Assembly (NCBI RefSeq): GCF_900185725.1
Contig: NZ_FYAU01000024.1
Location: forward strand, 310,001 to 374,000
Direction of reading: 5' to 3'
DNA from: Stappia sp. TSB10P1A
Lineage (GTDB): Bacteria; Pseudomonadota; Alphaproteobacteria; Rhizobiales; Stappiaceae
Length of the DNA stretch: 64,000 nucleotides
In this document: one piece after another, positions 1 to 64,000 of the stretch
Position numbering within the stretch: the first letter of the stretch is position 1
Layout: the number at the start of each line of letters is the position of its first letter
Translations under genes and position numbers: made by a program
The notes under the pieces: generated by a model
Database searches by the model: none
The model's input: only the letters and a program-made list of their open reading frames with translations
What the model was told of the DNA's origin: nothing

Positions 1-3000
1 CGGGTCTCCTCATCGGCAATCCCGCACAGGTCGAGTTCGCTCGGCGTCGGAACCGTGCCTTGGTAGGACTGGCGCACGTAGGTCTCGACGACGGGAAACC
101 GGGCGCTCAATATCGGATGCCGTTCGACGACCGTTGCCAGCGCCTTCCGGAACGCCTCGCGGTCCAGCGGTCCCGACAGCGGCATCGTCTGCCAGAGGTT
201 CAGGAAGGCAGGATTGACGGCGGCCCGGTGAACGAGCCAGAGATGACGTTGCAGCAAGGTCATCGGCACGTTCGCGGCCTCGAAGGACCCGTCGGGACGC
301 AGCGAGTTGCGGCGCGGTGCATGCTCCACCAGCCGTGCCAGGGCCTCCACGCTCGGCTGCTCGAACAGCGCGCGCAGGGGCAATTGCGTTTCGAAGCGGG
401 CATTGATACGGCCGATCAGCAACATGGCCGACATCGACGTGCCGCCACTCTCGAAGAAGTGGTCGTGCCGGCCGACCTCGCGGCCCAGCAGCTCTGTCAT
501 GATCTCGGCGATCGCCTGTTCGGTCGCGGTTTGCGGTGCGGCGGCAATCGGTTCAGGACGGCGCGTGTCCGGCGACAGGCGCGCCAGGTCGACCTTGCCG
601 TTGGGCGTCAGCGGAAACCGATCCACCCGCGTGAAAAAGCTCGGAACCATGAAATCGGGCAGCACCCCGGCAAGCTCGCTGCGAAGCCGTCGCGCGGTCA
701 CGGCCTCTAGCGCTCCGATCACATAGGCGACCAGGAAAAGGTTGCCGCCGTCGTCGCGGGAACCGGTCACGATGGCGTCTTCGACACCGTCGACGGCGAG
801 CAACGCCATCCGCACCTCGCCGGGTTCGATGCGATAGCCCCGGATCTTGAGCTGGTCGTCGCACCGGCCGACATAGACCAGTTCGCCCTCGCCTGTGTAA
901 TGGACGAGATCGCCGGTCCGGTACAGGCGCGCCTCCGGAATGCAGTCCGCGGCCGGGGCGGCGAACCGCTCCGCGGTAAGGTCCGGCCGGCCGAGATAGC
1001 CGCGTGCCAGGGTCTCGCCGGCAAGGAAGAGTTCGCCCGTCGCCCCCGGCGGCAGGGGCATGCCGGACGGGTCCAGCACATAGGCGCGGGTTCCGGCAAT
1101 CGGCGTGCCGATCGACGGGGGGCCGGTTCCTGTCCGCAATTTGCGCGTTGCATAGGTGGTCGCCTCGGTCGGCCCGTACAGATCATAGACCCTGGCCGCG
1201 CCGGTCCGGGCCTGGACCGCGTTCACCAGCTCGGTGCTCAGCGGTTCACCGGCGAGATTGACGGTCTGCAGGCCGGCGGGAAACCTCGCCCCCTGGACCG
1301 CCAGCAGCGTGCGCATGACCGAGGGCACGGTGTTGATCAGCGTCACTCGGTCGCGGCCGGGCAGGTCGAACAGGTCGAGAGGACTGTTGGCGAGAATGAC
1401 CGTGTGGCCGCCGCACAGGGGAACGAAGAGCTCGAAGACGGACAGATCGAAACACACCGAGGTTCCGGCGAGAACGCCGGCCAGTTCGCGCTCCGAATAG
1501 GCTTGACGCGCCCAATGGACCAGCGCGGCCGCTCCGCCATGGCGAATCTCGACGCCTTTCGGCCTGCCGGTGGACCCCGACGTATAGAGGACCCAGGCGA
1601 CATCGTTCGGCCCCGTGTCGGCGGACAGCTCCGACCACTCTGCCGGCGCCCCGCTGCGCAGGGCCGAGGGATCGAGCAGCGCGACATCGGACGGGACGTC
1701 GCCGGGAAGCCGATCCGGCAGGCAGATCATGACCCGGGCGCCGCTGTCTTCCAGCACGATGTGCCTGCGGTCCTGCGGATAGGCCGGATCGACCGGCACA
1801 TAGGCCGCGCCGACGGCCATGACCGCAAGCAGGGCGGCCACCAGTGTCGGTTCGCGCGGCAGGCATACCAGCACCGTGTCTCCCGGAGAGACCCCCAGCG
1901 CCAGCAGCCGCTCCGCCAGCGCCCTGGCGCGCAGGTCGAGCTCGCCATAGGTCACGGCGGCCGAGCCGTGCAGGATCGCGGTCGCTGTGGGCGCGCGCGC
2001 CGCTGCGCGCCGGACCATCTCCGGAATCAGGCTGTCGTCGGCAGCCTGGAAAAGCGGGTTCCAGTCCCGCAGGAGCTGGTCCAGTTCCTGCCGGGAGAGC
2101 ACCTGGGTCGCGCCGATTGCCTCGTCCGGACGGCTGGCCATGGCCTCCAGGACCAGGTGAAAACGGCGGGCCAACCCCTCGATGATGCGCCGCTCGTAGC
2201 GTCTGGGCGCAAAGTCGAAATGCCCGCTCAGGCCGCCGGTCGGCGCATGCTTGATCCACACTCCGAGGTCGGATTTCGCGCCGGTCGGAGCGTCTTCGAG
2301 ATAGGCGATCTCGAGCGGCCCGACCGAGACGGAGGCGGGCGCCTTCTCGCCGAACAGGAACATGACCTGGAACAGCGGCGCGCCGGCGTCGGACCGGTCG
2401 GGAGCCAGCGCTTCGACCAGCATGTCGAACGGCAGTTCCTGATGCTGATAGGCGGCAAGCGCGGTCTCCCGTTCGAGGGCGAGCACCTCGCGGTAGCTGT
2501 GCGACAAGGCAATCGGCGTGCGCAGCAAGAGCGTGTTGCCAAAATAGCCGATCAGGTTCTCGACATCCGGATGAACCCGCCGCATCGCCGGCGTGCCGAT
2601 AATGAAATCCCCGTCGCCGCCATAGCGGGCCAGGACGACCCGCAGCGCAGCGGCCAACAGCATGAACATGGTCGCGCCGGTCTCGCGGCACAGCGCCTCG
2701 AGCCGGCTCAGCGTGTCCTGGGCGACCGCGATCGGGACGGCCTCCACCTCGGCCAGGCCGTCGGCGGCGCCGTCCCGCCGCACCGGCAGGCGGATCGTGG
2801 CTGCCGCGCCGCGCAGGTGCCGGGTCCAGTATCCGAGCAATTCGTCGCGCCGGCTGCCGGTCAGCCGCTCGTGCTGCCAGGCCGCGAAATCGGCATATTG
2901 GATGGCAAGCTGCGGAAGATCCGGCTCCGTCCCCTGCGAAAGGGCGCTGTAGGCCGTCCACAGCTCGGTCAGAAACAGGTGATTGGACCAGCCGTCATAG

Positions 3001-3614
3001 ACGATGTGGTGCAGCCGGATGAGCACGTCGTGCCGCTCGGTGCCGACCTTGAACACATGCACCTCGAACGGCGGCCTTGCGCGCAGGTCCATGGGCCGCA
3101 GCATGAGCGCGTCCCGCCGCTCCCTGGAGATCTCGCCTGCGACCGCCGGCGGCCGGTCGGAGAGGTCGGTAATGTCCAGCGACAGCGGGCCGTCGTCGAT
3201 GATCTGGACGGGCCGGCCGTCGCGCTCGCCGAACCGCGTGCGCAAGCTCTCGTGCCGGCCGCGCACCCGCTCGAGCGCCGCGGCGAAGACGGCGGTGTCG
3301 AAGGGACCGGAGATCGTGAAGCCCACCGGGGCGCAATAGGCCGCGCTGTCGGGATCGAGCAGCCACAGGAACCACATCCGCATCTGGCCGCGCGACAGAC
3401 GCAGCGGCGCGCTCCGGTCGACCGCCAGTATCGGCTCGAGCCGGGTGGAGCGCGCCCGGTTGCACCACTCGATCAGTTCGGCCTTGTTGGCCCGCAGCCG
3501 TTCCGTCAGCTCCGGCGTCAAGGCGTTGCGGGGAGCTTCGTACCGGAGCCGTCCGCCATCGGCCCAGATCCGGATCTTCCGCTGTCTGAGGTCCCTGACA
3601 AGGTCTCCGATCAT
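1..3614 (-). CDS. NRPS, docking-C-A-T-C..., C-terminus beyond window
   Basis: The reading frame stays open from the ATG at 3614 to the left edge, about 1,204 codons, so the protein is incomplete. Residues 1-60 look like a TubC-type N-terminal docking domain. A condensation domain follows (about 70-490) with the intact motif HHIVYDG near residue 203. The adenylation domain spans about 520-1010, with YTSGSTGRPKG near 680. The carrier domain has FFESGGTS near 1055, and a second condensation domain starts near 1120 and runs out of the window. The pocket residues I read are D-L-F-N-N-A-L-T-Y, which I recall as a code listed for alanine (tentative). The start overlaps the stop of the upstream A-T gene by one base (TGATG), so the two are translationally coupled. 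The docking domain suggests that it accepts its substrate from another protein, most simply that A-T didomain. Confidence 0.93.
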   Translation of the reverse strand, partial: MIGDLVRDLRQRKIRIWADGGRLRYEAPRNALTPELTERLRANKAELIEWCNRARSTRLEPILAVDRSAPLRLSRGQMRMWFLWLLDPDSAAYCAPVGFTISGPFDTAVFAAALERVRGRHESLRTRFGERDGRPVQIIDDGPLSLDITDLSDRPPAVAGEISRERRDALMLRPMDLRARPPFEVHVFKVGTERHDVLIRLHHIVYDGWSNHLFLTELWTAYSALSQGTEPDLPQLAIQYADFAAWQHERLTGSRRDELLGYWTRHLRGAAATIRLPVRRDGAADGLAEVEAVPIAVAQDTLSRLEALCRETGATMFMLLAAALRVVLARYGGDGDFIIGTPAMRRVHPDVENLIGYFGNTLLLRTPIALSHSYREVLALERETALAAYQHQELPFDMLVEALAPDRSDAGAPLFQVMFLFGEKAPASVSVGPLEIAYLEDAPTGAKSDLGVWIKHAPTGGLSGHFDFAPRRYERRIIEGLARRFHLVLEAMASRPDEAIGATQVLSRQELDQLLRDWNPLFQAADDSLIPEMVRRAAARAPTATAILHGSAAVTYGELDLRARALAERLLALGVSPGDTVLVCLPREPTLVAALLAVMAVGAAYVPVDPAYPQDRRHIVLEDSGARVMICLPDRLPGDVPSDVALLDPSALRSGAPAEWSELSADTGPNDVAWVLYTSGSTGRPKGVEIRHGGAAALVHWARQAYSERELAGVLAGTSVCFDLSVFELFVPLCGGHTVILANSPLDLFDLPGRDRVTLINTVPSVMRTLLAVQGARFPAGLQTVNLAGEPLSTELVNAVQARTGAARVYDLYGPTEATTYATRKLRTGTGPPSIGTPIAGTRAYVLDPSGMPLPPGATGELFLAGETLARGYLGRPDLTAERFAAPAADCIPEARLYRTGDLVHYTGEGELVYVGRCDDQLKIRGYRIEPGEVRMALLAVDGVEDAIVTGSRDDGGNLFLVAYVIGALEAVTARRLRSELAGVLPDFMVPSFFTRVDRFPLTPNGKVDLARLSPDTRRPEPIAAAPQTATEQAIAEIMTELLGREVGRHDHFFESGGTSMSAMLLIGRINARFETQLPLRALFEQPSVEALARLVEHAPRRNSLRPDGSFEAANVPMTLLQRHLWLVHRAAVNPAFLNLWQTMPLSGPLDREAFRKALATVVERHPILSARFPVVETYVRQSYQGTVPTPSELDLCGIADEET

Positions 3615-5464
3615 CAGATGACCCCCTGTTCGGTATCCTGCTCGCGGTCACCGGGCATGTCCGAGATCGCGCGCAGCACGTCGACCTCTTCCGCGATCTT
3701 GCGGATGGTCTGCAACCGGAAGAACCGCTCCAGCGGCAACTCGACGCCCAAGGCATCGCGGATCTTGATGAGGCAGTTCGCCGCCCGGTTCGAATAGCCG
3801 CCGAGATCGAAGAAATTGTCCGTCACGCCGATCGGGCTGACGAGAAGGATCTGCTCCCAGATCGCGCGAATGGCGTCCTCGGTCGGCGTGGCGGGCGCGA
3901 CGCAGGGCGTCGCAAGCGACCGGGCGGTCACCGGATCGGGCAGCGCGCGCCGGTCCAGCTTGCCGTTGGCGGTCGTCGGCAGCGTGTCGAGGAAGCTGAT
4001 CGTCGAGGGGATGAACTCGGCCGGCAGCAGCGTGCCGACATGCTGCCGCAACTCCGCCGCGCTCGCCTCGCTGCCCTTCGCGACGACATAGGCGGACAGC
4101 ACCGTTTCGCCGCCGATGTCGCGCGGGGCGACGGCGCAGGTCCGGACGCCCGGATGGGTCAGCAGCACCGCCTCGACCTCTTCCGGTTCGATCCGGTGGC
4201 CCCGGATCTGCACCTGATTGTCGATCCGGCCGAGCAAGTGGATCGAGCCGTCGGCAAGGCGCCTGGCAAGGTCGCCGGTCCGGTAGACCAGGGCCTCGCC
4301 GAGCCGGGGCATGGCGCGAAACTGCCTCGCGGTCTGGTCCGGGCGCTCGATATACCCCGTCGAGACGCCGTCGCCGGCGATCGCGATCTCGCCCGTCTCG
4401 CCGTCGGCGACAGGCTCGCCCACCGCGTCGAGCAGGTAGACCCTGCGGTTGGACAGCGGCGTTCCGACCGGAACGATCGGCAGGTCGGGCAGCGGCAGCC
4501 GGGCTTCGTGGCACAGCGCGGAATGGGTCTCCGAGCAGCCATACAGGTTCAGCAGGCTGATGCCCGGATAGCGGTCGAGCAGGCGCTGCGCCAGGCTGGT
4601 GTGCAACGGCTCGCCGACGGTGATGATCATCGTCAGCGCGGCGGGAAGCCCGCCGGCGCCGGGCGCGGCATCGAGCAACGCCCGCAGCAGGGTCGGCACG
4701 AGCAGCAGCCGCGTCACCCGTTGCCGCGCAAGGAACGCGATCAGCGCATGGGGATCGCGGCTGGCGTCCTCGGGCGCGAGCGCGACCGGCACGCCGCGCA
4801 GAAGGGCGCCGAACACCTCCCAGACCGAGACGATGAAATTGAGCGTGGTGCGGTGACAGAACCGCTCGTCCGGTCCGAACGGATAGCTCGCCCAGAGCCA
4901 CGACAGCATGACCACCGTCGACCGGTGCGGCGAGGCGACACCCTTCGGTTTGCCGGTGGAGCCGGACGTGTAGACGACGAAACATCCATCGTCGGGCGAA
5001 TTGTCGACGGCAGGGGGCGTGCCGCTGCATTCCGCGATCGCGCCGGCGTCGCGGTCGAGGCAAACGCGATCGACGCCGTCGGGCAGGAGGTGGGCGAAGC
5101 GGGTCGCCGTCACCGCGCACTCGATGGCAGTGTCGCTCGCGATGAAGGCAAGGCGCGCGGGCGGGTAGGTCGGGTCGAGCGGCACATAGGCAGCGCCCGC
5201 CTTCATCACGGCGAGGGCGGCGATGATCGAGTCCGGCGAGCGGGCAAGGCAGATCCCGACCCGTGAGCCCCGCCCAACCCCGCGTGCGGCAAGATGGTTG
5301 GCCAGCCGGTTGGCACGCCGGTCGAGGTCGCGAAAGCTCGTCTGCCCGTCGTCATGCAGCAGCGCAGGGGCATCGGGCGTCGCGACGGCCTGCTGCTCGA
5401 ACAGCCGGTGGAGCGCCTGGTGCGGATAGGCGGCCCTGTCGGCGTGTCCGACATCCTGTGTCAT
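3614..5464 (-). CDS. Stand-alone NRPS A-T didomain, atypical loading module
   Basis: This 616-aa protein has one adenylation domain (about 30-510) and one carrier domain (FFDLGGYS near residue 545) and no condensation domain, as expected of a loading module. The core motifs are present: YTSGSTGKPKG near 167, YRTGD, and NGKLDRRAL at the end of the A domain. The A4 region reads NFIVSVWEVF, so the position normally held by Asp235, which binds the alpha-amino group, is Ile. The A5 motif is NLYGCSETH instead of the usual YGPTE. This points to an acyl, aryl, hydroxy or keto acid, or another substrate without a free alpha-amine. The ATG overlaps the stop of the upstream TrpA-like gene (ATGA), and the stop overlaps the next NRPS start. 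Function as a loader is inferred from the domain order. Confidence 0.93.
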   Translation of the reverse strand: MTQDVGHADRAAYPHQALHRLFEQQAVATPDAPALLHDDGQTSFRDLDRRANRLANHLAARGVGRGSRVGICLARSPDSIIAALAVMKAGAAYVPLDPTYPPARLAFIASDTAIECAVTATRFAHLLPDGVDRVCLDRDAGAIAECSGTPPAVDNSPDDGCFVVYTSGSTGKPKGVASPHRSTVVMLSWLWASYPFGPDERFCHRTTLNFIVSVWEVFGALLRGVPVALAPEDASRDPHALIAFLARQRVTRLLLVPTLLRALLDAAPGAGGLPAALTMIITVGEPLHTSLAQRLLDRYPGISLLNLYGCSETHSALCHEARLPLPDLPIVPVGTPLSNRRVYLLDAVGEPVADGETGEIAIAGDGVSTGYIERPDQTARQFRAMPRLGEALVYRTGDLARRLADGSIHLLGRIDNQVQIRGHRIEPEEVEAVLLTHPGVRTCAVAPRDIGGETVLSAYVVAKGSEASAAELRQHVGTLLPAEFIPSTISFLDTLPTTANGKLDRRALPDPVTARSLATPCVAPATPTEDAIRAIWEQILLVSPIGVTDNFFDLGGYSNRAANCLIKIRDALGVELPLERFFRLQTIRKIAEEVDVLRAISDMPGDREQDTEQGVI

Positions 5465-6231
5465 GCGGTCCCCTCCGCGGCATCGCTCAAGGCGCCGTAA
5501 AAGGCTGCGACCGCATCGACGCCTTGCGTGAAGCGGTCCAGCAGGGCCGTGCCGACGGCGACGGCATCCAGCGTGTCGATGGCGGCCAGCGCGCGAACCT
5601 GGTCCGGCTCGCGGATCCCGAACCCGGCCATGACGAAGAGATCCTCCCGGCAGGCCTTGAGCCGTTCGCTCGCCGCGCGCACCACGCCGGTGCCGACGGC
5701 GGTTCCCGCGGTCGTGTCGGCGCATTTCAGGTAGACGATGGCGCCGGGCGGCGCCGTCCGGCCGATGTCGCCCGCCTTTGCCGCGGACAGGCCGTCGGCC
5801 TCGGCGATGGTCACCAGGCCGATCCCGTGGCGCGCGGCCTCGTCCGCCCAGCAGGTCTGCGTCTCGGGCTCCCATTCCAGCATGATGTGATCGACCGCCC
5901 CCGCCAGCCGCGCCAGCAGCGCCGCGCGCCCCTGGGTCCCGGCGCTGCCCTCGTAGACGACGGCAACGTTCGGCCGGTATCGGGCGGCCACCTGCAGGAC
6001 GGCGCCGAGATCGGCATCGGAGCCGGCGAGAGCCCGTGCGATCGCCTCGTTTGTGCGAAAGGACCACCTGTCGGAGGGAAGGGCGAATTCGAAGGAGGCC
6101 GGCTGCCGGTCGGCAATTCGTTCGAGGGCCTCGCGATAGCCCGCATTGCTCGGCCAGCCCGGCACGGTAAACGGCACCAACCCGAGGCGCGCGCCCGGCA
6201 TCCGCAAGGGGGGCGAGCGGGGGACCATCAT
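5461..6231 (-). CDS. TrpA-like TIM-barrel protein
   Basis: This 256-aa protein resembles the alpha subunit of tryptophan synthase, which cleaves indole-3-glycerol phosphate. Visible matches are an N-terminal GLVPFTVPGWPS segment (compare the TrpA IPFITAGDP start), FEFALPSDR in place of the catalytic-Glu loop, and AGFGIREPDQV near residue 205, the usual phosphate-binding GFGI segment. In my hand alignment the first catalytic acid (Glu49 of TrpA) is kept, but the second (Asp60) is not obvious. There is no trpB beside it. It overlaps the HAD gene upstream and the A-T gene downstream by four bases each, so it belongs to the NRPS operon. A role in making or cleaving an unusual starter acid is inference. 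Confidence 0.8.
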   Translation of the reverse strand: MMVPRSPPLRMPGARLGLVPFTVPGWPSNAGYREALERIADRQPASFEFALPSDRWSFRTNEAIARALAGSDADLGAVLQVAARYRPNVAVVYEGSAGTQGRAALLARLAGAVDHIMLEWEPETQTCWADEAARHGIGLVTIAEADGLSAAKAGDIGRTAPPGAIVYLKCADTTAGTAVGTGVVRAASERLKACREDLFVMAGFGIREPDQVRALAAIDTLDAVAVGTALLDRFTQGVDAVAAFYGALSDAAEGTA

Positions 6232-6908
6232 CCCCGCCCGAGGTCGCCGAGAAGCGCCGGAAGGTCGCGCAGGGTCGCGATCGTCCTGTCGGCCAGCACC
6301 CGGGTGCCCGGCGCAAGATGGGCGCCGCCGACCGCGATGCAGAACGTGCCGGCGGCATGGGCCGACGTGACGCCGGGTTCCGAATCCTCCACCACCAGGA
6401 TGTTGCGCGGATCGGTGCCGAACGCGCGCGCGGCGCTGAGATAGATGTCCGGGGCAGGCTTTGGCCGCGCGACGTCATCCCGACTCAGCGTCAGGTCGAA
6501 AAACCCCGCCAGTTCGAACCGCGCCAGGAAGGCGTCCAACTCGGCGCGGGTTGCGCTGGTCGCGATGCCCAGACGCGAGACACGGCTCCGTACATCTGCC
6601 AGCACCTCATGGACACCGTCGAACAGGCTGCCGTCCTCTTCCCACATGCGGGCGTAGAGGGCCTCCTTTTCGGCATACATGGTCTCCTGACGGGCCGTGC
6701 TCAGTCCGAACTGCCGGGCGATGGCCGGAAAATAGTCTTTCGGGTGCCGGCCGACGACCTGCCGATCGATCTCGGAGCCGAACCGGTATCCATGACTGGC
6801 GAACACTTGTCGCAAAGACTTCAGATTGATGGGTTCTGAATCCGCAAGAACGCCATCCTTGTCAAACACAACGGCGACGATGCCTTCGAGGCTTGAACGC
6901 TGCGTCAT
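6228..6908 (-). CDS. HAD-family phosphatase
   Basis: This is a HAD-superfamily hydrolase of the phosphoglycolate-phosphatase or beta-phosphoglucomutase type, about 226 aa. The nucleophile motif is VVFDKDGVLADSE near the N-terminus. The second motif (Thr/Ser) is probably in LGIATSAT, and the acidic motif is VVEDSEPGV near residue 170. The cap lies between motifs 1 and 2. I chose the ATG at 6908; a TTG at 6920 in the same frame would add MSDL. It is the first gene of the leftward operon, and its stop overlaps the start of the TrpA-like gene (ATGA). It may remove phosphate from an intermediate of a starter unit made together with the TrpA-like protein; nothing in the sequence fixes the substrate. 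Confidence 0.88.
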   Translation of the reverse strand: MTQRSSLEGIVAVVFDKDGVLADSEPINLKSLRQVFASHGYRFGSEIDRQVVGRHPKDYFPAIARQFGLSTARQETMYAEKEALYARMWEEDGSLFDGVHEVLADVRSRVSRLGIATSATRAELDAFLARFELAGFFDLTLSRDDVARPKPAPDIYLSAARAFGTDPRNILVVEDSEPGVTSAHAAGTFCIAVGGAHLAPGTRVLADRTIATLRDLPALLGDLGRG

Positions 6909-6980
6909 CAGATCACTCAATCAAATCGGCGCGTTGAGAGAAATGGCTTGCGGGCTCTTTTTGGCCTAATGTCGGCCGGC

Positions 6981-7146
6981 CTAGTGTGGGGAATTTGAAA
7001 TACGCCCTGTTCTCGGCAGAAACCGTAGAAGCGTCGTTCAATTTCGAAAACCACACTAGAAACAAAAACTTGCTAGTCCCCCTCTCGAATCTGAAGTTCG
7101 TTGAGAGCGTGCTGCGACCTGTGACGAACTTCAGGTTCGCAAGAGA
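6981..7146. repeat. Two-hairpin intergenic repeat, copy A
   Basis: A stretch of about 165 bp recurs in the same orientation at 39175-39340. It holds two inverted repeats. The first pairs CTAGTGTGG at 6981 with CCACACTAG ending at 7059. The second pairs a 16-base arm at 7086-7101 with 7124-7139 around a 22-base loop; the single non-Watson-Crick pair would be G-U in RNA. Copy B keeps both structures and the same loop length. The copy sits in the gap between the leftward HAD gene and the rightward cupin gene. It could be a dispersed structured element or a shared control region. Confidence 0.8.
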
Positions 7147-7176
7147 AGTGTATCACCGAAAAAACCGAAAAGTACA

Positions 7177-7195
7177 GGATTATGGTGCATAATCC
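7177..7195. promoter_or_regulatory. Candidate operator upstream of cupin gene
   Basis: Perfect 8-bp arms GGATTATG and CATAATCC flank GTG. The site lies about 90 bp before the cupin start, in an AT-rich part of the intergenic region. A dimeric regulator is plausible; no regulator gene is next to it. Confidence 0.4.
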
Positions 7196-7286
7196 GATTT
7201 GCTAAACCTTGACGTGTCGCGCGGCGCGCTGCGGCACGGCGCCTCGTGCTGGCGCCGGGGCCGACCGCGCAGAATGGAGAACCCCG

Positions 7287-7820
7287 ATGTCGAACCCACC
7301 CGCACCGCGCCGGGGTCCTGTCCTGAATATCGACGAGGCCGAGGAGTGCGAGTCCGCCAGCGGCGACCACTGGGGCGGCACCTACAAGGTCCTGACGCCC
7401 TATATGGAAGACAATGGCGGCGAGCTCTGCGCCAATCTCAGCCGGATGCCGCCGGGGCGGGTGGGCTGTCCGCACCACTATCACATGCTGGACGACGAAC
7501 TGTTCTTCGTCGTCGCGGGGACCGGCCTGCTGCGCTATGGCGACGACTGCTATCCGATCCGTCCCGGCGACATGATTTCCTGCCCGGCCGGCACCCGCAC
7601 CGCCCACCAGATCGCGAACACGGGCAAGGAAGACCTCGTCTATATCGGCATCGGACGCAACAGCGCCAACGAGGTCTGCGTCTTTCCCGACAGCGGCAAG
7701 ATCCATATCCGCGGCCTGAAACTGAAAGGCCGGCTCGCGGAAACGGAGTTCATGGACGGCGAGCCGGAACCGCCCCTGATCCTGACGATGACGGGCGGCG
7801 AGTCCACTGGGACGGACTGA
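7287..7820 (+). CDS. Cupin-domain protein
   Basis: This is a 177-aa single-cupin protein. Motif 1 is GCPHHYHMLDDELFFVVAG, with the His pair and Glu that bind metal. Motif 2 is PGDMISCPAGTRTAHQIAN, with the third His. The start is the ATG at 7287, preceded by TGGAGA; an upstream ATG at 7209 would add an unconserved arginine-rich leader. It is followed after 53 bp by a 378-aa gene of unknown function on the same strand, so the two probably form an operon. The substrate is unknown. In an NRPS cluster it may be a tailoring enzyme or isomerase, or a sensor. Confidence 0.88.
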   Translation: MSNPPAPRRGPVLNIDEAEECESASGDHWGGTYKVLTPYMEDNGGELCANLSRMPPGRVGCPHHYHMLDDELFFVVAGTGLLRYGDDCYPIRPGDMISCPAGTRTAHQIANTGKEDLVYIGIGRNSANEVCVFPDSGKIHIRGLKLKGRLAETEFMDGEPEPPLILTMTGGESTGTD

Positions 7821-7873
7821 CGCCGGCGCAGGTGGCTTCAGACCCTTCCGCCCGCGCGCAGTGGAGCGATTCG

Positions 7874-9010
7874 ATGGACAGCGATGGCAAGCTTGCAGGC
7901 GAGATCTTCCGCTACCCCTTTCTGGAGACCGCGCTGCCGGGCTTTTGCGAATATCTGATCGACGAGGACGGCCGGCCGCTGGCCGAAGCCAATGCGTCCG
8001 CCGGCCTCCTGCACGGCGTCGAGTTGCGGTTCGAAACGTGCCCCTATCCGGGCTCGCGCCTCGGCGCGCCGATGAACGTCTCGGCGCTCCGGCAGGTGAC
8101 GTCGTGCTGGGCGGAGTGCCTGGAGGATTTCGACGCCTTGCGCGCGATCTACATGCAGTCCTTTCCGATGGAGATGAACTATCTGCTGCTGTCGCGGCTC
8201 GGGAATTTCCTGACCACCGTGCCGGGGTTTCTCGCGCGCAGGAAGGCCTTTGCGTGGAACGCGGTGCCGCGCCGGCTGAGCGCGCTGTTCAAGGTGGCGC
8301 AGGGCCTGTACCTGACCGCCAATGCGGTCATGCTCGCCGGTCCGCCGGAGGTCGCTTTCGAGCCGGCGCGGGTGGACGATGTCCTGAAGGCGACGGAGGA
8401 GCGCGGCATCTATCTGAACGAGGGCAGGGTCTGCGCCGGCTCGCCGGCGATGATCCGGGCTTTCGTCGACCGCGCCATCAGCGGTCGCAAGACGGGGGCC
8501 GGGGCGCCGCCGGACGCGAGCCGACTGGCGGGGGCAGCGCCCCAGGCGGCCCTTCACTACTGCGAGCTGACGACCCAGGCGCAAATGGCGAAATGGGTGT
8601 TCGATGCGTATCTGGACGATGTCCTCGGATTGACCGATCCGGGATCGGACAACCTGTCCCACCAGTCCCTGCAATCGCTCAACCGGCAATCGGGCTTGCG
8701 GCTCGCGCCGCCGGGCGAGGGAGCCGGCCGGATCCCGCTCGACCGGCTCCTTCCGCTGATGAAGACGGATACGCCCGAGGCAAGGGCGGCGGCGCGCCGG
8801 GCCGCGGATCTCACCGTCCAGTACGCCGGCTATCTGACAGCGCGGCAGACGCGGGTGAACGCCGCGCTCGGCACCGGCGAACCCGGCCGGTTTTCCTGGC
8901 GGGCGCATATGGCGGCTGTCGGGCACCATGCGGCGAGCGAGCGGTTCGACAGGCTCGAACGGCTTGTCGATATGCGCAAGTTCGCGGAGCTCGTCGACGC
9001 GGCCGTCTGA
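7874..9010 (+). CDS. Protein of unknown function, 378 aa
   Basis: I do not recognise this family. The protein has no signal peptide and no clear nucleotide- or metal-binding motif. It looks mostly helical, with a moderately hydrophobic segment near residues 125-160 (FKVAQGLYLTANAVMLAG) that is too polar at its edges to be a sure membrane helix. A LSHQSLQSLNRQSG stretch lies near residue 260. The start is the ATG at 7874, preceded by GGAG nine bases upstream. It follows the cupin gene and ends 18 bp before the stop of the convergent AspH-type gene. Its place inside the NRPS cluster suggests a biosynthetic role, possibly a new tailoring enzyme, but that is only context. Confidence 0.85.
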   Translation: MDSDGKLAGEIFRYPFLETALPGFCEYLIDEDGRPLAEANASAGLLHGVELRFETCPYPGSRLGAPMNVSALRQVTSCWAECLEDFDALRAIYMQSFPMEMNYLLLSRLGNFLTTVPGFLARRKAFAWNAVPRRLSALFKVAQGLYLTANAVMLAGPPEVAFEPARVDDVLKATEERGIYLNEGRVCAGSPAMIRAFVDRAISGRKTGAGAPPDASRLAGAAPQAALHYCELTTQAQMAKWVFDAYLDDVLGLTDPGSDNLSHQSLQSLNRQSGLRLAPPGEGAGRIPLDRLLPLMKTDTPEARAAARRAADLTVQYAGYLTARQTRVNAALGTGEPGRFSWRAHMAAVGHHAASERFDRLERLVDMRKFAELVDAAV

Positions 9011-9028
9011 GGACCGCCGCCGGCCCGG

Positions 9029-9889
9029 TCAATAGACCCGTTCGTACAGCTTGTCCTTCTCTTCGGTCCGCCAGTGCTCGGCCTTGTCCTGCTGCCCCAG
9101 CGCGTCGAAAAACTGCGCCAGCAGCCCGAACGTGGTGCGGTGCCGCAGATCCCAACTGCCGAACAGCGACAGGACGTCCCGCTCCGCTGCGGCCGCATCC
9201 CCCGCCGCCACGGTCTTGCGGAAGCGGGCCTCGATGGCCGCCAGCGACATGTCGTCGAGCACCGGGAACAGCGTCGCCAGCGAGGGGTCGAGCCGCCGCC
9301 GGCCGACGCGGGCGTGAAACCCCTCGGCATCGTCGCAGTCGATGATCAGATGCACCCGGTCCGGGCCGTCGTTGCTGGCGCCATGGGGAATGTCGGTCGC
9401 CAGATGCCAGACGAACCCCGGAGCCAGGTGCACGGCGCCTTCGGCGAAATGCAGCGTGGCCCGGTCGTTGGTGATCAGCGGCACGTGCAGCCGGACCTTG
9501 TCCTGCTGTTGCAGTTCCAGGAAGTCCCGGTGCTCCCACACGCGCGCGCCCGACTCCATCAGGGCGAGCCGGGCCCAACAGACGTTGAGACCGAACCGCG
9601 CCGCTAGGTCGTTGATGATCTGCATGGCGCCCGGCAGATGCGCGGCGAGTTCGGTGGGTCGGCCGGTTCCGTCGCTGATGAGGTGGTCGTCGTGCCGCCC
9701 GGACGGATTGACCAGCACCGCCGAGTGCCAGTGGCCGTCGTTGAAGCCGACATACTGGCTCCGGTAGCCCGCATCGGTTCCGGCCAGCTCGCGGGCGGCG
9801 CGGGCGACCTCACCCAGGTCGACCTCGCCGATTTGGGCGATCTGGCGCACAAGCCTGTCCATCGATGTGTCGGTCGTCGTCTCTTGCAT
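9029..9889 (-). CDS. AspH-type beta-hydroxylase (Fe/2-oxoglutarate)
   Basis: This 286-aa protein belongs to the aspartyl/asparaginyl beta-hydroxylase family. The iron and 2-oxoglutarate site is seen as EHRDFLE near residue 117, RLHVPLITN shortly after, and PHGASNDGPDRVHLIIDCD near 165-183, giving the two His and the Arg. In NRPS clusters this family usually makes beta-hydroxy-aspartate or related beta-hydroxylated residues, on the free amino acid or on a carrier-bound one. A C-terminal stretch of about 80 aa beyond the catalytic core is mostly helical. It is the last gene of the leftward operon that starts with the hydroxylase/piperazate synthase fusion and lies 25 bp after the PhyH gene. The start has AGGTGGGA before it. 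Confidence 0.88.
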   Translation of the reverse strand: MQETTTDTSMDRLVRQIAQIGEVDLGEVARAARELAGTDAGYRSQYVGFNDGHWHSAVLVNPSGRHDDHLISDGTGRPTELAAHLPGAMQIINDLAARFGLNVCWARLALMESGARVWEHRDFLELQQQDKVRLHVPLITNDRATLHFAEGAVHLAPGFVWHLATDIPHGASNDGPDRVHLIIDCDDAEGFHARVGRRRLDPSLATLFPVLDDMSLAAIEARFRKTVAAGDAAAAERDVLSLFGSWDLRHRTTFGLLAQFFDALGQQDKAEHWRTEEKDKLYERVY

Positions 9890-9914
9890 GTCATCCCACC
9901 TGCGCCGCGTGGCG

Positions 9915-10886
9915 TCACCTGTCCCGATCCGGCGCGTCCACCGGGCGACCGTCGCTGCCGATCCAGTGGAATTCGGATCGCAGGCCCTCGTTCAACGTGT
10001 CGTCGACGAACACGCCCGGCAGGAAGATCCGGTCCGGATGGCGGCCGACCGCCGCGGGCCCGATCCAGCGCGGATCGACGACGGCGTCCGATCGCTGCCA
10101 GCGGGAATCCACCGAGACACGCAGGAAGTCCGTGGTGTTGTCCAGCGCCCCATGCAGCATGAACAGGCCGAAGATGACGACGTCGCCCATCCGGTACGAC
10201 GTCGTCCGCCAGGGTCCGCAAGCGTCCTGCCGGATCCCGTCGAGACGGTCGGCATACCAGCCGAAATTCGCGTCGGCATCGGCGTCGAGAACGCCGTATT
10301 CGGTCCTGTAGAGCTGGCAGTCCTGCGAACCGTCGAGCAGAACCAGCCCGCCCTGGTGCGGATCGATGTCGCCGAGCGGGGTCCAGACGGACATGACCGC
10401 CTCCGGGGCCGGTCCGCGCAGGAAGGGGGCGTCCTGATGCAGTCCGCTGCCGCTTCCCTTGCCCATCACCCGGGGCCAAATGAAGTCCCAGGGCCGGACG
10501 GGTCCGTCCAGCAGGGCGCCGATCACCTGGCCGATCCGCTCGGACCGGACGACCTGCTGAAGGGCATCGCTGCGCAGGATCGCGCGCCGCGCCGCGCGAA
10601 CGTTGATGTCAGCCCTGTTGGAGCGGTGCGAGGCCCGGCCCTCCGCCAGCGGATAGCGGTCGTCGACCTCGCCCATGATGGCGTGAACGCTCAGGATGTC
10701 CTCCCTGGCGCGGCGCACCAGATCCGGGGACAGCAGCCCGCGCACAAACACATAGCCATGGGTGCCGAAGACGGCGCGCAGCTCGTCCGTGCCGGCGTCC
10801 GCCGGCGTTTCCAGAAGCGGCTCGAAGTGCCGCGACATCCCGCCAATCGGACGGCCGCAAAACTGTGCGGCGCTCACGGATTGCAT
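9915..10886 (-). CDS. PhyH-family Fe/2-oxoglutarate dioxygenase
   Basis: This 323-aa protein is a phytanoyl-CoA dioxygenase-like enzyme. The metal site is seen as GLHQDAPF (His and Asp) near residue 150 and MLHGALDN (second His) near 245, followed by LRVSVDSRWQ, which carries the Arg expected to hold 2-oxoglutarate. Relatives in NRPS clusters hydroxylate amino acid side chains such as proline or ornithine, so it could act on ornithine, piperazate or another monomer. It is 42 bp after the MbtH gene and 25 bp before the AspH gene, all in one leftward operon. AAGGAGAG lies before the ATG. Which of the two dioxygenases acts on which residue cannot be told from sequence. Confidence 0.9.
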   Translation of the reverse strand: MQSVSAAQFCGRPIGGMSRHFEPLLETPADAGTDELRAVFGTHGYVFVRGLLSPDLVRRAREDILSVHAIMGEVDDRYPLAEGRASHRSNRADINVRAARRAILRSDALQQVVRSERIGQVIGALLDGPVRPWDFIWPRVMGKGSGSGLHQDAPFLRGPAPEAVMSVWTPLGDIDPHQGGLVLLDGSQDCQLYRTEYGVLDADADANFGWYADRLDGIRQDACGPWRTTSYRMGDVVIFGLFMLHGALDNTTDFLRVSVDSRWQRSDAVVDPRWIGPAAVGRHPDRIFLPGVFVDDTLNEGLRSEFHWIGSDGRPVDAPDRDR

Positions 10887-10928
10887 GTCGAGGCTCTCCT
10901 TGTCGTGAACCGCGGTCGGCAGGCGGGC

Positions 10929-11147
10929 TCAGGCGCCGTCCATGGCCCGGCGCAGGCTTGCCGGGCGCATGTCCGTCCACAGCGTCTCGATCCTCGCGAG
11001 GCAGTCGGACTTGGTCCCCGGCTCTCCGACCGTTTCCCATCCAGCCGGGACCGGGCGTCCGACAACCCAGATGGAATACTGCTCCTCATGGTTGCGCACG
11101 ATGTAGTACTGCTCGTCGCTTTCGGCGTCATCGTCTGTCGCGGTCAT
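10929..11147 (-). CDS. MbtH-like NRPS accessory protein
   Basis: This 72-aa protein carries the MbtH signature: RNHEEQYSIW, then PAGWETVG, then a C-terminal SDCLARIETLWTDMRP. MbtH proteins bind adenylation domains and help them fold and work. The ATG overlaps the stop of the fusion gene upstream (the four bases at 11144-11147), so expression is coupled. It is the only MbtH gene visible in the window and presumably serves several of the eight adenylation domains. Confidence 0.96.
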   Translation of the reverse strand: MTATDDDAESDEQYYIVRNHEEQYSIWVVGRPVPAGWETVGEPGTKSDCLARIETLWTDMRPASLRRAMDGA

Positions 11148-13147
11148 TGCTCCCTCCCTGGAAATTGGCCCATCGAAGGCATCGGTTGCTGCATGCCGGC
11201 CGACCGGGGCGCCGAGGACAGGTCCATACCGGCGATCTTCTCGATCAGGTCGCGGTCGCGGGCGCGGGCGTGGCGCAGCATTTCGGACACCGCGCGCTGT
11301 CGGTCGGCCGCGTCCCTGTCCTGGGACAGCTTGAAGCGGCCGATCATGTGGTCGATCTCGATTTCGAAGCCGACGATGAAATCGATGAGCTGGTCTATCC
11401 GCGGGTCGTCGGCGGCCAGCCGGTAGCTTGCATCCCCCGGATCGGCCCGCTCGCAAATGCTCTGCAGGCCCTGGACCAGCGTGTCTCTGTCTTCGATCGG
11501 CCGGACCCGTCCCCGCACCTGAACCGAAATCGAGTTCCAGGTCGGAAGTTGATGCGACCCGTAGACGTGAGGCGAGATGTAGCAGTCCGGGCCGTGAAAG
11601 ACGGCCAGCACCTTCCGGCCGTCCAGCAGCGCGGCCTGGGGGTTGGAGCGGTCCATGTGGCCGAAGAGAATGCCTCTGGTCCCGCGCCGCCGGTCGAGGA
11701 TCAGCGGCAACTGGGTCACCAGCGCATCGTCCCTGTCCCGTGCCGATATCAGGGTCGCGAAGGGATTGCGCTCGATAAGGGCGAATTGCCGGTCTTCGTC
11801 ATGGTCGACATGACGGCGCGGCGGATAGGCCGGCTCGGCCACCGCCGGACGCGGCAACGGCTCCGCCGGCCGGTGGGCGAGGATGTCCTCGACGATCTCG
11901 GCGGAGCGGAACGGCAGCAGCGACAGCAGCGTATCGCCGGGCCCGTGGCTGGCTTCGTTGAATCCCTGCAGATAGACGCCGCAGGACAGCGCCTCGCGGG
12001 CGAGGGCGCGATAGTGCCGCGACACCGCGACGCCGCCGTCTTCGCGCTGCTTGAGCAGACGCAGCACCGGGCCGAAAACCTCCGGATCGAGACGGCGTGT
12101 GAAGCCGGTCGCCAGCACGAGGACATCGCAGGTCATGTCGGCGGCCTGACCGGACACCCTGTCGACAAGGGTCAGCCGCACCTGCTCGCCGTCCTCGCGC
12201 GCGGCCGTCAGCCGCGTGAACGGGCGGATCTGCAACCGGGTCCGGCCGCGCATCTCCGACGCATAGGCGATCCGATAGATCTCCTCCAGCAGGTCGGGAT
12301 CGACGACGCCGTAATTCGCGTTGCGGACGTCCTGCAGGATGGCGTGCCGGCGCGCTTCGTCGGCCCCGTAAAATGTGTCGAGTTCGGACGACCCGTAGAC
12401 CTCGTTCAGGAAGACCGAACTGTCGGCCGGGCGCAGCGAGTATCCCGAGACGCATACCTGCACATCCGCTCTGCGATAGGTCTGCAGCAGCGCGAGCACG
12501 ACTTCGCCGCTGCTTTGTCCGTCGCCGACGACGACGAAGCGCAGCGGCGCCTCCGGATCCGGGGCCGTGTCGCCGAGACGGGACAGCACCTCGCCGGCAT
12601 GCAGGATCCGCCCGCCGATCTCGCATCCGGCCGGGATCCGCGGCGCGCCGCCGGTCGCGATGACGATGTTGCGCGCCAGGAACCGGCTGGGCGCCCCGCT
12701 GCCGGCCGCCTGCGCGCGGATTTCGAAATGGTCCGGCGCTGAGCCGGGCCCCGGCCTTACCGACACGACTCTCGTCCCGTAGCGCACATCCGCCCCGCAC
12801 CGCTCGGCCGCCCAGCGCAGGTAGTCCTGATACTCCTCCCGGGTCGGGTGAAAGCTGCGCAGATTGACGAACCGCTCCAGGCGGCCGCAATCGCGGACGT
12901 AGTTCAGGAAACTGAAGGGGCTCGAGGGATTCCTCAAGGTGACGAGATCCTTGAGAAAGGAAATCTGCACGTTGGAGCGGTCGAACATCATGTTCGCGTG
13001 CCAGCAAAACTCTGGGTTGCGCTCCAGAAAAACTCCGTCGAGATGAGGCGCGAGTTCGCGGGCCGCGACGGCAAAGGAAAGGTTGGAAGGCCCGAAACCC
13101 AGGCCCACAAAATCAAAAAACTCTTCGGCAACCTTCGCAGACGTCAA
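11144..13147 (-). CDS. Fused ornithine N5-hydroxylase and piperazate synthase-like protein
   Basis: This 667-aa protein has two parts. Residues 1-435 are a flavin N-monooxygenase of the PvdA/KtzI/IucD family: FAD motif GLGFGPSNLS near 15, NADPH motif VVVGDGQSSGE near 205, and LATGF near 340. Residues 441-650 match the PaiB-like fold (YPPRRHVD, ERNPFATLIS, FGHMDRSNPQ, FHGPDCYISP, LPTWNSISVQVRG). KtzT, the haem enzyme that turns N5-hydroxyornithine into piperazate, belongs to this PaiB-like group. His497 in the GHM motif sits at position 57 of the domain, near the axial haem His I recall for KtzT. The start is a TTG at 13147 with AGGAGGGG before it. It heads the operon with mbtH, PhyH and AspH genes. 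An unrelated regulator fusion is unlikely. Confidence 0.85.
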   Translation of the reverse strand: MTSAKVAEEFFDFVGLGFGPSNLSFAVAARELAPHLDGVFLERNPEFCWHANMMFDRSNVQISFLKDLVTLRNPSSPFSFLNYVRDCGRLERFVNLRSFHPTREEYQDYLRWAAERCGADVRYGTRVVSVRPGPGSAPDHFEIRAQAAGSGAPSRFLARNIVIATGGAPRIPAGCEIGGRILHAGEVLSRLGDTAPDPEAPLRFVVVGDGQSSGEVVLALLQTYRRADVQVCVSGYSLRPADSSVFLNEVYGSSELDTFYGADEARRHAILQDVRNANYGVVDPDLLEEIYRIAYASEMRGRTRLQIRPFTRLTAAREDGEQVRLTLVDRVSGQAADMTCDVLVLATGFTRRLDPEVFGPVLRLLKQREDGGVAVSRHYRALAREALSCGVYLQGFNEASHGPGDTLLSLLPFRSAEIVEDILAHRPAEPLPRPAVAEPAYPPRRHVDHDEDRQFALIERNPFATLISARDRDDALVTQLPLILDRRRGTRGILFGHMDRSNPQAALLDGRKVLAVFHGPDCYISPHVYGSHQLPTWNSISVQVRGRVRPIEDRDTLVQGLQSICERADPGDASYRLAADDPRIDQLIDFIVGFEIEIDHMIGRFKLSQDRDAADRQRAVSEMLRHARARDRDLIEKIAGMDLSSAPRSAGMQQPMPSMGQFPGREQ

Positions 13148-13498
13148 GAAAACCCCTCCTGCGAAACACTGGCGTGCAAGGAAACGCTATCACCTTGCAA
13201 GACAAAGTCCCAGGCAAAAATCAGTTCCCTCGCCGCGAAGGCGCCGGCGACGGTTTTGGCGTTCGGTAAGACGGGTTTCATATGAAAAGCGCTGGTTTTC
13301 ACCGACATCCCGGTGCGAAACCGGTCGCCGGGATCAGGTTTGTGCTTTTGCGGAGCGGAGAAGAGGAGGCCTTTCTGGCAAAACGTGCCGCAAGGGAAAA
13401 CGGCAACCTGTCATGTTGTCCGCGTCCGGTTCCGGATTCGGGTTCACAACTTGAGAGTGTCGATCTAACATGATTGTCCTGCAGGCTCTGAGACACGC
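13148..13498. promoter_or_regulatory. Divergent promoter region of the NRPS cluster
   Basis: This 351-bp gap separates the leftward fusion operon from the rightward NRPS genes and must hold both promoters. The perfect 12-bp palindrome TTTCATATGAAA is at 13276-13287, a candidate operator. No convincing gene is inside. Confidence 0.5.
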
Positions 13499-16400
13499 GT
13501 GGCGCGCAAGCCGCGAATTGGAGCGACGTCCGTGCTCGATTGGGACCCCGTGCTCGATTTGGAAGATGAGGCTCGTTCCGACCCCCGTCTCGCAGGCCCC
13601 GCAGGTGCGAAGGGGGGCTCGTTTGCGGGCTGGTTCGAATGGAGGGCGGCAGCCACGCCGGACGCGACCGCGCTCGTGACCGACGAGGCCAGTCTGACGT
13701 TCGACGAGATGAACCGCGCGGCCAACCGGCTGGCTCATTGTTTGCGGTCCATGGGCGCCGGGCCGGACGTGGTGGTCGCTGTCAGCGCCGGCCGGTCGGC
13801 CTGGACGCTCCTTGCCGTCCTCGGCATCTGGAAAGCAGGCGGCGCCTTCGTTCCGATCGAGCCGGGGCACCCGGCCAGCCGGACCCGTCACGTTCTTGCC
13901 GAAACCGGCGCCCTGCTGCTGCTCGCGGATGCCGCCGGAGGAGCCGCTTTCGCGGACATGCTCTCGGACATGGACGTGCCGCTGATGCTGGTTGGCGACG
14001 AGACCCTTGCGGACTGGCCGGACGCCGATCCGGAGCCGTTGGCCGGGCCCGACGCCCTCGCCTATTGCATCTACACCTCCGGGACGACGGGGGTGCCGAA
14101 AGGTGTCGCGGTCAGTCACCGCTCGCTGCTGAGCCATGCCCGTTTCATGTGCGGCCATCTTCACCTGCGGCCGGCCGACCGGTTTCTTCACATGACGCCG
14201 CTGTCGATCGACGCGGCGCTGGAGGAACTGCTGCCGGCCTGGATCGCCGGTGCGACCGTCGTGCTGCCGGGCAAGGTGCCGATGCCCGGCCCCGCGCTTC
14301 GCGAGGCGCTCGACGCCTATCGGATCAGCGTCGCCAGCATGGCCTCCTCGCTCTGGCATCGCTGGGTCGACAGCGAAACCGCCGGACTGGAGAACGGGTG
14401 CGGGCCGCGCGACAAGCCGCGCGACCTGCGCCTCGTCTTCACTGGCGGGGAGACGGCCTTCGGCGAAAAGCTGCGCCAGTGGCGGGCGCTGGGCTGGACC
14501 CGCGATGTCGACTGGGTGATCGACTACGGTCCGACCGAAGCGACGATCACCTGCGCCACCTATCGCCCGCCTGCGATGGTCGACGACGACATCGTGCCGA
14601 TCGGCCATCCGATCGACGGCGCGGCGATCCATCTGCTGGACGAGCGCATGGACCCCGTCGGCGACGACACGGTGGGGGAGATCTGGATCGGCGGAGTGCC
14701 GCCCGCGCGCGGCTATGTCAAGCGGCCGGCGCTGACGGCCGAGGCCTTCCGCCCCGATCCGTGGGGACCGCCGGGCAGCCGCATGTACCGGACGGGCGAC
14801 CATGGGCTGCGATCCGCCGACGGCGTCCTGCATTTCCGCGGCCGCCGGGACGAGCAGGTCAAGATCCTCGGGCACCGGGTGGAGCTGGGTGCCATCGAAA
14901 GCTGCCTTGTCAGGTGCGACGGGGTTCGCGAAGCGGCCGCGGCGCTGCACGACCCCACCTCCGCCGATCCGCTGCTGGTCGGATATCTGATCGGCGAGGC
15001 GCCGGACCCGGACAGGGTGCGGGCGCAACTGCGCGACTGGCTGCCGCAGATCATGATCCCGGCCGAACTGATCGTGCTCGATGCCCTGCCCCGGGGGGCG
15101 GTCAGCGGCAAGCTCGACCGCAAGCGCCTGCCGCATCCGGACAGCCTCCAGGATCGGCCTGAAGCTGACGAACCGCCGCATGCGGTGATCGCCCGCCAAT
15201 GGGCAAACGTCCTCGGCCTGCCTCCGGGGAGCGATGACGACGACTTTTTCCTCAGTGGCGGCGATTCGCTCAAGGCCGTGCAGCTCATCGGGCGCTTGCG
15301 CGCCGACCTTGCGGTCGACCTCTCCCTTTCCGACCTGTTCGCCCGGCCGACGCCGCGCGGCCTTGCGGCGGCGGTCGACGCGCGGCGGGCGGCGACGGAC
15401 ACCCGACCCGCCGAGGTGCCCGACGCGGCGGCGCTCCGAACCGGCCTCGCCCCGGCGTCGAACGGACAGCGGCGCCTGTGGTTCCTGTCGGACTACGCGA
15501 AGGGCTCGCCGGCCTATTCCGTGCCGCTCGGCTTCCGGGTGCGCGGCGCGTTCGCGATCGCCGATCTCGACCGCGCCCTCACCGCGCTGACGGCGCGCCA
15601 CGAGGCCTTGCGAACGGCGCTGGCGATGCGGGACGGCCGCCTGATGCAGGAGATCGCGCCGCCGCTGGAGATTGCGAGCAAGGTGCTTGAGGCGGCCGGC
15701 TGGGACGCGGCGATGGCGATGGCCGAGGCGGAGGTCCGCCTGCCCTTCGATCTGGGAACGCCGCCGCTCATGCGATCGCTGTGCATCCGCTACGCGCCGG
15801 AGGCGTGGCTGTGGGTGCTCAACATCCACCATGCGGTGTGCGATGCCTGGTCGCACGGCCTGCTGCTGCGCGACCTGCAGGCGGCGTGGACGGGGGAGAC
15901 CGCCGGACCCGCCGCTCCGCAATTCGCGGACCATGTGGCACGGTTCGAGGCCTTGCGCGCCTCGCCCGCCTTCGACGGCCACCGGAACTACTGGAGGCGG
16001 CAGCTTGCCGGCGATCTCCCGGTGCTTGCGCTGAACCACGGCGCGAGCACCCGCCGCGACCTCTCCGATGCCGGCGGCGTCGCGGACCTGTCGATGGACG
16101 AGGCCCTGGCGGCGCAGGTGGAGGCCGCCGCGGCCGGCCACGGAACCACGGTTCCCGTCGTCCTGCTGTCGGCCTTCGCCGCCACCTTGCACCGGTGGAC
16201 CCTTCAGGACCGGATCGTGATCGGTGTCCCCGCCGCCTGCCGCATGTCGCCCGCCGACCAGGCCACGGTCGGCTATTTCGCCAACACGCTTCCGATCGTC
16301 GTCGATGCCGGCCGGCAGCGCTCGTTCGGCGATCTGGTGGCGCATGTCGCCGGGCGCATGTCGGAAGCGCTGGCGCATCAGGACCTGCCGTTCGACGAGA

Positions 16401-18595
16401 TCGTCGACCTTCTCGACCTGCCCGGCCGATCGAGCCGCAATCCGCTGTTCCAGGCGATGTTCGTCATGCAGTCGACGCCGGCGGATTTCGGCTTCGCTCC
16501 GCCCGGCGCCCGGCTGGAGGAGGTGCTCGTCCATACCGGAACGGCGAAGGTCGACCTCTCCTGCATGCTGCGCCTCACGGAGGGCACCGTTCGCGGAGAG
16601 CTCGAATATGCGACCGACGTCCTCGACGCGGCGGAGGCCGATCTCCTGCGGGGGCATTTCCTCGGCCTGTTGCGGGCGGCAACGCACGCGCCGACCCGCC
16701 CGCTGGACGCGCTGGCGCTGAGCACCGGTGCGGAGCGGGACACGCGCCTTCGCGCCATCAACGCGGACCATGCGGTCTATCCGGACCTGCGCCCGATCCA
16801 CCGCTACATCGAAGAGCAGGCCGACCGCACGCCCGATGCCATCGCGGCGGAAACCCTGTCGGAGCGGATGACCTATGGCGAGCTGGAGGCGCGCGCCAAC
16901 CGTGTGGCGAATGCCCTCGCGGCTGCCGGTATCGGCCCGGAAGACCTGGTCGGCGTCTGCCTCGACCGTTCGCTCGCGCTGATCGTCGCCCTTCTCGGCG
17001 TGCTGAAGGCCGGGGCCGGGTTCGTGCCGCTGTCGCCCGGCTATCCGCTCGCCCGCACGCGGAAAATCCTCCTCGACGCGGGCGTCGAGCATCTGATCGT
17101 CGATGCCGCGAACCGGGGCCGGCTGGCCCTGCCGGGCCTGCGCCTTTGGAGCGAAGACTTGCTCCGTTCCACGGTCGGGGAGGCGCGCGGCAGCGTTCCC
17201 GCCCGTCCTGATCACCTTGCCTGCGCCTATTACACCTCCGGCTCCACCGGCGAGCCGAAAGGCGTCCTGCTCGACCATCGATGCGTCATGGGCCGCATCG
17301 CATGGCTTCGGGACCGCTATCCGCTTCAGGAGGGCGACCGGGTCCTGCACAAGACGCCGCTGGTGTTCGACGTGGCGATCTGGGAGATCTTCGGTCCCCT
17401 GATGTCCGGAGCGACCGTCCTTGCCGCCGATCCGGGCGGCGAAGCCGATGTCGATCACATCCGCGCGCTGCTGGCCCGGCCCGGCACGGTCTTTGCCCAT
17501 TTCGTGCCGTCCATGCTGGATGCGGTCCTGAGCGCCGGCGGCTGGGACGAGGCTCCCGACCTGAAATGGGTGCAGGTGTCCGGCGAGGGCCTGTCGGCGG
17601 ACCTGCTCGCGCGCTACCGGGCGCGGGTCCCGATCCCGCTGCACAACTGCTATGGCCAGACCGAAACGTCCGAAGTGGCCTACTGGCAGGACGACGCGCG
17701 CAGCTACCGGCTGTGGGCGCCGATCGGCCGCCAGATCGGGCTCTACCGGGTCTTCCTGCTGGACCGGTCGCTGCAGCCGGTGGAACCGGGCATGCCCGGC
17801 GAGATCTGCGTCGCGGGTGTCGGCGGACTGGCGCGCGGCTATCGGGCGCGCGCGGGCCTGACCGCCGAGAAATTCGTTCCCCACCCCTGGCCGATCGAAC
17901 CGGGGGAGCGGCTTTATCGCACCGGCGATCTGGGACGCGTCACATCGACAGGAGCGCTGGAGTATCTCGGCCGGCTCGACGAGCAGGTCAAGATCCGCGG
18001 CTGCCGGGTCGAGATCGCGGAAGTGGAGCAGGTGCTGCGCGGCTTGCGCGGGGTCGCTGCCTGCGCTGTTATCGCCCGGCAGGACGCGTCCGGATCCGAT
18101 CAGTTGATCGCCTATGTCCAGGGCGACGGCCTGACCCCTGCGGGGCTCGGGGCGCAGGCCGAGTTCCTGTTGCCCAGCTACATGCTGCCGGCGGCCTATG
18201 TCGTGCTCGACCGGCTGCCGCTGACGGCGAGCGGCAAGCTCGACCGCCTGTCGCTGCCGCCGCCCGGTCCGGATCATTTCGCCTCCCGCGGCGGCTCGGC
18301 GCCGCCCGCATCGCCGCTGGAATGCGAGATCGCAGCCGTCTGGCGCGAGGTTCTGAACCTGCCCGGCGTTGGCCGGCGGGATACCTTCTTTTCCATCGGC
18401 GGCAATTCGCTCACCGCCATCCAGGTGATCGCCCGACTGAAAACCCGGTTCGCGGTGCGCATCTCGGTACGCGATTTCTTCGCCGAGCCGACCGTCGAAG
18501 GGCTGGCGAGGCTGGTGGAGGCCGGGCTGATCGATCGGGTGGCCGCCCTGTCCGAGGACGAGGCACGGCAGATGCTCGAAGGCTTGCGGTTATGA
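13499..18595 (+). CDS. NRPS, A-T-C-A-T
   Basis: This protein of about 1,698 aa begins with an adenylation domain (about 45-545; YTSGTTGVPKG near 190) and a carrier domain (FFLSGGDSL near 585). A condensation domain (about 647-1085), a second adenylation domain (1097-1590; YTSGSTGEPKG near 1245) and a second carrier domain (FFSIGGNSL near 1630) follow. Having no condensation domain at the front, it could load a starter. The pocket residues I read are D-A-E-S-F-G-D-I-T for the first A domain and D-V-W-H-Q-S-C-E-V for the second; I cannot assign either, though the second has the D-V-W-H start seen in serine codes. The condensation motif is HHAVCDA, with Ala for the usual Gly. A GTG at 13532 with GGAG before it may be the true start. 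The stop overlaps the next gene (ATGA). Confidence 0.95.
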   Translation: MARKPRIGATSVLDWDPVLDLEDEARSDPRLAGPAGAKGGSFAGWFEWRAAATPDATALVTDEASLTFDEMNRAANRLAHCLRSMGAGPDVVVAVSAGRSAWTLLAVLGIWKAGGAFVPIEPGHPASRTRHVLAETGALLLLADAAGGAAFADMLSDMDVPLMLVGDETLADWPDADPEPLAGPDALAYCIYTSGTTGVPKGVAVSHRSLLSHARFMCGHLHLRPADRFLHMTPLSIDAALEELLPAWIAGATVVLPGKVPMPGPALREALDAYRISVASMASSLWHRWVDSETAGLENGCGPRDKPRDLRLVFTGGETAFGEKLRQWRALGWTRDVDWVIDYGPTEATITCATYRPPAMVDDDIVPIGHPIDGAAIHLLDERMDPVGDDTVGEIWIGGVPPARGYVKRPALTAEAFRPDPWGPPGSRMYRTGDHGLRSADGVLHFRGRRDEQVKILGHRVELGAIESCLVRCDGVREAAAALHDPTSADPLLVGYLIGEAPDPDRVRAQLRDWLPQIMIPAELIVLDALPRGAVSGKLDRKRLPHPDSLQDRPEADEPPHAVIARQWANVLGLPPGSDDDDFFLSGGDSLKAVQLIGRLRADLAVDLSLSDLFARPTPRGLAAAVDARRAATDTRPAEVPDAAALRTGLAPASNGQRRLWFLSDYAKGSPAYSVPLGFRVRGAFAIADLDRALTALTARHEALRTALAMRDGRLMQEIAPPLEIASKVLEAAGWDAAMAMAEAEVRLPFDLGTPPLMRSLCIRYAPEAWLWVLNIHHAVCDAWSHGLLLRDLQAAWTGETAGPAAPQFADHVARFEALRASPAFDGHRNYWRRQLAGDLPVLALNHGASTRRDLSDAGGVADLSMDEALAAQVEAAAAGHGTTVPVVLLSAFAATLHRWTLQDRIVIGVPAACRMSPADQATVGYFANTLPIVVDAGRQRSFGDLVAHVAGRMSEALAHQDLPFDEIVDLLDLPGRSSRNPLFQAMFVMQSTPADFGFAPPGARLEEVLVHTGTAKVDLSCMLRLTEGTVRGELEYATDVLDAAEADLLRGHFLGLLRAATHAPTRPLDALALSTGAERDTRLRAINADHAVYPDLRPIHRYIEEQADRTPDAIAAETLSERMTYGELEARANRVANALAAAGIGPEDLVGVCLDRSLALIVALLGVLKAGAGFVPLSPGYPLARTRKILLDAGVEHLIVDAANRGRLALPGLRLWSEDLLRSTVGEARGSVPARPDHLACAYYTSGSTGEPKGVLLDHRCVMGRIAWLRDRYPLQEGDRVLHKTPLVFDVAIWEIFGPLMSGATVLAADPGGEADVDHIRALLARPGTVFAHFVPSMLDAVLSAGGWDEAPDLKWVQVSGEGLSADLLARYRARVPIPLHNCYGQTETSEVAYWQDDARSYRLWAPIGRQIGLYRVFLLDRSLQPVEPGMPGEICVAGVGGLARGYRARAGLTAEKFVPHPWPIEPGERLYRTGDLGRVTSTGALEYLGRLDEQVKIRGCRVEIAEVEQVLRGLRGVAACAVIARQDASGSDQLIAYVQGDGLTPAGLGAQAEFLLPSYMLPAAYVVLDRLPLTASGKLDRLSLPPPGPDHFASRGGSAPPASPLECEIAAVWREVLNLPGVGRRDTFFSIGGNSLTAIQVIARLKTRFAVRISVRDFFAEPTVEGLARLVEAGLIDRVAALSEDEARQMLEGLRL

Positions 18596-21500
18596 GCGAA
18601 GCGGGAGCCGGACGCGCCGACCTGGGTCCCGCGCAGCGGCAATTGCTCGAGCGTTTGATGACGCATCGGGACATTGGCGCCCCCCCGGCGGCGGCGGAGA
18701 TCCCGCGCAGCGACACCGTTCGCGACATTCCGCTGTTGCCCAACCAGTCCGGCGTCTGGTTCCAGAGCCGCATTTTTCCGGACAGTCCGGAATACAACCA
18801 GATCGGCATCCTCCGGCTGCCCTCCTGTCCGTCGGACGAGGCCGTGCGGGACGCGCTGCGCACCCTGATGCAGCGTCACGATGCCCTGCGCCTGCGGATC
18901 TACGAAAAGGACGGGGAACCGCTGCAGGAACTGTGCGAGGACGTCCCCTGCCCGTTGCGCTGGCACGACGCCGGCATGCTGTCTCCCGGCGAGGCCGAAG
19001 CCAGGATCGAGGTCATCGGCAACAGGTGCTACCGGGAACCGTTCGACCTGGCGACGGCGCCGCTCTACCGCATGGACGTGGTGCGCATGCCGGGCGGGGC
19101 GGCCGTCGCCTTCCTGGTGTTTCACCATATCGCCGTCGACGGCCATTCGCTGGAAACGCTGTATGGCGACCTGCTGACGCTTCTGGCCGGCGACGCGCCC
19201 GGCCCCGCACCGGCCGTCCGCTTCATCGACTATGCCGCCCATGCGGGCCGGCGGGCCGACGGGGCGGATCCCAAGGAGCAACTGTCCTATTGGCGGACCA
19301 AGCTGCGCGGCGAGCTTCCGGTCCTCGATCTTCCCTCCGACCGTCCGCGTCCCCCCGTGCCCAGCCGACGCGGCCATGTGGTTCCCTGCCGGATCGCCCC
19401 CGAGGGCCTGCGGCCGCTGAAGGCGCTGGCCGAGGCGGAAAACACCACCCTCTTCGTTGTCCTGGCGGCGGTCTACAAGACGTTCCTGCGGCGCGTGTCG
19501 GGCGCGACCGACATGCTGGTCGGAACCGCGCTGTCCGGGCGCGATCATCCCGCTGTCGAGACGATGGTCGGCATGTTCGTCAATACGGTGGTGCTGCGCA
19601 GCGATCTTGCCGGCAATCCGCGTTTCCGCAGCCTCCTGCGCCAGGTGCGAACCACCGTTCTGGAAGCGCACGATAACGGCACGGTTCCCTTCGGGTCCGT
19701 TGTCGCGGCGCTGAACCTGCCGAGGGATGCAAGCATCAGCCCCCTGTTCCAGACCATGTTCAGCGTCGGCGGCCTGCCGGCCACCCCTGACGGCAGGCTG
19801 GACACCGCCGCGGCCTTCGCCGATTCCGAGGCCGCGAAATGGGACCTGTCGCTGTTCCTGGACGAGCGCGACGGGGGAATGGTCGGATCTCTGGAATATT
19901 CGGCCGATCTCTTCGACAGGGCGACGGCGGAACGCTTCGTGTCGATGTTCGCGCGGCTCGCGGCCGCCTTCGCGCGGGATCCCGATCTGCCCATCCTGGA
20001 CGCGCCGCTGCTGTCCGCGCGGGACGAGGCGCATCTCCTTCACGCGTTCGAGCCCTACATGCGGCCCGGCAGTCCCTACCGCACCCTGGCGCAACCGTTC
20101 GAAGAGCAGGTCCGGCGCTCGCCGGATGCCGTCGCGCTGGTCGGCGAGCGCGGCCAGCAGACCTATGGCGAGCTGAATGCCGCTGCCAACAGGCTCGCCT
20201 GGCATCTTCTCGCCAAAGGCGCCGGCCCCGGCTGCTACATTGCCGTGTGCATGACTGTCGGCTTCGATCTGGTCATGGCGCTCCTGGCCGTCGCAAAGAC
20301 CGGAGCCGCCTATGTCCCGCTCGATCCCGCTCTGCCCGGCGAACGGATCCGCGTCCTGCTGGAGGACACCGCGCCGCTGCTGGTGCTGGCCGACAGTGCG
20401 ACCGCACCGCTCGTCGCCTCGGCCTCCTGCGCGGTTCACGTCGTCGGCGGCACCGAGGCCTCCGACGACCGGTCCCCTAACGACTGGTCCCCTAACGACT
20501 GGCCCCCCGGCGATCCGCCATGCATGGCGCCGGCGGGACGGCCGGTCCATATCCTGTTCACCTCGGGCTCCACCGGACGGCCGAAGGGTGTGGTCTATTC
20601 GGTCGAAGCGGCGCTGGCCGAAATCCTGTGGCTGCACGGGCGCTATCCGCTGACCTCGGGCGGGGCGAACCTGTTCAAGACCTCCTACGGGTTTGACGTC
20701 TCGATCTGGGAGATCTTCTGGACGCTCTATTTCGGCGCCCGGCTGGTGGTTCCGAAGCCCGGCGAAAACTGCGACCCGAAGCGGCTGGTCGCGCTGATCG
20801 ACCAACACGCCGTCACGCAGATCTTCCTGGTGCCGGGCATGCTGGAACTGATGCTGGACGTCCTGCCGGACGGATCCTGCCGCAGCCTCGCCTGCGTCCT
20901 GTGCGGCGGCGCCCCGGTCAGCCCCCGTCTGCGCGACCGCTTCTACGAAAAACTGCCGCAGGCCCTGCTCGTCAACTGCTTCGGGCCGACCGAATGCGGA
21001 ACCGTGACGGACTGTCCCCTGCCCAATACGTCGGGGACCGACTATGTGCCGCTTGGTCATCCGGCGGCGAATTTCACCTGCTACGTGCTCGATCCGTCGG
21101 GGCGCCTGTGCCCGCTCGGCGTGCCCGGCGAGCTTTACATCGGCGGCGAGGTCGGTCTTGCGCTCGGGTATCACCGCCGGCCGGGCCTGACCGCCGAGCG
21201 GTTCCTGCCCGATCCGTTCGGGCCGCCGGGGCAGCGCATGTACCGCACCGGAGACCTGTGCCGGCGGCGCGGCGACGGCACTCTCGAACATCTCGGACGC
21301 ATCGACCGGCAGGTCAAGCTGCGCGGCATGCGGGTCGAACTGGCGGAGATCGAGGCGGTGTTGTGCGAGCACCCGGCCGTGGCGCAGTGCCATGTCCTGG
21401 TGCGCAACGATCCGCGAACCGGACCCCGGATCCCGGCTTTCGTGACGCTGAGGGAGAGGGCGCAGGCGACGCCGGACGTCCTGCTTGCCCATGCGCGCCG

Positions 21501-22632
21501 TCTGTTGCCCCGCCATATGGTTCCGCCGGCCATCGTCATCCTCGGCGAACTCCCGACCAACGTGAACGGAAAGGTCGATGCCCAGGCCCTCGCGGCTCTC
21601 GAGTGGACCGCGCCCCGGTGCGACAGCCGGGAGCGGGCGGCACCGGAAACGCCCCTGGAAGAGCGTCTCCTGCGGATCTACCAGGACCTCCTCGGGCAGA
21701 CCGACATCGGGGCGACCGACAGCTTCTTCGATCTCGGCGGCCATTCGCTGCTGATCTTCAAGCTGATCGACGCCTGCGACACCGAGCTGAACCTGCGGCC
21801 GTCGGTGGCCGACGTTTTTGCCTGCCCGAGCGTTCGAGACCTGGCCGCGCGGCTGGAAACCGGCGCGCGCGGCGTCTCGTGCCTCGTGCCGCTCGCCGTT
21901 CGGCCGGGCCGGCCGCTGCTCGTGTTCGTGCATGGCGCCGGCGGTTCGGTGATGCCGTTCGTCGAGGTTGCGAAACGGATGGGCACCGATCTGTCCTGCT
22001 GGGGCCTGCAGGCACCCGGCATCGGCACCGACCCTGCGACCTGCACGATCGAGGCCCTCGCCACGCGCTATGTCGCCGAAGTCGATGCCGTGCGGGGGGT
22101 GAGCCCGGTGATCCTTGCGGGCTGGTCGATGGGCGGGTGCATCGCCCTGGAAATGGCGCGGGAGTGGATCGCGCGGACCGTGGACATTGCCGCCTTGCTG
22201 CTGCTCGACACCTGGACGCCGCCGAAGCTGCTGGACGCGCCGCAGGCCCTGCAGATGCGGTCGCTTCTCGACGGACTGGACATTCCGCGCCGCAACGCGC
22301 AGCCGCTTCAGGCGCCGGATGCGGCCCTTCTGGCGGAGCTCGACCAGCTCATTCAGCGCGATTTTCGGGCGTTCGATCGCTATGAGCCCCGGCCGCTTGC
22401 CATTGATGCGGATTATCTCGGCGCGGCCGAGCCGTTCGACCGCGCCCATGCGGACCCCGTCTCCGTCCAGCACCAGTTCAGGTCCGAGGGCTGGCGACAG
22501 GTCTTCCGCTCGCTGGCCCCGCACACGGTCGACGGCACGCATTTCACCATGGTCGAGGCGGATAAGGCTCCCGCGCTCGCCGCGGCCATACAGCGGATCG
22601 TCGACACGCGCCTTGTCGGCCTGGAGATCTGA
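18592..22632 (+). CDS. NRPS, C-A-T-TE terminal module
   Basis: This 1,346-aa protein has a condensation domain (about 50-480) with the motif HHIAVDG near 177, an adenylation domain (about 500-1000; FTSGSTGRPKG near 656), a carrier domain (FFDLGGHSL near 1045) and a C-terminal thioesterase (about 1100-1340) with the nucleophile motif GWSMGG near 1178. It is the only release domain on an assembly-line protein in the window, so it should be the last module. Two more NRPS genes follow it downstream, so gene order is not the order of assembly. The pocket residues I read are D-V-W-F-L-G-C-T-V, which I cannot assign. Its start overlaps the preceding NRPS stop (ATGA), and the next NRPS starts 11 bp after it. 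Confidence 0.96.
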   Translation: MSEAGAGRADLGPAQRQLLERLMTHRDIGAPPAAAEIPRSDTVRDIPLLPNQSGVWFQSRIFPDSPEYNQIGILRLPSCPSDEAVRDALRTLMQRHDALRLRIYEKDGEPLQELCEDVPCPLRWHDAGMLSPGEAEARIEVIGNRCYREPFDLATAPLYRMDVVRMPGGAAVAFLVFHHIAVDGHSLETLYGDLLTLLAGDAPGPAPAVRFIDYAAHAGRRADGADPKEQLSYWRTKLRGELPVLDLPSDRPRPPVPSRRGHVVPCRIAPEGLRPLKALAEAENTTLFVVLAAVYKTFLRRVSGATDMLVGTALSGRDHPAVETMVGMFVNTVVLRSDLAGNPRFRSLLRQVRTTVLEAHDNGTVPFGSVVAALNLPRDASISPLFQTMFSVGGLPATPDGRLDTAAAFADSEAAKWDLSLFLDERDGGMVGSLEYSADLFDRATAERFVSMFARLAAAFARDPDLPILDAPLLSARDEAHLLHAFEPYMRPGSPYRTLAQPFEEQVRRSPDAVALVGERGQQTYGELNAAANRLAWHLLAKGAGPGCYIAVCMTVGFDLVMALLAVAKTGAAYVPLDPALPGERIRVLLEDTAPLLVLADSATAPLVASASCAVHVVGGTEASDDRSPNDWSPNDWPPGDPPCMAPAGRPVHILFTSGSTGRPKGVVYSVEAALAEILWLHGRYPLTSGGANLFKTSYGFDVSIWEIFWTLYFGARLVVPKPGENCDPKRLVALIDQHAVTQIFLVPGMLELMLDVLPDGSCRSLACVLCGGAPVSPRLRDRFYEKLPQALLVNCFGPTECGTVTDCPLPNTSGTDYVPLGHPAANFTCYVLDPSGRLCPLGVPGELYIGGEVGLALGYHRRPGLTAERFLPDPFGPPGQRMYRTGDLCRRRGDGTLEHLGRIDRQVKLRGMRVELAEIEAVLCEHPAVAQCHVLVRNDPRTGPRIPAFVTLRERAQATPDVLLAHARRLLPRHMVPPAIVILGELPTNVNGKVDAQALAALEWTAPRCDSRERAAPETPLEERLLRIYQDLLGQTDIGATDSFFDLGGHSLLIFKLIDACDTELNLRPSVADVFACPSVRDLAARLETGARGVSCLVPLAVRPGRPLLVFVHGAGGSVMPFVEVAKRMGTDLSCWGLQAPGIGTDPATCTIEALATRYVAEVDAVRGVSPVILAGWSMGGCIALEMAREWIARTVDIAALLLLDTWTPPKLLDAPQALQMRSLLDGLDIPRRNAQPLQAPDAALLAELDQLIQRDFRAFDRYEPRPLAIDADYLGAAEPFDRAHADPVSVQHQFRSEGWRQVFRSLAPHTVDGTHFTMVEADKAPALAAAIQRIVDTRLVGLEI

Positions 22633-22643
22633 AAGGAGGCCGT

Positions 22644-25600
22644 ATGCGCGATCTGCAAGACGTTCTGGCCGAGATCCGGGCAGCCGGCATCCAGCTTTGG
22701 GTGCGCGACGGCCGGTTGCGGTACCGCCCGCCCGATGGACTGGACGGCGACACGCTTGCGGAACTCCGGCGGCGCAAGTCCGAAATCATCGCGCATCTGG
22801 ACCGGGCCGACAGTCCGCCGGCCGCCGCGCGCCGCCCGTCCTTCCTGCCGCTGAGTTCGGCACAGGAAGGTCTGTGGCTTATCGAGCACATCCATCCCGG
22901 CACCGCCGCCTATAACCTGCCGCTCGTTCTGCGCCTGCGCGGCGCGCTCGACGTTCCGGCGCTCATGGGCGCGTTTGCCGACCTGGAAGCCCGGCACGAG
23001 ATCCTGCGGACGCGCTATCCCGCCGCCGAAGGCCTGCCACGGCAGGACATTCTCGATCCGGGCGCGCTCGATATCGCGCTTGCGGATTTCTCCAGGGCCG
23101 ATCCGGCCGACGCAAGGCGGTTTGTTCAGGACAGTGCGGAACAGCCCTTCCCATTGGAGGCGAAAAGCCCGTTCCGGGTGCGGCTGGTCCGGCGGGGCGC
23201 CGACGAGCATGTCCTGGTCATCGTCCTGCACCATATCGCCGGCGACGAGGCGTCTTTCGCGGTGCTGGCGGACGACCTTGGCGACTTCTACGCCGCGCGG
23301 CGTGACGGCCGGGCGCCCCGGCGTCCGCCCTTGGCGCTGCAATATGCCGACATCGCTCTCGCCCAGCGCCGGCAGCTTGAGACAGGGGAACTGGACGCCC
23401 AGCTCGCCTATTGGCGGCGGCGCCTGGAGGATGCCCCCGAGGGCCTGCGCCTGCCGGTGGACCGGCCGCGACGCGGGCTGCCGAGCCTTGCCGGCGGGCT
23501 CGTCGAGTTCGCCTGGTCCGAGCGGCTCACCGGCCGGATGCTGGAAACCGCCCGCCGCGCCAACCTGACGCCGTTCATGCTGGTGCTGGCGACCTATCAG
23601 ATCTTCCTCGCCCGCTGGAGCGGACAGTCCGAGGTGTGCGTCGGCACGCCCGTCGCCGCCTATCGCGGGCGGGGCACGGAGCATCTGATCGGCAATTTCC
23701 TGAACACCCTGGTCATGCGGGCGCGGCCGCGCGCCGATGTCACCGTCGCCGATTTCCTTGAGAAGACCGGGCGCCGCGTGCTGGAGGCCTATCAGAACCG
23801 CGAGCTGCCGTTCGACCGGCTCGTTGCCGAGCTTGGGCCGACCATCCGACGCACGGCCTCTCCCCTGTTCCAGACCCTGTTCGCGTTCGAGAGCGGGGCT
23901 GGCGGGCACCTGTCGTTGCCTGGCCTCGAAACCGAACGCGAGATGACGGAGCTGACCACCGCCCTGTTCGATCTCGGCCTGACCATGACCCTGGAGGGAG
24001 GCCGGCTGCATGGCGGTTTCCACTACGACACGGCGCTTTTCGACCGCCCGACGATCACGCGCGCGGCGGCCGATTTCGAGCGCATCGCGGCGGCGATCGC
24101 GGACGAGCCGGGCGTTCGGATCGGCGACCTGCCGCTGCCGGGGGGACGCGCGCGCCGCGACGCCCCGGCGGCCGGGGCGGACACCGCCGCCACTGCGGCC
24201 GCGGCCGCCGACGGGACGCTGACCGCGATGATCGCCTCGCCCGCCTCCGGCGAGGCCGTGGCCGTCCTCCATCGCGACACCGTTTTGAGCCATGCCGCGC
24301 TGGAGCGCCTGTCGAACCGGGTGGCCCGCTGTCTGCGGTCGATGGGGATCGGCCGCGAGGATGTCGTCGGGATCTCCATGCCCCGGTCGGCGGACATGGT
24401 CGCCGCTCTCCTCGGCATCCTGAAGGCCGGGGCGGCATATCTTCCGCTCGACCCGGACTACCCGGCGGACCGGTTGCACCACATGATCGCCGAGTGCTCC
24501 GCGCGGGTCGTCCTGGGGCGCGGGGAGCGCCTGCTGTCGCTCGGCATGGCCGGGGTCCGCACCGTCTGCCTCGACCGGGATCGCGAGCGGATCGCGCGGT
24601 TCGCGCCCGATCCGCCGGGCGATCCGCCGCGCCCGTCCGATCTCGCCTATGTCCTGTACACGTCGGGCTCGACCGGCCTGCCGAAGGGCGTCATGGTCGA
24701 GCATCGCAGCGCCGCCGCCCTGCTGGCCTGGGCCGGCACGGTTTTCGGCCGCGAGGACACCCGCCACACCCTGGCGGCGACCTCGCTGTCTTTCGACCTC
24801 TCCGTGTTCGAGCTGTTCCTGCCGCTGACCGCCGGCGGCACCATCGTGTTGGTCGAAGACTCCCTGTCCCTCGCCGACACGCCGCCGGCGGTGGAGCCGA
24901 CGCTGCTCAACACGGTTCCCTCGGCGGCGCGGGCGCTGCTTGAGCGGAACGCCATCCCGGCGGGGGTGCGGACGATCAACCTTGCCGGCGAGCCGCTGCC
25001 GCGCGGTCTGGTCGAGGCGCTGTATGCCGCCGCGCCCCGGGCGCGGGTGCTCAATCTCTACGGTCCGACGGAAGACACCACCTACAGCACCTGGTGTCAT
25101 GTCCGCTCCGATCCTTTGGCCGATGTCGGCATCGGCCGGCCGATCGCCGGCACGCAAGCCTATCTGCTGGACGATGACGGCGAACCGGTCCCTCCGGGCG
25201 TGCCGGGACAGATCCACCTCGCCGGCCGGGGCCTTGCCCGCGGCTACCGGGGCCGCCCTGGCCTGACCGCGGAACGGTTCGTTCCCAACCCCTTCGGCCC
25301 GCCGGGCAGTCGCATGTATGCCACCGGCGACAAGGGCCGGTTCCGGGCGGACGGCAGCCTGGATTTTCTCGGCCGGATCGACCAGCAGCTCAAGATCCGC
25401 GGTTACCGGATCGAACCCGGCGAGATCGAAGCCCGCCTGCATCGCATCGGCGGGGTCGCCCAGGCGGCCGTCCTGCCCCGGACGAGCCCCTCCGGAGCGC
25501 GGAAACTGATCGCCCATGTCGCCCCAGCCGGCGGACAGGCCGTCGATGCGGCTTTCCTGCGCGCCGAGCTGGCCGCAAGCCTGCCGGGCTACATGATCCC

Positions 25601-28600
25601 CGATACCTTCGAGATCCGCGACCGGCTGCCGTTGACGGCAAACGGCAAGATCGACCGGGCGCGACTGGCGGCCCTGGCGCCGCTGGCACCCGCCGACCAA
25701 GGGGAGGGCGGCGAACCGCGAACGGCGGCGGAGCAGCACATCGCGGACGTCTGGGCCGAGGTGCTGGAGGTCGAACGGGTCGGCATCGACGACGATTTCT
25801 TCGCGCTTGGCGGATACTCCCTTCTGGCGTCGCGGATCATCGCCCGGCTGCGGACGGAGCCGGAGCGCGGCCTGATCCTGCGCGACATCTTCGAAGCGCC
25901 GACGATCCGGCAGCTCGCCGCGCGTCTCGAGGGCCGGGACGACGCGCCCGTCGCCCCCGTGAGGCCGGCGCCGGCCGCCGACGAGGTTCCGGCATCCTTC
26001 GCCCAGGAACGCCTGTGGTTCATCGACCAGTTCACACCGGGGCTGTCGCTCTACAACATCGCTGTCGCCTGGCGCTTGAAGGGAGGCCTGGATCGGTACG
26101 CCCTGCGGCTGGCGCTCAAGGAGATCCTGCGCCGGCACGAGAGCCTGCGGACCCGCTTCGTCGCGGCCGACGATGGCGGCCCGCCGATCCAGATCGTTTC
26201 CACGGAGTGCGGGTTGAAGCTTCCCGTGACGGCGCCGCCGACCTCCGGCGACGCCCGCTCGGCCGCCCTCGACCTGCTGGCGGAGGACGCGCGAACGCCG
26301 TTCGATCTCGCGGAAGGCCCGCTCTTGCGGGCGCTGCTGATCGAGGTCGCGCGGACGGAGCATGTCCTGCAAGTCACGATCCCGCATATCGTGTTCGACG
26401 GCTGGTCCGTCGAGATCCTCATGCGGGAACTCGCCGCGTTGTACATGGCTTTTCGCGCCGGCAAGCCTTCGCCCCTGCCGCCCTTGCCCATCCAGTACCG
26501 CGATTACGCCCGGTGGCAGCGCGCGCAGCTCACCGGCGATGTGCTCGACGGCCACAGACGCTTCTGGAGGGAGCGCCTGCGGAACATCCCCAAGGAGCTT
26601 CGGCTCGACAGCGACCGGCCGCGCCCGCCGACGGCGAGCTTTCGCGGCGACAGCGTGTCGTTCACGTTCGACGCGGCGCTGGCCGCGGACCTGAGAAGCC
26701 TTGCGCACAGCCAGGCCGCGACGATGTTCATGCTGATGTCCGCCGTCTTCGCCGTCCTGTTGTTCCGATACAGCCGGCAAGGCGACTTCTGCATCGGCTA
26801 TCCCTCCGGCAACCGGACGCGGCGGGAGACGGAGGACCTGATCGGCCTGTTCGTCAACTCGCTGACGATGCGGATCGCCACCCGCGCCGATATGCCGTTC
26901 GCGGACCTGCTGACGGCCGTGCGCGACGATGTCCTGGCGGCCGACCGGCACCGGGACTACCCCTTCGAGAAACTGGTGGAGGATCTTCAGCCTGTCCGGG
27001 ACCCGTCCCATCATCCGATCTTCCAGGTCTGGTGCAGCCATGCCAGGACCCGGGCCGCGGCAACGGGGCGGGTGGGAGGCTTCGGTGCCGAATGTGACCG
27101 AGACGTCGAGTTGCCGGGGCTCGAGGCGGAGGTGATCGAGGTGCCGGACCGGACGGCCAAGTTCGACCTGTCGATGTTCGTCACCGAGACCGGCGATGCG
27201 CTCAAGGTGGATCTCGAATACGCGGCGGACCTTTTCGACCGCGCCACGGTCGAACGGATGGCCGGCCAGGTCCGCCACCTCTGCCGTGAGCTGGTCCGCT
27301 ATCCGGGCCGGCCGGTCGGCGACATGGCGCTGCTGAGCGAACCGGAGCGGCACCGGATCCTGGTGGACTGGAACCGGACGGCACGGCCGGACGGCGGGCC
27401 GGCGAGCCTGCATGAGGCGTTCGAACGCCAGGTTGCCAGGACGCCGAATGACGTTGCGGTCGAGGTCGGGTCAGAAACCCTCAGCTACCGCGACCTCAAC
27501 GAGCGGGCGAACCGCCTCGCGCGCCATTTGCAGAGCCTGGGCGTCGGGCCGGAAAGCCTGGTCGGCATTCTCCTCGGACGCGGTGCGGATCTGGTGATCG
27601 GCCTGCTGGCCGTCCTGAAAGCCGGAGGCGCTTATGTTCCGCTGGATGCCGGCTATCCGGCCAGACGCCTGTCCTACATGCTGGAGGATTCGCACGCCGG
27701 CATCGTGCTGACGCGCAAGGCGGACGCCGCCAGCCTGCCGCCGTTTTCCGGGCGTACCGTCCTGATCGACGCGGATCCGGGCCTCCTCGCGCGCCAGCCG
27801 TCCGGCAACCTCGGCACCAGCATCGCCCCGCAGACCCTGGCCTATTGCCTTTACACGTCGGGGTCGACCGGCCATCCGAAAGCGGTGGCGATCAGCCATG
27901 GCAGCGCCATCGGCCTGCTGGCCTGGGCGGCGCGCGTCTATTCCGCGCGGGAGACAGCGCGCATGCTCGCGGCGACGTCGGTCTGCTTCGACCTGTCGGT
28001 CTTCGAGATCTTCCTCCCCCTGATGCGGGGCGGGACAGTGGTGCTCGTCGACGACATCTCGCTGGCCGCCGCCGGGGCGCCGACCCTGATCAACACGGTG
28101 CCCTCGTCGATGAGCGCACTTGCCGCCGCCGGGGCGGTGCCGACATCGGCCGGAACCATCAACCTGGCCGGCGAGCCGCTCGACCCAAGCCTGGTGGCGG
28201 TCTTGCGGGTCGCGGTGCCCGGCGCGCGCATCTTCAACCTCTACGGCCCGACCGAGGCGACGACCTACGCCACCTTCACCGAGATCGGCGCCGACAACCG
28301 GGTAACGATCGGCCGGCCGGTCGACGGCGCGGCGGTCTATATCCTCGACGACCGGCTGGAGCCGGTGCCGATCGGCGTCAGCGGCCATCTGCATATCGGC
28401 GGACCCTGTCTTGCGCGGGGCTATCTCGGCCGCCCCGGCCTTACCGCGCAGCGGTTCTTGCCCGACCCGTTCGGGCCGCCGGGAAGCCGGATCTATGCGA
28501 CCGGAGACCGCGCACGGTTTCTTGCCGACGGTCACATCGAGTTCCGCGGACGCACGGACCATCAGGTCAAGTTTCACGGCAACCGGATCGAACTCACCGA

Positions 28601-29216
28601 GATCGAGCATGCGCTGCTGACGTGTCCCGGCGTGCGCGAGGCCGCGGTGGCTGTCTTGACGGAGGCGGACGGCACGGACCGTCTCGCCGGCTTCGTCACG
28701 GTCGCCCCGGACGAGGGCCTGTCCGCAAGGTCGCTTGCCGCCGAGCTTGCGAAACTGCTGCCGAGGAGCCTGGTTCCGCAGCCGCTGACGATCGTCGACA
28801 GCCTGCCGCATCTGCCGAACGGCAAGATCGACCGCAGCGCCTTGCGCCTCGCGCCGGCCGTGACGGAGCACGGCGGCGACGCGCCGGGCACACCGCCGAT
28901 AACGCCGACCGAACTGTTGCTGGCCGCTGTCTGGCGGCAGGTGCTCGACCTGTCCTTTGTCGGCATTCACAGCTCGTTCTTCAGCCTCGGCGGCCATTCC
29001 ATGACGGCGATCCAGATGTCGGCGCGCCTGGCGCAGTCGACCGGTTTCGTCGTGCCGCTGCGGGCGATCTTCGAGCATCCCACAATCGCGGAACTGGCCG
29101 CCTATCTGGACAGCGGCGCGCAGCACGTGGACACGGACGCCCGCCTTCAGCCGATCCCGCGTCTCGACCGTTCGCGGCGCGTCCGGTCGACCGGCATCGG
29201 CGCCGCGACCTCTTGA
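22644..29216 (+). CDS. NRPS, docking-C-A-T-C-A-T
   Basis: This 2,190-aa protein has two full modules behind a TubC-type N-terminal docking segment (about 1-55). The first condensation domain has HHIAGDE near 196 (the final Gly is Glu). The second has PHIVFDG near 1247, where the first His is Pro but the catalytic second His is kept. Both adenylation domains (about 525-1010 and 1580-2065) show the pocket residues D-L-F-N-N-A-L-T-Y, the same as in the leftward NRPS at 1-3614, so three modules probably use the same small amino acid, perhaps alanine. Carrier motifs are FFALGGYSL near 1052 and FFSLGGHSM near 2112. The ATG follows a perfect AAAGGAGG. The front docking domain implies a partner protein upstream in assembly. 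Confidence 0.96.
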   Translation: MRDLQDVLAEIRAAGIQLWVRDGRLRYRPPDGLDGDTLAELRRRKSEIIAHLDRADSPPAAARRPSFLPLSSAQEGLWLIEHIHPGTAAYNLPLVLRLRGALDVPALMGAFADLEARHEILRTRYPAAEGLPRQDILDPGALDIALADFSRADPADARRFVQDSAEQPFPLEAKSPFRVRLVRRGADEHVLVIVLHHIAGDEASFAVLADDLGDFYAARRDGRAPRRPPLALQYADIALAQRRQLETGELDAQLAYWRRRLEDAPEGLRLPVDRPRRGLPSLAGGLVEFAWSERLTGRMLETARRANLTPFMLVLATYQIFLARWSGQSEVCVGTPVAAYRGRGTEHLIGNFLNTLVMRARPRADVTVADFLEKTGRRVLEAYQNRELPFDRLVAELGPTIRRTASPLFQTLFAFESGAGGHLSLPGLETEREMTELTTALFDLGLTMTLEGGRLHGGFHYDTALFDRPTITRAAADFERIAAAIADEPGVRIGDLPLPGGRARRDAPAAGADTAATAAAAADGTLTAMIASPASGEAVAVLHRDTVLSHAALERLSNRVARCLRSMGIGREDVVGISMPRSADMVAALLGILKAGAAYLPLDPDYPADRLHHMIAECSARVVLGRGERLLSLGMAGVRTVCLDRDRERIARFAPDPPGDPPRPSDLAYVLYTSGSTGLPKGVMVEHRSAAALLAWAGTVFGREDTRHTLAATSLSFDLSVFELFLPLTAGGTIVLVEDSLSLADTPPAVEPTLLNTVPSAARALLERNAIPAGVRTINLAGEPLPRGLVEALYAAAPRARVLNLYGPTEDTTYSTWCHVRSDPLADVGIGRPIAGTQAYLLDDDGEPVPPGVPGQIHLAGRGLARGYRGRPGLTAERFVPNPFGPPGSRMYATGDKGRFRADGSLDFLGRIDQQLKIRGYRIEPGEIEARLHRIGGVAQAAVLPRTSPSGARKLIAHVAPAGGQAVDAAFLRAELAASLPGYMIPDTFEIRDRLPLTANGKIDRARLAALAPLAPADQGEGGEPRTAAEQHIADVWAEVLEVERVGIDDDFFALGGYSLLASRIIARLRTEPERGLILRDIFEAPTIRQLAARLEGRDDAPVAPVRPAPAADEVPASFAQERLWFIDQFTPGLSLYNIAVAWRLKGGLDRYALRLALKEILRRHESLRTRFVAADDGGPPIQIVSTECGLKLPVTAPPTSGDARSAALDLLAEDARTPFDLAEGPLLRALLIEVARTEHVLQVTIPHIVFDGWSVEILMRELAALYMAFRAGKPSPLPPLPIQYRDYARWQRAQLTGDVLDGHRRFWRERLRNIPKELRLDSDRPRPPTASFRGDSVSFTFDAALAADLRSLAHSQAATMFMLMSAVFAVLLFRYSRQGDFCIGYPSGNRTRRETEDLIGLFVNSLTMRIATRADMPFADLLTAVRDDVLAADRHRDYPFEKLVEDLQPVRDPSHHPIFQVWCSHARTRAAATGRVGGFGAECDRDVELPGLEAEVIEVPDRTAKFDLSMFVTETGDALKVDLEYAADLFDRATVERMAGQVRHLCRELVRYPGRPVGDMALLSEPERHRILVDWNRTARPDGGPASLHEAFERQVARTPNDVAVEVGSETLSYRDLNERANRLARHLQSLGVGPESLVGILLGRGADLVIGLLAVLKAGGAYVPLDAGYPARRLSYMLEDSHAGIVLTRKADAASLPPFSGRTVLIDADPGLLARQPSGNLGTSIAPQTLAYCLYTSGSTGHPKAVAISHGSAIGLLAWAARVYSARETARMLAATSVCFDLSVFEIFLPLMRGGTVVLVDDISLAAAGAPTLINTVPSSMSALAAAGAVPTSAGTINLAGEPLDPSLVAVLRVAVPGARIFNLYGPTEATTYATFTEIGADNRVTIGRPVDGAAVYILDDRLEPVPIGVSGHLHIGGPCLARGYLGRPGLTAQRFLPDPFGPPGSRIYATGDRARFLADGHIEFRGRTDHQVKFHGNRIELTEIEHALLTCPGVREAAVAVLTEADGTDRLAGFVTVAPDEGLSARSLAAELAKLLPRSLVPQPLTIVDSLPHLPNGKIDRSALRLAPAVTEHGGDAPGTPPITPTELLLAAVWRQVLDLSFVGIHSSFFSLGGHSMTAIQMSARLAQSTGFVVPLRAIFEHPTIAELAAYLDSGAQHVDTDARLQPIPRLDRSRRVRSTGIGAATS

Positions 29217-29241
29217 GAAAGAGACGAAACAGGGTCCGATC

Positions 29242-32200
29242 ATGACCGACGCCGGCCTATCGAGCACCGACTCCCCGCAGGACACCGGCACGGCCTTTTC
29301 GGCACCGGTGTCCTTCGCGCAGGAACGGCTCTGGTTCCTCGACCGCCTCCAGCCGCACTCGCCGCTCTACAACATTCCCGCGGCTTGGCGGATCACGGGG
29401 CCGCTCGACATACCGGCGCTCCGGCAGGCCCTGGACCAGACCGCCGCGCGGCACGAAAGCCTGCGCACGACCTTCGATGTCGAGGACGGCAAGCCGGTGC
29501 AGATCGTCGCCGACCGGGCCGGGTTTCCGCTCGATCTCGTTGCCCTGCTGCCTGCGGAGGAGCCGGACAAGAACATCCGGGATTTCGTCCGCACCGAGGC
29601 GGAGCGGGTTTTCGACCTGCGCGCCGGGCCGCTTGCCCGCGCCAGGCTCGGCGCTCTCGGGAGCGACGACCATGTGCTCGTGATCACCGTTCATCACGCG
29701 GTCGCGGATCTCCAGTCCCTGGACATCCTGACAAGGGACGTTTCGGCCTTCTACAACGCGGCTCTCGGCGGCCGGCCGGTCGATCTTCCGGAGCTGCCGA
29801 TCCAGTATGCCGATTACGCGGCATGGCAGGCCGAGCGGCTGCGCGCCGCCGACATGCAGCCGCTCGTCGACCACTGGCGCCGGTATCTGGACGGTGCGCC
29901 CCACGACATTGCGCTTCCCACCGAAGGCGGGCGGCCCAGACGGGCGCAAAGCGGCAGGGGCGGGTGGATCGATATCGACCTCGACCCGGCGCTTGGGGCC
30001 GCGCTGACAACGCTGAGCGCAAGCCTCGGCGCCACCCTCTTCATGACCGTTTCAGCCGCCTTCGCGGTGCTGCTCTACCGGTCGAGCGGACAAGCGGACT
30101 TTCTCATCGGGTATCCCGTCACCGGCCGCGACCATCCGGACCTGAGCGGCGTGGTCGGCCTGTTTCAAAACACGCTCGTGCTGCGCAGCCGCCTGAGACC
30201 GGACATGCCGTTCGCGGATCTCGTCCGCCAGGTCCGGGAAGACGTGTTTGCCGGGCAGGAGCACCGGGACCTTCCCTTCGAACGCTTGGTGGAGGAACTC
30301 CAGCCTGAGCGCGGGAACGAGCGCCATCCCCTGTTCCAGACCGCCGTAACGCTGGCGGGGAGTGCAGGAAACCTGGCCTTGCAGGGCCTGCAGACTGCCG
30401 CCGTGACGGTAGAGGGCACGACCTCCAAGTTCGACCTGACCCTGTTCCTGTCGGATCGGCCCGGCGCGGCGCTGTCCGGGGGGTTCGAGTACAGCACCGA
30501 CCGGTTCGGCGCTGCCGCCACCCAGCGGCTGGCCGAGCGGTTCCCGGCGCTCCTGCGGGCCATCGTCGAACGGCCGCAAACGGCGATCTCCCGGTTGCCG
30601 GTGATCGGAGAGAGGGAAAGCGCCGCGCTCTCGCGGCTCTCCGGAACGGTTTCAAGGCAGGTCCCGCAGGACGGCGCTCACCATCTGGTGCACCGCCAGG
30701 CAGAACGTCAGCCGGACGCGCTCGCCGTTCGCGATGCGGCCACGGATCTCGCCTATGGCGACCTCGCATCGAATGCCCTCCATCTCGCCGACCGCTTGCG
30801 GCAGCTTGGGGTCCGGCGCGGGGAGATGGTGGGCCTGTGCGTCGAGCGCTCCGCCGCCATGACCATCGGCATGCTGGGCATCCTGGATGCCGGGGCAGCC
30901 TTCGTTCCGCTGGATTCCCAGCTTCCGCCCTACCGGCTCGCCGGCATGGCCGCGGACCTGGGTCTTGGTCATGTCGTCGTCGCCGGGGATGTCGGCGGGC
31001 GCTTTCCCGCAGAGGGCTTGACGATCGTGCCGGTTTCCCCGGTGCTGGCGGCCGGCGACCGGGGGCGCGACGGGCCGGAGGAGGTTGCGCCGGTCTTTCC
31101 CGCCTATGGCATCCACACATCCGGAACGAGCGGCCGTCCGAAAGCGGTCATCGTTCCGCATCGCGGCCTCCGCCAACTCGTCGACTGGCACCGGCACCGC
31201 TATGGGCTCGGGCCGGGTCATCGGGTGGCGCAGATCGCCAGCCTGTCCTTCGACGCCTGCACCTGGGACGTCTGGGCCTGCCTGACCGCCGGCGCCACCC
31301 TGGTCATCGTGGACGACACGACCCGCGGCGATATCGACCGCCTCATCGGGCACCTGTCGGAAAATCGGGTCACCCATGCCTTCGTGCCGACGCCTCTGGC
31401 CGAAGCCATGCTGGCCGGCGGGCAACCGCTGCCGCCGCATCTGGAGGTCATGCTGACGGGCGGCGACCGGCTGCGGCGGCGGCCGGATCCCTCCCACGGC
31501 ATGACGCTGGTCAATCACTACGGACCGGCGGAGTGTTCCGTCGTCGCCACGGCCGGGACGGTCGGTCCCGAAGGCGACGGGGCACCGTCGATCGGCCGGC
31601 CGGTCTCGGGAACGGCGGTCTATGTGCTCGACGATCATCTCAACCATGTTCCCCTCGGGGCTCCGGGAGAGCTTTGCATCGGCGGCGGCAGCCTCGCCGA
31701 CGGCTACTGGCGCCAGCCGGCGCTGACGGCGCGCTCTTTCGTGCCGGACCCGTTCAGCCCGATACCGGGCGCGCGCATGTACCGGACCGGCGATCTTGGA
31801 CGGCTGCGCGACGACGGTCGCATCGACTATGCCGGACGGCGGGACCGGCAGATCAAGCTGCGCGGCCAGCGGCTCGAACCGGGCGAAATCGAAACCGTTC
31901 TCGAACGCCTGCCGCAGGTCCGGCGCTGCCTCGTCGACATTCGCGAAACGGAGGCCGGGGAGAGGCTGCTGACGGCCTATGTGGAAAGCTCCGAGACCTC
32001 CGGCGAGGCGATCGACCACTGGCGGGATCATCTGGAGCGCTGGCTCCCGGCCTATATGGTTCCCGCGGCGCTGGTGGCCCTGGAACAGCTTCCGCTGCTG
32101 CCCAGCGGCAAGCCGGATTACGCCGCGCTGCCGCCGCCGCGGCGCGAAGATCTGCTGTCGGGAATCGCCCATGTCGGCCCGCGCACGCCCGTCGAGGAAA

Positions 32201-32466
32201 CGCTCGCCGCCATCTGGGAAGAGGTGCTGTTCATCGACGGACCCGGCGTCCACGACAATTTCTTCGTCCTCGGCGGACATTCGCTGACCGTGCTTCAGGT
32301 GGTCGCCCGGATCGGCATGGCGTTCGCGGTGGAGTTCACGGTGCGGGACTTTTTCGAGAAACCGACGATCGCCGAAATCGCCGAGGCGATCGAGGAACTG
32401 CTCTGGCTGGGCGGTTCGATCCCGGAGACGGAGGGGGACGGCGGCAGCGTCGTCGGGGACCTGTGA
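29242..32466 (+). CDS. NRPS, C-A-T
   Basis: This 1,074-aa single module has a condensation domain (about 15-445), an adenylation domain (470-955) and a carrier domain (FFVLGGHSL near 1010). The condensation motif reads HHAVADL, with Leu for the usual Gly after the Asp. The adenylation core motif is HTSGTSGRPKA, with His in place of Tyr, but the catalytic Lys region SGKPDYAALP is present. The pocket residues I read are D-A-W-A-L-G-H-V-V, not assignable by me. There is no thioesterase, so it must pass its product to another protein, perhaps the C-A-T-TE protein encoded upstream. The stop overlaps the start of the type II thioesterase gene (TGATG). Confidence 0.95.
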   Translation: MTDAGLSSTDSPQDTGTAFSAPVSFAQERLWFLDRLQPHSPLYNIPAAWRITGPLDIPALRQALDQTAARHESLRTTFDVEDGKPVQIVADRAGFPLDLVALLPAEEPDKNIRDFVRTEAERVFDLRAGPLARARLGALGSDDHVLVITVHHAVADLQSLDILTRDVSAFYNAALGGRPVDLPELPIQYADYAAWQAERLRAADMQPLVDHWRRYLDGAPHDIALPTEGGRPRRAQSGRGGWIDIDLDPALGAALTTLSASLGATLFMTVSAAFAVLLYRSSGQADFLIGYPVTGRDHPDLSGVVGLFQNTLVLRSRLRPDMPFADLVRQVREDVFAGQEHRDLPFERLVEELQPERGNERHPLFQTAVTLAGSAGNLALQGLQTAAVTVEGTTSKFDLTLFLSDRPGAALSGGFEYSTDRFGAAATQRLAERFPALLRAIVERPQTAISRLPVIGERESAALSRLSGTVSRQVPQDGAHHLVHRQAERQPDALAVRDAATDLAYGDLASNALHLADRLRQLGVRRGEMVGLCVERSAAMTIGMLGILDAGAAFVPLDSQLPPYRLAGMAADLGLGHVVVAGDVGGRFPAEGLTIVPVSPVLAAGDRGRDGPEEVAPVFPAYGIHTSGTSGRPKAVIVPHRGLRQLVDWHRHRYGLGPGHRVAQIASLSFDACTWDVWACLTAGATLVIVDDTTRGDIDRLIGHLSENRVTHAFVPTPLAEAMLAGGQPLPPHLEVMLTGGDRLRRRPDPSHGMTLVNHYGPAECSVVATAGTVGPEGDGAPSIGRPVSGTAVYVLDDHLNHVPLGAPGELCIGGGSLADGYWRQPALTARSFVPDPFSPIPGARMYRTGDLGRLRDDGRIDYAGRRDRQIKLRGQRLEPGEIETVLERLPQVRRCLVDIRETEAGERLLTAYVESSETSGEAIDHWRDHLERWLPAYMVPAALVALEQLPLLPSGKPDYAALPPPRREDLLSGIAHVGPRTPVEETLAAIWEEVLFIDGPGVHDNFFVLGGHSLTVLQVVARIGMAFAVEFTVRDFFEKPTIAEIAEAIEELLWLGGSIPETEGDGGSVVGDL

Positions 32467-33281
32467 TGGACGGCCGGAGCGAGGACGCCGGCGCCACTGC
32501 CGGCCGGATGCAGGCATCGGCCGGAGACCTCCGCCGGTTCTTTCCACACCGGATCGCGCGTCCTGGCGCGCGCTACCGGCTGTTCTGTTTTCCCCCCGCC
32601 GGGGCGGGCGCGACCGTCTTCCGCGCGTGGTCCGGCCTGATGGCGCAGGCCGCCGATGTCTGCGCTTTCGAGCTTCCTGGCCATCAGACCCGGTTCAACG
32701 AGCCGCTGGCCCGCAGCGTCGACGAGGTTGCGCAGGAATTCATCGCCGCATCCGTCCACCTGCGCGACAGGCCTTTCATTCTTCTCGGCCACAGTCTGGG
32801 AGCCATGATCGCCGCGCAGGCGGCGCACCTGCTGGCAAGGTCCGGCGCGGGTCCGGCCGCGCTCGTGGTTGTCGGCTGCCCGGCACCGACCATGAACGCG
32901 CGCAACCGGGCCATCGCCCATCTCGACCGGCCGGCATTCCTGCGGGCCCTCGCCGATCTCGGCGGCCTGCCCGAGGACGTGCTGGCGAACAGCGAGCTCG
33001 TCGACGTCTTGCTGCCGGCGCTGCGGGCCGGCTGCCGGATGGCGGAAGAGTGGCGGGCGGGGGCGGGTCGCCGGTTCGCCGCGCCCCTGCCGTGCCCGAT
33101 CGGGGCGATCAGCGGCCGGGCGGACCCCTATGTCACCGCCGACGAACTCGACGCCTGGCGGCACCACGGCACCGGCGCCGCCGTCATCCGCCAGGCGGCG
33201 GGCGACCATTTCTTCCTGCAGTCCGATCCCGAACCGGTGTTGACCCTGGTCGGCGACCTTGCGCGACTGTCGTTGTCGTGA
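32466..33281 (+). CDS. Type II thioesterase
   Basis: This 271-aa stand-alone alpha/beta-hydrolase thioesterase is of the kind that clears wrongly loaded carrier domains in NRPS lines. It has the typical N-terminal LFCFPPAGAGATVF oxyanion segment, the nucleophile motif GHSLGA near residue 118, the GRADPYV acidic segment near 218 and GDHFFL with the catalytic His near 245. The start overlaps the stop of the C-A-T gene by one base, making it the last gene of the rightward NRPS operon. It converges with the P450 gene, with 33 bp between the two stops. Confidence 0.95.
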   Translation: MDGRSEDAGATAGRMQASAGDLRRFFPHRIARPGARYRLFCFPPAGAGATVFRAWSGLMAQAADVCAFELPGHQTRFNEPLARSVDEVAQEFIAASVHLRDRPFILLGHSLGAMIAAQAAHLLARSGAGPAALVVVGCPAPTMNARNRAIAHLDRPAFLRALADLGGLPEDVLANSELVDVLLPALRAGCRMAEEWRAGAGRRFAAPLPCPIGAISGRADPYVTADELDAWRHHGTGAAVIRQAAGDHFFLQSDPEPVLTLVGDLARLSLS

Positions 33282-33314
33282 GCCATCGCAGGATCCAGGA
33301 TCCCGGAGACCGCG

Positions 33315-34511
33315 TCACGACGGGCCAACCCGGACCGGCAGGCGGTCGATGCCCTGCAGAACGAGCGAGGTCAGACGCTCCGCCGGTCCGTCGGGTTCGA
33401 TCCCGGCCCAGGCGCGCCGGATCTCGGACATGAGCAATCGCAGTTCCAGGCGGGCGAGCATCATGCCGAGACAGGCATGCATGCCCGTCCCGAACCCGAG
33501 ATGGCGGTTGGGCGCGCGGTCGAGCCGCAGGCGGTCCGGATCGGCGAACACCGCCTCGTCGGCATTGAGGGAGGGAATCCAGACCGCGACGCGCTGGCCG
33601 CGGCGGATCCGGCGTCCGGCCAGCACCGTGTCGGCATGCGCCGTGCGCACCACCGCCGCGGCCGGCGATGTCCAGCGCAGGACCTCCTCGACCGCCGTGC
33701 CCGGCATGTCGGGCCGGCGCTGGAGCCACCGCCACTGGTCCGGATGATGCATGAGGGCATGGATCGCCCCGGTGATCGCCAGCCGGGTCGTCGTCAGGCC
33801 GGCGGACATCACGTTCAGCACGGTCAAGAGGACCGTTTCGTCGTCCAGCGGGCGGCCGTCGATCTCGGCGCCCATTATCGCGGAAATCGCATCGTCGGCG
33901 GGGTGCCGCCGTCGCACCTCCACCGCCTCGCTGACATAGATCAGCAGTTCGGCATCCGCGAGATGCCGGCGGCTCTCATTGCAGGACAGGGTGTCGCGGA
34001 CGACCGGCAGCAGGCCGGCCTCGTCTTCCGGCGGCAGGCCGAGCAGGCGGAAGGCGACATGCATCGCAACCCGCGTCGCGAGCCCGTCGCCTACCTCGAA
34101 ACGGCCGCGCTCCGTGCACTCCTCGAGCACGCGGGCCAGAAATCCGGCAGTGTCGTGCCGCAGGGCGTCCACGCGCGGCCCGGAGACATGCGGCATCAGG
34201 ATGCGGCGCAAGGCGGTGTGGGCCGGGGCGGCCATCAGCGGCAGCATCCTGCCGGCGGCCGGATCGTCCTGCCAGCGGTTGCCTTCCAGGGTGGTTCCTT
34301 CAACCGAACTGAAGGTCGAAGCATCCTTCAGGACACATGCACCCTCGGCGTAACGCGTCACCGACCAGAACCCCGGCCCGTCCGGCTCGGGCGTCCACGC
34401 CACCGGCTCCTGGGTCCGAAGATGGCGAAAGACGCGGCAGGCGTCGCCGCGGGCAAAAGTCTCCGGATCGGCGAGGGCCGCGGCTTGTATTGCGCCCGTC
34501 GCGCCGGTCAT
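33315..34511 (-). CDS. Cytochrome P450
   Basis: This 398-aa soluble bacterial P450 has no membrane anchor. The haem-binding loop is HLGFGTGMHACLG near residue 343, with the Cys ligand. The K-helix ExxR is in EEVLRW near 275, and the I-helix oxygen-activation segment reads MSAGLTTT near 232, without the usual acidic residue before the first Thr. A 150-bp divergent gap separates it from the amidinotransferase gene. It needs redox partners encoded elsewhere; none is visible. In this cluster it probably oxidises the peptide or a carrier-bound residue, but the substrate is unknown. Confidence 0.95.
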   Translation of the reverse strand: MTGATGAIQAAALADPETFARGDACRVFRHLRTQEPVAWTPEPDGPGFWSVTRYAEGACVLKDASTFSSVEGTTLEGNRWQDDPAAGRMLPLMAAPAHTALRRILMPHVSGPRVDALRHDTAGFLARVLEECTERGRFEVGDGLATRVAMHVAFRLLGLPPEDEAGLLPVVRDTLSCNESRRHLADAELLIYVSEAVEVRRRHPADDAISAIMGAEIDGRPLDDETVLLTVLNVMSAGLTTTRLAITGAIHALMHHPDQWRWLQRRPDMPGTAVEEVLRWTSPAAAVVRTAHADTVLAGRRIRRGQRVAVWIPSLNADEAVFADPDRLRLDRAPNRHLGFGTGMHACLGMMLARLELRLLMSEIRRAWAGIEPDGPAERLTSLVLQGIDRLPVRVGPS

Positions 34512-34668
34512 GCCGCAGAGGTCGTCATGGCAGGGGCAAGGGTCGGGTCAAGGATCGGGGTTTTTGGATTTGGCTGCACCATGACGATCTGCTAGAGTGC
34601 CACTATAGGATGTATATTAATCGCAATAAAACCGACCGTCCAAAAGTTAATTGGTCGAATTGACGCCG
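34512..34668. promoter_or_regulatory. Divergent promoter region, P450 and amidinotransferase
   Basis: This 157-bp gap lies between two divergent starts. Its right half is AT-rich around 34605-34640 (TATAGGATGTATATTAATCG), unlike the surrounding sequence, and probably carries a promoter for the amidinotransferase. I see no clear operator. Confidence 0.4.
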
Positions 34669-35775
34669 ATGAAGAGACTTTCAAATCATGGCGTCGGCCT
34701 TGCTCCGGCGCGTGACCTTGTCACCCCGGTCAGCTCCCACAACGAGTGGGACCCGCTCGAAGAGGTGATCGTCGGCATCGCCGACGGCGCCCGCTTCCCT
34801 CCCTGGCATGCCGCCGTGGAAGCGGTGCTGCCGCCCGCCAAGGCGGACCACATACGTGCCCATGCCGGGCAGGCCTTTCCGGCGGACATCGTCGACGGGG
34901 CCCGCCGCGAGCTGGACCTGTTTTCGGCCCTTCTGGAGCGCGAGGGCATCAAGGTCAGGCGGCCGGACCCGCGCGACAAGCAGGCGAGCTTCGGCGGTCC
35001 CGGCTGGACCAGCACCGGCCTTTATGAGGCGATGCCGCGCGACGTGATCCTGGTCGTCGGCGACGAGTTGATCGAGTGCCCGATGGCCTGGCGATCGCGC
35101 TATTTCGAGGTTCTGGCCTACCGCCCCCTCCTCAAGGAATATTTCGCCGCCGGCGCGCGCTGGAGCGCGGCCCCCAGGCCCGAGCTCCCCGACCGGCTTT
35201 ACGACGACGGCTGGAGGCAGGCCGGGGGCGAACTGCCGCCGCGCCTCGCGGTCTCGGAGTTCGAGCCGACCTTCGACGCGGCGGACTTCATCCGCTGCGG
35301 CCGCGATATCTTCGTCCAGCTCAGCCATGTGACGAACCGGATGGGCGTGGACTGGCTGCGCCGGCATCTCGGCGGCGCCTACCGGGTGCACGAGGTGGCG
35401 TTCGACGACGACCGCCCGATGCATATCGACGCCAGCCTGATGCCGCTCGCCCCCGGCAAACTGCTGATCAACCCGGAACGGGTGCGCACCGTGCCGGAGC
35501 TGTTCAAGGCGTGGGAGGTGCGCGCAGCCCCGCCGCCACCGCCGCGCACGCAGCCGCTGTTCCTGTGCAGCGGCTGGATCAATATGAACGTGTTGATGCT
35601 CGATCCACAACGTGTAATTGTCGAGGCGCAGGACGATCCGATGGCCGAGGCGCTGGAAGCCTGGGGCTTCGAGGCGATCCGGTGCCCGTTCCGGCATTTT
35701 CATGCCCTTGGCGGGTCGTTCCATTGCGCAACGCTCGACGTGCGCCGCGCGGGGGGCCTGGAGAGCTATTTTTGA
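34669..35775 (+). CDS. Amidinotransferase (AGAT/inosamine family)
   Basis: This 368-aa protein belongs to the glycine/inosamine amidinotransferase family, which moves an amidino group from arginine to an amine and releases ornithine. The fold markers are EWDPLEEVIVG near the N-terminus, FEPTFDAADFIRCG near 205 with the acidic catalytic residues, HIDASLMPL near 260, and GGSFHCATLDVRR near 350 with the catalytic Cys. I chose the ATG at 34669; a TTG at 34651 is also in frame. In this cluster it could put a guanidine on a monomer, and its by-product ornithine is the substrate expected for the hydroxylase/piperazate synthase fusion. Both roles are inference. The two desaturase genes follow on the same strand. 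Confidence 0.92.
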   Translation: MKRLSNHGVGLAPARDLVTPVSSHNEWDPLEEVIVGIADGARFPPWHAAVEAVLPPAKADHIRAHAGQAFPADIVDGARRELDLFSALLEREGIKVRRPDPRDKQASFGGPGWTSTGLYEAMPRDVILVVGDELIECPMAWRSRYFEVLAYRPLLKEYFAAGARWSAAPRPELPDRLYDDGWRQAGGELPPRLAVSEFEPTFDAADFIRCGRDIFVQLSHVTNRMGVDWLRRHLGGAYRVHEVAFDDDRPMHIDASLMPLAPGKLLINPERVRTVPELFKAWEVRAAPPPPPRTQPLFLCSGWINMNVLMLDPQRVIVEAQDDPMAEALEAWGFEAIRCPFRHFHALGGSFHCATLDVRRAGGLESYF

Positions 35776-35889
35776 CCGATCGACTCCGACCTTCCTGCTG
35801 AGCGCGGCGTTCGCGGAGGGAGGACGTGCCGGCAGTGTCGGGAGCCAAGCGCGTCGACATGCCCGGATAACGCCGAGAGGTGCGACGCG

Positions 35890-36858
35890 ATGTGGCGCTG
35901 TTCAGCAAAGGATGCCTGGCTGGCCGGATTGAGCCTGGCGCATGCCTGCGCCCTCTTCTGCAGCGCCTATGCATGGCCGCATGTCTCCATCGGCTGGAAG
36001 CTCGGCATCGTGCCGATGCTGGCGCTGCTCACCACCTACAGCATCGTCATCGTCGCGCATCTGTTCACCCACAATCCGTGGTTTCGCCATCCCCGTCTGA
36101 ACGCCGCCGCCTCGGTGCTCAACTCGGTCACCATCGGCCAGTCGATGCAGGCCTATCACGTCTCGCATGTGCGCAATCATCACCGCTATCACAATGATCG
36201 CCCAGGTCCGAACGGCCCGCCGCGCGACCTGTCGTCGACCTATGCCGGCGCGAGCGACGGCACGCATCTGAGCATCTGGCGCTATGCGTTCGCGGGTGCG
36301 GTCGCCACCTTGCGCAACGAGGCATGGCTGCGGCTGACGGCCTTCGTCCCCGCCCTGGCGGCGGCGGACAGCGCCCGCTCGCCGGACCAGGTGGTCGGCG
36401 CCCGGCTGCGGGACGGGGAACGGCGGCAGATGCGCCTTGAACTGATCGTCCTGACGCTGGTTCTGCTCGGCCTGCTGGCGGTGCGGCCCTCCTTTGTGCT
36501 GTTCGCCTATCTGCCGTCCTTTTTCGCGGCGCTGGTTCTCGTCAACGTCCAGAACTATTTCGAGCACTTCGGCGCCTGCCCCGAGAACCGCTTCGCCAAC
36601 TCGGTCAGCCACTACGGACGGCTCTACAATTTCGTCACCTTCAACGACGGCTATCATCAGGAACACCACCTGTGCCCGCAAGAGCACTGGAGCTGCATGG
36701 AAGACGTGCGCCGGCGCTACGGCGCGGCCCTGGCGGACAACCGCCATGTGGTCAGCCCGGTACCCGCCATCCTGGGCTTCCTCGACCGGCGCCGGAACCG
36801 GATCGACCGGGTGCCGCGGGACGCGGCGCCGGCGCGGCCGCGCGGAAAGTCGGCGTGA
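35890..36858 (+). CDS. Membrane fatty acid desaturase-like protein 1
   Basis: This 322-aa integral-membrane di-iron desaturase/hydroxylase-like protein has the three His boxes: HLFTH near 57, HVSHVRNHH near 95, and QEHH near 257, between hydrophobic segments near 10-60 and 180-220. Members of this superfamily in peptide clusters can desaturate or hydroxylate amino acid side chains as well as lipids. It lies 114 bp after the amidinotransferase gene and 10 bp before a second, divergent relative, so the pair is probably co-expressed. A spaced acidic/His third box (NDGYHQEHHL) looks intact. The substrate is unknown: a monomer, a carrier-bound residue, or a fatty acyl starter for the A-T protein. 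Confidence 0.9.
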   Translation: MWRCSAKDAWLAGLSLAHACALFCSAYAWPHVSIGWKLGIVPMLALLTTYSIVIVAHLFTHNPWFRHPRLNAAASVLNSVTIGQSMQAYHVSHVRNHHRYHNDRPGPNGPPRDLSSTYAGASDGTHLSIWRYAFAGAVATLRNEAWLRLTAFVPALAAADSARSPDQVVGARLRDGERRQMRLELIVLTLVLLGLLAVRPSFVLFAYLPSFFAALVLVNVQNYFEHFGACPENRFANSVSHYGRLYNFVTFNDGYHQEHHLCPQEHWSCMEDVRRRYGAALADNRHVVSPVPAILGFLDRRRNRIDRVPRDAAPARPRGKSA

Positions 36859-36868
36859 GGAGGCGGCG

Positions 36869-37885
36869 ATGGCGGGCGAGGTCAAACAGGTCAGGCGGCA
36901 TGCCTTTTCCGCCGACCTGCGGCGGCGGGTCCAGGCGTATTACGCGCTCGACAACCTGCACGGGCCGCTGGAACTGCTCGAACACTGGTCCGTCATCCTG
37001 CTGGCGGCGGCCGGCTCCTACTGGGCCTGGGTTTCGCTGCCGCTCTATCTGGCGCTGCCGGCGTATCTGTGCGCGATCTTCCTCATCGGCGGTCGGCAAA
37101 GGGCGCTGTCCGGCGTCCTGCACCAGGCCTGCCACCGGACATTCATGAAGAACCGCCGCGCCGGAACCGTCCTCGGGGCGGTGTTCGGCGGACATCCGGT
37201 GCTGCAGAGCTATACCGGCTATGTCGCCTCGCATCTTCGCGCCCATCACAGCCTGTTCGGCGATCCGGAGCAGGATCCGGACTACCAGTTTTTCGTGACA
37301 TCCGGCCTCTATGGCGCGGGGCGGTGCAAGGCCTCGCTGCGCCGGTATCTCTTCCGGGTCGTCAGCCCCGCCGGAACGTTGCGCTATATCGCCTTCCTGA
37401 TCCGGCACCGGATCCTGCCGGCCGACGAGGACCGATGGGAGACCGCCGTCCGGCTGGCGACCTATGCGCTCGTGATCGGCGTCGCCCTGTGGACCGGCGT
37501 CTTCTGGGCCCTGCTGGCCTACTGGCTGGTGCCGCTGGTCACCACCCATGCCTGGATCGGCTCGATCGCGGAACTGCTGGAGCACTACCCGCTGATGGAG
37601 CCCGAGGAGCCCGTCGACATCCAGATGTCCCGCAACCGGGAGTTCGGCCTGTTGTGGGATCTCGTGGTCGGGGAGAAGCACGGCGAGGGCTATCATCTGG
37701 TCCACCACCTGTTTCCAAGGGTGCCGCAGTGGCGGCTGTCCCGCGTGCATGAACTCCTGAAATCCGATCCGGCCTATGCGGCGCTGGAAACGCCGCGAAA
37801 TCCGGTCAAGGCGTTCCAGGCCATCTACAATGCCCTCCCGTCCGGGCCGGTGTCGTCCATCCGCGAAAAACAGGCAGCAGGCTGA
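36869..37885 (+). CDS. Membrane fatty acid desaturase-like protein 2
   Basis: This 338-aa integral-membrane di-iron protein has His boxes HQACH near 84, HLRAHH near 115 and HLVHH near 275, with hydrophobic stretches near 45-75 and 185-215. It is only distantly similar to the neighbouring desaturase, so the two are unlikely to be a recent duplication. The ATG at 36869 has GAGGAGG before it and lies 10 bp after the preceding stop. An extra His appears in THAWIGSIAELLEHYP near 225, which is common in this superfamily. It is the last clear gene of the NRPS cluster on this side. The substrate is unknown. Confidence 0.9.
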   Translation: MAGEVKQVRRHAFSADLRRRVQAYYALDNLHGPLELLEHWSVILLAAAGSYWAWVSLPLYLALPAYLCAIFLIGGRQRALSGVLHQACHRTFMKNRRAGTVLGAVFGGHPVLQSYTGYVASHLRAHHSLFGDPEQDPDYQFFVTSGLYGAGRCKASLRRYLFRVVSPAGTLRYIAFLIRHRILPADEDRWETAVRLATYALVIGVALWTGVFWALLAYWLVPLVTTHAWIGSIAELLEHYPLMEPEEPVDIQMSRNREFGLLWDLVVGEKHGEGYHLVHHLFPRVPQWRLSRVHELLKSDPAYAALETPRNPVKAFQAIYNALPSGPVSSIREKQAAG

Positions 37886-38454
37886 CGGATCGCCGCCGGC
37901 CGCGCTCGTCGGAGCGCCGGCGGCTCGTGCCCGGGCGCCCCTGCCCGAGCGACCTTTTTGGACCCGCCTTGCCGAGCAAGTCGAGACGGGCGCGAGATGC
38001 GACGGGTCGCAACGAGATGGGGAACTACGAGACCGAGAGAACGAGGCCGACAGAACGAGGCCGGGAGCAACGAAATCGGGGAGAACAGAGGCCAGGGGAA
38101 AGATGCAGCCGGGAAGGCCGAGGCGCGGGCGCGGGAGGCAGACGCAAGACGCAGACGCGCGGCGGCGGCGAGGAAGAAACGGGGGAAGAGACGGGGCGTC
38201 CGGGCGCGCCGGCCTCCATTGGCGATGCGACTGGCGGTGCGACCGGTGATGCGACTGGCGCCATGGTCAGCGACATGCCCAACGACGAGGTCAACGCCAT
38301 GACCAAAGACATGGCCGGCCACATGGCCGGCGATTTTGCATGGCGACCTGGCTCGCTGTAAGCCGCAAACCCGCAAGCCATCGGCTTGCGACAGCCAATG
38401 GCTTGCGGTGTTTCGTTGCCCTCGCAGAGCCGGTTCGACGACAGCGCCGTCCGG
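37886..38454. other. Gene-free low-complexity stretch
   Basis: These 569 bp hold no convincing gene. There are short imperfect tandem repeats: AGAACGAGGCCG occurs twice around 38036-38070, and GATGCGACTGGCG occurs twice around 38222-38260. Open frames here have skewed composition and no ribosome site. They may be remnants of an expanded or decayed gene. Confidence 0.6.
38371..38408. terminator. Possible terminator hairpin
   Basis: Perfect 11-base arms CCGCAAGCCAT and ATGGCTTGCGG lie 46 bp beyond the stop of the leftward gene at 38455-38913. An inner GCAAGCC/GGCTTGC pair offers an alternative fold. No clear T-run follows on either strand. Confidence 0.4.
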
Positions 38455-38913
38455 TTACCTCTTCTTCTTCTTCTTGTACTGTTCGTACAGGTCCGAAACA
38501 CGCTCGTTCAGGACCTTCATCACCGTCGGATTGCGCATGGTCCGGTCGTTGATGGCCGAGTTCTGGACGAGTTCGGCCTGGATGATGTCGCGCTCGAGGC
38601 TCTGGTCGCGTTTGCCCATGACGCTGTGCAGGGTGTCCGCGAACATCGCCCGGTCCCGGTCGGCGTTGAAGGTCCGCAAACCATAGGCCTTGGCGCGCAC
38701 GTTATACAGCGCGGCGTTGAGCTCCGTCACGATGACTTCGTCCCGAAGGAGCTCCTTCACCATGGACTCGTCTTCGAACAGCACGTCCGCGGCGAGGTTG
38801 CCGGCCTCTTCATGAAAGGCTTGCACATTCTTGTCGCCAATGTGGCGGCCGAGGTTCTTGTCCAAGTCGATGAATCCGTTGGGATCATCGCGCACCAAGC
38901 TGCTGAGAATCAT
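38455..38913 (-). CDS. Conserved-looking protein of unknown function, 152 aa
   Basis: I do not recognise this family. The protein starts MILSSLVRDDPNG, is rich in charged helical segments, has no signal peptide or membrane segment, and ends in a very basic tail (YEQYKKKKKR). Codon use looks like that of its neighbours. The ATG at 38913 has GGAAGGGAG before it, and a 9-bp inverted repeat at 38944-38975 lies just upstream. An in-frame longer start near 39312 would read through the repeat element and is unlikely. It stands alone between the NRPS cluster and the kinase gene. Confidence 0.7.
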   Translation of the reverse strand: MILSSLVRDDPNGFIDLDKNLGRHIGDKNVQAFHEEAGNLAADVLFEDESMVKELLRDEVIVTELNAALYNVRAKAYGLRTFNADRDRAMFADTLHSVMGKRDQSLERDIIQAELVQNSAINDRTMRNPTVMKVLNERVSDLYEQYKKKKKR

Positions 38914-38943
38914 AGTCCGACTCCCTTCCAGACAAAAAGAACT

Positions 38944-38975
38944 AATTTCAGATCTACATTCCAACGTCTGAAATT
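38944..38975. promoter_or_regulatory. Inverted repeat upstream of 152-aa gene
   Basis: Arms AATTTCAGA and TCTGAAATT are separated by 14 bases, 31 bp before the start of the leftward 152-aa gene. The spacing suits an operator over its promoter. Confidence 0.4.
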
Positions 38976-39174
38976 CTAGCGATAAAATCCTATGGTTGCA
39001 ACGTAATGTTGTATTTTTCAGGGAAATTCCGTTACGAGATGCAACTTCCGGCATGGTGCGGAGCAGCATCGTTCGGGGTGTCCGGCCGCCAGAGGGTGCC
39101 CCGGGCCACCGACCGGCAGGCCCGGGCCCTTGGCCGCGGGGTGGCCTGCCACGGGTCGTTTCCTCCGGTTTTGA

Positions 39175-39340
39175 CGAGTGTGGTGAATTTGAAATACGCC
39201 TCGTTTTGCAGCGGGCCGGCGAGCGTGTTTCAGACTCGAAAACCACGCTAGAAACATAGGCTTGCCAGTCACCCTTTTGAATCTGAAGTTCGTTGAGAGC
39301 ACGCCGCTCCATGTGACGAACTTCAGATTCGGATGAAAGG
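39175..39340. repeat. Two-hairpin intergenic repeat, copy B
   Basis: This is the second copy of the element at 6981-7146, in the same orientation. The 15-base arms at 39279-39293 and 39316-39330 pair perfectly around a 22-base loop, as in copy A. The outer pair GAGTGTGG/CCACGCTAG is slightly changed. Arms and the GAATTTGAAATACGCC block are well kept, while the stretch between them differs, as expected of a structure under selection or of a mobile element with conserved ends. Confidence 0.8.
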
Positions 39341-39403
39341 AAAGCTCCCGTCGGTCAGGGCCGATTTCCGATCCGGCGCGAGCGTCATGTAGCTTTCAGA
39401 AGC

Positions 39404-40711
39404 TCAGGCGTCTCTGGCGCGGGCGAAGAAGTCCTCACCGCCCATCTGCCCGCCTTTGAGAGCGATTTCGATCCTGGAGCCGTCGCGCCTTGAGCCCTGG
39501 CAGAGGGGAGCTCCGGGTGCAAGGGGGTGGACCACCTGCAGAACCACGAGGTCGAGGGCGCGCGCGACACGCCCTGATGTATCGCCGCCGGCGACGATCA
39601 CCTTGCGGAGCGCGGCGCGTTCGACGAGCGTTGCGAGCACCTTGCCAAGCGCCATGCCGATGCGGCGCTCCAGATCGCCGCGTTGGCGTTCGTCGACCGC
39701 GACACCGAAGTTCGCCTGTCCGCGGGCCGAATAGACCAGGACGGATTGGCCTGTCTGCAATACCGTTGTCGCGGTGTCGGCAGCCTTGTGACAGGCAGCC
39801 ATCATCGAACGATCCTCCATGAGCTCCGCCGGTTCGATGCGAATGAGCGCAAAGCCGTTGCGCGCTGCGGCGTCCATCTGCTGAGCGGTCACCGGCGAAC
39901 AACTGCCCGACACCACCGCAACCGGGCATGGCCCCTGAGCGAGGCGTGGTGGGGAACGAAACGTGCCGCCAGCGCCGATCCTGGGAGCGAGGGCCGTTTC
40001 CACTGCGCTCGACCCAACGCAGAAGATCGGCGCTTCGGCGCTTTCGCGATCGAGCCATCCGCCAATATCGGCGAGGTGACCGGGAGACGTCGTATCGAAC
40101 AGGACGGCACGGCCGTTTGCCTCCAGAGCCGGATAGTGCCCGGCTTCGAGGTCGGCGAGCGAAACAAGGTCGATGGGAAGCTTGGTTTGACAGGCCAGAT
40201 GGCGCCGCAGATCGGACTCCGTCATCGGCGTCACGGGATGTCGGCTCATGACGGGATGGCGGTCGAGGCGGTGAACCGTGGGCGCATGTCCCGCCCGAGC
40301 GAAAAGATGACCAAAGGCGACATAGCGACCCAGCGCCGGGGCGCCGACGACAATCGGCGTCGCCCGATCGCCGAAGAAGCGTCGGCCGATTTCCATTGCC
40401 TTGCCGATGCTGCCCTTCGTCGGCGAGGAGTCGAATGTCGAGCAGACTTTGTAATGCAGGACCCGGGGATTGAGATCGGCCAGGAAACGGAAGGCATCCG
40501 CCAGATGTGCCTCCATGTCATCGGGCGACATGGCCCGGCTCATGCCGGCGAGCCCGACGGCCTGCACGTCCGGCAGCAGGCGCATGGCCTCGTCCGTCGG
40601 CTCCAGGAGCAGCGCAGCCGACACGTTCGCCGAGGTGAGAGCGTCGAGCGCGTCCGTCGAGCCCGTGAAATCGTCGCCATAGAAGCAGAGCGAGGGTGAG
40701 AGGTCAGCCAT
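39404..40711 (-). CDS. Four-carbon acid sugar kinase family (DUF1537) protein
   Basis: This 435-aa protein belongs to the two-domain DUF1537/OtnK family, ATP-dependent kinases for sugar acids. The N-terminal substrate domain starts FYGDDFTGSTDAL near residue 9, the family hallmark, and contains KVCSTFDSSP near 90. The C-terminal nucleotide domain has VVSGSCSPVTAQQ near 240, VIVAGGDTSG near 375 and ALKGGQMGGEDFF at the end. The start overlaps the end of the RuBisCO-like gene by eight bases, so they form an operon. In the described isoapionate pathway a kinase of this type (OiaK) makes the substrate of a RuBisCO-like protein (OiaX or OiaT). The same pairing here suggests that or a similar pathway. 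Confidence 0.93.
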   Translation of the reverse strand: MADLSPSLCFYGDDFTGSTDALDALTSANVSAALLLEPTDEAMRLLPDVQAVGLAGMSRAMSPDDMEAHLADAFRFLADLNPRVLHYKVCSTFDSSPTKGSIGKAMEIGRRFFGDRATPIVVGAPALGRYVAFGHLFARAGHAPTVHRLDRHPVMSRHPVTPMTESDLRRHLACQTKLPIDLVSLADLEAGHYPALEANGRAVLFDTTSPGHLADIGGWLDRESAEAPIFCVGSSAVETALAPRIGAGGTFRSPPRLAQGPCPVAVVSGSCSPVTAQQMDAAARNGFALIRIEPAELMEDRSMMAACHKAADTATTVLQTGQSVLVYSARGQANFGVAVDERQRGDLERRIGMALGKVLATLVERAALRKVIVAGGDTSGRVARALDLVVLQVVHPLAPGAPLCQGSRRDGSRIEIALKGGQMGGEDFFARARDA

Positions 40712-41990
40712 TGCCCGTTCCCCGTCTTGTTCTGATCTGTCCGAATGTCCGGATTGAGGCCGCCAGAGCAGGATGGGTGGCTGCATGGTCATCGAGCGCA
40801 ATGCCGAGTTTCGCCGCCTCCCAGGCCTCGCGAAGGGCGCGAACACCCGCGGCAGCGCCGAGCGGATGGCCGAGGATCCCGCCGCCCGCCAGATAGAGAA
40901 GGTCGTCGCTGCCGACCTGCCGGAACGTCTCCGGGGCCTGGCCGCCCCACTGGCCCGAGGAGAACACCGGCATGACAGCCGCGTGCCGACCCAGGGGCGC
41001 CAGACACGCCCGTGCCGAGGCCGCGACCGAGGCGTCCTCCTCGAAGAACTTGCTCTGCAGCCCGCCGACATGGAGGTGATCGACGCCCGCATGACGCCAC
41101 AGTTTCTGATAGGCGGTGAAGCTGATGCCGAGCGAGGGATGGCGCGTCAGCATTCCCCAGCCGGCACGATGACCGTGGAGAGGAAGGGTGGAATGGCGTC
41201 TCAGCTCCCCGATCGCGGAAGGGCCGCAGGCGTTGAGCGAGACCATGATGCAGGTTCCACCGGCGGCGGCGACAAGGTCGTGGCTGCGGCGCATGTCGTC
41301 GGACTCTCCGCTGACATTGAATGCGAACATGGGCTTGCGTCCGGTTCGGTCCGCGACGCGGTCAAGGGCGCGGGAAACGGCCGCCACGCGTGCGGCCAAC
41401 GGAGCCGATGGCGGGTCGGTGAGGCACTCGTCGTCCTTGATGAAGTCGATACCGGCGTCGCCGAGCGTCTCGACCAGCGCGGCGATCTGCTCCGGCGGCA
41501 GGCCCAGCTTCGGCTTGACGATGGTGCCGATGATCGGGCCGGTCGGGATGCCCGTGAGCGAGCGCGTGCCGGCTACGCCAAAGGCGGGACCGGGAAAGCG
41601 GTCGGAGAAGCTTGCGGGAAGCTCGACGTCCTCGAGACGTATTCCGGTGAGTTCCTGAAGCTCGAACAGATTGCCGAGCAGGATCGCGAAGAGCGAAGCC
41701 AGGTTAGGTGCGAAGTTCTCGACGGGAAATGACACGCGTGCCACGGCACGGGTTGTGCGGACATCCCTTGCGAGCCCCGGCAAGGAGGTCGCGAGGCTGG
41801 GCAATGCGCCGTCCGCGACCCGATCCACCGCCTCGACCCTGGCCCCGTGCCGCCGCAGGACATCGTCGGTTTCGCCCGGGACCTGCACGAACGATCCGAT
41901 CGACTGTTCGCTGGCAAGCAGTTCGGCTGCCCTTTCGATGTCGATCGGGCTTTCGATGAGATAGGTGCAGTGAAGTCTTTCGTCGCTCAT
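40704..41990 (-). CDS. RuBisCO-like protein (form IV)
   Basis: This 428-aa protein has the fold of the RuBisCO large subunit. GTIVKPKLGL near 158 carries the first active-site Lys. GIDFIKDDEC near 185 has the Lys that is carbamylated and the two metal ligands, so the metal site looks complete. GHRAGWG near 275 and VFSSGQWGGQAPE near 360 follow. Its neighbour is a sugar-acid kinase, not a phosphoribulokinase, so it acts in catabolism and not in CO2 fixation. Members with such neighbours (OiaX, OiaT) decarboxylate or cleave 3-oxo-isoapionate 4-phosphate; which reaction applies here is open. It starts 15 bp after the upstream gene. Confidence 0.93.
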   Translation of the reverse strand: MSDERLHCTYLIESPIDIERAAELLASEQSIGSFVQVPGETDDVLRRHGARVEAVDRVADGALPSLATSLPGLARDVRTTRAVARVSFPVENFAPNLASLFAILLGNLFELQELTGIRLEDVELPASFSDRFPGPAFGVAGTRSLTGIPTGPIIGTIVKPKLGLPPEQIAALVETLGDAGIDFIKDDECLTDPPSAPLAARVAAVSRALDRVADRTGRKPMFAFNVSGESDDMRRSHDLVAAAGGTCIMVSLNACGPSAIGELRRHSTLPLHGHRAGWGMLTRHPSLGISFTAYQKLWRHAGVDHLHVGGLQSKFFEEDASVAASARACLAPLGRHAAVMPVFSSGQWGGQAPETFRQVGSDDLLYLAGGGILGHPLGAAAGVRALREAWEAAKLGIALDDHAATHPALAASIRTFGQIRTRRGTGNG

Positions 41991-42005
41991 GGTCTCGGCT
42001 CGATC

Positions 42006-42548
42006 CTAGAGCACGCGGCGGAACAGCGTCGGATAGTCGGTCACCAGCCCGTGGCCATCGACGTCCAGCTCCGTCTCGAAATGCCGAAACAGACCTTCGT
42101 AGCGATAGCGCCGATCGGACATCAGACAGGTATATGCCTGGAGCGCCGGCGCGAGGGTGAGGCTCGGCACTGCGATATAGACGACGCGGATCTCGCGACG
42201 CGCGCCTTCAGCAAGGCGAAGCCGGCGAATGGGCAGCGTGTTGGTGAGCGGGGTGGCGGAGATGTCGACATCGATACACCCCTGGAGCTCCGGCAATGGC
42301 GAGCCGGCACCGTCCCTCCAATTGCCTTCGCCATCGCTCGCCAGCCGCAGAGACGCTCCGCCGACGACATCGATCTCGACGCTCCGAACCGTCCAGTCGC
42401 CCGTGCAGTGCAACCGGTAGCGCGCGCCATAGGGACCGAACCGGTCTCCGGTCACCACGCTCTCGACGCGTATCTCAGAAGCCCCGACGGCGACGTCGGC
42501 ATGTTCGATGCCGAGCCCGTCCTCTGCTCTCCAGCGTGCCGTAACCAT
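42006..42548 (-). CDS. Putative glycolipid-binding family protein
   Basis: This 180-aa protein resembles the family named putative glycolipid-binding (PF06475), which I place by overall pattern: MVTARWRAEDGLGIEHADV at the start, TGDRFGPYGARYRLHC near 45, the Asp-rich GCIDVDISATPLTNTLPIRRL near 100 and a C-terminal YRYEGLFRHFETELDVDGHGLV. It has no signal peptide. The true role of the family is unclear. The ATG at 42548 has GGGAG before it; an earlier in-frame start at 42581 would sit in the operator. It is the first gene of the leftward operon with the RuBisCO-like protein and the kinase, so it may act on a sugar or sugar acid of that pathway. Confidence 0.75.
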   Translation of the reverse strand: MVTARWRAEDGLGIEHADVAVGASEIRVESVVTGDRFGPYGARYRLHCTGDWTVRSVEIDVVGGASLRLASDGEGNWRDGAGSPLPELQGCIDVDISATPLTNTLPIRRLRLAEGARREIRVVYIAVPSLTLAPALQAYTCLMSDRRYRYEGLFRHFETELDVDGHGLVTDYPTLFRRVL

Positions 42549-42579
42549 TTCCGTCTCCCTGTCGATCGGTTCACTGCAC

Positions 42580-42593
42580 AATAATTAATTATT
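42580..42593. promoter_or_regulatory. GntR-type operator candidate, site 1
   Basis: The perfect palindrome AATAATTAATTATT lies between the divergent catabolic operons, and a TTGACA -35-like box follows at 42599. The identical 14 bases occur in front of the GntR regulator gene (47353-47366), which argues that the regulator controls both. Confidence 0.75.
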
Positions 42594-42634
42594 TTTTATT
42601 GACAAGGAAAAATCGCGATGGGCATGATCTGGTC

Positions 42635-44014
42635 ATGCCTGATGTTGCGCCACAGCCATCGGCCGAGTGCGAGGGAGTTGAGAAATTGACGGTATTCCTG
42701 AGGGATTTCGCGACGGCACCGCTGCGCATCGCGCGCGGATCCGGCGTCTACCTCTTCGATGAAGAGGGCAATCGCCACCTTGATGCGATGGGAAGCGCGG
42801 GTGTCGTCGGCATCGGCCATGGCCGCACGGAGATCGCCGAGGCGCTGGCCGATGCCGGCGATCGCGTCACTTTCGTCTACAACGCCGGCTTCTCAAATCC
42901 GTGGCAGGAGCGGTTCGCGGCTTCGATACTGTCCGTCGCCCCGCCCGGGATGGGATCGGTCTATTTCTCGTCGGGGGGTTCGGAAGCGAACGAGACGGCG
43001 CTGAAGCTTGCCCGGCAGTACCACATCGAACGGGGAGAGCCGCGCCGTCACAAGATCATCGCGCGTTGGCAGAGCTATCATGGCGTCACCATCGCCACCC
43101 TCTCGATCTCCGGCCGCACGAGCTGGCGGCAGCCTTACGATCCCTATCTGTTGCCGGTGGTGCATATTCCCCCGCCTTACGAATATCGGTGTGGCTTGTG
43201 CGCCAGGCACGGCGGCTGTTCGCTTGCCTGCGCCGACGAGTTGGAGAAGGCGATCCTGCTGGAAGGGCCGGAGACCGTCTCCGCCTTCTTTGCCGAGCCG
43301 ATCGTCGGCACCACTTGCTCCGGCGTCGTGCCGCATGCGGATTATTACCGGCGCATCCGCGAGATCTGCGACCGCTACGGCGTGCTGTTCGTCGCCGACG
43401 AAGTGCTCACCGGCTATGGCCGCACCGGCCGGCCCTTCGCGATCCAGGAATGGGGCGTGACACCCGACATGATCACCGCCGGCAAGGCGATCGCCAGCGG
43501 CTACGCCGCCCTCGGCGCGACGATCATCAGCGACGAGATCACCGAATTCTTCCGCACCAGCAAACGCCGCTTCGTGCATGGCTTCACCTATAGCGGCCAC
43601 CCCGCCGCCTGCTTCATGGGCCAGCAGGTCTTCGAGATCATGACCCGCGAGGGCCTGTTCGAGAGGCCCGGCAAGACGGGGGCCTATCTGTTCGCGCGGC
43701 TGGAAGCGCTGCAGCAGCGCCACGCCTGCATCGGCGAGGTGCGCGGACGCGGGCTGTTCGCCGGCCTGGAATTCGTGGCCGACCGCGCCTCGCGCCGGCC
43801 CTTCGCCGAGAGCGAGCAGTTCACCGCGCGCCTGGCAGCGCAGATGCGCCTGCGAAACGTCATCATCAATCCCGGTGTTGCAGGCGCCAACTACGGGCGC
43901 GGCGGCGATCATATCCAGATCAGCCCCCCGTTCGTCATCACCGAAGACCAGATCGACCAGATCGTCGACGCCCTCGACGGCTCCCTGACGGCCATCGCCC
44001 GAACCGACGCATGA
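42635..44014 (+). CDS. Class III PLP-dependent aminotransferase
   Basis: This 459-aa fold-type I aminotransferase is of the class III (omega-transaminase) group. SSGGSEANETALKLARQYH near 110 and WQSYHGVTIATLSISG near 155 form the cofactor pocket. FVADEVLTGYGRTG near 260 carries the Asp that pairs with PLP, and TAGKAIASGYAALGA near 290 carries the Schiff-base Lys. A Cys-rich insertion (YRCGLCARHGGCSLACADE near 190) might bind a metal or form a bridge and is worth noting. The start is uncertain: ATG at 42635, or TTG at 42599 in the same frame. It heads the rightward operon and probably handles an amino or oxo intermediate of the sugar-acid pathway. Confidence 0.9.
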   Translation: MPDVAPQPSAECEGVEKLTVFLRDFATAPLRIARGSGVYLFDEEGNRHLDAMGSAGVVGIGHGRTEIAEALADAGDRVTFVYNAGFSNPWQERFAASILSVAPPGMGSVYFSSGGSEANETALKLARQYHIERGEPRRHKIIARWQSYHGVTIATLSISGRTSWRQPYDPYLLPVVHIPPPYEYRCGLCARHGGCSLACADELEKAILLEGPETVSAFFAEPIVGTTCSGVVPHADYYRRIREICDRYGVLFVADEVLTGYGRTGRPFAIQEWGVTPDMITAGKAIASGYAALGATIISDEITEFFRTSKRRFVHGFTYSGHPAACFMGQQVFEIMTREGLFERPGKTGAYLFARLEALQQRHACIGEVRGRGLFAGLEFVADRASRRPFAESEQFTARLAAQMRLRNVIINPGVAGANYGRGGDHIQISPPFVITEDQIDQIVDALDGSLTAIARTDA

Positions 44015-44023
44015 GGAAAAGCC

Positions 44024-44434
44024 ATGTTGAAAGCTGAAGTCTGCCACGGCTCGAAGGGCCGTGTCGTCGTGATGGACTCCATCACCAAGCTGACGCCGGA
44101 TGATGAAGGCGCCATCGTCGTCTCCGCCTCGCATGGCGGGGCGAGTTCGGGAGAATTCGCCCTCGCCGTCCCGGTCGGCGCGGTGTTCTTCAACGATGCC
44201 GGCTTCGGCAAGGAGAACGCCGGAGCCGTGGCGCTCGCCATGCTCGACGAGCGCGGGATCGCCGCCGGCGTCATCGCCCACACCAGCGCCCGCATCGGCG
44301 ATTCCCGGGACACCTGGGACAACGGCGTCATCTCCGACGTGAACCAGGCGGCCCGGAAGCTCGGGCTGCGCCCCGGCACCCGTCTGCAAACGGTGCTGAG
44401 CGAGCTCGTCGCGCCAGAGCGCCGGACGAACTGA
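44024..44434 (+). CDS. Unknown protein, 136 aa, in catabolic operon
   Basis: I do not recognise a named family. The sequence has a run of short glycine-rich beta-like segments (AIVVSASHGGASSGEFAL, VGAVFFNDAGFGKENAG) and AHTSARIGDSRDTWDNGVIS near 95, which look conserved and enzyme-like (Ser-His-Gly-Gly, Asp-Ala-Gly). There is no signal peptide or membrane segment. It sits 9 bp after the aminotransferase gene and 65 bp before the TRAP binding-protein gene, so it is part of the operon and probably takes part in the pathway. The ATG is preceded by GAGGAAAAGCC. Confidence 0.85.
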   Translation: MLKAEVCHGSKGRVVVMDSITKLTPDDEGAIVVSASHGGASSGEFALAVPVGAVFFNDAGFGKENAGAVALAMLDERGIAAGVIAHTSARIGDSRDTWDNGVISDVNQAARKLGLRPGTRLQTVLSELVAPERRTN

Positions 44435-44499
44435 CCCGAACATGCCCGCCCCAGCGGCGGCTGATCTCAAAGACAAAGCAAAACCGGAAGGGGATAGTT

Positions 44500-45465
44500 A
44501 TGAAGTCACAGCTCAAGACGTTCGTTGTTGCATGCGCCCTCGCCCTGTCGGCCGGGCTGCCGGCCGAGGCACAGACCCGCATCCGCATCGGCGGCACCGG
44601 CACGCCCGAGGGGCCGGACACCAAGGTGATCGAGCTGTTCAAGGCCAATCTGGAGAAGGAGCTTGGCGGCAGCGTCTCGGTGGAGATTTTCCCGGCTTCG
44701 CAGCTCGGCACCTGGAGCGAGATGGTCGAGCAGGTGAAGGGCGGCGTTCTCGAATGCATGTATGAGAGCGTCGGCGTCCTCGGCTCTTTCAGCCCGATCT
44801 CCAACATCGAAGGCGTCGCCTATCTCTATCGCGATGAGGACCATTTCTTCCGCATCTGGCGCGGGCCGGCGGGCAAGGCGGTGATCGAGTCCATTGCCGA
44901 GGACTCGGGCTTCCAGGTCGTCGGTCCGGGGTTCCGCGGGTTCCGGCAGTTTCTGGTGAAGAAGCCGGCGGACAGCCTCGCCGACCTTCAGGGCATGAAG
45001 GTGCGCGCGCCCGGCATTCCGGCCTATGTGACCTCCATTGCAGCACTCGGCGTCAATCCGACGTCGATCGCCTTTGAGGAAACCTATGCCGCGCTCCAGC
45101 AGGGGGTGGTCGATGGTCTTGAGCAGCCGCTGGTCGCCATCAAGGATCATCGTTTCTTCGAGGTGGCGAAACACCTCGTCGTCACCAACCACATGGCCGA
45201 GACGATGGCGTTCATCTGCAACGCCCCCTGGTACGCCGGGCTCGACGCTCCCGTGAAGGCGGCGTTCGAGACGGCGGCGGATGCGAGTGCCGACTGGTAT
45301 CGCGCCTATACCCAGGAGAGCAGCCAGCAGCTCATCGGCGAGCTGCAGGCGAACGGCCTCGTCGTCCACGCACCCGATCTCGAGGCGTTCGCCAGGCGCG
45401 CGGCCGAAGCCAGGCACGACGGAGCGCTCCAGCCCATCATCGACCGGTTCCGCCTGGTGAACTGA
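44500..45465 (+). CDS. dctP: TRAP transporter solute-binding protein
   Basis: This 321-aa periplasmic binding protein is of the DctP family. A signal peptide (MKSQLKTFVVACALALSAG..AEAQT) is followed by RIRIGGTGTPEGPDTKVIELF. The Arg-containing segment ADLQGMKVRAPG near 162, which normally binds the carboxylate of the ligand, is present. QGVVDGLEQP near 205 is another family mark. It works with the DctQ and DctM membrane proteins encoded next, bringing an organic acid into the cytoplasm with sodium. With the kinase and RuBisCO-like protein nearby, the ligand is probably a sugar acid. GGAAGGGGAT lies before the ATG. Confidence 0.95.
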   Translation: MKSQLKTFVVACALALSAGLPAEAQTRIRIGGTGTPEGPDTKVIELFKANLEKELGGSVSVEIFPASQLGTWSEMVEQVKGGVLECMYESVGVLGSFSPISNIEGVAYLYRDEDHFFRIWRGPAGKAVIESIAEDSGFQVVGPGFRGFRQFLVKKPADSLADLQGMKVRAPGIPAYVTSIAALGVNPTSIAFEETYAALQQGVVDGLEQPLVAIKDHRFFEVAKHLVVTNHMAETMAFICNAPWYAGLDAPVKAAFETAADASADWYRAYTQESSQQLIGELQANGLVVHAPDLEAFARRAAEARHDGALQPIIDRFRLVN

Positions 45466-45517
45466 TTGAACGGCGGCTCCCGGCGCCGTCTTGCCGGGAG
45501 CCGCGCGGGAGGAACTC

Positions 45518-46039
45518 ATGTCTCATATCATCATTCGCGTCGGCGCTGCGCTGCGCTGGATTTTGCGGCAGGGGCTCGCGCTGATGCTGCTCGCCATCAT
45601 CGTGCTGGTCTCCTTTCAGGTGGTCGCACGCTATGTCACTCACGGCGCCACCCATCAGCTCGCGGAAATCTGCCGCCTGCTGATGATCTGGATGGTCTTT
45701 TGCGGTGCCGCGCTGCTGGTCTCGATGCGCGACCTGATCCTCATCGATGTCGTCCAGCATCGGATGAGCCCAAGGGCTCGCGGCGCGCTCGGGCTGGGAA
45801 CGGATGCGCTCACCGCGCTGCTGCTGGTCTTCCTCAGCCACTACGCCTGGCAGTTGATCCAGATGGCCTCCGGCAAGATCGCCCCGGCGACGGGGCTGTC
45901 CTATCGGTGGTTCTATCTGCCACCGATCGTCTTTGGCGCGCTTGGCCTGTTCTTCATCATCGAGCGCCTGTTCACGCGCCGTCTCGTCTCCCCGGCCGCG
46001 TCCCTTCCGCCCTCGTCACCTGAGGAAATCCGCCCATGA
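45518..46039 (+). CDS. dctQ: TRAP transporter small permease
   Basis: This 173-aa DctQ-family protein has four predicted membrane helices (near 20-40, 52-72, 95-115 and 140-160). The start is the ATG at 45518 with GGGAGGAACTC before it, 52 bp after dctP. It overlaps dctM by four bases. It pairs with DctM in the membrane to form the TRAP importer. Confidence 0.93.
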   Translation: MSHIIIRVGAALRWILRQGLALMLLAIIVLVSFQVVARYVTHGATHQLAEICRLLMIWMVFCGAALLVSMRDLILIDVVQHRMSPRARGALGLGTDALTALLLVFLSHYAWQLIQMASGKIAPATGLSYRWFYLPPIVFGALGLFFIIERLFTRRLVSPAASLPPSSPEEIRP

Positions 46040-47319
46040 CCATGCTCGCGGTACTGTCCGCCGTCTTCTTCGTCCTCACGTTGCTGTCCGTGCCGATCGC
46101 CGTTTCCATGGGCGTTGCCGCGCTCGTCATTGTCGCCCTCTGGGGAACGCCGGGCGTCCTGCTGGCCCAGAAGCTGGTGAACGGGATCGATTCCTTTCCG
46201 CTGCTGGCGATCCCCTTCTTCATCCTGTCGGCGGCGATCATGAACAGCGGCGGCGTCACCGCGCGCGTCATCGACCTGTTCGCCAGCGCGCTCGGGCGGG
46301 TGCGGGGAAGCTCCGGCGTGGTCAATGTCGGGACCAACGTGTTCCTCTCCGGCATTTCCGGCTCCTCGGTCGCCGATGCGGCGGCGAGCGGCGCCCTGCT
46401 GATCCCCGAGATGAAGAAGGAAGGCTACTCGCCCGCCTTCGCGGCGGCCTTCACCGCGGGCGCGGCCGTGCTCGGCCCGATCATCCCGCCCAGCATTCCG
46501 CTGGTGATCTACGGGGTGATCGCCCAGGTCTCGATCATGAAGCTCTTCGTCGGCGCCTATATCCCCGGCTTCATCATCGCCGCGGCGCTGATCGCCTATG
46601 TCACCTATGTCGCCAGGCGCAAGCGGCTGGCGGCGCGCGGGAGCATCGCCTGGACCGAGATCGGCCGGAAGTTCCGGGTCAGCCTCTGGGCGCTGAGCAT
46701 GCCGCTGCTGCTTGCACTCGGGGCCAAGGGCGGCCTCTTCACGGTCACCGAACTGGGCGCGGTGCTGGTCTTCTACGCCCTGTTCGTCGGCTGGGTGATC
46801 CACCGTGAATTCCAGTGGCGCCAGTTTCCCGGGATGCTCACCGACGCCGCCCTGCAGACGGCCAATATCATGCTGATCGTCGGCATCAGCTCGTTTGTTG
46901 CCTATCTGATCGTCGTCAACGGCATTCCCCGGGATATCCAGGCGCATCTGCAGGCGGCCGATCTCGGTCCGCACGGCTTCCTGCTGCTGGTCAACATCAT
47001 CTTCCTCGTTGCCGGCATCTTCCTCGACTCGACGCCCGCCACCATCATCCTGGTGCCGATTTTCCTGCCCGCCGCTCTCGCCTATGGCATCGACCCGGTC
47101 CATTTCGGGCTGGTGGTCGTGCTGAACCTCATGATCGGACTGATCCACCCGCCTATCGGCCTCAATCTCCTGATCACCCAGTCGATTTCTCGCGCGCCGA
47201 TGGGCCAGGTCGTGCGGGAGAGCTTGCCGATCATCGCGATCATTCTGGCGGTGCTGCTGCTGATCACATATGTGCCGGCCACCGTGCTTTGGCTGCCGAA
47301 TGCCCTGGGGATGCCGTAG
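46036..47319 (+). CDS. dctM: TRAP transporter large permease
   Basis: This 427-aa protein has about 12 hydrophobic helices. Family motifs are NGIDSFPLLAIPFFILSA near 48, GISGSSVADAAASGALLIP near 100, and GPIIPPSIPLVIYG near 145, the loop that contains the transport core. LDSTPATIILVPIFLPA is near 330, and a PPIGLNLL segment in the C-terminal half mirrors the first. The start overlaps the dctQ stop (ATGA). The operon reads aminotransferase, unknown protein, dctP, dctQ, dctM, with the regulator gene after it. Confidence 0.96.
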   Translation: MTMLAVLSAVFFVLTLLSVPIAVSMGVAALVIVALWGTPGVLLAQKLVNGIDSFPLLAIPFFILSAAIMNSGGVTARVIDLFASALGRVRGSSGVVNVGTNVFLSGISGSSVADAAASGALLIPEMKKEGYSPAFAAAFTAGAAVLGPIIPPSIPLVIYGVIAQVSIMKLFVGAYIPGFIIAAALIAYVTYVARRKRLAARGSIAWTEIGRKFRVSLWALSMPLLLALGAKGGLFTVTELGAVLVFYALFVGWVIHREFQWRQFPGMLTDAALQTANIMLIVGISSFVAYLIVVNGIPRDIQAHLQAADLGPHGFLLLVNIIFLVAGIFLDSTPATIILVPIFLPAALAYGIDPVHFGLVVVLNLMIGLIHPPIGLNLLITQSISRAPMGQVVRESLPIIAIILAVLLLITYVPATVLWLPNALGMP

Positions 47320-47352
47320 AAACGCGGTGCATTTGGCCGGCCAATCGGCTAG

Positions 47353-47366
47353 AATAATTAATTATT
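47353..47366. promoter_or_regulatory. GntR-type operator candidate, site 2
   Basis: The same palindrome AATAATTAATTATT as at 42580-42593 lies 22 bp before the GntR start, in the only AT-rich part of the gap. Autoregulation is likely. Confidence 0.75.
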
Positions 47367-47387
47367 GTCGATAGGAAGGCATGCGGC

Positions 47388-48104
47388 ATGGCGCGCACCA
47401 AAGCTGTCTCTGGGCGTCCCGGTCTCGACGAAGTCGTCGCGGAGGGGATTCGTGAGAAGATTCTCTCCGGGACGCTGACCACCGGCACGCATCTCGTGGA
47501 GGCCGACCTGGGACAGGAGTTCGAGGTGAGCAATGGAACCGTCCGCTCGGCTCTTCGCCATCTTCAGAACGAAGGCCTGGTCGAGTTCCGTCCGCGCCGC
47601 GGCATGTTCGTGGCCGGGCTCAGCGCAGTGGACGCCCTCGAACTGTGCTCGTTGCGCAATTCTCTCGAGGCGCTGGCGGCCGAACTCGCGGCCCGGAACC
47701 TGACGGACGAGGATGCCAGCCGACTGAAGAAGACCATGGAGGACATGCGGCGGGCGGTGACGCGCCGCGACAAGCGCGCCTGCATGGAGGCGGACATTGC
47801 CTTCCATCGGCAGATCGTCGCCATGTCGCGGCACAAGAGACTGATCCAGATGTACGGGCTTCTGGAAAGCCAGATCCGGCTGTTCATGACCCTCACCGAA
47901 CCCATGCATAGCGATCTGTTTGCCGACATGATCCCGCTCCACGAGCCAATTGCCGACGCGGTGCTGAGCGGCGATGCGGCCGCGGCGGCGCAACTGTCGA
48001 GCATTCACAACAATCCGGATGGCAAGGCACTTGCCCGGCACATGGCGGCGGACGCGCCTGAACCGGAAGGGAAGGCGCTGCGCCGAGCGGGGTCTCGCCG
48101 ATGA
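47388..48104 (+). CDS. GntR-family regulator, FadR/FCD subgroup
   Basis: This 238-aa transcription factor has an N-terminal winged helix (about 15-75: LVEADLGQEFEVSNGTVRSALRHLQNEGLVEFRPRRGMFV) and a C-terminal all-helical FCD ligand domain (about 85-215) with the metal-binding EADIAFHRQI near 137 and PLHEPIADAVLSGD near 187. FCD regulators answer to organic acids. It is the last gene of the locus and is flanked by two copies of an identical 14-bp palindrome upstream (one at 42580, one at 47353), the probable binding sites. The start is the ATG at 47388 with AGGAAGG before it. Confidence 0.95.
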   Translation: MARTKAVSGRPGLDEVVAEGIREKILSGTLTTGTHLVEADLGQEFEVSNGTVRSALRHLQNEGLVEFRPRRGMFVAGLSAVDALELCSLRNSLEALAAELAARNLTDEDASRLKKTMEDMRRAVTRRDKRACMEADIAFHRQIVAMSRHKRLIQMYGLLESQIRLFMTLTEPMHSDLFADMIPLHEPIADAVLSGDAAAAAQLSSIHNNPDGKALARHMAADAPEPEGKALRRAGSRR

Positions 48105-48143
48105 CGGCCGCCTGATCGGCGAGGCCGTCCGATCAGGCGGCCG
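48105..48143 (+). terminator. Terminator hairpin after GntR gene
   Basis: Perfect 15-base arms at 48105-48119 and 48129-48143 (CGGCCGCCTGATCGG and its complement) surround a 9-base loop directly after the GntR stop. It is a strong hairpin without a clear T-run. Confidence 0.65.
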
Positions 48144-48325
48144 CCGGTATCGCGCTCCGAGAGAACGGGAAGTCGCCCTTCTGCAAGACAGCAAACAGAC
48201 GGCGGCGCTCGGCCATGGCTCGGTTCAACGGCCTGTGGTCGCCTGGCGGCTTGTTCGAGCGCGGACGTTCCGTTGCGCGCAGCGAACAGGAATGGAGCGC
48301 AGCGGCCCCCTGCTTGCTGGCCAGG

Positions 48326-48461
48326 AAGCGCGTCTAGAGCATATTCTTGTCGTTCAGATCGAACCGATCTGAACGACAAGAATATGCTCAAGGTATTGAA
48401 TTTGGAGCGATTTCTTATCGATCAGGTGATTCTACCTGATCGGAAAGCGCGTCTAGAGCAT
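48326..48461. repeat. Palindromic intergenic repeat element with 17-bp direct ends
   Basis: The 17-bp sequence AAGCGCGTCTAGAGCAT occurs at 48326-48342 and 48445-48461. Between the copies, 25-base arms at 48337-48361 and 48365-48389 are perfectly complementary around a 3-base loop. A smaller hairpin follows (GATCAGGT at 48420-48427 and ACCTGATC at 48434-48441). Base composition is far more AT-rich than the neighbours. This is typical of a dispersed intergenic repeat, possibly spread by a transposase from elsewhere. The window shows no second copy. Confidence 0.85.
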
Positions 48462-48707
48462 CAGCCAGGCTGCCGGCGCCGCGGATGACCGCGTCGCGCG
48501 GGCTCCCTGTGCTGCGAGACCGGTCTGGATCGCTTCCGCCGGCCCGGCACTCCGCATCGGCAGCCCCGGTCTGGACGGCCTCGCGGCTTTCCCTCGGCAA
48601 GAGCCCGCAAGATCGGCACCGTCATCGCAGGCCCTGCGCCGCGGCACTCGGGCGCGGGCAGTAAAGTCAGCCTCGCAAAGCCAACCTGCCCGAAAGCCAA
48701 CCTGCCT

Positions 48708-49160
48708 TTGTGCCGCAGCCCTTCCGGCGCCTTCGTGGCAGCGGTTGTGGCGCGGCGGCGCCCGTCTCCTCGGGCACCGGCCGGCACTCGGACTAACGAT
48801 CTGGCGCCCTCGAACCATTGGGCGGAACCTGTGGTCTTCGTGCAGCCGGCGGACGACCGCGGGCCGGTGCTGATCGAGATCGAGTATCGGATCGAGCCCG
48901 CGCGCCTTGCCGACTTCGTCGTCGCCCTGCGCGATTTCCGGTCGTCGCGGCAGCGTGACGGCGCCATCCGCTGGGACGTCTGGGAGGACGTCGCCGAGCC
49001 GGGGCGTATCGTCGAAAGCTTCGTCGTCGAGAGCTGGGTCGAGCACCAGCACCAGCATGCCCGTGTGACCCATGCCGACCAGCTCGATCAGCAACTGCTC
49101 CAGGCGTTCCATGTCGGCGACCGGCCGCCCGTCGTGCGGCATCTGTTGAGGCCGCTATGA
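48708..49160 (+). pseudogene. C-terminal remnant of an MFS-type exporter
   Basis: From about 48826 to 49160 the frame matches the C-terminal soluble part of MFS transporters of the secretion-effector-like (MFS_3) group. PVLIEIEYRIEPARLADFV is followed by RDGAIRWDVWEDVAEPG, then VESFVVESWVEHQHQHARVTHAD, then PPVVRHL at the end. The twelve membrane helices that should come before it are missing, and the upstream part of the frame is unconserved and arginine-rich. It is a truncated relic, or less likely a stand-alone small protein. An alpha/beta hydrolase gene follows after 75 bp. Confidence 0.65.
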
Positions 49161-49235
49161 CCGACCGGGCGCAGGCGGAACCGCTCGTCCCGCCGCCCGG
49201 CAATTTCCTCGAAACCCGCGAAAGGAAGACATGCC

Positions 49236-50066
49236 ATGACCACCATCACCCTGACCGACGGCACGACGCTGTTCTACAAGGACTGGGGACCGAAAGACGC
49301 CCAGCCCCTCATGTTTCACCATGGCTGGCCGCTCAGCGCCGACGACTGGGACGCCCAGATGCTGTTCTTCCTGTCCGAAGGCTACCGGGTGATCGCGCAT
49401 GACCGGCGCGGCCATGGCCGGTCCGACCAGACCGACACCGGCAACGACATGGACACCTATGCCGCGGACGTGGCCGAGATCGCCAAGGCGCTCGATCTGC
49501 GCGACGCGGTCCATATCGGCCATTCGACCGGCGGCGGCGAGGTCACGCGCTATGCGGCGCGGGCCGAGCGCGGCCGGGTGGCCAAGGCCATTCTGATCGC
49601 GGCGATCCCGCCGGTGATGGCCCGGTCCGATGCCAACCCGGACGGCGTTCCGATGGAGATCTTCGACGGCCTGCGCTCCGCCCTGGAGGCAAACCGGGCG
49701 CAATTCTATCGCGATCTGCCGAGCGGGCCGTTCTATGGCTTCAACCGGATGGGCGCGAAGGTCAGCCAGGGCCTGATCGACAATTGGTGGCGCCAGGGCA
49801 TGAGCGGCGGCGCCAAGGCGCATCACGACTGCATCGAAGTGTTTTCGGAAACCGACTTCACCGAGGACCTGAAGGCGATCACCGTTCCTGTACTGATCAT
49901 TCACGGCGAGGACGATCAGATCGTGCCGATCGAGACCTCGGCCCTCAAGGCGATCAGGCTCGTCAGGGACGGCACGCTGAAGACCTATCCCGGCCTGTCG
50001 CACGGCCTGTTCGCCACCCATCCGGAGGTGGTGAATCCGGATATGCTGGCCTTCATCCGCGCCTGA
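49236..50066 (+). CDS. Alpha/beta hydrolase, cofactor-free haloperoxidase/esterase group
   Basis: This 276-aa hydrolase has the pattern of bacterial non-haem haloperoxidase-like esterases. LTDGTTLFYKDWGP is at the start, HHGWPLSADDW near 28 forms the oxyanion region, HIGHSTGGGEVTRYAAR near 92 carries the nucleophile Ser, VLIIHGEDDQIVPI near 220 carries the Asp, and GLSHGLFATH near 250 carries the His. All three catalytic residues are in place. The ATG has AAAGGAAGAC before it. The substrate is unknown. It stands between two gene remnants. Confidence 0.95.
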   Translation: MTTITLTDGTTLFYKDWGPKDAQPLMFHHGWPLSADDWDAQMLFFLSEGYRVIAHDRRGHGRSDQTDTGNDMDTYAADVAEIAKALDLRDAVHIGHSTGGGEVTRYAARAERGRVAKAILIAAIPPVMARSDANPDGVPMEIFDGLRSALEANRAQFYRDLPSGPFYGFNRMGAKVSQGLIDNWWRQGMSGGAKAHHDCIEVFSETDFTEDLKAITVPVLIIHGEDDQIVPIETSALKAIRLVRDGTLKTYPGLSHGLFATHPEVVNPDMLAFIRA

Positions 50067-51205
50067 GACGGCTCGCCAAGGGGATCGGCGGTCGCGGATT
50101 GCGCGGCCGCCGCACGCGCGCCTTCGACCGGCGCTGTTCGAAACGTTGGGGTCTCGGGCTTGAGCCTCGAAGACAAGGCAGTGAAATCATGAAGATCGTC
50201 AGGGTCGCGATTGCCGGTTTCGGGGGCGTGGGCCGCGCCACCGCCACTCTTCTCCTGGCCCGGCGCGAGCGCTACCGGCAGGTTCATGATACCGACATCC
50301 GCCTCGTCGCCGTCTGCGGATCGCGCGCCGGTCTGGCCGATGCGGACGGTCTCGAAGCCGGGCGCCTTGAGGCGCTCGAGCCGGGCCTGTCGGGCCCGGC
50401 CTTCATCGAGGCGAGCGGCGCCGACATTCTGATCGAGGCCGGTCCCAGCGATTTTCGCACCGGGGGGCCGGGCCTTGCCTATCTCCGATCCGCTCTCTCG
50501 GCGGGACGCGACGCGATCGTCATATCGAAGGGCGCGCTGGTCCACAGCGGACCCGATCTGCGCGCCCTGGCGCGCTCCTCGGGAGCGATGCTGAAACTCA
50601 GCGGCGCCGCTGCCGCTGCCGTAGGCGTGCGACCCGATCGCCTCGTTGAGCGCTTCCGCCGTTTCGGCCCGCGCCCAGTCGCGCTGCCATTCGGACGCCA
50701 CGGCCAGCCACGTCATCATATTGACGCCGGCCGCAATCATACGCTGGATTGCGACCTGGTGCGCCTCGAGCGAGGTGCCCCCCGACGCGTCGGTGACGAC
50801 GGTCACGTCCCAGCTTTCCCCGGCCGCCTGGATGGCGGGCATGGCGACGCAGACCTCGGTCCACAAGCCGGCGATGATCAACTGCTTGCGGCCGGTCGCC
50901 TTGACCGCATCGACGGTCGGCTTGTCTTCCCAGGTGTTGATCAGCGTCCGGTCGATCACCTCCTGGCCCGGGAACACGTCGGTGATCGAGGGGAACAGCT
51001 TTCCGCCGCGGTCGGCGACAACGGTGGTCAGGATGGTCGGGACAACGAACACCTTGGCCGCCTTGGCGAGGCCGGTCGTGTTGTTGACCACCATATGCGG
51101 GTCGTGGCTGTTCAGGTTGGCGAGCTGGTAGGGCTGGTGGTCGATCAGGACCAGCACCGAATCCTCGGGCCGGAGCAGCGAGGCAAGGCCGTTGCGGAAG
51201 GTCAT
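49985..51205 (-). CDS. Isochorismatase-family hydrolase with anomalous C-terminal extension
   Basis: The first ~195 residues are a cysteine hydrolase of the isochorismatase/YcaC type. LVLIDHQPYQL near 20 has the catalytic Asp, and GLWTEVCVAMPAI near 110 has the nucleophile Cys. The Lys expected between them is probably in the NTWEDKPTVDAVKATGRKQ segment. The normal C-terminus stops after about AIGSHAYGSG. Here the frame then runs for another ~200 codons as the reverse strand of the truncated homoserine-dehydrogenase-like gene and into the 3' end of the alpha/beta hydrolase before a stop at 49985. The gene has probably lost its own stop by deletion. A strong CAGGAGAC lies before the ATG at 51205. 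Whether the protein is stable is unknown. Confidence 0.75.
   Translation of the reverse strand: MTFRNGLASLLRPEDSVLVLIDHQPYQLANLNSHDPHMVVNNTTGLAKAAKVFVVPTILTTVVADRGGKLFPSITDVFPGQEVIDRTLINTWEDKPTVDAVKATGRKQLIIAGLWTEVCVAMPAIQAAGESWDVTVVTDASGGTSLEAHQVAIQRMIAAGVNMMTWLAVASEWQRDWARAETAEALNEAIGSHAYGSGSGAAEFQHRSRGARQGAQIGSAVDQRALRYDDRVASRRESGSEIGKARPPGAKIAGTGLDQNVGAARLDEGRARQARLERLKAPGFETVRIGQTGARSADGDEADVGIMNLPVALAPGQEKSGGGAAHAPETGNRDPDDLHDFTALSSRLKPETPTFRTAPVEGARAAAAQSATADPLGEPSQARMKASISGFTTSGWVANRPCDRPG
50189..50615 (+). pseudogene. Truncated homoserine dehydrogenase-like gene
   Basis: The ATG at 50189 opens a Rossmann domain of the homoserine dehydrogenase family: VRVAIAGFGGVGRATATLLL, then DIRLVAVCGSRAG, then DILIEAGPSDFRTGGPGL, then AGRDAIVISKGALVHSGPDL. 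At LKLSGAAAAA, where the catalytic domain should begin, the similarity stops and the sequence becomes the opposite strand of the isochorismatase-family gene. The catalytic and dimerisation parts are absent, so the gene is dead. Only the cofactor-binding third remains. Confidence 0.75.
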
Positions 51206-51584
51206 GTCAGTCTCCTGAGTCTGGGGGAAGTGCTCATTGACTGCCGGTAAGTAGCGAATGCGCCCCTGCTCTGCGGTGCAGGACATGCCGCCCTGGTGCC
51301 GTTCTTGCGCCCTTTCCGGCGCGCCGCGGCGCGCAGGCTTGAGTTCGTTCGGTTTCTCGGAAAGGGTGCGACCAGATTTTTGGCGGGTCCGCCGGCCGGA
51401 CTGCGTGACGGCGAGACCCTGCGGCGAGCGCGGCAAGCGATCTATCCGTCGGCGATGGGGCAGGGCCCGCTCCTGCCGGGCGCGCCGCGAACTGGGGCAA
51501 GGGACGCTTCGATCTGCCCGCCGGCGACCGGAGCGAGCACATCCCCCTTCCGGACTGACCGGATCCAGCCTGGAGAAACGAGAC
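51206..51584. other. Gene-free stretch between divergent genes
   Basis: These 379 bp separate the isochorismatase-family gene and the DUF5996-GNAT gene and should hold both promoters. I see no clear operator, repeat or gene here. Confidence 0.5.
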
Positions 51585-52835
51585 ATGACCACCTGGCCCC
51601 GCCTCGATTACCTCAGTTGGCGTGAAACCTGTTCAGCCTTGCATCTCTATCTCCAGATCGCCGGCAAATACCGGCTGGCGCACACGCCGTGGCTCAATCA
51701 CTCCTGGAACGCGACCTTCTATGTCACGCCGACCGGTCTGGCCACGTCGCCCATCCCGGATGGGCCGGGCATCGAAATCCTGTTCGACCTTCGCAAGCAC
51801 AGGGTCGTGGGCACCAATGGCAACGGTCACACGGCGGCGTTCGATCTCGGGCCGACCACCGTCGCGGCCTTCCACGCGAGCTTCGTGCACCTGATTTCGG
51901 AGCTCGGCGGCACCCCGACCTTCAACGGCCGCCCGAACGAGGTGCCCTTCCCGGTTCCCTTCGCCGAGGACGACCGCGACCGGCCCTATGACGGCGAAGC
52001 CGTGCAGCGCTTCCATCAGGCCTTGCTGGCGGTCGACAGGGTCTTCAACCGGTTCCGCACGTCCTTTGTCGGCAAGTCCAGCCCCGTTCATCTTTTCTGG
52101 GGCAGCTTCGACCTGGCGGTTACCCGCTTTTCGGGGCGCCGCGCGCCGCTCCATCCCGGCGGCGTTCCGGCCTTGCCGGATGACGTCGCGCAGGAGGCCT
52201 ACGACCGCGAGGTCTCGTCAGTGGGTTTCTGGCCGGGCGGCGGCGGCATCGACTATCCGGCCTTCTATGCCTACGCCTACCCGGCGCCCGGCGGGTACCG
52301 CGCTGCGGCCGTGCAGCCCGATGCCGCCTTCTGGCACGACGGTCTGTCGGAATTCGTCCTGCCCTACGAGGCCGTTCAGTCCCTGGCCGATCCCGATGAA
52401 GCCCTGTTGGCGTTCCTGGTCTCCACCTACGAGGCGGCGGCCGATCTCGGCGGCTGGGACCGCGATCTCCTGGAATGCGCGCATGGGCAGCCGCGACAGG
52501 TGCGGGCCCCCGATGCGGCAGGGGCGGGGAATGCGCCGTCGGCGGGCGATGAACAGGTCGAGCGGGAGGAGGGCGCGTCGAAGGGGCGCTACCGCCTCCT
52601 CGTCGACGGCATCGAGGCCGAGATGACCTACAGCCGGGCCGGCGCCGGGATGATCATTATCGACCACACCGAGGTGCCGGCGGCGCTGCGCGGCCGCAAG
52701 GTCGGCGAGCGGCTGGTGCGCCAGGCGATCGAGGACGCCCGCCGCGAAGGGGTCGCCATCCTGCCGCTCTGCCCTTTCGCCAAGGCGCAGATCGCACGGC
52801 ACCCGGAATGGCAGGACGTGGTGCGCCGAGCCTGA
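51585..52835 (+). CDS. DUF5996 and YjdJ-type GNAT fusion protein
   Basis: This 416-aa protein joins two domains. Residues 1-300 match the DUF5996 family (WPRLDYLSWRETCSALHLYLQ at the start, HSWNATFYVTPTGL, GTPTFNGRPNEVPFPVPF near 115, and HLFWGSFDLAVTRFSGR near 170), whose role is unknown. After a charged linker, residues 325-416 match the small GNAT acetyltransferase family of YjdJ (MTYSRAGAGMIIIDHTEVP, then LRGRKVGERLVRQAIEDAR, then PFAKAQIARHPEW). The second motif would bind acetyl-CoA. The start is the ATG at 51585, preceded by TGGAGAAACG. I do not know a function. Confidence 0.85.
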   Translation: MTTWPRLDYLSWRETCSALHLYLQIAGKYRLAHTPWLNHSWNATFYVTPTGLATSPIPDGPGIEILFDLRKHRVVGTNGNGHTAAFDLGPTTVAAFHASFVHLISELGGTPTFNGRPNEVPFPVPFAEDDRDRPYDGEAVQRFHQALLAVDRVFNRFRTSFVGKSSPVHLFWGSFDLAVTRFSGRRAPLHPGGVPALPDDVAQEAYDREVSSVGFWPGGGGIDYPAFYAYAYPAPGGYRAAAVQPDAAFWHDGLSEFVLPYEAVQSLADPDEALLAFLVSTYEAAADLGGWDRDLLECAHGQPRQVRAPDAAGAGNAPSAGDEQVEREEGASKGRYRLLVDGIEAEMTYSRAGAGMIIIDHTEVPAALRGRKVGERLVRQAIEDARREGVAILPLCPFAKAQIARHPEWQDVVRRA

Positions 52836-53066
52836 GAGGGGGCGGCGGAGCGTGACATCGCTTCCCGGCACCTTGATCCGCCGCCCCTCCGGTCCCCGGA
52901 CCGTCGCCGGGGGCCAAACGACGGCAATCACGAAGTCACGACCTCACAAGGCGCCACCGGACATCGGCCCGGGAATCGGGCTGGCAACCGGGCTGGCAAC
53001 AAGACCAGGCAACAAGACCGGGCAAAGCGCACGGACCGGTTCGCCCGGCCCGTGCGGTAAAGCGCC

Positions 53067-53831
53067 CTATTCGACTGCCCTGGCGGCCTGCCGGATGAGG
53101 TCGGCCACCTCGTCCGGGCTCGTCATCGGCAGCATGTGACCGTTCTCGATATCGACGATGGTGGAACCGGCCCGCTCGGACATCTGACGCTGCAGGCCGG
53201 GCGCAATGGTCCGGTCGAGGGTCGCGATGGCCGACCAGCTCGGCTTCTCGTTCCAGGCCGCGACGCGAGCCTGGTAGTTGAGGATCGCGGTGTTCGATGC
53301 CGCCTGCGACCTTGCCACGTAGATCGCGTCGTCCCTGGACAAGCCGTTTCCGACGATGGCGACGAAGGTGTCTTCATCGACTAGGTAGTGACCGTCGTCG
53401 AAGATCCTGAGCTTGTCGGGCGTGAACTCGGTCGGAACCGAGGCCATCAGGGCCACGCCGCTTTCGCCGGCGTCGGGTTGGAACGCCGCGACATAGACGA
53501 GGCCCTTGACGTTCGGGTCGCCGCCGACTTCGCTGATCACCATGCCGCCGTAGGAATGCCCGACCAGCAGCATCGGGCCGTCCTGACTGTCGACAATCCG
53601 CTGGACTGCGGCAATGTCGTCCTCAGTGGAGGTCAGCGGCATCTGCGCGATCGTGACTTTGTAGTCTTCCGCCGTGAGACGGTTGTAGACGCCGCGCCAG
53701 GTGCTGCCGTCGACATTCGCGCCATGCACGAGAACGATGTTCTTCACATCGGCGAGCGCCGCGCCCGATTGCGCGGTCAACGCACCCAGAGTGAGGGCGC
53801 AGGAAAGCATGAGAGCTTTTAGAGGAGCCAT
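53067..53831 (-). CDS. Secreted alpha/beta hydrolase
   Basis: This 254-aa hydrolase has a signal peptide (MAPLKALMLSCALTLGALTAQSG, then ALADVKNIVLVHG). The nucleophile motif is LLVGHSYGGMVI near 92, the oxyanion segment is VLVHGANVDGSTW near 35, and the catalytic His is probably in IENGHMLPMTSPDEV near 232. The family includes salicylate/quorum-signal-like esterases with poorly known substrates. It diverges from an HxlR regulator gene after a 246-bp gap, a common arrangement in which the regulator controls the hydrolase. It acts in the periplasm or outside the cell. Confidence 0.92.
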   Translation of the reverse strand: MAPLKALMLSCALTLGALTAQSGAALADVKNIVLVHGANVDGSTWRGVYNRLTAEDYKVTIAQMPLTSTEDDIAAVQRIVDSQDGPMLLVGHSYGGMVISEVGGDPNVKGLVYVAAFQPDAGESGVALMASVPTEFTPDKLRIFDDGHYLVDEDTFVAIVGNGLSRDDAIYVARSQAASNTAILNYQARVAAWNEKPSWSAIATLDRTIAPGLQRQMSERAGSTIVDIENGHMLPMTSPDEVADLIRQAARAVE

Positions 53832-54077
53832 GTTCGGGATCTCTGCTGTTGTTCACGTTGAAGGACAGACGGCCGGCGGCCCATGCAGCGTGGTGCCCTG
53901 TCCCGCGGCCAGGTTGCCAAGGTCGCGCGGGCTGTCCGGACCGGTTCGGCAGCCGGCCGGGTCAACCCTCGCCATCGATCGTTCCTTTCGGTAACCATTG
54001 ATGGTTATGAAATGGGACTGCTATAAGAAGCGCGCAAGGCGGCACATGTCTGTAAGCCGGTGACCAGGAGGTAACTC

Positions 54078-54485
54078 ATGGAGAAGCTGATCCACGGCAG
54101 GCCCTACACGGAAACGAAGAAAGGACCGGTCTTCACGCCCTGCGCGCCGAACAACATCCTGGCGCGGCTGGGGGACAAGTGGACGATCCTCGTCGTCAGC
54201 ATTCTCGCGCTGGAGCCGGAGAGGCCTCTGCGCTTCTCCGAAATCAGGAACGGGATCCCGAAAATTTCGCAGCGCATGCTCACCCTGACACTGCGAAACC
54301 TCCAGCGGGACGGCCTTGTCCTGCGCCATTACTTTGCCGAGGTTCCCCCGCGCGTCGAATACCAACTGACGCCAATGGGCCGGACGATGCTCCCGGCGCT
54401 TGAAGGGTTCACCGACTGGATCAGGGACAACTGGCAGGAGATCGAGCAGTCTCGCCAGCGGTTCGATGCAGCCGCCGGCGGCTAG
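54078..54485 (+). CDS. HxlR-family transcriptional regulator
   Basis: This 135-aa winged-helix regulator has the HxlR pattern: PCAPNNILARLGDKWTILVVSIL near 25-45, LRFSEIRNGIPKISQRMLTLTLRNLQRDGL near 65-95 (the recognition region), and RVEYQLTPMGRTMLPAL near 103. A Cys at position 22 of the conserved PC segment may serve as a redox or electrophile sensor, as in some relatives. It is divergent from the secreted alpha/beta hydrolase gene and probably represses it. The start is the ATG at 54078 with AGGAGGTAACTC before it. Confidence 0.95.
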   Translation: MEKLIHGRPYTETKKGPVFTPCAPNNILARLGDKWTILVVSILALEPERPLRFSEIRNGIPKISQRMLTLTLRNLQRDGLVLRHYFAEVPPRVEYQLTPMGRTMLPALEGFTDWIRDNWQEIEQSRQRFDAAAGG

Positions 54486-54747
54486 CGCGGACTGATGATT
54501 GCGCCGGAACCGGGGGTGCAAGCCCCTGAAAGCCGGACGGTGCCCTGCGGGCTTGATCCGCCCGCCGCGGGAGGTTATCTGTTTCGCGTCCGCGCCGGTT
54601 CGCGCTGCGGGCCTCTTTGTCAATCGAGAGAACCATGGACAGCTACCCTAGTCGTGGCGTCCGTCATCGGGCGCCACTCCGTACAGCGATGATCGCTCCC
54701 GGCCAGGGCCGGGTGAGCGGCGCTCGGGCTTAAGGGCCGGCTCCCGT

Positions 54748-54785
54748 TCACCTCCTCCCCCGCCGCGAGGGGTCGAAGGAGGTGA
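54748..54785 (+). promoter_or_regulatory. Hairpin covering a ribosome-binding site
   Basis: TCACCTCCT (54748-54756) pairs perfectly with AGGAGGTGA (54777-54785), and an inner CCCC/GGGG pair closes the loop. The right arm is the ribosome-binding site of the ATG at 54789, so the hairpin would hide it. It lies about 480 bp upstream of mgtE. Confidence 0.55.
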
Positions 54786-54788
54786 GCC

Positions 54789-55085
54789 ATGAAGAAAATC
54801 ATCTTCCTCCCACATGTCGACCGGCATCTGCCGAATCGTACGCGCTCGTCTGCCGCACAGGCGGGCGTCGAACGCCTCCGCGTCTCCGCGCGGTCCTTGC
54901 CGGACCGCCGGCTGGCATGCCGTTGGTCCGCCGATGGCGCGACCGGAGGGCTCCGCTGTGGCTGGTCGCTGGAGGAGAATGCCGCCACCGATTCCGACTC
55001 CGCCGGCCCTGCGCCGTGTGCCCGATTGTCGATTTGTCACATAACACGACTAAGTCTCAAAACCGGCAGCCTTCGGGCGGCCTGA
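54789..55085 (+). CDS. Possible small ORF or leader upstream of mgtE
   Basis: The ATG follows a near-perfect AAGGAGGTGAG, the strongest ribosome site in this region, and begins MKKIIFLPHVDRHLPN. The 98-aa frame has poor coding character after the first 20 codons. It may be a short leader peptide gene or a false start. I do not recognise it. Distance to the mgtE start is 177 bp. Confidence 0.3.
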   Translation: MKKIIFLPHVDRHLPNRTRSSAAQAGVERLRVSARSLPDRRLACRWSADGATGGLRCGWSLEENAATDSDSAGPAPCARLSICHITRLSLKTGSLRAA

Positions 55086-55262
55086 CCCTTCAGGAAGATC
55101 GAACATGGAAGACGGATCTAGTCGCACGGCCGCGCGGGCATCGCGCCCCGTGGCCGTCGTTTCCCAAAGACATCCCCAGACAGCCTGCCGGCGCCCGGTC
55201 CAGCCCCATCGATGAGGGCGGGTCCTCCGTCGCCGGCGCCCCGACCGACGGAGTTCAGACCC

Positions 55263-56645
55263 ATGACCGCCATCATCACCGCCGCGGCCTTCCGCGATTA
55301 TCTTGCCCGCAACGACCTTGCCTCGATCAAGGCCGCGCTCGCCGACCGCCATCCCGCCGATATCGCCGCCGATGTCGGCGAGCTGGCCCCCGGCGAGATC
55401 GCCTCCATCCTGCTGCTGCTGCCCGAGCGCCGCGAGGCGGAGGTCTTCGGCTATTTCCAGCCCGCGCTCCAGGTTGCCATTGCCGGCCGGCTGTCCCGCC
55501 CCGACCTGGCGCGGCTCGTCACCGCCATGTCGCATGACGAGCGGGCCGACCTGTTCAACCGGCTGACGCCGGAGCAGCAGCAGGCGCTGCTGCCGGGCAT
55601 CGCCCATGCCGAGCGCGAGGACATCCGCCGGCTCGCCTCCTATCCGGAAGGCACGGCCGGCTCGATCATGACCTCGGACTATGCGCTGTTGGCGCCCGGC
55701 CTCACCGCGCGCGAGGCGATCGACCGGCTGCGTCACGAGGCGCCCGACAAGGAGACCATCTACGAGGCCTATGTGGTCGACGACGCGCGCCGTCTCGTCG
55801 GCGTCGTCTCCCTGCGCGACCTCTTGATCGCCCGCGACGAGGTGCAGGTCGCCGACATCATGCGCAAGCGCGTCATCTTCGCGCGGGTCGGGGACAAGCG
55901 CGACGAGGTGGCGCAGAAGATCGCCGACTACGACCTGCTGGCGCTGCCGATCACCAATGGCGGCGATGCGCTGGTCGGCATCGTCACCGTCGACGATGCG
56001 ATGGACGTCGCCGAGGCCCAGCGCGGCCGGCGGGTGATGCAGTTCGGCGGCAACGTCGCGCCGGGCGGCGGGCCGGACCTCGACCTGCGCTCCTCCAGCT
56101 TCGTGCAGATGTTCAAGGTGCGCTCGTTCTGGCTGATCATGCTGACGGTGTTCGGCGTCGTCACCAGCACCTTCGTCGCGGCGCAGGAGGAGATGCTGAG
56201 CCAGGTGATCGTGCTTGCCGCCTTCATCGCCCCGATCGTCGACATGGGCGGCAACACCGGCAGCCAGTCGGCGACGCTGGTCATCCGGGCGATGGCGCTT
56301 GGCGAGCTCAAGCTGCGCTGGCGCGATGTCTGGTTCGTGATCCGGCGGGAGATCCCGGTGGTGCTGACGCTGGGCGTGGTCATCGCCCTGCTGGAGGCGG
56401 TGCTGGCCTTCTTCAGCAAGGGTGTCGGCGGCGACGTGCTTCTGGTGGTCGGCCTGTCCATGGCGATCTGCACGGTGCTCGGCGGCCTGATCGGCGCGCT
56501 GCTGCCGTTCGCCGCGCGCCGCATCGGCACCGATCCGGCGACGCTGAGCTCGCCGATGATCACCTCGATCATGGATCTGCTCGGGGTCTTCATCTATTTC
56601 GGCCTCGCCTACGCGCTGCTCGGGCATCTGCTGACCGCCGGATAG
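55263..56645 (+). CDS. mgtE: Magnesium transporter MgtE
   Basis: This 460-aa Mg channel has all expected parts. The cytoplasmic N-domain (about 1-130, helical repeats such as DRHPADIAADVGELAPGEIASILLLLP) is followed by two CBS domains (about 135-255: GSIMTSDYALLAPGLTAREAI, then DIMRKRVIFARVGDKRDEVAQ). A connecting helix and five membrane helices come next (about 295-460), with PIVDMGGNTGSQSATLVIRA near 335 as the selectivity region. The acidic residues of the N and CBS domains act as Mg sensors that close the gate. The start is the ATG at 55263. It has no operon partner and follows the hairpin region. Confidence 0.97.
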   Translation: MTAIITAAAFRDYLARNDLASIKAALADRHPADIAADVGELAPGEIASILLLLPERREAEVFGYFQPALQVAIAGRLSRPDLARLVTAMSHDERADLFNRLTPEQQQALLPGIAHAEREDIRRLASYPEGTAGSIMTSDYALLAPGLTAREAIDRLRHEAPDKETIYEAYVVDDARRLVGVVSLRDLLIARDEVQVADIMRKRVIFARVGDKRDEVAQKIADYDLLALPITNGGDALVGIVTVDDAMDVAEAQRGRRVMQFGGNVAPGGGPDLDLRSSSFVQMFKVRSFWLIMLTVFGVVTSTFVAAQEEMLSQVIVLAAFIAPIVDMGGNTGSQSATLVIRAMALGELKLRWRDVWFVIRREIPVVLTLGVVIALLEAVLAFFSKGVGGDVLLVVGLSMAICTVLGGLIGALLPFAARRIGTDPATLSSPMITSIMDLLGVFIYFGLAYALLGHLLTAG

Positions 56646-56845
56646 GCCAGCCTGTCGTCCGGTTGCCGGCAGGCCGACAAACGGCCGCCGGGCCACCATG
56701 GCCCGCCATGATGCCGTGACAAGGAGCCGCCATGCCGATGGCGCGTCACCTGGCGATTGATCTGCCTTAAGGGCGGACGGATGCCGCCATGATGATTATA
56801 TAGAGGGCCGCGAACACCCGCGGACAGTACCGGAAGGACAGCCAT

Positions 56846-57967
56846 ATGCTTCATGTCGATATCCCCACCCGCTCGGAAATCGCTGCGCTCAACGGCACCA
56901 GGAGCGATGCCTGCGTGTCGATCTACCTGCCGACGACGCCGCTCACCCAGGAGAGCGGTGCCTCGCGGATCGAGCTCGGCAATCTCGTCCGGCAGGCGCG
57001 CGAGCAGCTCGAGGCGGCGGGGTTCGACAAGCGGCGGCTGGCGGCGCTGCAGGAGCAGTTCGACGCGCTGGCGGAGGATGACGAGTTCTGGCGCCTGCAG
57101 GCCAACAGCCTCGCCCTGCTGGCGACGCCGGAGAGCCTGCGCACCTTCCGCCTGGCCAACCATCTCACCACCCTGGTGGAAGTGTCGGACCGGTTCCACC
57201 TGAAGCCCCTGCTGCGCGCCGTCACCTTCCCGCAGTCGGCCTATGTGCTGGCCCTGTCGGAAAACGCCGTGCGGCTGGTCGAGGTCCATGGCGAGCTGCC
57301 GGCGGCGACGGTCAGGATCGACGGGCTGCCGAAGGACGCGGCCAGCGCCGTCGGCAAGTCGACGCTGAACGACCGCTCCGCCAGCGGCCGCATCCAGGGC
57401 TCGGAGGGGCAGAATGTCCGCTTCCAGCAATATGCGCGCAAGGTCGACGCGGCGCTGCGCCCGTTCCTGGCCGGGCGCGAGACGCCGCTGATCCTGGCGG
57501 CGACCGGGCGGCTCGCCTCGGTGTTCCGCGCCGTCAACAGCTATCCGCACCTGCTGCCGGACGACATTTCCGACAGCCCCGACCGGATTTCCGATGCCGA
57601 TCTGGCGGCGGCCGCGCGCCCCGTCCTCGATGCCGACCATGCCCGTGACCTTGCGGCGCTGACGGCGCTCTATGCGGCGCGCGCCGGCGAGGGCCGGCCC
57701 ACCGCCGATGTCTCCGATGCCGCCCGGGCGGCGACATTCGGCGCCATCGACACGCTGCTGGTCGACATCGACACGGTGGTCGCCGGCACGGTCGACGAGG
57801 AGAGCGGCGCCGTCACCTTCGCGGAAGCCGCCAGCGCCGGCACCTATGGCATCGTCGACGAGATCGCCGGCCGGGCGCTGGCGAGCGGGGCGCGGGTCCT
57901 CGGCGTGCGCCGCGCCGACCTGCCCGGCAAGGGCGACCTTGCCGCCATCCTGCGCTTCGCGGTCTAG
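56846..57967 (+). CDS. baeRF-type (archaeo-eukaryotic release factor-like) protein
   Basis: This 373-aa protein resembles bacterial relatives of eRF1 (baeRF families; I think family 11, tentative). It opens with a short beta-rich segment, DACVSIYLPTTPLTQESG near 22, and has a central ALSENAVRLVEVHGELPA near 140 typical of these proteins. The C-terminal part with ATFGAIDTLLVDIDTVVAGTVDEESG near 290 recalls the L7Ae-like domain. The protein group is thought to act in ribosome stress or rescue. It has no signal peptide. GGAAGGACAGCC lies before the ATG. It is alone between mgtE and nikR. Confidence 0.8.
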   Translation: MLHVDIPTRSEIAALNGTRSDACVSIYLPTTPLTQESGASRIELGNLVRQAREQLEAAGFDKRRLAALQEQFDALAEDDEFWRLQANSLALLATPESLRTFRLANHLTTLVEVSDRFHLKPLLRAVTFPQSAYVLALSENAVRLVEVHGELPAATVRIDGLPKDAASAVGKSTLNDRSASGRIQGSEGQNVRFQQYARKVDAALRPFLAGRETPLILAATGRLASVFRAVNSYPHLLPDDISDSPDRISDADLAAAARPVLDADHARDLAALTALYAARAGEGRPTADVSDAARAATFGAIDTLLVDIDTVVAGTVDEESGAVTFAEAASAGTYGIVDEIAGRALASGARVLGVRRADLPGKGDLAAILRFAV

Positions 57968-58056
57968 GCTCACCCGGCTCCGAAGTCCGGGGGACGGTCC
58001 CGCCACCGGGACCGCCCCCCGTCGTCTCCTCCGCCCCGCTGTCAGGGAAGCCCGTC

Positions 58057-58578
58057 ATGGAACGCATCACGATCACGGTCGACGAGGACCTGCTGCGGGA
58101 GATCGACGCCCTCGGCGCCAGGCGCGGCTATGCCAGCCGCTCCGAGATCTTCCGCGACATGGCGCGCGAGGCGCTGGCGCGCGAGGCGATCGGCCCGGAC
58201 GACGAGCTGGAGAACGAGCGCCTGTGCTACGGCGCGCTCACCTATGTCTATGACCACGGCATCCGCGACCTGCCCAACCGGCTGACCGACAATCACCACG
58301 CCCATCACGCCCTGTCGGTCGCCACCACCCATGTCCATGTCAGCGCCGAGAACTGTCTCGAAGTGTCGATCCTCGCCGGCACCGCCGGCGATCTGCGCCG
58401 CTTCGCCGACAGTGTCGTCAGCCAGCGCGGCGTGCGTCATGGCAGCCTGCATGTTTTCCCGGCGCTCGAGGGCGAATCGCTGCTGCTGCGCGGCCATGCC
58501 CATGATCATGATCATGCCCCCGATCACGACCCGGACCCCGGCCATCGCCACGGTGGCGGGAACGACCGCAACCGCTGA
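58057..58578 (+). CDS. nikR: Nickel-responsive regulator NikR
   Basis: This 173-aa protein has an N-terminal ribbon-helix-helix DNA-binding domain (ITITVDEDLLREIDALGARRG, then SRSEIFRDMAREAL) and a C-terminal ACT-like nickel domain. HHAHHALSVATTHVHVSAENC near 90 contains the ligand pattern His, His-x-His, Cys of the high-affinity square-planar Ni site. After the domain it carries an unusual His-rich tail (GHAHDHDHAPDHDPDPGHRH) that may bind extra nickel. It represses the nickel importer genes that follow; the operator is at 58641-58667. Confidence 0.97.
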   Translation: MERITITVDEDLLREIDALGARRGYASRSEIFRDMAREALAREAIGPDDELENERLCYGALTYVYDHGIRDLPNRLTDNHHAHHALSVATTHVHVSAENCLEVSILAGTAGDLRRFADSVVSQRGVRHGSLHVFPALEGESLLLRGHAHDHDHAPDHDPDPGHRHGGGNDRNR

Positions 58579-58640
58579 AACGCCCGGCCGCCCAGGGCGG
58601 AGCCGGATTGCGCCGAGGTCGCGCTTGACGGATGGCGGCA

Positions 58641-58667
58641 GTATGATGTTATTCTAATTCATCATAC
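58641..58667. promoter_or_regulatory. NikR operator
   Basis: The half-sites GTATGA at 58641-58646 and TCATAC at 58662-58667 are perfect inverses 15 bases apart, against 16 in the E. coli nik operator. It overlaps the likely nikA promoter and lies 54 bp before the nikA start. Confidence 0.9.
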
Positions 58668-58721
58668 GGTTTGCCCCTATCGATTGCCGTCCCGACCAAC
58701 CGCCCTTTCGGAAAGCGTCAC

Positions 58722-60329
58722 ATGTTCAAGCTCCTCCGCGCCGCCGCGCTTGCGCTGCCCCTTGGCCTGTCGCTGTCCCTCAGCCCGGCGGTGATGCCGG
58801 CCGCGCCGGCGGTTGCCGGCCCGGCGCTCGACTTCTCCTGGCCGGTGAATGTCGGTCCGCTCAACCCGCATCTCTATTCGCCGAACCAGATGTTCGCGCA
58901 GGCCATGGTCTACGAGCCCTTGGTGCGCTACCGCGCCGACGGCACGGTCGTCCCCTGGCTGGCGGCATCGTGGGAGGTGTCGGACGACGGGCGCGTCTAC
59001 ACCTTCGCCCTGCGCGAGGATGTTTCCTTCTCCAATGGCGAGCCCTTCGATGCCGCCGCCGCCAAGGCGAATTTCGACGCGGTGCTCGCCAACCGGCCCC
59101 GCCATGCCTGGCTCGAGCTCGCCAATCAGATCGTCTCGGCCGAGGTCGCAGGCCCGCATCTGTTGCGGCTGACCCTCAAGGACGCCTATTACCCGGTGCT
59201 GCAGGAGCTGGCGCTGCCGCGCCCGTTCCGCTTCGTCGCGCCGTCGCAATTCATCGAGGGCGGCACGAAGGACGGCATCGCCGCCCCCATCGGCACCGGG
59301 CCCTGGATGCTCACCGAGACGCTGCTCGGCGAGCGCGACACCTTTGCCCGCAACGAGGCCTATTGGGGCGACAGGCCGGCCTATCAGGCGATCACCGTCA
59401 AGGTCATTCCCGATCCCAACACCCGCGCCATCGCCTTCGAGACCGGCGAGATCGACCTGATCTATGGCACCGACGGGCCGATTTCGCCGGACACGTTCGA
59501 GCGCTTCCGCGCCATGGGCGAGCGGGCCGGCCTCACCGCCGCCCTGTCGGAGCCGCTGGAGACCCATGCCCTGGCGATCAACACCAATCGCGGCGCCACC
59601 CGCGACCTTGCCGTGCGCCGGGCGATCAACCAGGCGGTCGACAAGGACACGATGATCGCCACGGTGCTCTACGGCACCCGCCGCCGCGCCGACACGCTGT
59701 TCGCGCCCAACGTTCCTTACGCCGATATCGGCCTTGAGCCCTATCCTTACGACCTCGACGAGGCGCGGCGCCTGCTGGAAGACGCCGGCTGGACGGCTTC
59801 GACCGAAGGCGGCATCCGCGAGAAGGACGGCGAGCGGCTCAGCGTCGAGCTCTGCTTCGTCGGCACCGATGCGGTCGCCAAGTCGATGGCCGAGATCGTC
59901 CAGGCGGACCTGCGCCGCGTCGGCATCGAGGTCCTGCTCACCGGCGAGGAGGAGAGCAGCGTCTATGCCCGCCAGCGCGACGGCCGCTTCGGCATGATCT
60001 TCAACCGCACCTGGGGCGCGCCTTACGATCCGCATGCCTTCGTCAGCTCCATGCGCGTGCCCTCCCATGCCGATTATCAGGCCCAGCTCGGCCTTGCCGA
60101 CAAGGCCGAGATCGACGCGATGATCGGCAAGGTGCTGGTCACCACCGACGAGGCGGCGCGCCAGGCGCTCTACCGCGATCTCCTCACCCGCCTGCACGAT
60201 CAGGCGGTCTACCTGCCGCTGACCTATGTCACCGCCGTCGCGGTCGCGCGCAAAGAGGTGGGCGAGGTGCCGTTCGGCGCCATGTCGAGCGAGATCCCCT
60301 TCGACCGCCTCACCCCGGCGGCGGACTGA
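58722..60329 (+). CDS. nikA: Nickel ABC transporter, binding protein NikA
   Basis: This 535-aa periplasmic binding protein belongs to the peptide/nickel (SBP family 5) group. The signal peptide ([20 protein letters not shown]...) is followed by [21 protein letters not shown], the typical NikA start, and [32 protein letters not shown] near 200 and [23 protein letters not shown] near 290 are family marks. It delivers nickel, probably bound to a small chelator, to NikBC. I chose the ATG at 58722. It is the first gene of the nikABCDE operon under NikR control. Confidence 0.95.
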
Positions 60330-60334
60330 GGCAG

Positions 60335-61279
60335 ATGGCCGGCTTCATCCTCCGCCGCGTCCTCCTGCTGCTGCCGATGCTGCTCGGCGCCTCGCTGGTC
60401 ATCTTCCTGATGCTGCGGCTGGGGCCGAGCGATCCGGCGATGGACTATCTGCGCCTGTCCAAGGTGCCGCCGACGCCGCAGGCGCTGGAGGACGCGCGCA
60501 TGATGCTCGGCCTCGACCGGCCGATCGTGACCCAGTATCTCGACTGGCTCGGCAAGGCGGTGCGGCTCGATTTCGGTGTCTCCTATGCCACCCAGCGCCC
60601 GGTGCTGCCGGACCTGCTGCACTTCCTGCCCGCCACGCTGCAGCTCGCAGGTGTCGCGCTGGCGCTGACCATCGGCCTGTCGGTGCCGCTCGGCATCTGG
60701 GCGGCGCGCTACCGCGAGCGCTGGCCGGACCAGATGGTGCGGCTCGTCGCCTTCATCGGCGTGTCGATGCCGAATTTCTGGCTCGGCTTTCTCCTGGTGC
60801 TGCTGTTCTCGGTCCATCTCGGCTGGCTGCCGCCGATGGGCCGCGGCGGCCTTGCCCATCTGGTGATGCCGGCGGTCGCCGTGTCGCTGATGTCGCTCGC
60901 CATCAATGCCCGGCTGCTGCGCGCCAGCATGCTGGAGGTCGCCGGCCAGCCGCATGTGCGCTATGCCCGGCTGCGCGGCCTGCCCGAGCGGCGGGTCGAG
61001 CGCGCCCATGTGCTCCGCAATGCCTGGCTGCCGGTCATCACCGCCATGGGCATGCATATCGGCGAGATGATCGGCGGCACCCTGATCATCGAAAGCATCT
61101 TCGGCTGGCCGGGCGTTGGCCGCTACGCCGTCTCGGCGATCCTCAACCGCGACTATCCGGTGATCCAGTGCTTCACCCTGGTGATGGTCGCGATCTTCAT
61201 GCTGTGCAACCTGGTGGTCGACATCGTCTATGCGCTGGCCGACCCGCGCATCCGCCTGTCGGCGGAGGGAGTGGAATGA
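60335..61279 (+). CDS. nikB: Nickel ABC transporter permease NikB
   Basis: This 314-aa inner-membrane permease of the DppB/NikB family has six membrane helices, the first at 10-30 ([21 protein letters not shown]). The conserved cytoplasmic EAA-like loop, [23 protein letters not shown] near 210, contacts the ATPases. It starts 5 bp after nikA, and its stop overlaps the nikC start. Confidence 0.95.
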
Positions 61280-62169
61280 CCGACCTGCCGCTCCATGGGT
61301 CCTCCGCGCGGCCCTCCCGCCGTCTTCTCTCCCGGCTGACCGCGCCGTTTTCGGGGCGCTGGCCGGTGCGCCTCGCCCTTGCCGTCGTCGCCCTGCTGGT
61401 CGTCGCGGCCGTGGCCGGTCCCTGGATCTCGCCGCACGATCCGGACGTGATCGACCTGACCGCGCGCCTGCAGGCGCCGGACGCCGTCCACTGGCTCGGC
61501 ACTGATCATCTCGGCCGCGACATGCTCTCGCGGCTGATCGCCGGCGTGCGCGTCTCGCTCGGCGCGGTGGCGGTGACGCTGGTGCTCATCCTCGCGCTCG
61601 GCATCGCCGTCGGCGGCGCTTCCGGCTTCATCGGCGGGCGCACCGACCAGCTCATCATGCGCGTCACCGACGTCTTCCTCACCTTCCCCACCCTGGTGCT
61701 GGCGCTGTTCATGATCGGCATGCTCGGCACCGGCCTCGTCAATGTGATCATCGCCATCGCCCTGTCGCACTGGGCCTGGTATGCGCGCATCGTCCGCGGC
61801 ATCGTCCTGTCGCTGCGCCACCGCGACCACCTGCTCGCCGCCCGCCTTGCCGGGGCGAGCCGGCTGCGCATCTTCGCCGCCCATCTGCTTCCCGCCACCC
61901 TGTCGCAGCTCATGGTGCTCGCCACGCTCGATATCGGCCACATGATGCTGCATGTCTCCGGCCTCTCCTTCCTCGGCCTCGGCGTCACCCCGCCGACCGC
62001 CGAATGGGGCGTGATGATCGGCGACGCGCGCCAATATGTCTGGACCGCGCCGATGCTGATCTTCTGGCCGGGCCTTGCCCTCTTCGTCTCGGTGATGGCG
62101 TTCAACATCCTCGGCGACGCGCTGCGCGACCGTCTCGACCCGCATCTGCGGGCGGAGCATTGCCATTGA
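61276..62169 (+). CDS. nikC: Nickel ABC transporter permease NikC
   Basis: This 297-aa second permease has the N-terminal [21 protein letters not shown] motif of the DppC/NikC family near 75, followed by hydrophobic helices and an EAA loop, [24 protein letters not shown] near 190. It ends HLRAEHCH, a His/Cys-bearing tail that might bind metal. The ATG overlaps the nikB stop (ATGA), and its stop overlaps a TTG start for nikD. Confidence 0.95.
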
Positions 62170-62999
62170 CCGCCGCTCCGCCGTTCCCCACGTCCCCGGC
62201 GCCTGTCCTGCCGACCCCGCAAACCCTCTCCATCGAGGGGCTGACGGTCGCCGCCGGCCATGACGGTGCCGGCCCCGTGCTGGTGCGCGACCTGACGCTG
62301 GAGCTCCGGCGCGGCCGCGTGCTGGCGCTGGTCGGGGCCAGCGGCTCGGGCAAGTCGATGACCTGCATGGCCGCGCTCGGCACCCTGCCGCCCGGCACCA
62401 GGACGCTGTCCGGCCGCGTCCGTCTCAATGGTGCCGAATGCGCGCCCGAGGCCCTGCGCGGCCGCGAGGTCGCGACGATCCTGCAGAACCCGCGCAGCGC
62501 CTTCAATCCGGTGCGGACCATGCGCGACCATGCGCTGGAGACGCTTGCCGCGCTCGGCCTTGCCGGCCCCGACAGCGAAGCCCGCATCGAGGCGGCGATG
62601 GCCGAGGCCGGGCTCGACGAGCCCGCCCGCATCCTGCCGCTGCATGCCTTCGAGATGAGCGGCGGCATGTTGCAGCGGATGATGATCGCGCTGGCGCTCC
62701 TCGCCGAGGCGCCGTTCCTCTTCGCCGACGAGCCGACCACCGATCTCGACCTTGTGGTGCAGGCGCGCATTCTCGACCTGCTGCAGCGCCTCGTTGCCGC
62801 GCGCGGCCTCGGCGTGCTGCTCGTCACCCATGACATGGGCGTCGTCGCCCGCCTCGCCGACGAGGTCGCGGTGCTCGATCACGGCCGGCTGGTCGAATGC
62901 GCGCCGGTCGAGGAGGTGTTCGGCGCCCCGCGCCATCCGGTCACCCGCATGCTGGTTGCGGCGCATCTGGCGCTCTACGGACTGGAGCTTGCCCCATGA
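62166..62999 (+). CDS. nikD: Nickel ABC transporter ATPase NikD
   Basis: This 277-aa ABC ATPase has Walker A GASGSGKS near 60, Q-loop [12 protein letters not shown] near 100, the signature MSGGMLQR near 160 (Met for the usual Leu), and Walker [19 protein letters not shown] near 180. The most likely start is the TTG at 62166, overlapping the nikC stop; no nearby ATG precedes the conserved part. It pairs with NikE to power import. Confidence 0.93.
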
Positions 63000-63829
63000 C
63001 GCTGATCCGCGCCGATGGCGTATCCCGCACCTATCGCAGCTTTTCGCTGGTCGGCGCGGGCGCCGCGCGCACCGCGCTCGCCGGCGTCTCGCTGTCGGTC
63101 GCGGCCGGCGAGACCGTCGCCCTGCTCGGCCGCAGCGGCTGCGGCAAGAGCACGCTGGCGCGGCTCCTGTGCGGGCTGGAGCGGCCCGACCGCGGCACCG
63201 TCTCCTATCGCGGCACGCCGCTTGCCCGTCTCGACAGGGCAGGCGCGCGCCGCTTCCGCCGCGAGGTGCAGATGGTGTTCCAGGACGCACCGGGCGCGGT
63301 CAATCCCCGCTTCGACATCCGCACGATCATCGCCGAGCCGCTGCGCCATCTGACCTCGCTCGATGCTTCGGCTCGCGCCCGCCGGGTCGACGAATTGCTG
63401 GAGATGGTCGAGCTGCCGGCCTCGCTCGCCTCCATGCTGCCGTCGCAGGTCAGCGGCGGCCAGCTCCAGCGCGTGTGCATCGCCCGCGCGCTGGCGCCCT
63501 CGCCGGCGCTGGTCGTCCTCGACGAGGCGGTCTCCAATCTCGACCTGCACCTTCAGGCCGCGACGCTGGCGCTGCTCAAGCGGCTGCAACAGGCCTCCGG
63601 CCTTGCCTATCTCTTCGTCACCCACGACCTGCGGCTGGTCGAGCGCTTCGCCGCCCGCACCGTTGTCATGGACGCCGGCACGGTGGTCGAGGAAACCCCG
63701 AGCGGGGCGCTTGTCGAGCTCCGCCACCCCGCGTCCCTGCTGCTGAAATCGGCGATCCTGCCGCCCCTGCCGGCGCGCATGCCAGTGCGCATGGCGGCGC
63801 GCATGCCGGCGCCCGCCCCGGTCGCCTGA
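62996..63829 (+). CDS. nikE: Nickel ABC transporter ATPase NikE
   Basis: This 277-aa ABC ATPase has Walker A GRSGCGKS near 43, Q-loop [14 protein letters not shown] near 97, the signature VSGGQLQR near 153, and Walker [13 protein letters not shown] near 173. The C-terminus is a short Met/Arg/Ala/Pro repeat ([16 protein letters not shown]). The ATG overlaps the nikD stop (ATGA). It is the last gene of the operon. Confidence 0.95.
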
Positions 63830-63842
63830 GCGCCCGCCCGCC

Positions 63843-64000
63843 TCAGGCGGGAACCGGTTCGGGCCGCGCGCCCTCCGGCTGCGGCTCGGCGGCGCCCTCC
63901 GGCCGGCCGAGCGCCAGTCTCTCGTCCGCCGTGTTGCGGATCAGCATCGCGTCGTGGCTGACCAGCATCACCGCGCAGCCGTCCTGCTCCACCGTCTCGC
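63843..64000 (-). CDS. C-terminal end of an ABC ATPase, probably ABC-F type
   Basis: Only the last ~52 codons are in the window. The H-loop MLVSHDAMLIRNTADERLALG is visible, then a Pro/Glu/Ala-rich end (GAAEPQPEGARPEPVPA). A Lys/Arg-rich linker typical of ABC-F proteins is out of view, so the subclass is a guess. It converges with nikE, with 13 bp between the stops. Confidence 0.7.
   Translation of the reverse strand, partial: ETVEQDGCAVMLVSHDAMLIRNTADERLALGRPEGAAEPQPEGARPEPVPA

Follow-up and report, generated by a model that had tools for sequence, protein, structure and literature searches.

A fused ornithine N-hydroxylase and piperazate-synthase-like protein in a peptide cluster of Stappia

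The window, a 64,000-nucleotide stretch of the genome of Stappia sp. TSB10P1A, encodes a single protein chain that, to judge from sequence comparisons, probably turns ornithine, or gamma-hydroxyornithine, into a piperazate-type building block. Its N-terminal half is a flavin N-hydroxylase, and its C-terminal half is a branch of the family other than KtzT's. Piperazate, a rare building block whose two nitrogens are bonded to each other, makes many bioactive peptides more rigid, and few enzymes join nitrogen to nitrogen. The fusion itself is already known, since reviews report 11 chimeras with a residue pattern of their own, found by Hu et al. 2019 (PMC7347517), and piperazate from chimeras in actinobacteria and in vitro (PMC11705231). 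The preliminary description had mentioned fused forms elsewhere, and these actinobacterial proteins bear that out. New are the position of the C-terminal half off the KtzT lineage, a replacement case in the Streptomyces genome G1037, a rare adenylation (A) domain common to most of the chimera clusters, and an amidinotransferase and GntB-like hydroxylases in the cluster. If chimeras make piperazate, they would offer the same reaction in another active site, wired differently from the first, as well as a ready one-chain catalyst, and the fused gene together with an A domain of code DV[WI]H.S.E[VL]K would be a marker for clusters beyond actinobacteria.

The fused gene and its cluster

The fused gene and its parts lie as follows.

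11144-13147, minus strand: fused ornithine N5-hydroxylase / piperazate-synthase-like protein, 667 aa, open reading frame, TTG start
11858-13147, minus strand: N-terminal flavin N-hydroxylase half, residues 1-430
11228-11827, minus strand: C-terminal haem domain of PaiB/piperazate synthase (PZS) fold, residues 441-640
11657-11659, minus strand: codon of His497, which the alignment pairs with the haem-binding His of KtzT-type synthases

The last base of an AGGAGG box stands 7 bases ahead of the TTG, and the stop codon shares ATGA with the start of the MbtH gene. Both domains of the single protein proposed in the preliminary description were found by Pfam in this frame, PF13434 (Lys_Orn_oxgnase) at residues 10-350 (E 1.4e-98) and PF04299 (FMN_bind_2) at residues 441-599 (E 3.8e-37), each far over its curated cut-off. 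The frame is neither a chance nor a mis-joined one, because single-ORF homologues in other organisms align across both halves. In the whole genome it is the only match to PF04299 (E <= 0.001). The C-terminal domain, earlier given as residues 441-667, is present and ends near residue 640; residues 641-667 form a low-confidence tail of the model. In the hydroxylase half, K66, N248, N278 and S409 are invariant among 7 chimeras and align with what we take to be the ornithine-binding residues of SidA. This half scores similarly against MbtG (lysine) and against PvdA and KtzI (ornithine).

The MbtH and nonribosomal peptide synthetase (NRPS) neighbourhood noted earlier is indeed there, with MbtH directly after the fused gene and NRPS genes facing it.

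3-3614, minus strand: NRPS, TubC_N-C-A-T-C..., continuing past the window edge
3614-6478, minus strand: NRPS A-T gene whose adenylation code is unusual
9029-9889, minus strand: Asp/Arg-hydroxylase family; among solved proteins closest to L-proline cis-4-hydroxylase (E 1.2e-14)
9915-10886, minus strand: PhyH-family 2-oxoglutarate dioxygenase
10929-11147, minus strand: MbtH protein; its start overlaps the stop of the fused gene in ATGA
13499-18595, plus strand: NRPS A1-T-C-A2-T
17651-17674, plus strand: YGQTETSE signature of A2 (code DVWHQSCEVK)
18592-22632, plus strand: NRPS C-A3-T-TE, A3 code DVWFLGCTVK; frame open from 17281, start position provisional
22644-29216, plus strand: NRPS TubC_N-C-A-T-C-A-T, both codes DLFNNALTYK
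29242-32466, plus strand: NRPS C-A-T, code DAWFLGHVVK
32577-33281, plus strand: thioesterase
33315-34511, minus strand: cytochrome P450
34651-35775, plus strand: arginine:X amidinotransferase (SxtG/HsvA/AGAT family), E 2e-112
35890-36858, plus strand: FA_desaturase-family protein
36854-37885, plus strand: second FA_desaturase-family protein, like the L-arginine gamma-hydroxylase GntB (240 bits, cut-off 380)

Minus-strand frames at 13334-18277, 18274-22542 and 22413-27413 were rejected as genes; they are without domains, and the NRPS genes there lie on the plus strand. The minus-strand ORF at 7838-8929 was also rejected, as no family scores over its cut-off there and its base pattern is that of a shadow frame.

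Homologues of the amidinotransferase occur in two other chimera clusters (49% and 62% identity), and none was found in the stretches examined of the other chimera clusters, loci L036, L041-L043, L045 and L115-L117. In Pseudoalteromonas luteoviolacea and G1037, homologues of the protein at 35890-36858 lie immediately upstream of the fused gene, and weak homologues (27-29%) of the hydroxylase at 9029-9889 are found in the stretches of the same two organisms. The best plasmid matches of the flanking genes are to Paracoccus (67%), Paracoccus (67%) and Azospirillum/Cupriavidus (54-55%). These flanking genes are consistent with an alphaproteobacterial host for the cluster, which is probably a proteobacterial peptide-making cluster.

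In the proposed route, the flavin half would hydroxylate N5 of ornithine with NADPH and O2, and the C-terminal domain, with haem on His497, would expel water and close the bond between N5 and the alpha nitrogen to form piperazate. The amidinotransferase is the likely source of ornithine, which it probably frees from arginine. The GntB-like hydroxylases may act ahead of this step, in which case the true substrate could be gamma-hydroxyornithine, with 5-hydroxypiperazate as product. A2 would load the product amino acid, and the peptide would be assembled with the help of MbtH. The observed basis of this route is the architecture, the homology, the haem-pocket residues, the co-occurrence and co-location with A2 and the replacement case; its substrate, product, hydroxylation and A2 loading we infer, and piperazate formation by chimeras of this general design is as reviews describe it.

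Fold, haem pocket and lineage of the C-terminal half

The predicted model of the C-terminal domain (pLDDT 91, pTM 0.86) superposes on PaiB-haem, PipS, NohD, SbPZS, LnzB and KtzT with TM-scores (by query) of 0.74-0.84 and Z of 18.6-20.2. The comparison with KtzT and PipS advised at the outset thus points to the fold of solved synthases. Since the whole-chain AlphaFold model is weak (pLDDT 70, pTM 0.51, 6 rows), neither the arrangement of the domains nor the channelling of N5-hydroxyornithine suggested earlier can be read from it. His497, put forward earlier as the haem ligand, aligns with His61 of SbPZS, the ligand in solved synthases, and the Thr/Lys dyad of KtzT-type synthases is also kept in the alignment. 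T38, H61, N66, T102 and K173 (SbPZS numbering) are kept in all nine intact chimeras tabulated. The His/Asn/Thr/Lys set is no proof of function, because PaiB has the same set without N-N activity (PMC13274692). The chimeras share with the separate enzymes KtzI plus KtzT, PipS, SbPZS or LnzB the fold, the haem His, the Thr-Lys dyad and the proposed two-step chemistry. They differ from KtzI and KtzT in that both halves form separate clades, in lacking three residues of KtzT-type synthases, and in having no canonical piperazate code among the A domains read.

These three residues are Tyr150 (Tyr155 of PipS), Asn63 and Ala100, in place of which the fused protein has a gap beside Arg, Asp and Leu. 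The PipS counterpart of Tyr150 contacts the substrate carboxylate (PMC13274692). A Rhodococcus pair protein inside the KtzT-type clade has H at position 150 as aligned. The fused protein reads R-FKLSQ-D, without the Met and Glu given as flanks of (F)KLSQ in synthases (PMC10888640); SbPZS likewise has D at the Glu flank. The C-terminal domain shares about 28% identity with KtzT, and two homologues that share 34% and 25% with it are reported to have rejected N5-hydroxyornithine (PMC12150314).

A single clade of chimeras and KtzT-type synthases was rejected (AU p 0.007), and more strongly so (p 4.7e-7) in a tree set that left out two long branches, Mycetohabitans and P. luteoviolacea. NohD joins the KtzT-type synthases (100/99), apart from the chimeras, and a single clade of chimeras, PZS and NohD received p 0.063, or 0.031 without Mycetohabitans and P. 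luteoviolacea. Ancestry in common with the actinobacterial chimeras was found in both halves. The 10 chimera N-terminal halves form one clade (100/98), and the C-terminal halves fall in one clade (99/94) together with flavobacterial and Mycetohabitans proteins, the 9 chimeras alone reaching only 72/63. The G1037 C-terminus was dropped before these C-terminal trees, and locus L072, without a usable frame, was left out. The preliminary description had given this half the PaiB-like fold of KtzT, and had named grouping with PaiB regulators and loss of the KtzT haem pocket as evidence to the contrary. The PaiB/KtzT fold and the haem His stand, and the haem-pocket residues are kept; a KtzT lineage does not stand, as the half groups away from KtzT and with flavobacterial PaiB-like proteins.

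The replacement case and alternative functions

In the G1037 chimera H61 is replaced by V, and the alignment places A at T102 and H at K173. Its cluster also contains the gene of a separate synthase, which lies inside the KtzT-type clade, is 51% identical to SbPZS and keeps H61, T102 and K173. This natural replacement of a decayed domain by a KtzT-type synthase, seen in one genome, argues that the chimera performs the same N-N step. The conversion of ornithine to piperazate suggested earlier is the best-supported function, through this replacement and the reviews' accounts of actinobacterial chimeras.

The main rival is an N-hydroxylamine dehydratase function of the C-terminal half, which would take N5-hydroxyornithine through an imine to glutamate-5-semialdehyde or pyrroline-5-carboxylate without an N-N bond. 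NohD (PDB 9oqs and variants) has the same fold and haem and was crystallised with N-hydroxylated ornithine, and PipS is reported to dehydrate non-native hydroxylamines (PMC11705231). At NohD positions A59, V96, R144 and D172 the fused protein has D, L, R and D, with a gap of one residue next to the R, so that Arg and Asp are common to both; the PZS letters N, A, Y and E, towards which NohD entries were mutated (A59N, V96A, R144Y, D172E), occur at 0/4 positions. However, the last of these is D in SbPZS too, an enzyme with demonstrated piperazate formation. NohD is a stand-alone protein and a sister of KtzT-type synthases rather than of the chimera, the partner of the decayed G1037 domain is a KtzT-type synthase and no NohD, and reviews report piperazate from chimeras (PMC7347517, PMC11705231). 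We consider a dehydratase unlikely.

It is less likely still that the same N-N chemistry serves another diamino acid, for example diaminobutyrate, giving pyrazolidine-3-carboxylate, or lysine. KtzT is reported to convert N4-hydroxy-diaminobutyrate to 5-aza-proline (PMC11705231), and an unfused Mycetohabitans pair, whose PZS-like protein is in the chimera's clade, lies directly behind a diaminobutyrate transaminase. The A2 code, which we take to be serine-like, hints at a small polar substrate, and the even scores of the hydroxylase half leave room for lysine as well as ornithine. Yet the Mycetohabitans protein is on a long branch, and the Stappia cluster has an ornithine source in its amidinotransferase. 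The window's class-III aminotransferase lies about 5 kb past the last gene assigned to the cluster, and the diaminobutyrate transaminase model is absent among 25 of its 69 NCBIfam matches, none of these 25 reaching cut-off. Least probable of all, and by our estimate very improbable, is a PaiB-like haem sensor or spent domain on a protein that is just an N-hydroxylase, for instance of a siderophore. PaiB (2ol5, 9vyc) binds haem and is the best sequence match among solved chains (E 2.5e-32), none of 9 stand-alone flavobacterial relatives has an N-hydroxylase in the stretches examined, and the domain has decayed in G1037. Against this, PaiB is a stand-alone regulator, whereas the Stappia protein is fused to an N-hydroxylase beside NRPS genes; haem-pocket residues are kept in 9/10 chimeras tabulated, from proteobacterial and actinobacterial hosts, and a KtzT-type synthase is present where the domain decayed.

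A broader proposal, which we put forward tentatively and hold to be possible rather than probable, is that the haem-dependent joining of two nitrogens had two origins within the PaiB split-barrel family. One would be the KtzT-type synthases and the other the chimera lineage, from flavobacterial/PaiB-like stock and with an Arg in the role of Tyr150. The DV[WI]H.S.E[VL]K code, particular to the chimera clusters, would also be tuned to 5-hydroxypiperazate made from arginine by a GntB-like hydroxylase and the amidinotransferase.

Distribution of chimeras and the A2 domain

Relatives of the chimera at 40-49% identity occur in Streptomyces, one Mycobacterium MAG and P. luteoviolacea. No fused match over both halves was found in 86 other genomes of the family, 384 of the class or 397 of the phylum sample, where the samples overlap, the cut was E 1e-60 for the class and 1e-80 for the phylum, and 3 candidates were scored per genome in both. 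A search of genome contigs with the single protein gave no match, and a two-row C-terminal alignment gave 22 loci, 5 of them chimeras. Like the chimeras of Hu et al. 2019, as reviews describe them, the Stappia protein has two enzymes per chain, an NRPS cluster and a residue pattern unlike that of stand-alone synthases; those hosts are actinobacterial, whereas its own is probably proteobacterial. All piperazate products known in 2020 came from actinobacteria, according to a review (PMC7347517). Among the literature matches listed, none was an alphaproteobacterial piperazate cluster, judged by titles and abstract openings, and none was relevant to NohD; no paper was found in the literature search for the term 'hydroxylamine dehydratase' or for five adenylation code strings.

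The A2-type code DV[WI]H.S.E[VL]K is common to most chimera clusters, and the A2 clade has a FastTree support of 1.000. The chimera is present in 6/12 signature-positive and 0/66 signature-negative Streptomyces genomes (Fisher p 3.6e-6), and a direct search of 348 Streptomyces genomes gave 6 chimeras, all in signature-positive genomes; these samples are overlapping draws from one genus. The distance from chimera to signature in Streptomyces is 4-24 kb; in G833 the two are on different contigs. The signature alone is no proof of a chimera, because half of the positive Streptomyces genomes have none. Stretches of four of these six were examined (G1125 and G1147 were left out): G1022, G879 and G1039 have no A domain of the A2 clade there, and G1184 has a true A2-clade domain but matches the hydroxylase half over just 26 residues. 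The Mycobacterium MAG has a chimera and lacks the signature. In the class the signature occurs in 1/289 genomes, that of Stappia itself. The canonical piperazate code was read in none of 41 A-domain rows from chimera-bearing loci, one poorly matching A domain of G1037 being left out, and the same method read it twice in a classic cluster.

The fused gene and its cluster

The preliminary description had proposed a single chain joining a flavin N-hydroxylase to a piperazate synthase-like domain. The reading frame is indeed open throughout, and PF13434 (residues 10-350) and PF04299 (residues 441-599) are matched in one protein. An AGGAGG box lies 7 bases before the TTG start. The stop overlaps the start of the MbtH gene, and the MbtH and NRPS neighbourhood likewise stands:

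11144-13147, minus strand: fused gene, 667 codons open, TTG start
Downstream of the fused gene, minus strand: MbtH, then a PhyH dioxygenase, then a prolyl-4-hydroxylase-like dioxygenase
Facing the fused gene: NRPS operon, A1-T-C-A2-T / C-A3-T-TE / TubC_N-C-A-T-C-A-T / C-A-T, plus a thioesterase
Right of the NRPS operon: P450, arginine:X amidinotransferase, two FA_desaturase-family proteins
Left edge of the window, minus strand: further NRPS genes

The amidinotransferase resembles SxtG (E 2e-112), and one FA_desaturase-family protein resembles the arginine gamma-hydroxylase GntB with 240 bits, under the cut-off of 380. An NRPS A-T gene at 3614-6478 (minus strand) has the A-domain code IVWLIVLSAK. 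This code has another residue in place of the alpha-amino-binding Asp, and the domain may therefore be inactive or take a substrate other than an amino acid. Adjoining the NRPS cluster is a cassette (39404-47319) of a RuBisCO-like protein, an SBD_N/NBD_C protein, a class-III aminotransferase and a DctPQM transporter, which looks catabolic and unrelated to the cluster. A single ORF at 51258-52835 (plus strand) combines DUF5996 with a GCN5-type acetyltransferase domain.

Distribution and precedent of the chimera

A tblastn search of a plasmid collection found one single-ORF relative aligned over both halves, in Streptomyces sp. NBC_01237 (46%). Five more chimeras were present among the 22 loci from a scan of named genomes with two C-terminal halves: Streptomyces TSRI0281, NRRL B-1347 and SolWspMP-5a-2, a Mycobacterium MAG, and Pseudoalteromonas luteoviolacea NCIMB 1942. 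Identity to the window's fused protein is 40-49% across these six. Direct search located chimeras in 6 of 348 Streptomyces genomes, and in overlapping samples of the window's own family (0/86), class (0/384) and phylum (0/397) none besides its own. Because of this distribution, the fused gene looks laterally acquired in the window's lineage. The best plasmid matches of flanking genes are to Paracoccus (67%, two genes) and to Azospirillum or Cupriavidus (54-55%), and the host itself looks proteobacterial; a 16S search of its genome gave no match.

The preliminary description mentioned that fused forms might occur elsewhere, and the family is on record. A 2020 review (PMC7347517) credits Hu et al. 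2019 with finding, by bioinformatics, 11 chimeric pairs that show a position-specific residue pattern of their own; it also names actinomycetes as the source of every piperazate product known by then. A 2024 review (PMC11705231) reports piperazate production by such fusions both in actinobacteria and, starting from ornithine, in vitro. KtzT homologues were noted in a few proteobacterial genomes (PMC10888640). In view of these reports, neither the fusion nor KtzT-like genes in proteobacteria are new; the abstracts and passages of the piperazate-related literature surveyed make no mention of a proteobacterial chimera.

Lineage and function of the C-terminal half

The AlphaFold model of the C-terminal domain (pLDDT 91; 23 rows) matches NohD, SbPZS, PaiB-haem, PipS, KtzT and LnzB about equally (Z 18.6-20.2). 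In SbPZS numbering, T38, H61, N66, T102 and K173 are kept in 9/9 intact chimeras tabulated, and His497, proposed as the haem ligand, aligns with H61. PaiB shares the His, Asn, Thr and Lys, and it binds haem too, reportedly without N-N bond formation (PMC13274692). Where KtzT-type synthases have N63, A100 and Y150, the chimera shows D, L and an alignment gap next to Arg. The proposed KtzT-type identity holds for the fold and for H61, T102 and K173, but not for the lineage (p 0.007 against one group with KtzT-type synthases; 4.7e-7 without two long branches). The maximum-likelihood tree places the chimeras in a clade (99/94) together with stand-alone flavobacterial proteins and one from Mycetohabitans, apart from a clade of KtzT-type synthases and NohD (100/99). 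PaiB adjoins the chimera clade weakly (89/77), its position being unresolved in the tree without the two long branches. With NohD added to the grouping, the same test gave p 0.063 and 0.031. For the N-terminal half, 10 chimeras were compared, and they too cluster together (100/98) to the exclusion of KtzI.

The C-terminal half is most closely related to the stand-alone flavobacterial proteins, and an N-hydroxylase was found in 0/9 of the fetched loci of these (L046-L054). On plasmid pBRH01 of Mycetohabitans rhizoxinica (L037:18550-21999), a diaminobutyrate transaminase, an N-hydroxylase and the PZS-like protein of the chimera clade are encoded one after another; they could conceivably yield a hydrazine or imine from diaminobutyrate.

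The closest functional rival is an N-hydroxylamine dehydratase like NohD, which was crystallised with N-hydroxylated ornithine. PDB titles also list the NohD variants A59N, V96A, R144Y and D172E, each of which swaps in the residue typical of synthases; at none of these four positions does the chimera carry that residue. PMC12150314 describes two remote homologues, 34% and 25% identical to KtzT, that failed to use N5-hydroxyornithine as a substrate. Weighing the other way is a natural replacement, a single case, in one NRPS cluster of a Streptomyces genome (G1037):

L118:1013-2854: chimera with decayed C-terminal half
L119:1015-1716: separate KtzT-type synthase, 18 kb on

This chimera has V in place of H61 and, in the alignment, A for T102 and H for K173; it lacks the YISP stretch, and its Pfam match is down to 26 bits over 75 residues. 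The separate 233-aa protein falls inside the KtzT-type clade and has H61, N63, A100, T102, Y150, K173 and E177. Read most simply, though from one case, these sequences suggest that a genuine synthase has replaced the chimera's domain in the step which that domain would perform elsewhere. Conversion of ornithine to piperazate by one chain, as first proposed, is probably largely right, with channelling of N5-hydroxyornithine as a conjecture. Of interest would then be that an N-N-forming site, itself rare, is wired in a second way and is not confined to actinobacteria. Beside the G1037 cluster (L119:12523-15539) are a family 2B encapsulin shell gene and a terpene-cyclase cargo gene.

A shared adenylation domain and a possible precursor route

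Chimera clusters have in common an A domain with an unusual core, YGQ[TS]ET.E, and the code DVWH[QAS]S.EVK (DVIHQSAELK in NRRL B-1347), forming one clade (support 1.000). Within the window's class its DNA pattern is confined to one genome of 289, the window's own. Of the 6 other chimera genomes or records in the first test, 5 have it and the Mycobacterium MAG does not; it was found in 0/3 plasmid records with separate enzyme pairs. Among 392 Streptomyces genomes 12 have the pattern, and a chimera lies 4-24 kb away in 6/12 pattern-positive versus 0/66 negative genomes (p 3.6e-6). In another Streptomyces genome (G1184), the fetched stretch contains the shared A domain and, of the hydroxylase half, a 26-residue match only (L120:6210-6287).

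Canonical piperazate codes are DVFSVAAYAK and kin (PMC9866976), and in a classic cluster, the positive control, the canonical code was recovered twice among 6 A domains. It appears in 0/41 A-domain rows read from loci with a chimera (these overlap in part, and one is on another contig), and, despite the true synthase, in 0/3 A domains read in G1037, where a further poorly matching A domain was left out. The canonical code is not universal, because a Rhodococcus pair cluster is also without it (0/5). Judged by sequence, DV[WI]H.S.E[VL]K would be either another piperazate code or one that fits a changed piperazate; a hydroxylated ring would be compatible with the polar pocket and with the Glu at position 330.

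The chimera is accompanied by an amidinotransferase and an FA_desaturase-family protein in three clusters (the window, P. luteoviolacea and G1037); the other fetched chimera stretches were without both, although the one from Streptomyces NBC_01237 includes a gene of the dimethylargininase family (445 bits, cut-off 300). The three-cluster association suggests that in the three clusters arginine may be converted to gamma-hydroxyarginine, then to gamma-hydroxyornithine, and finally to 5-hydroxypiperazate.
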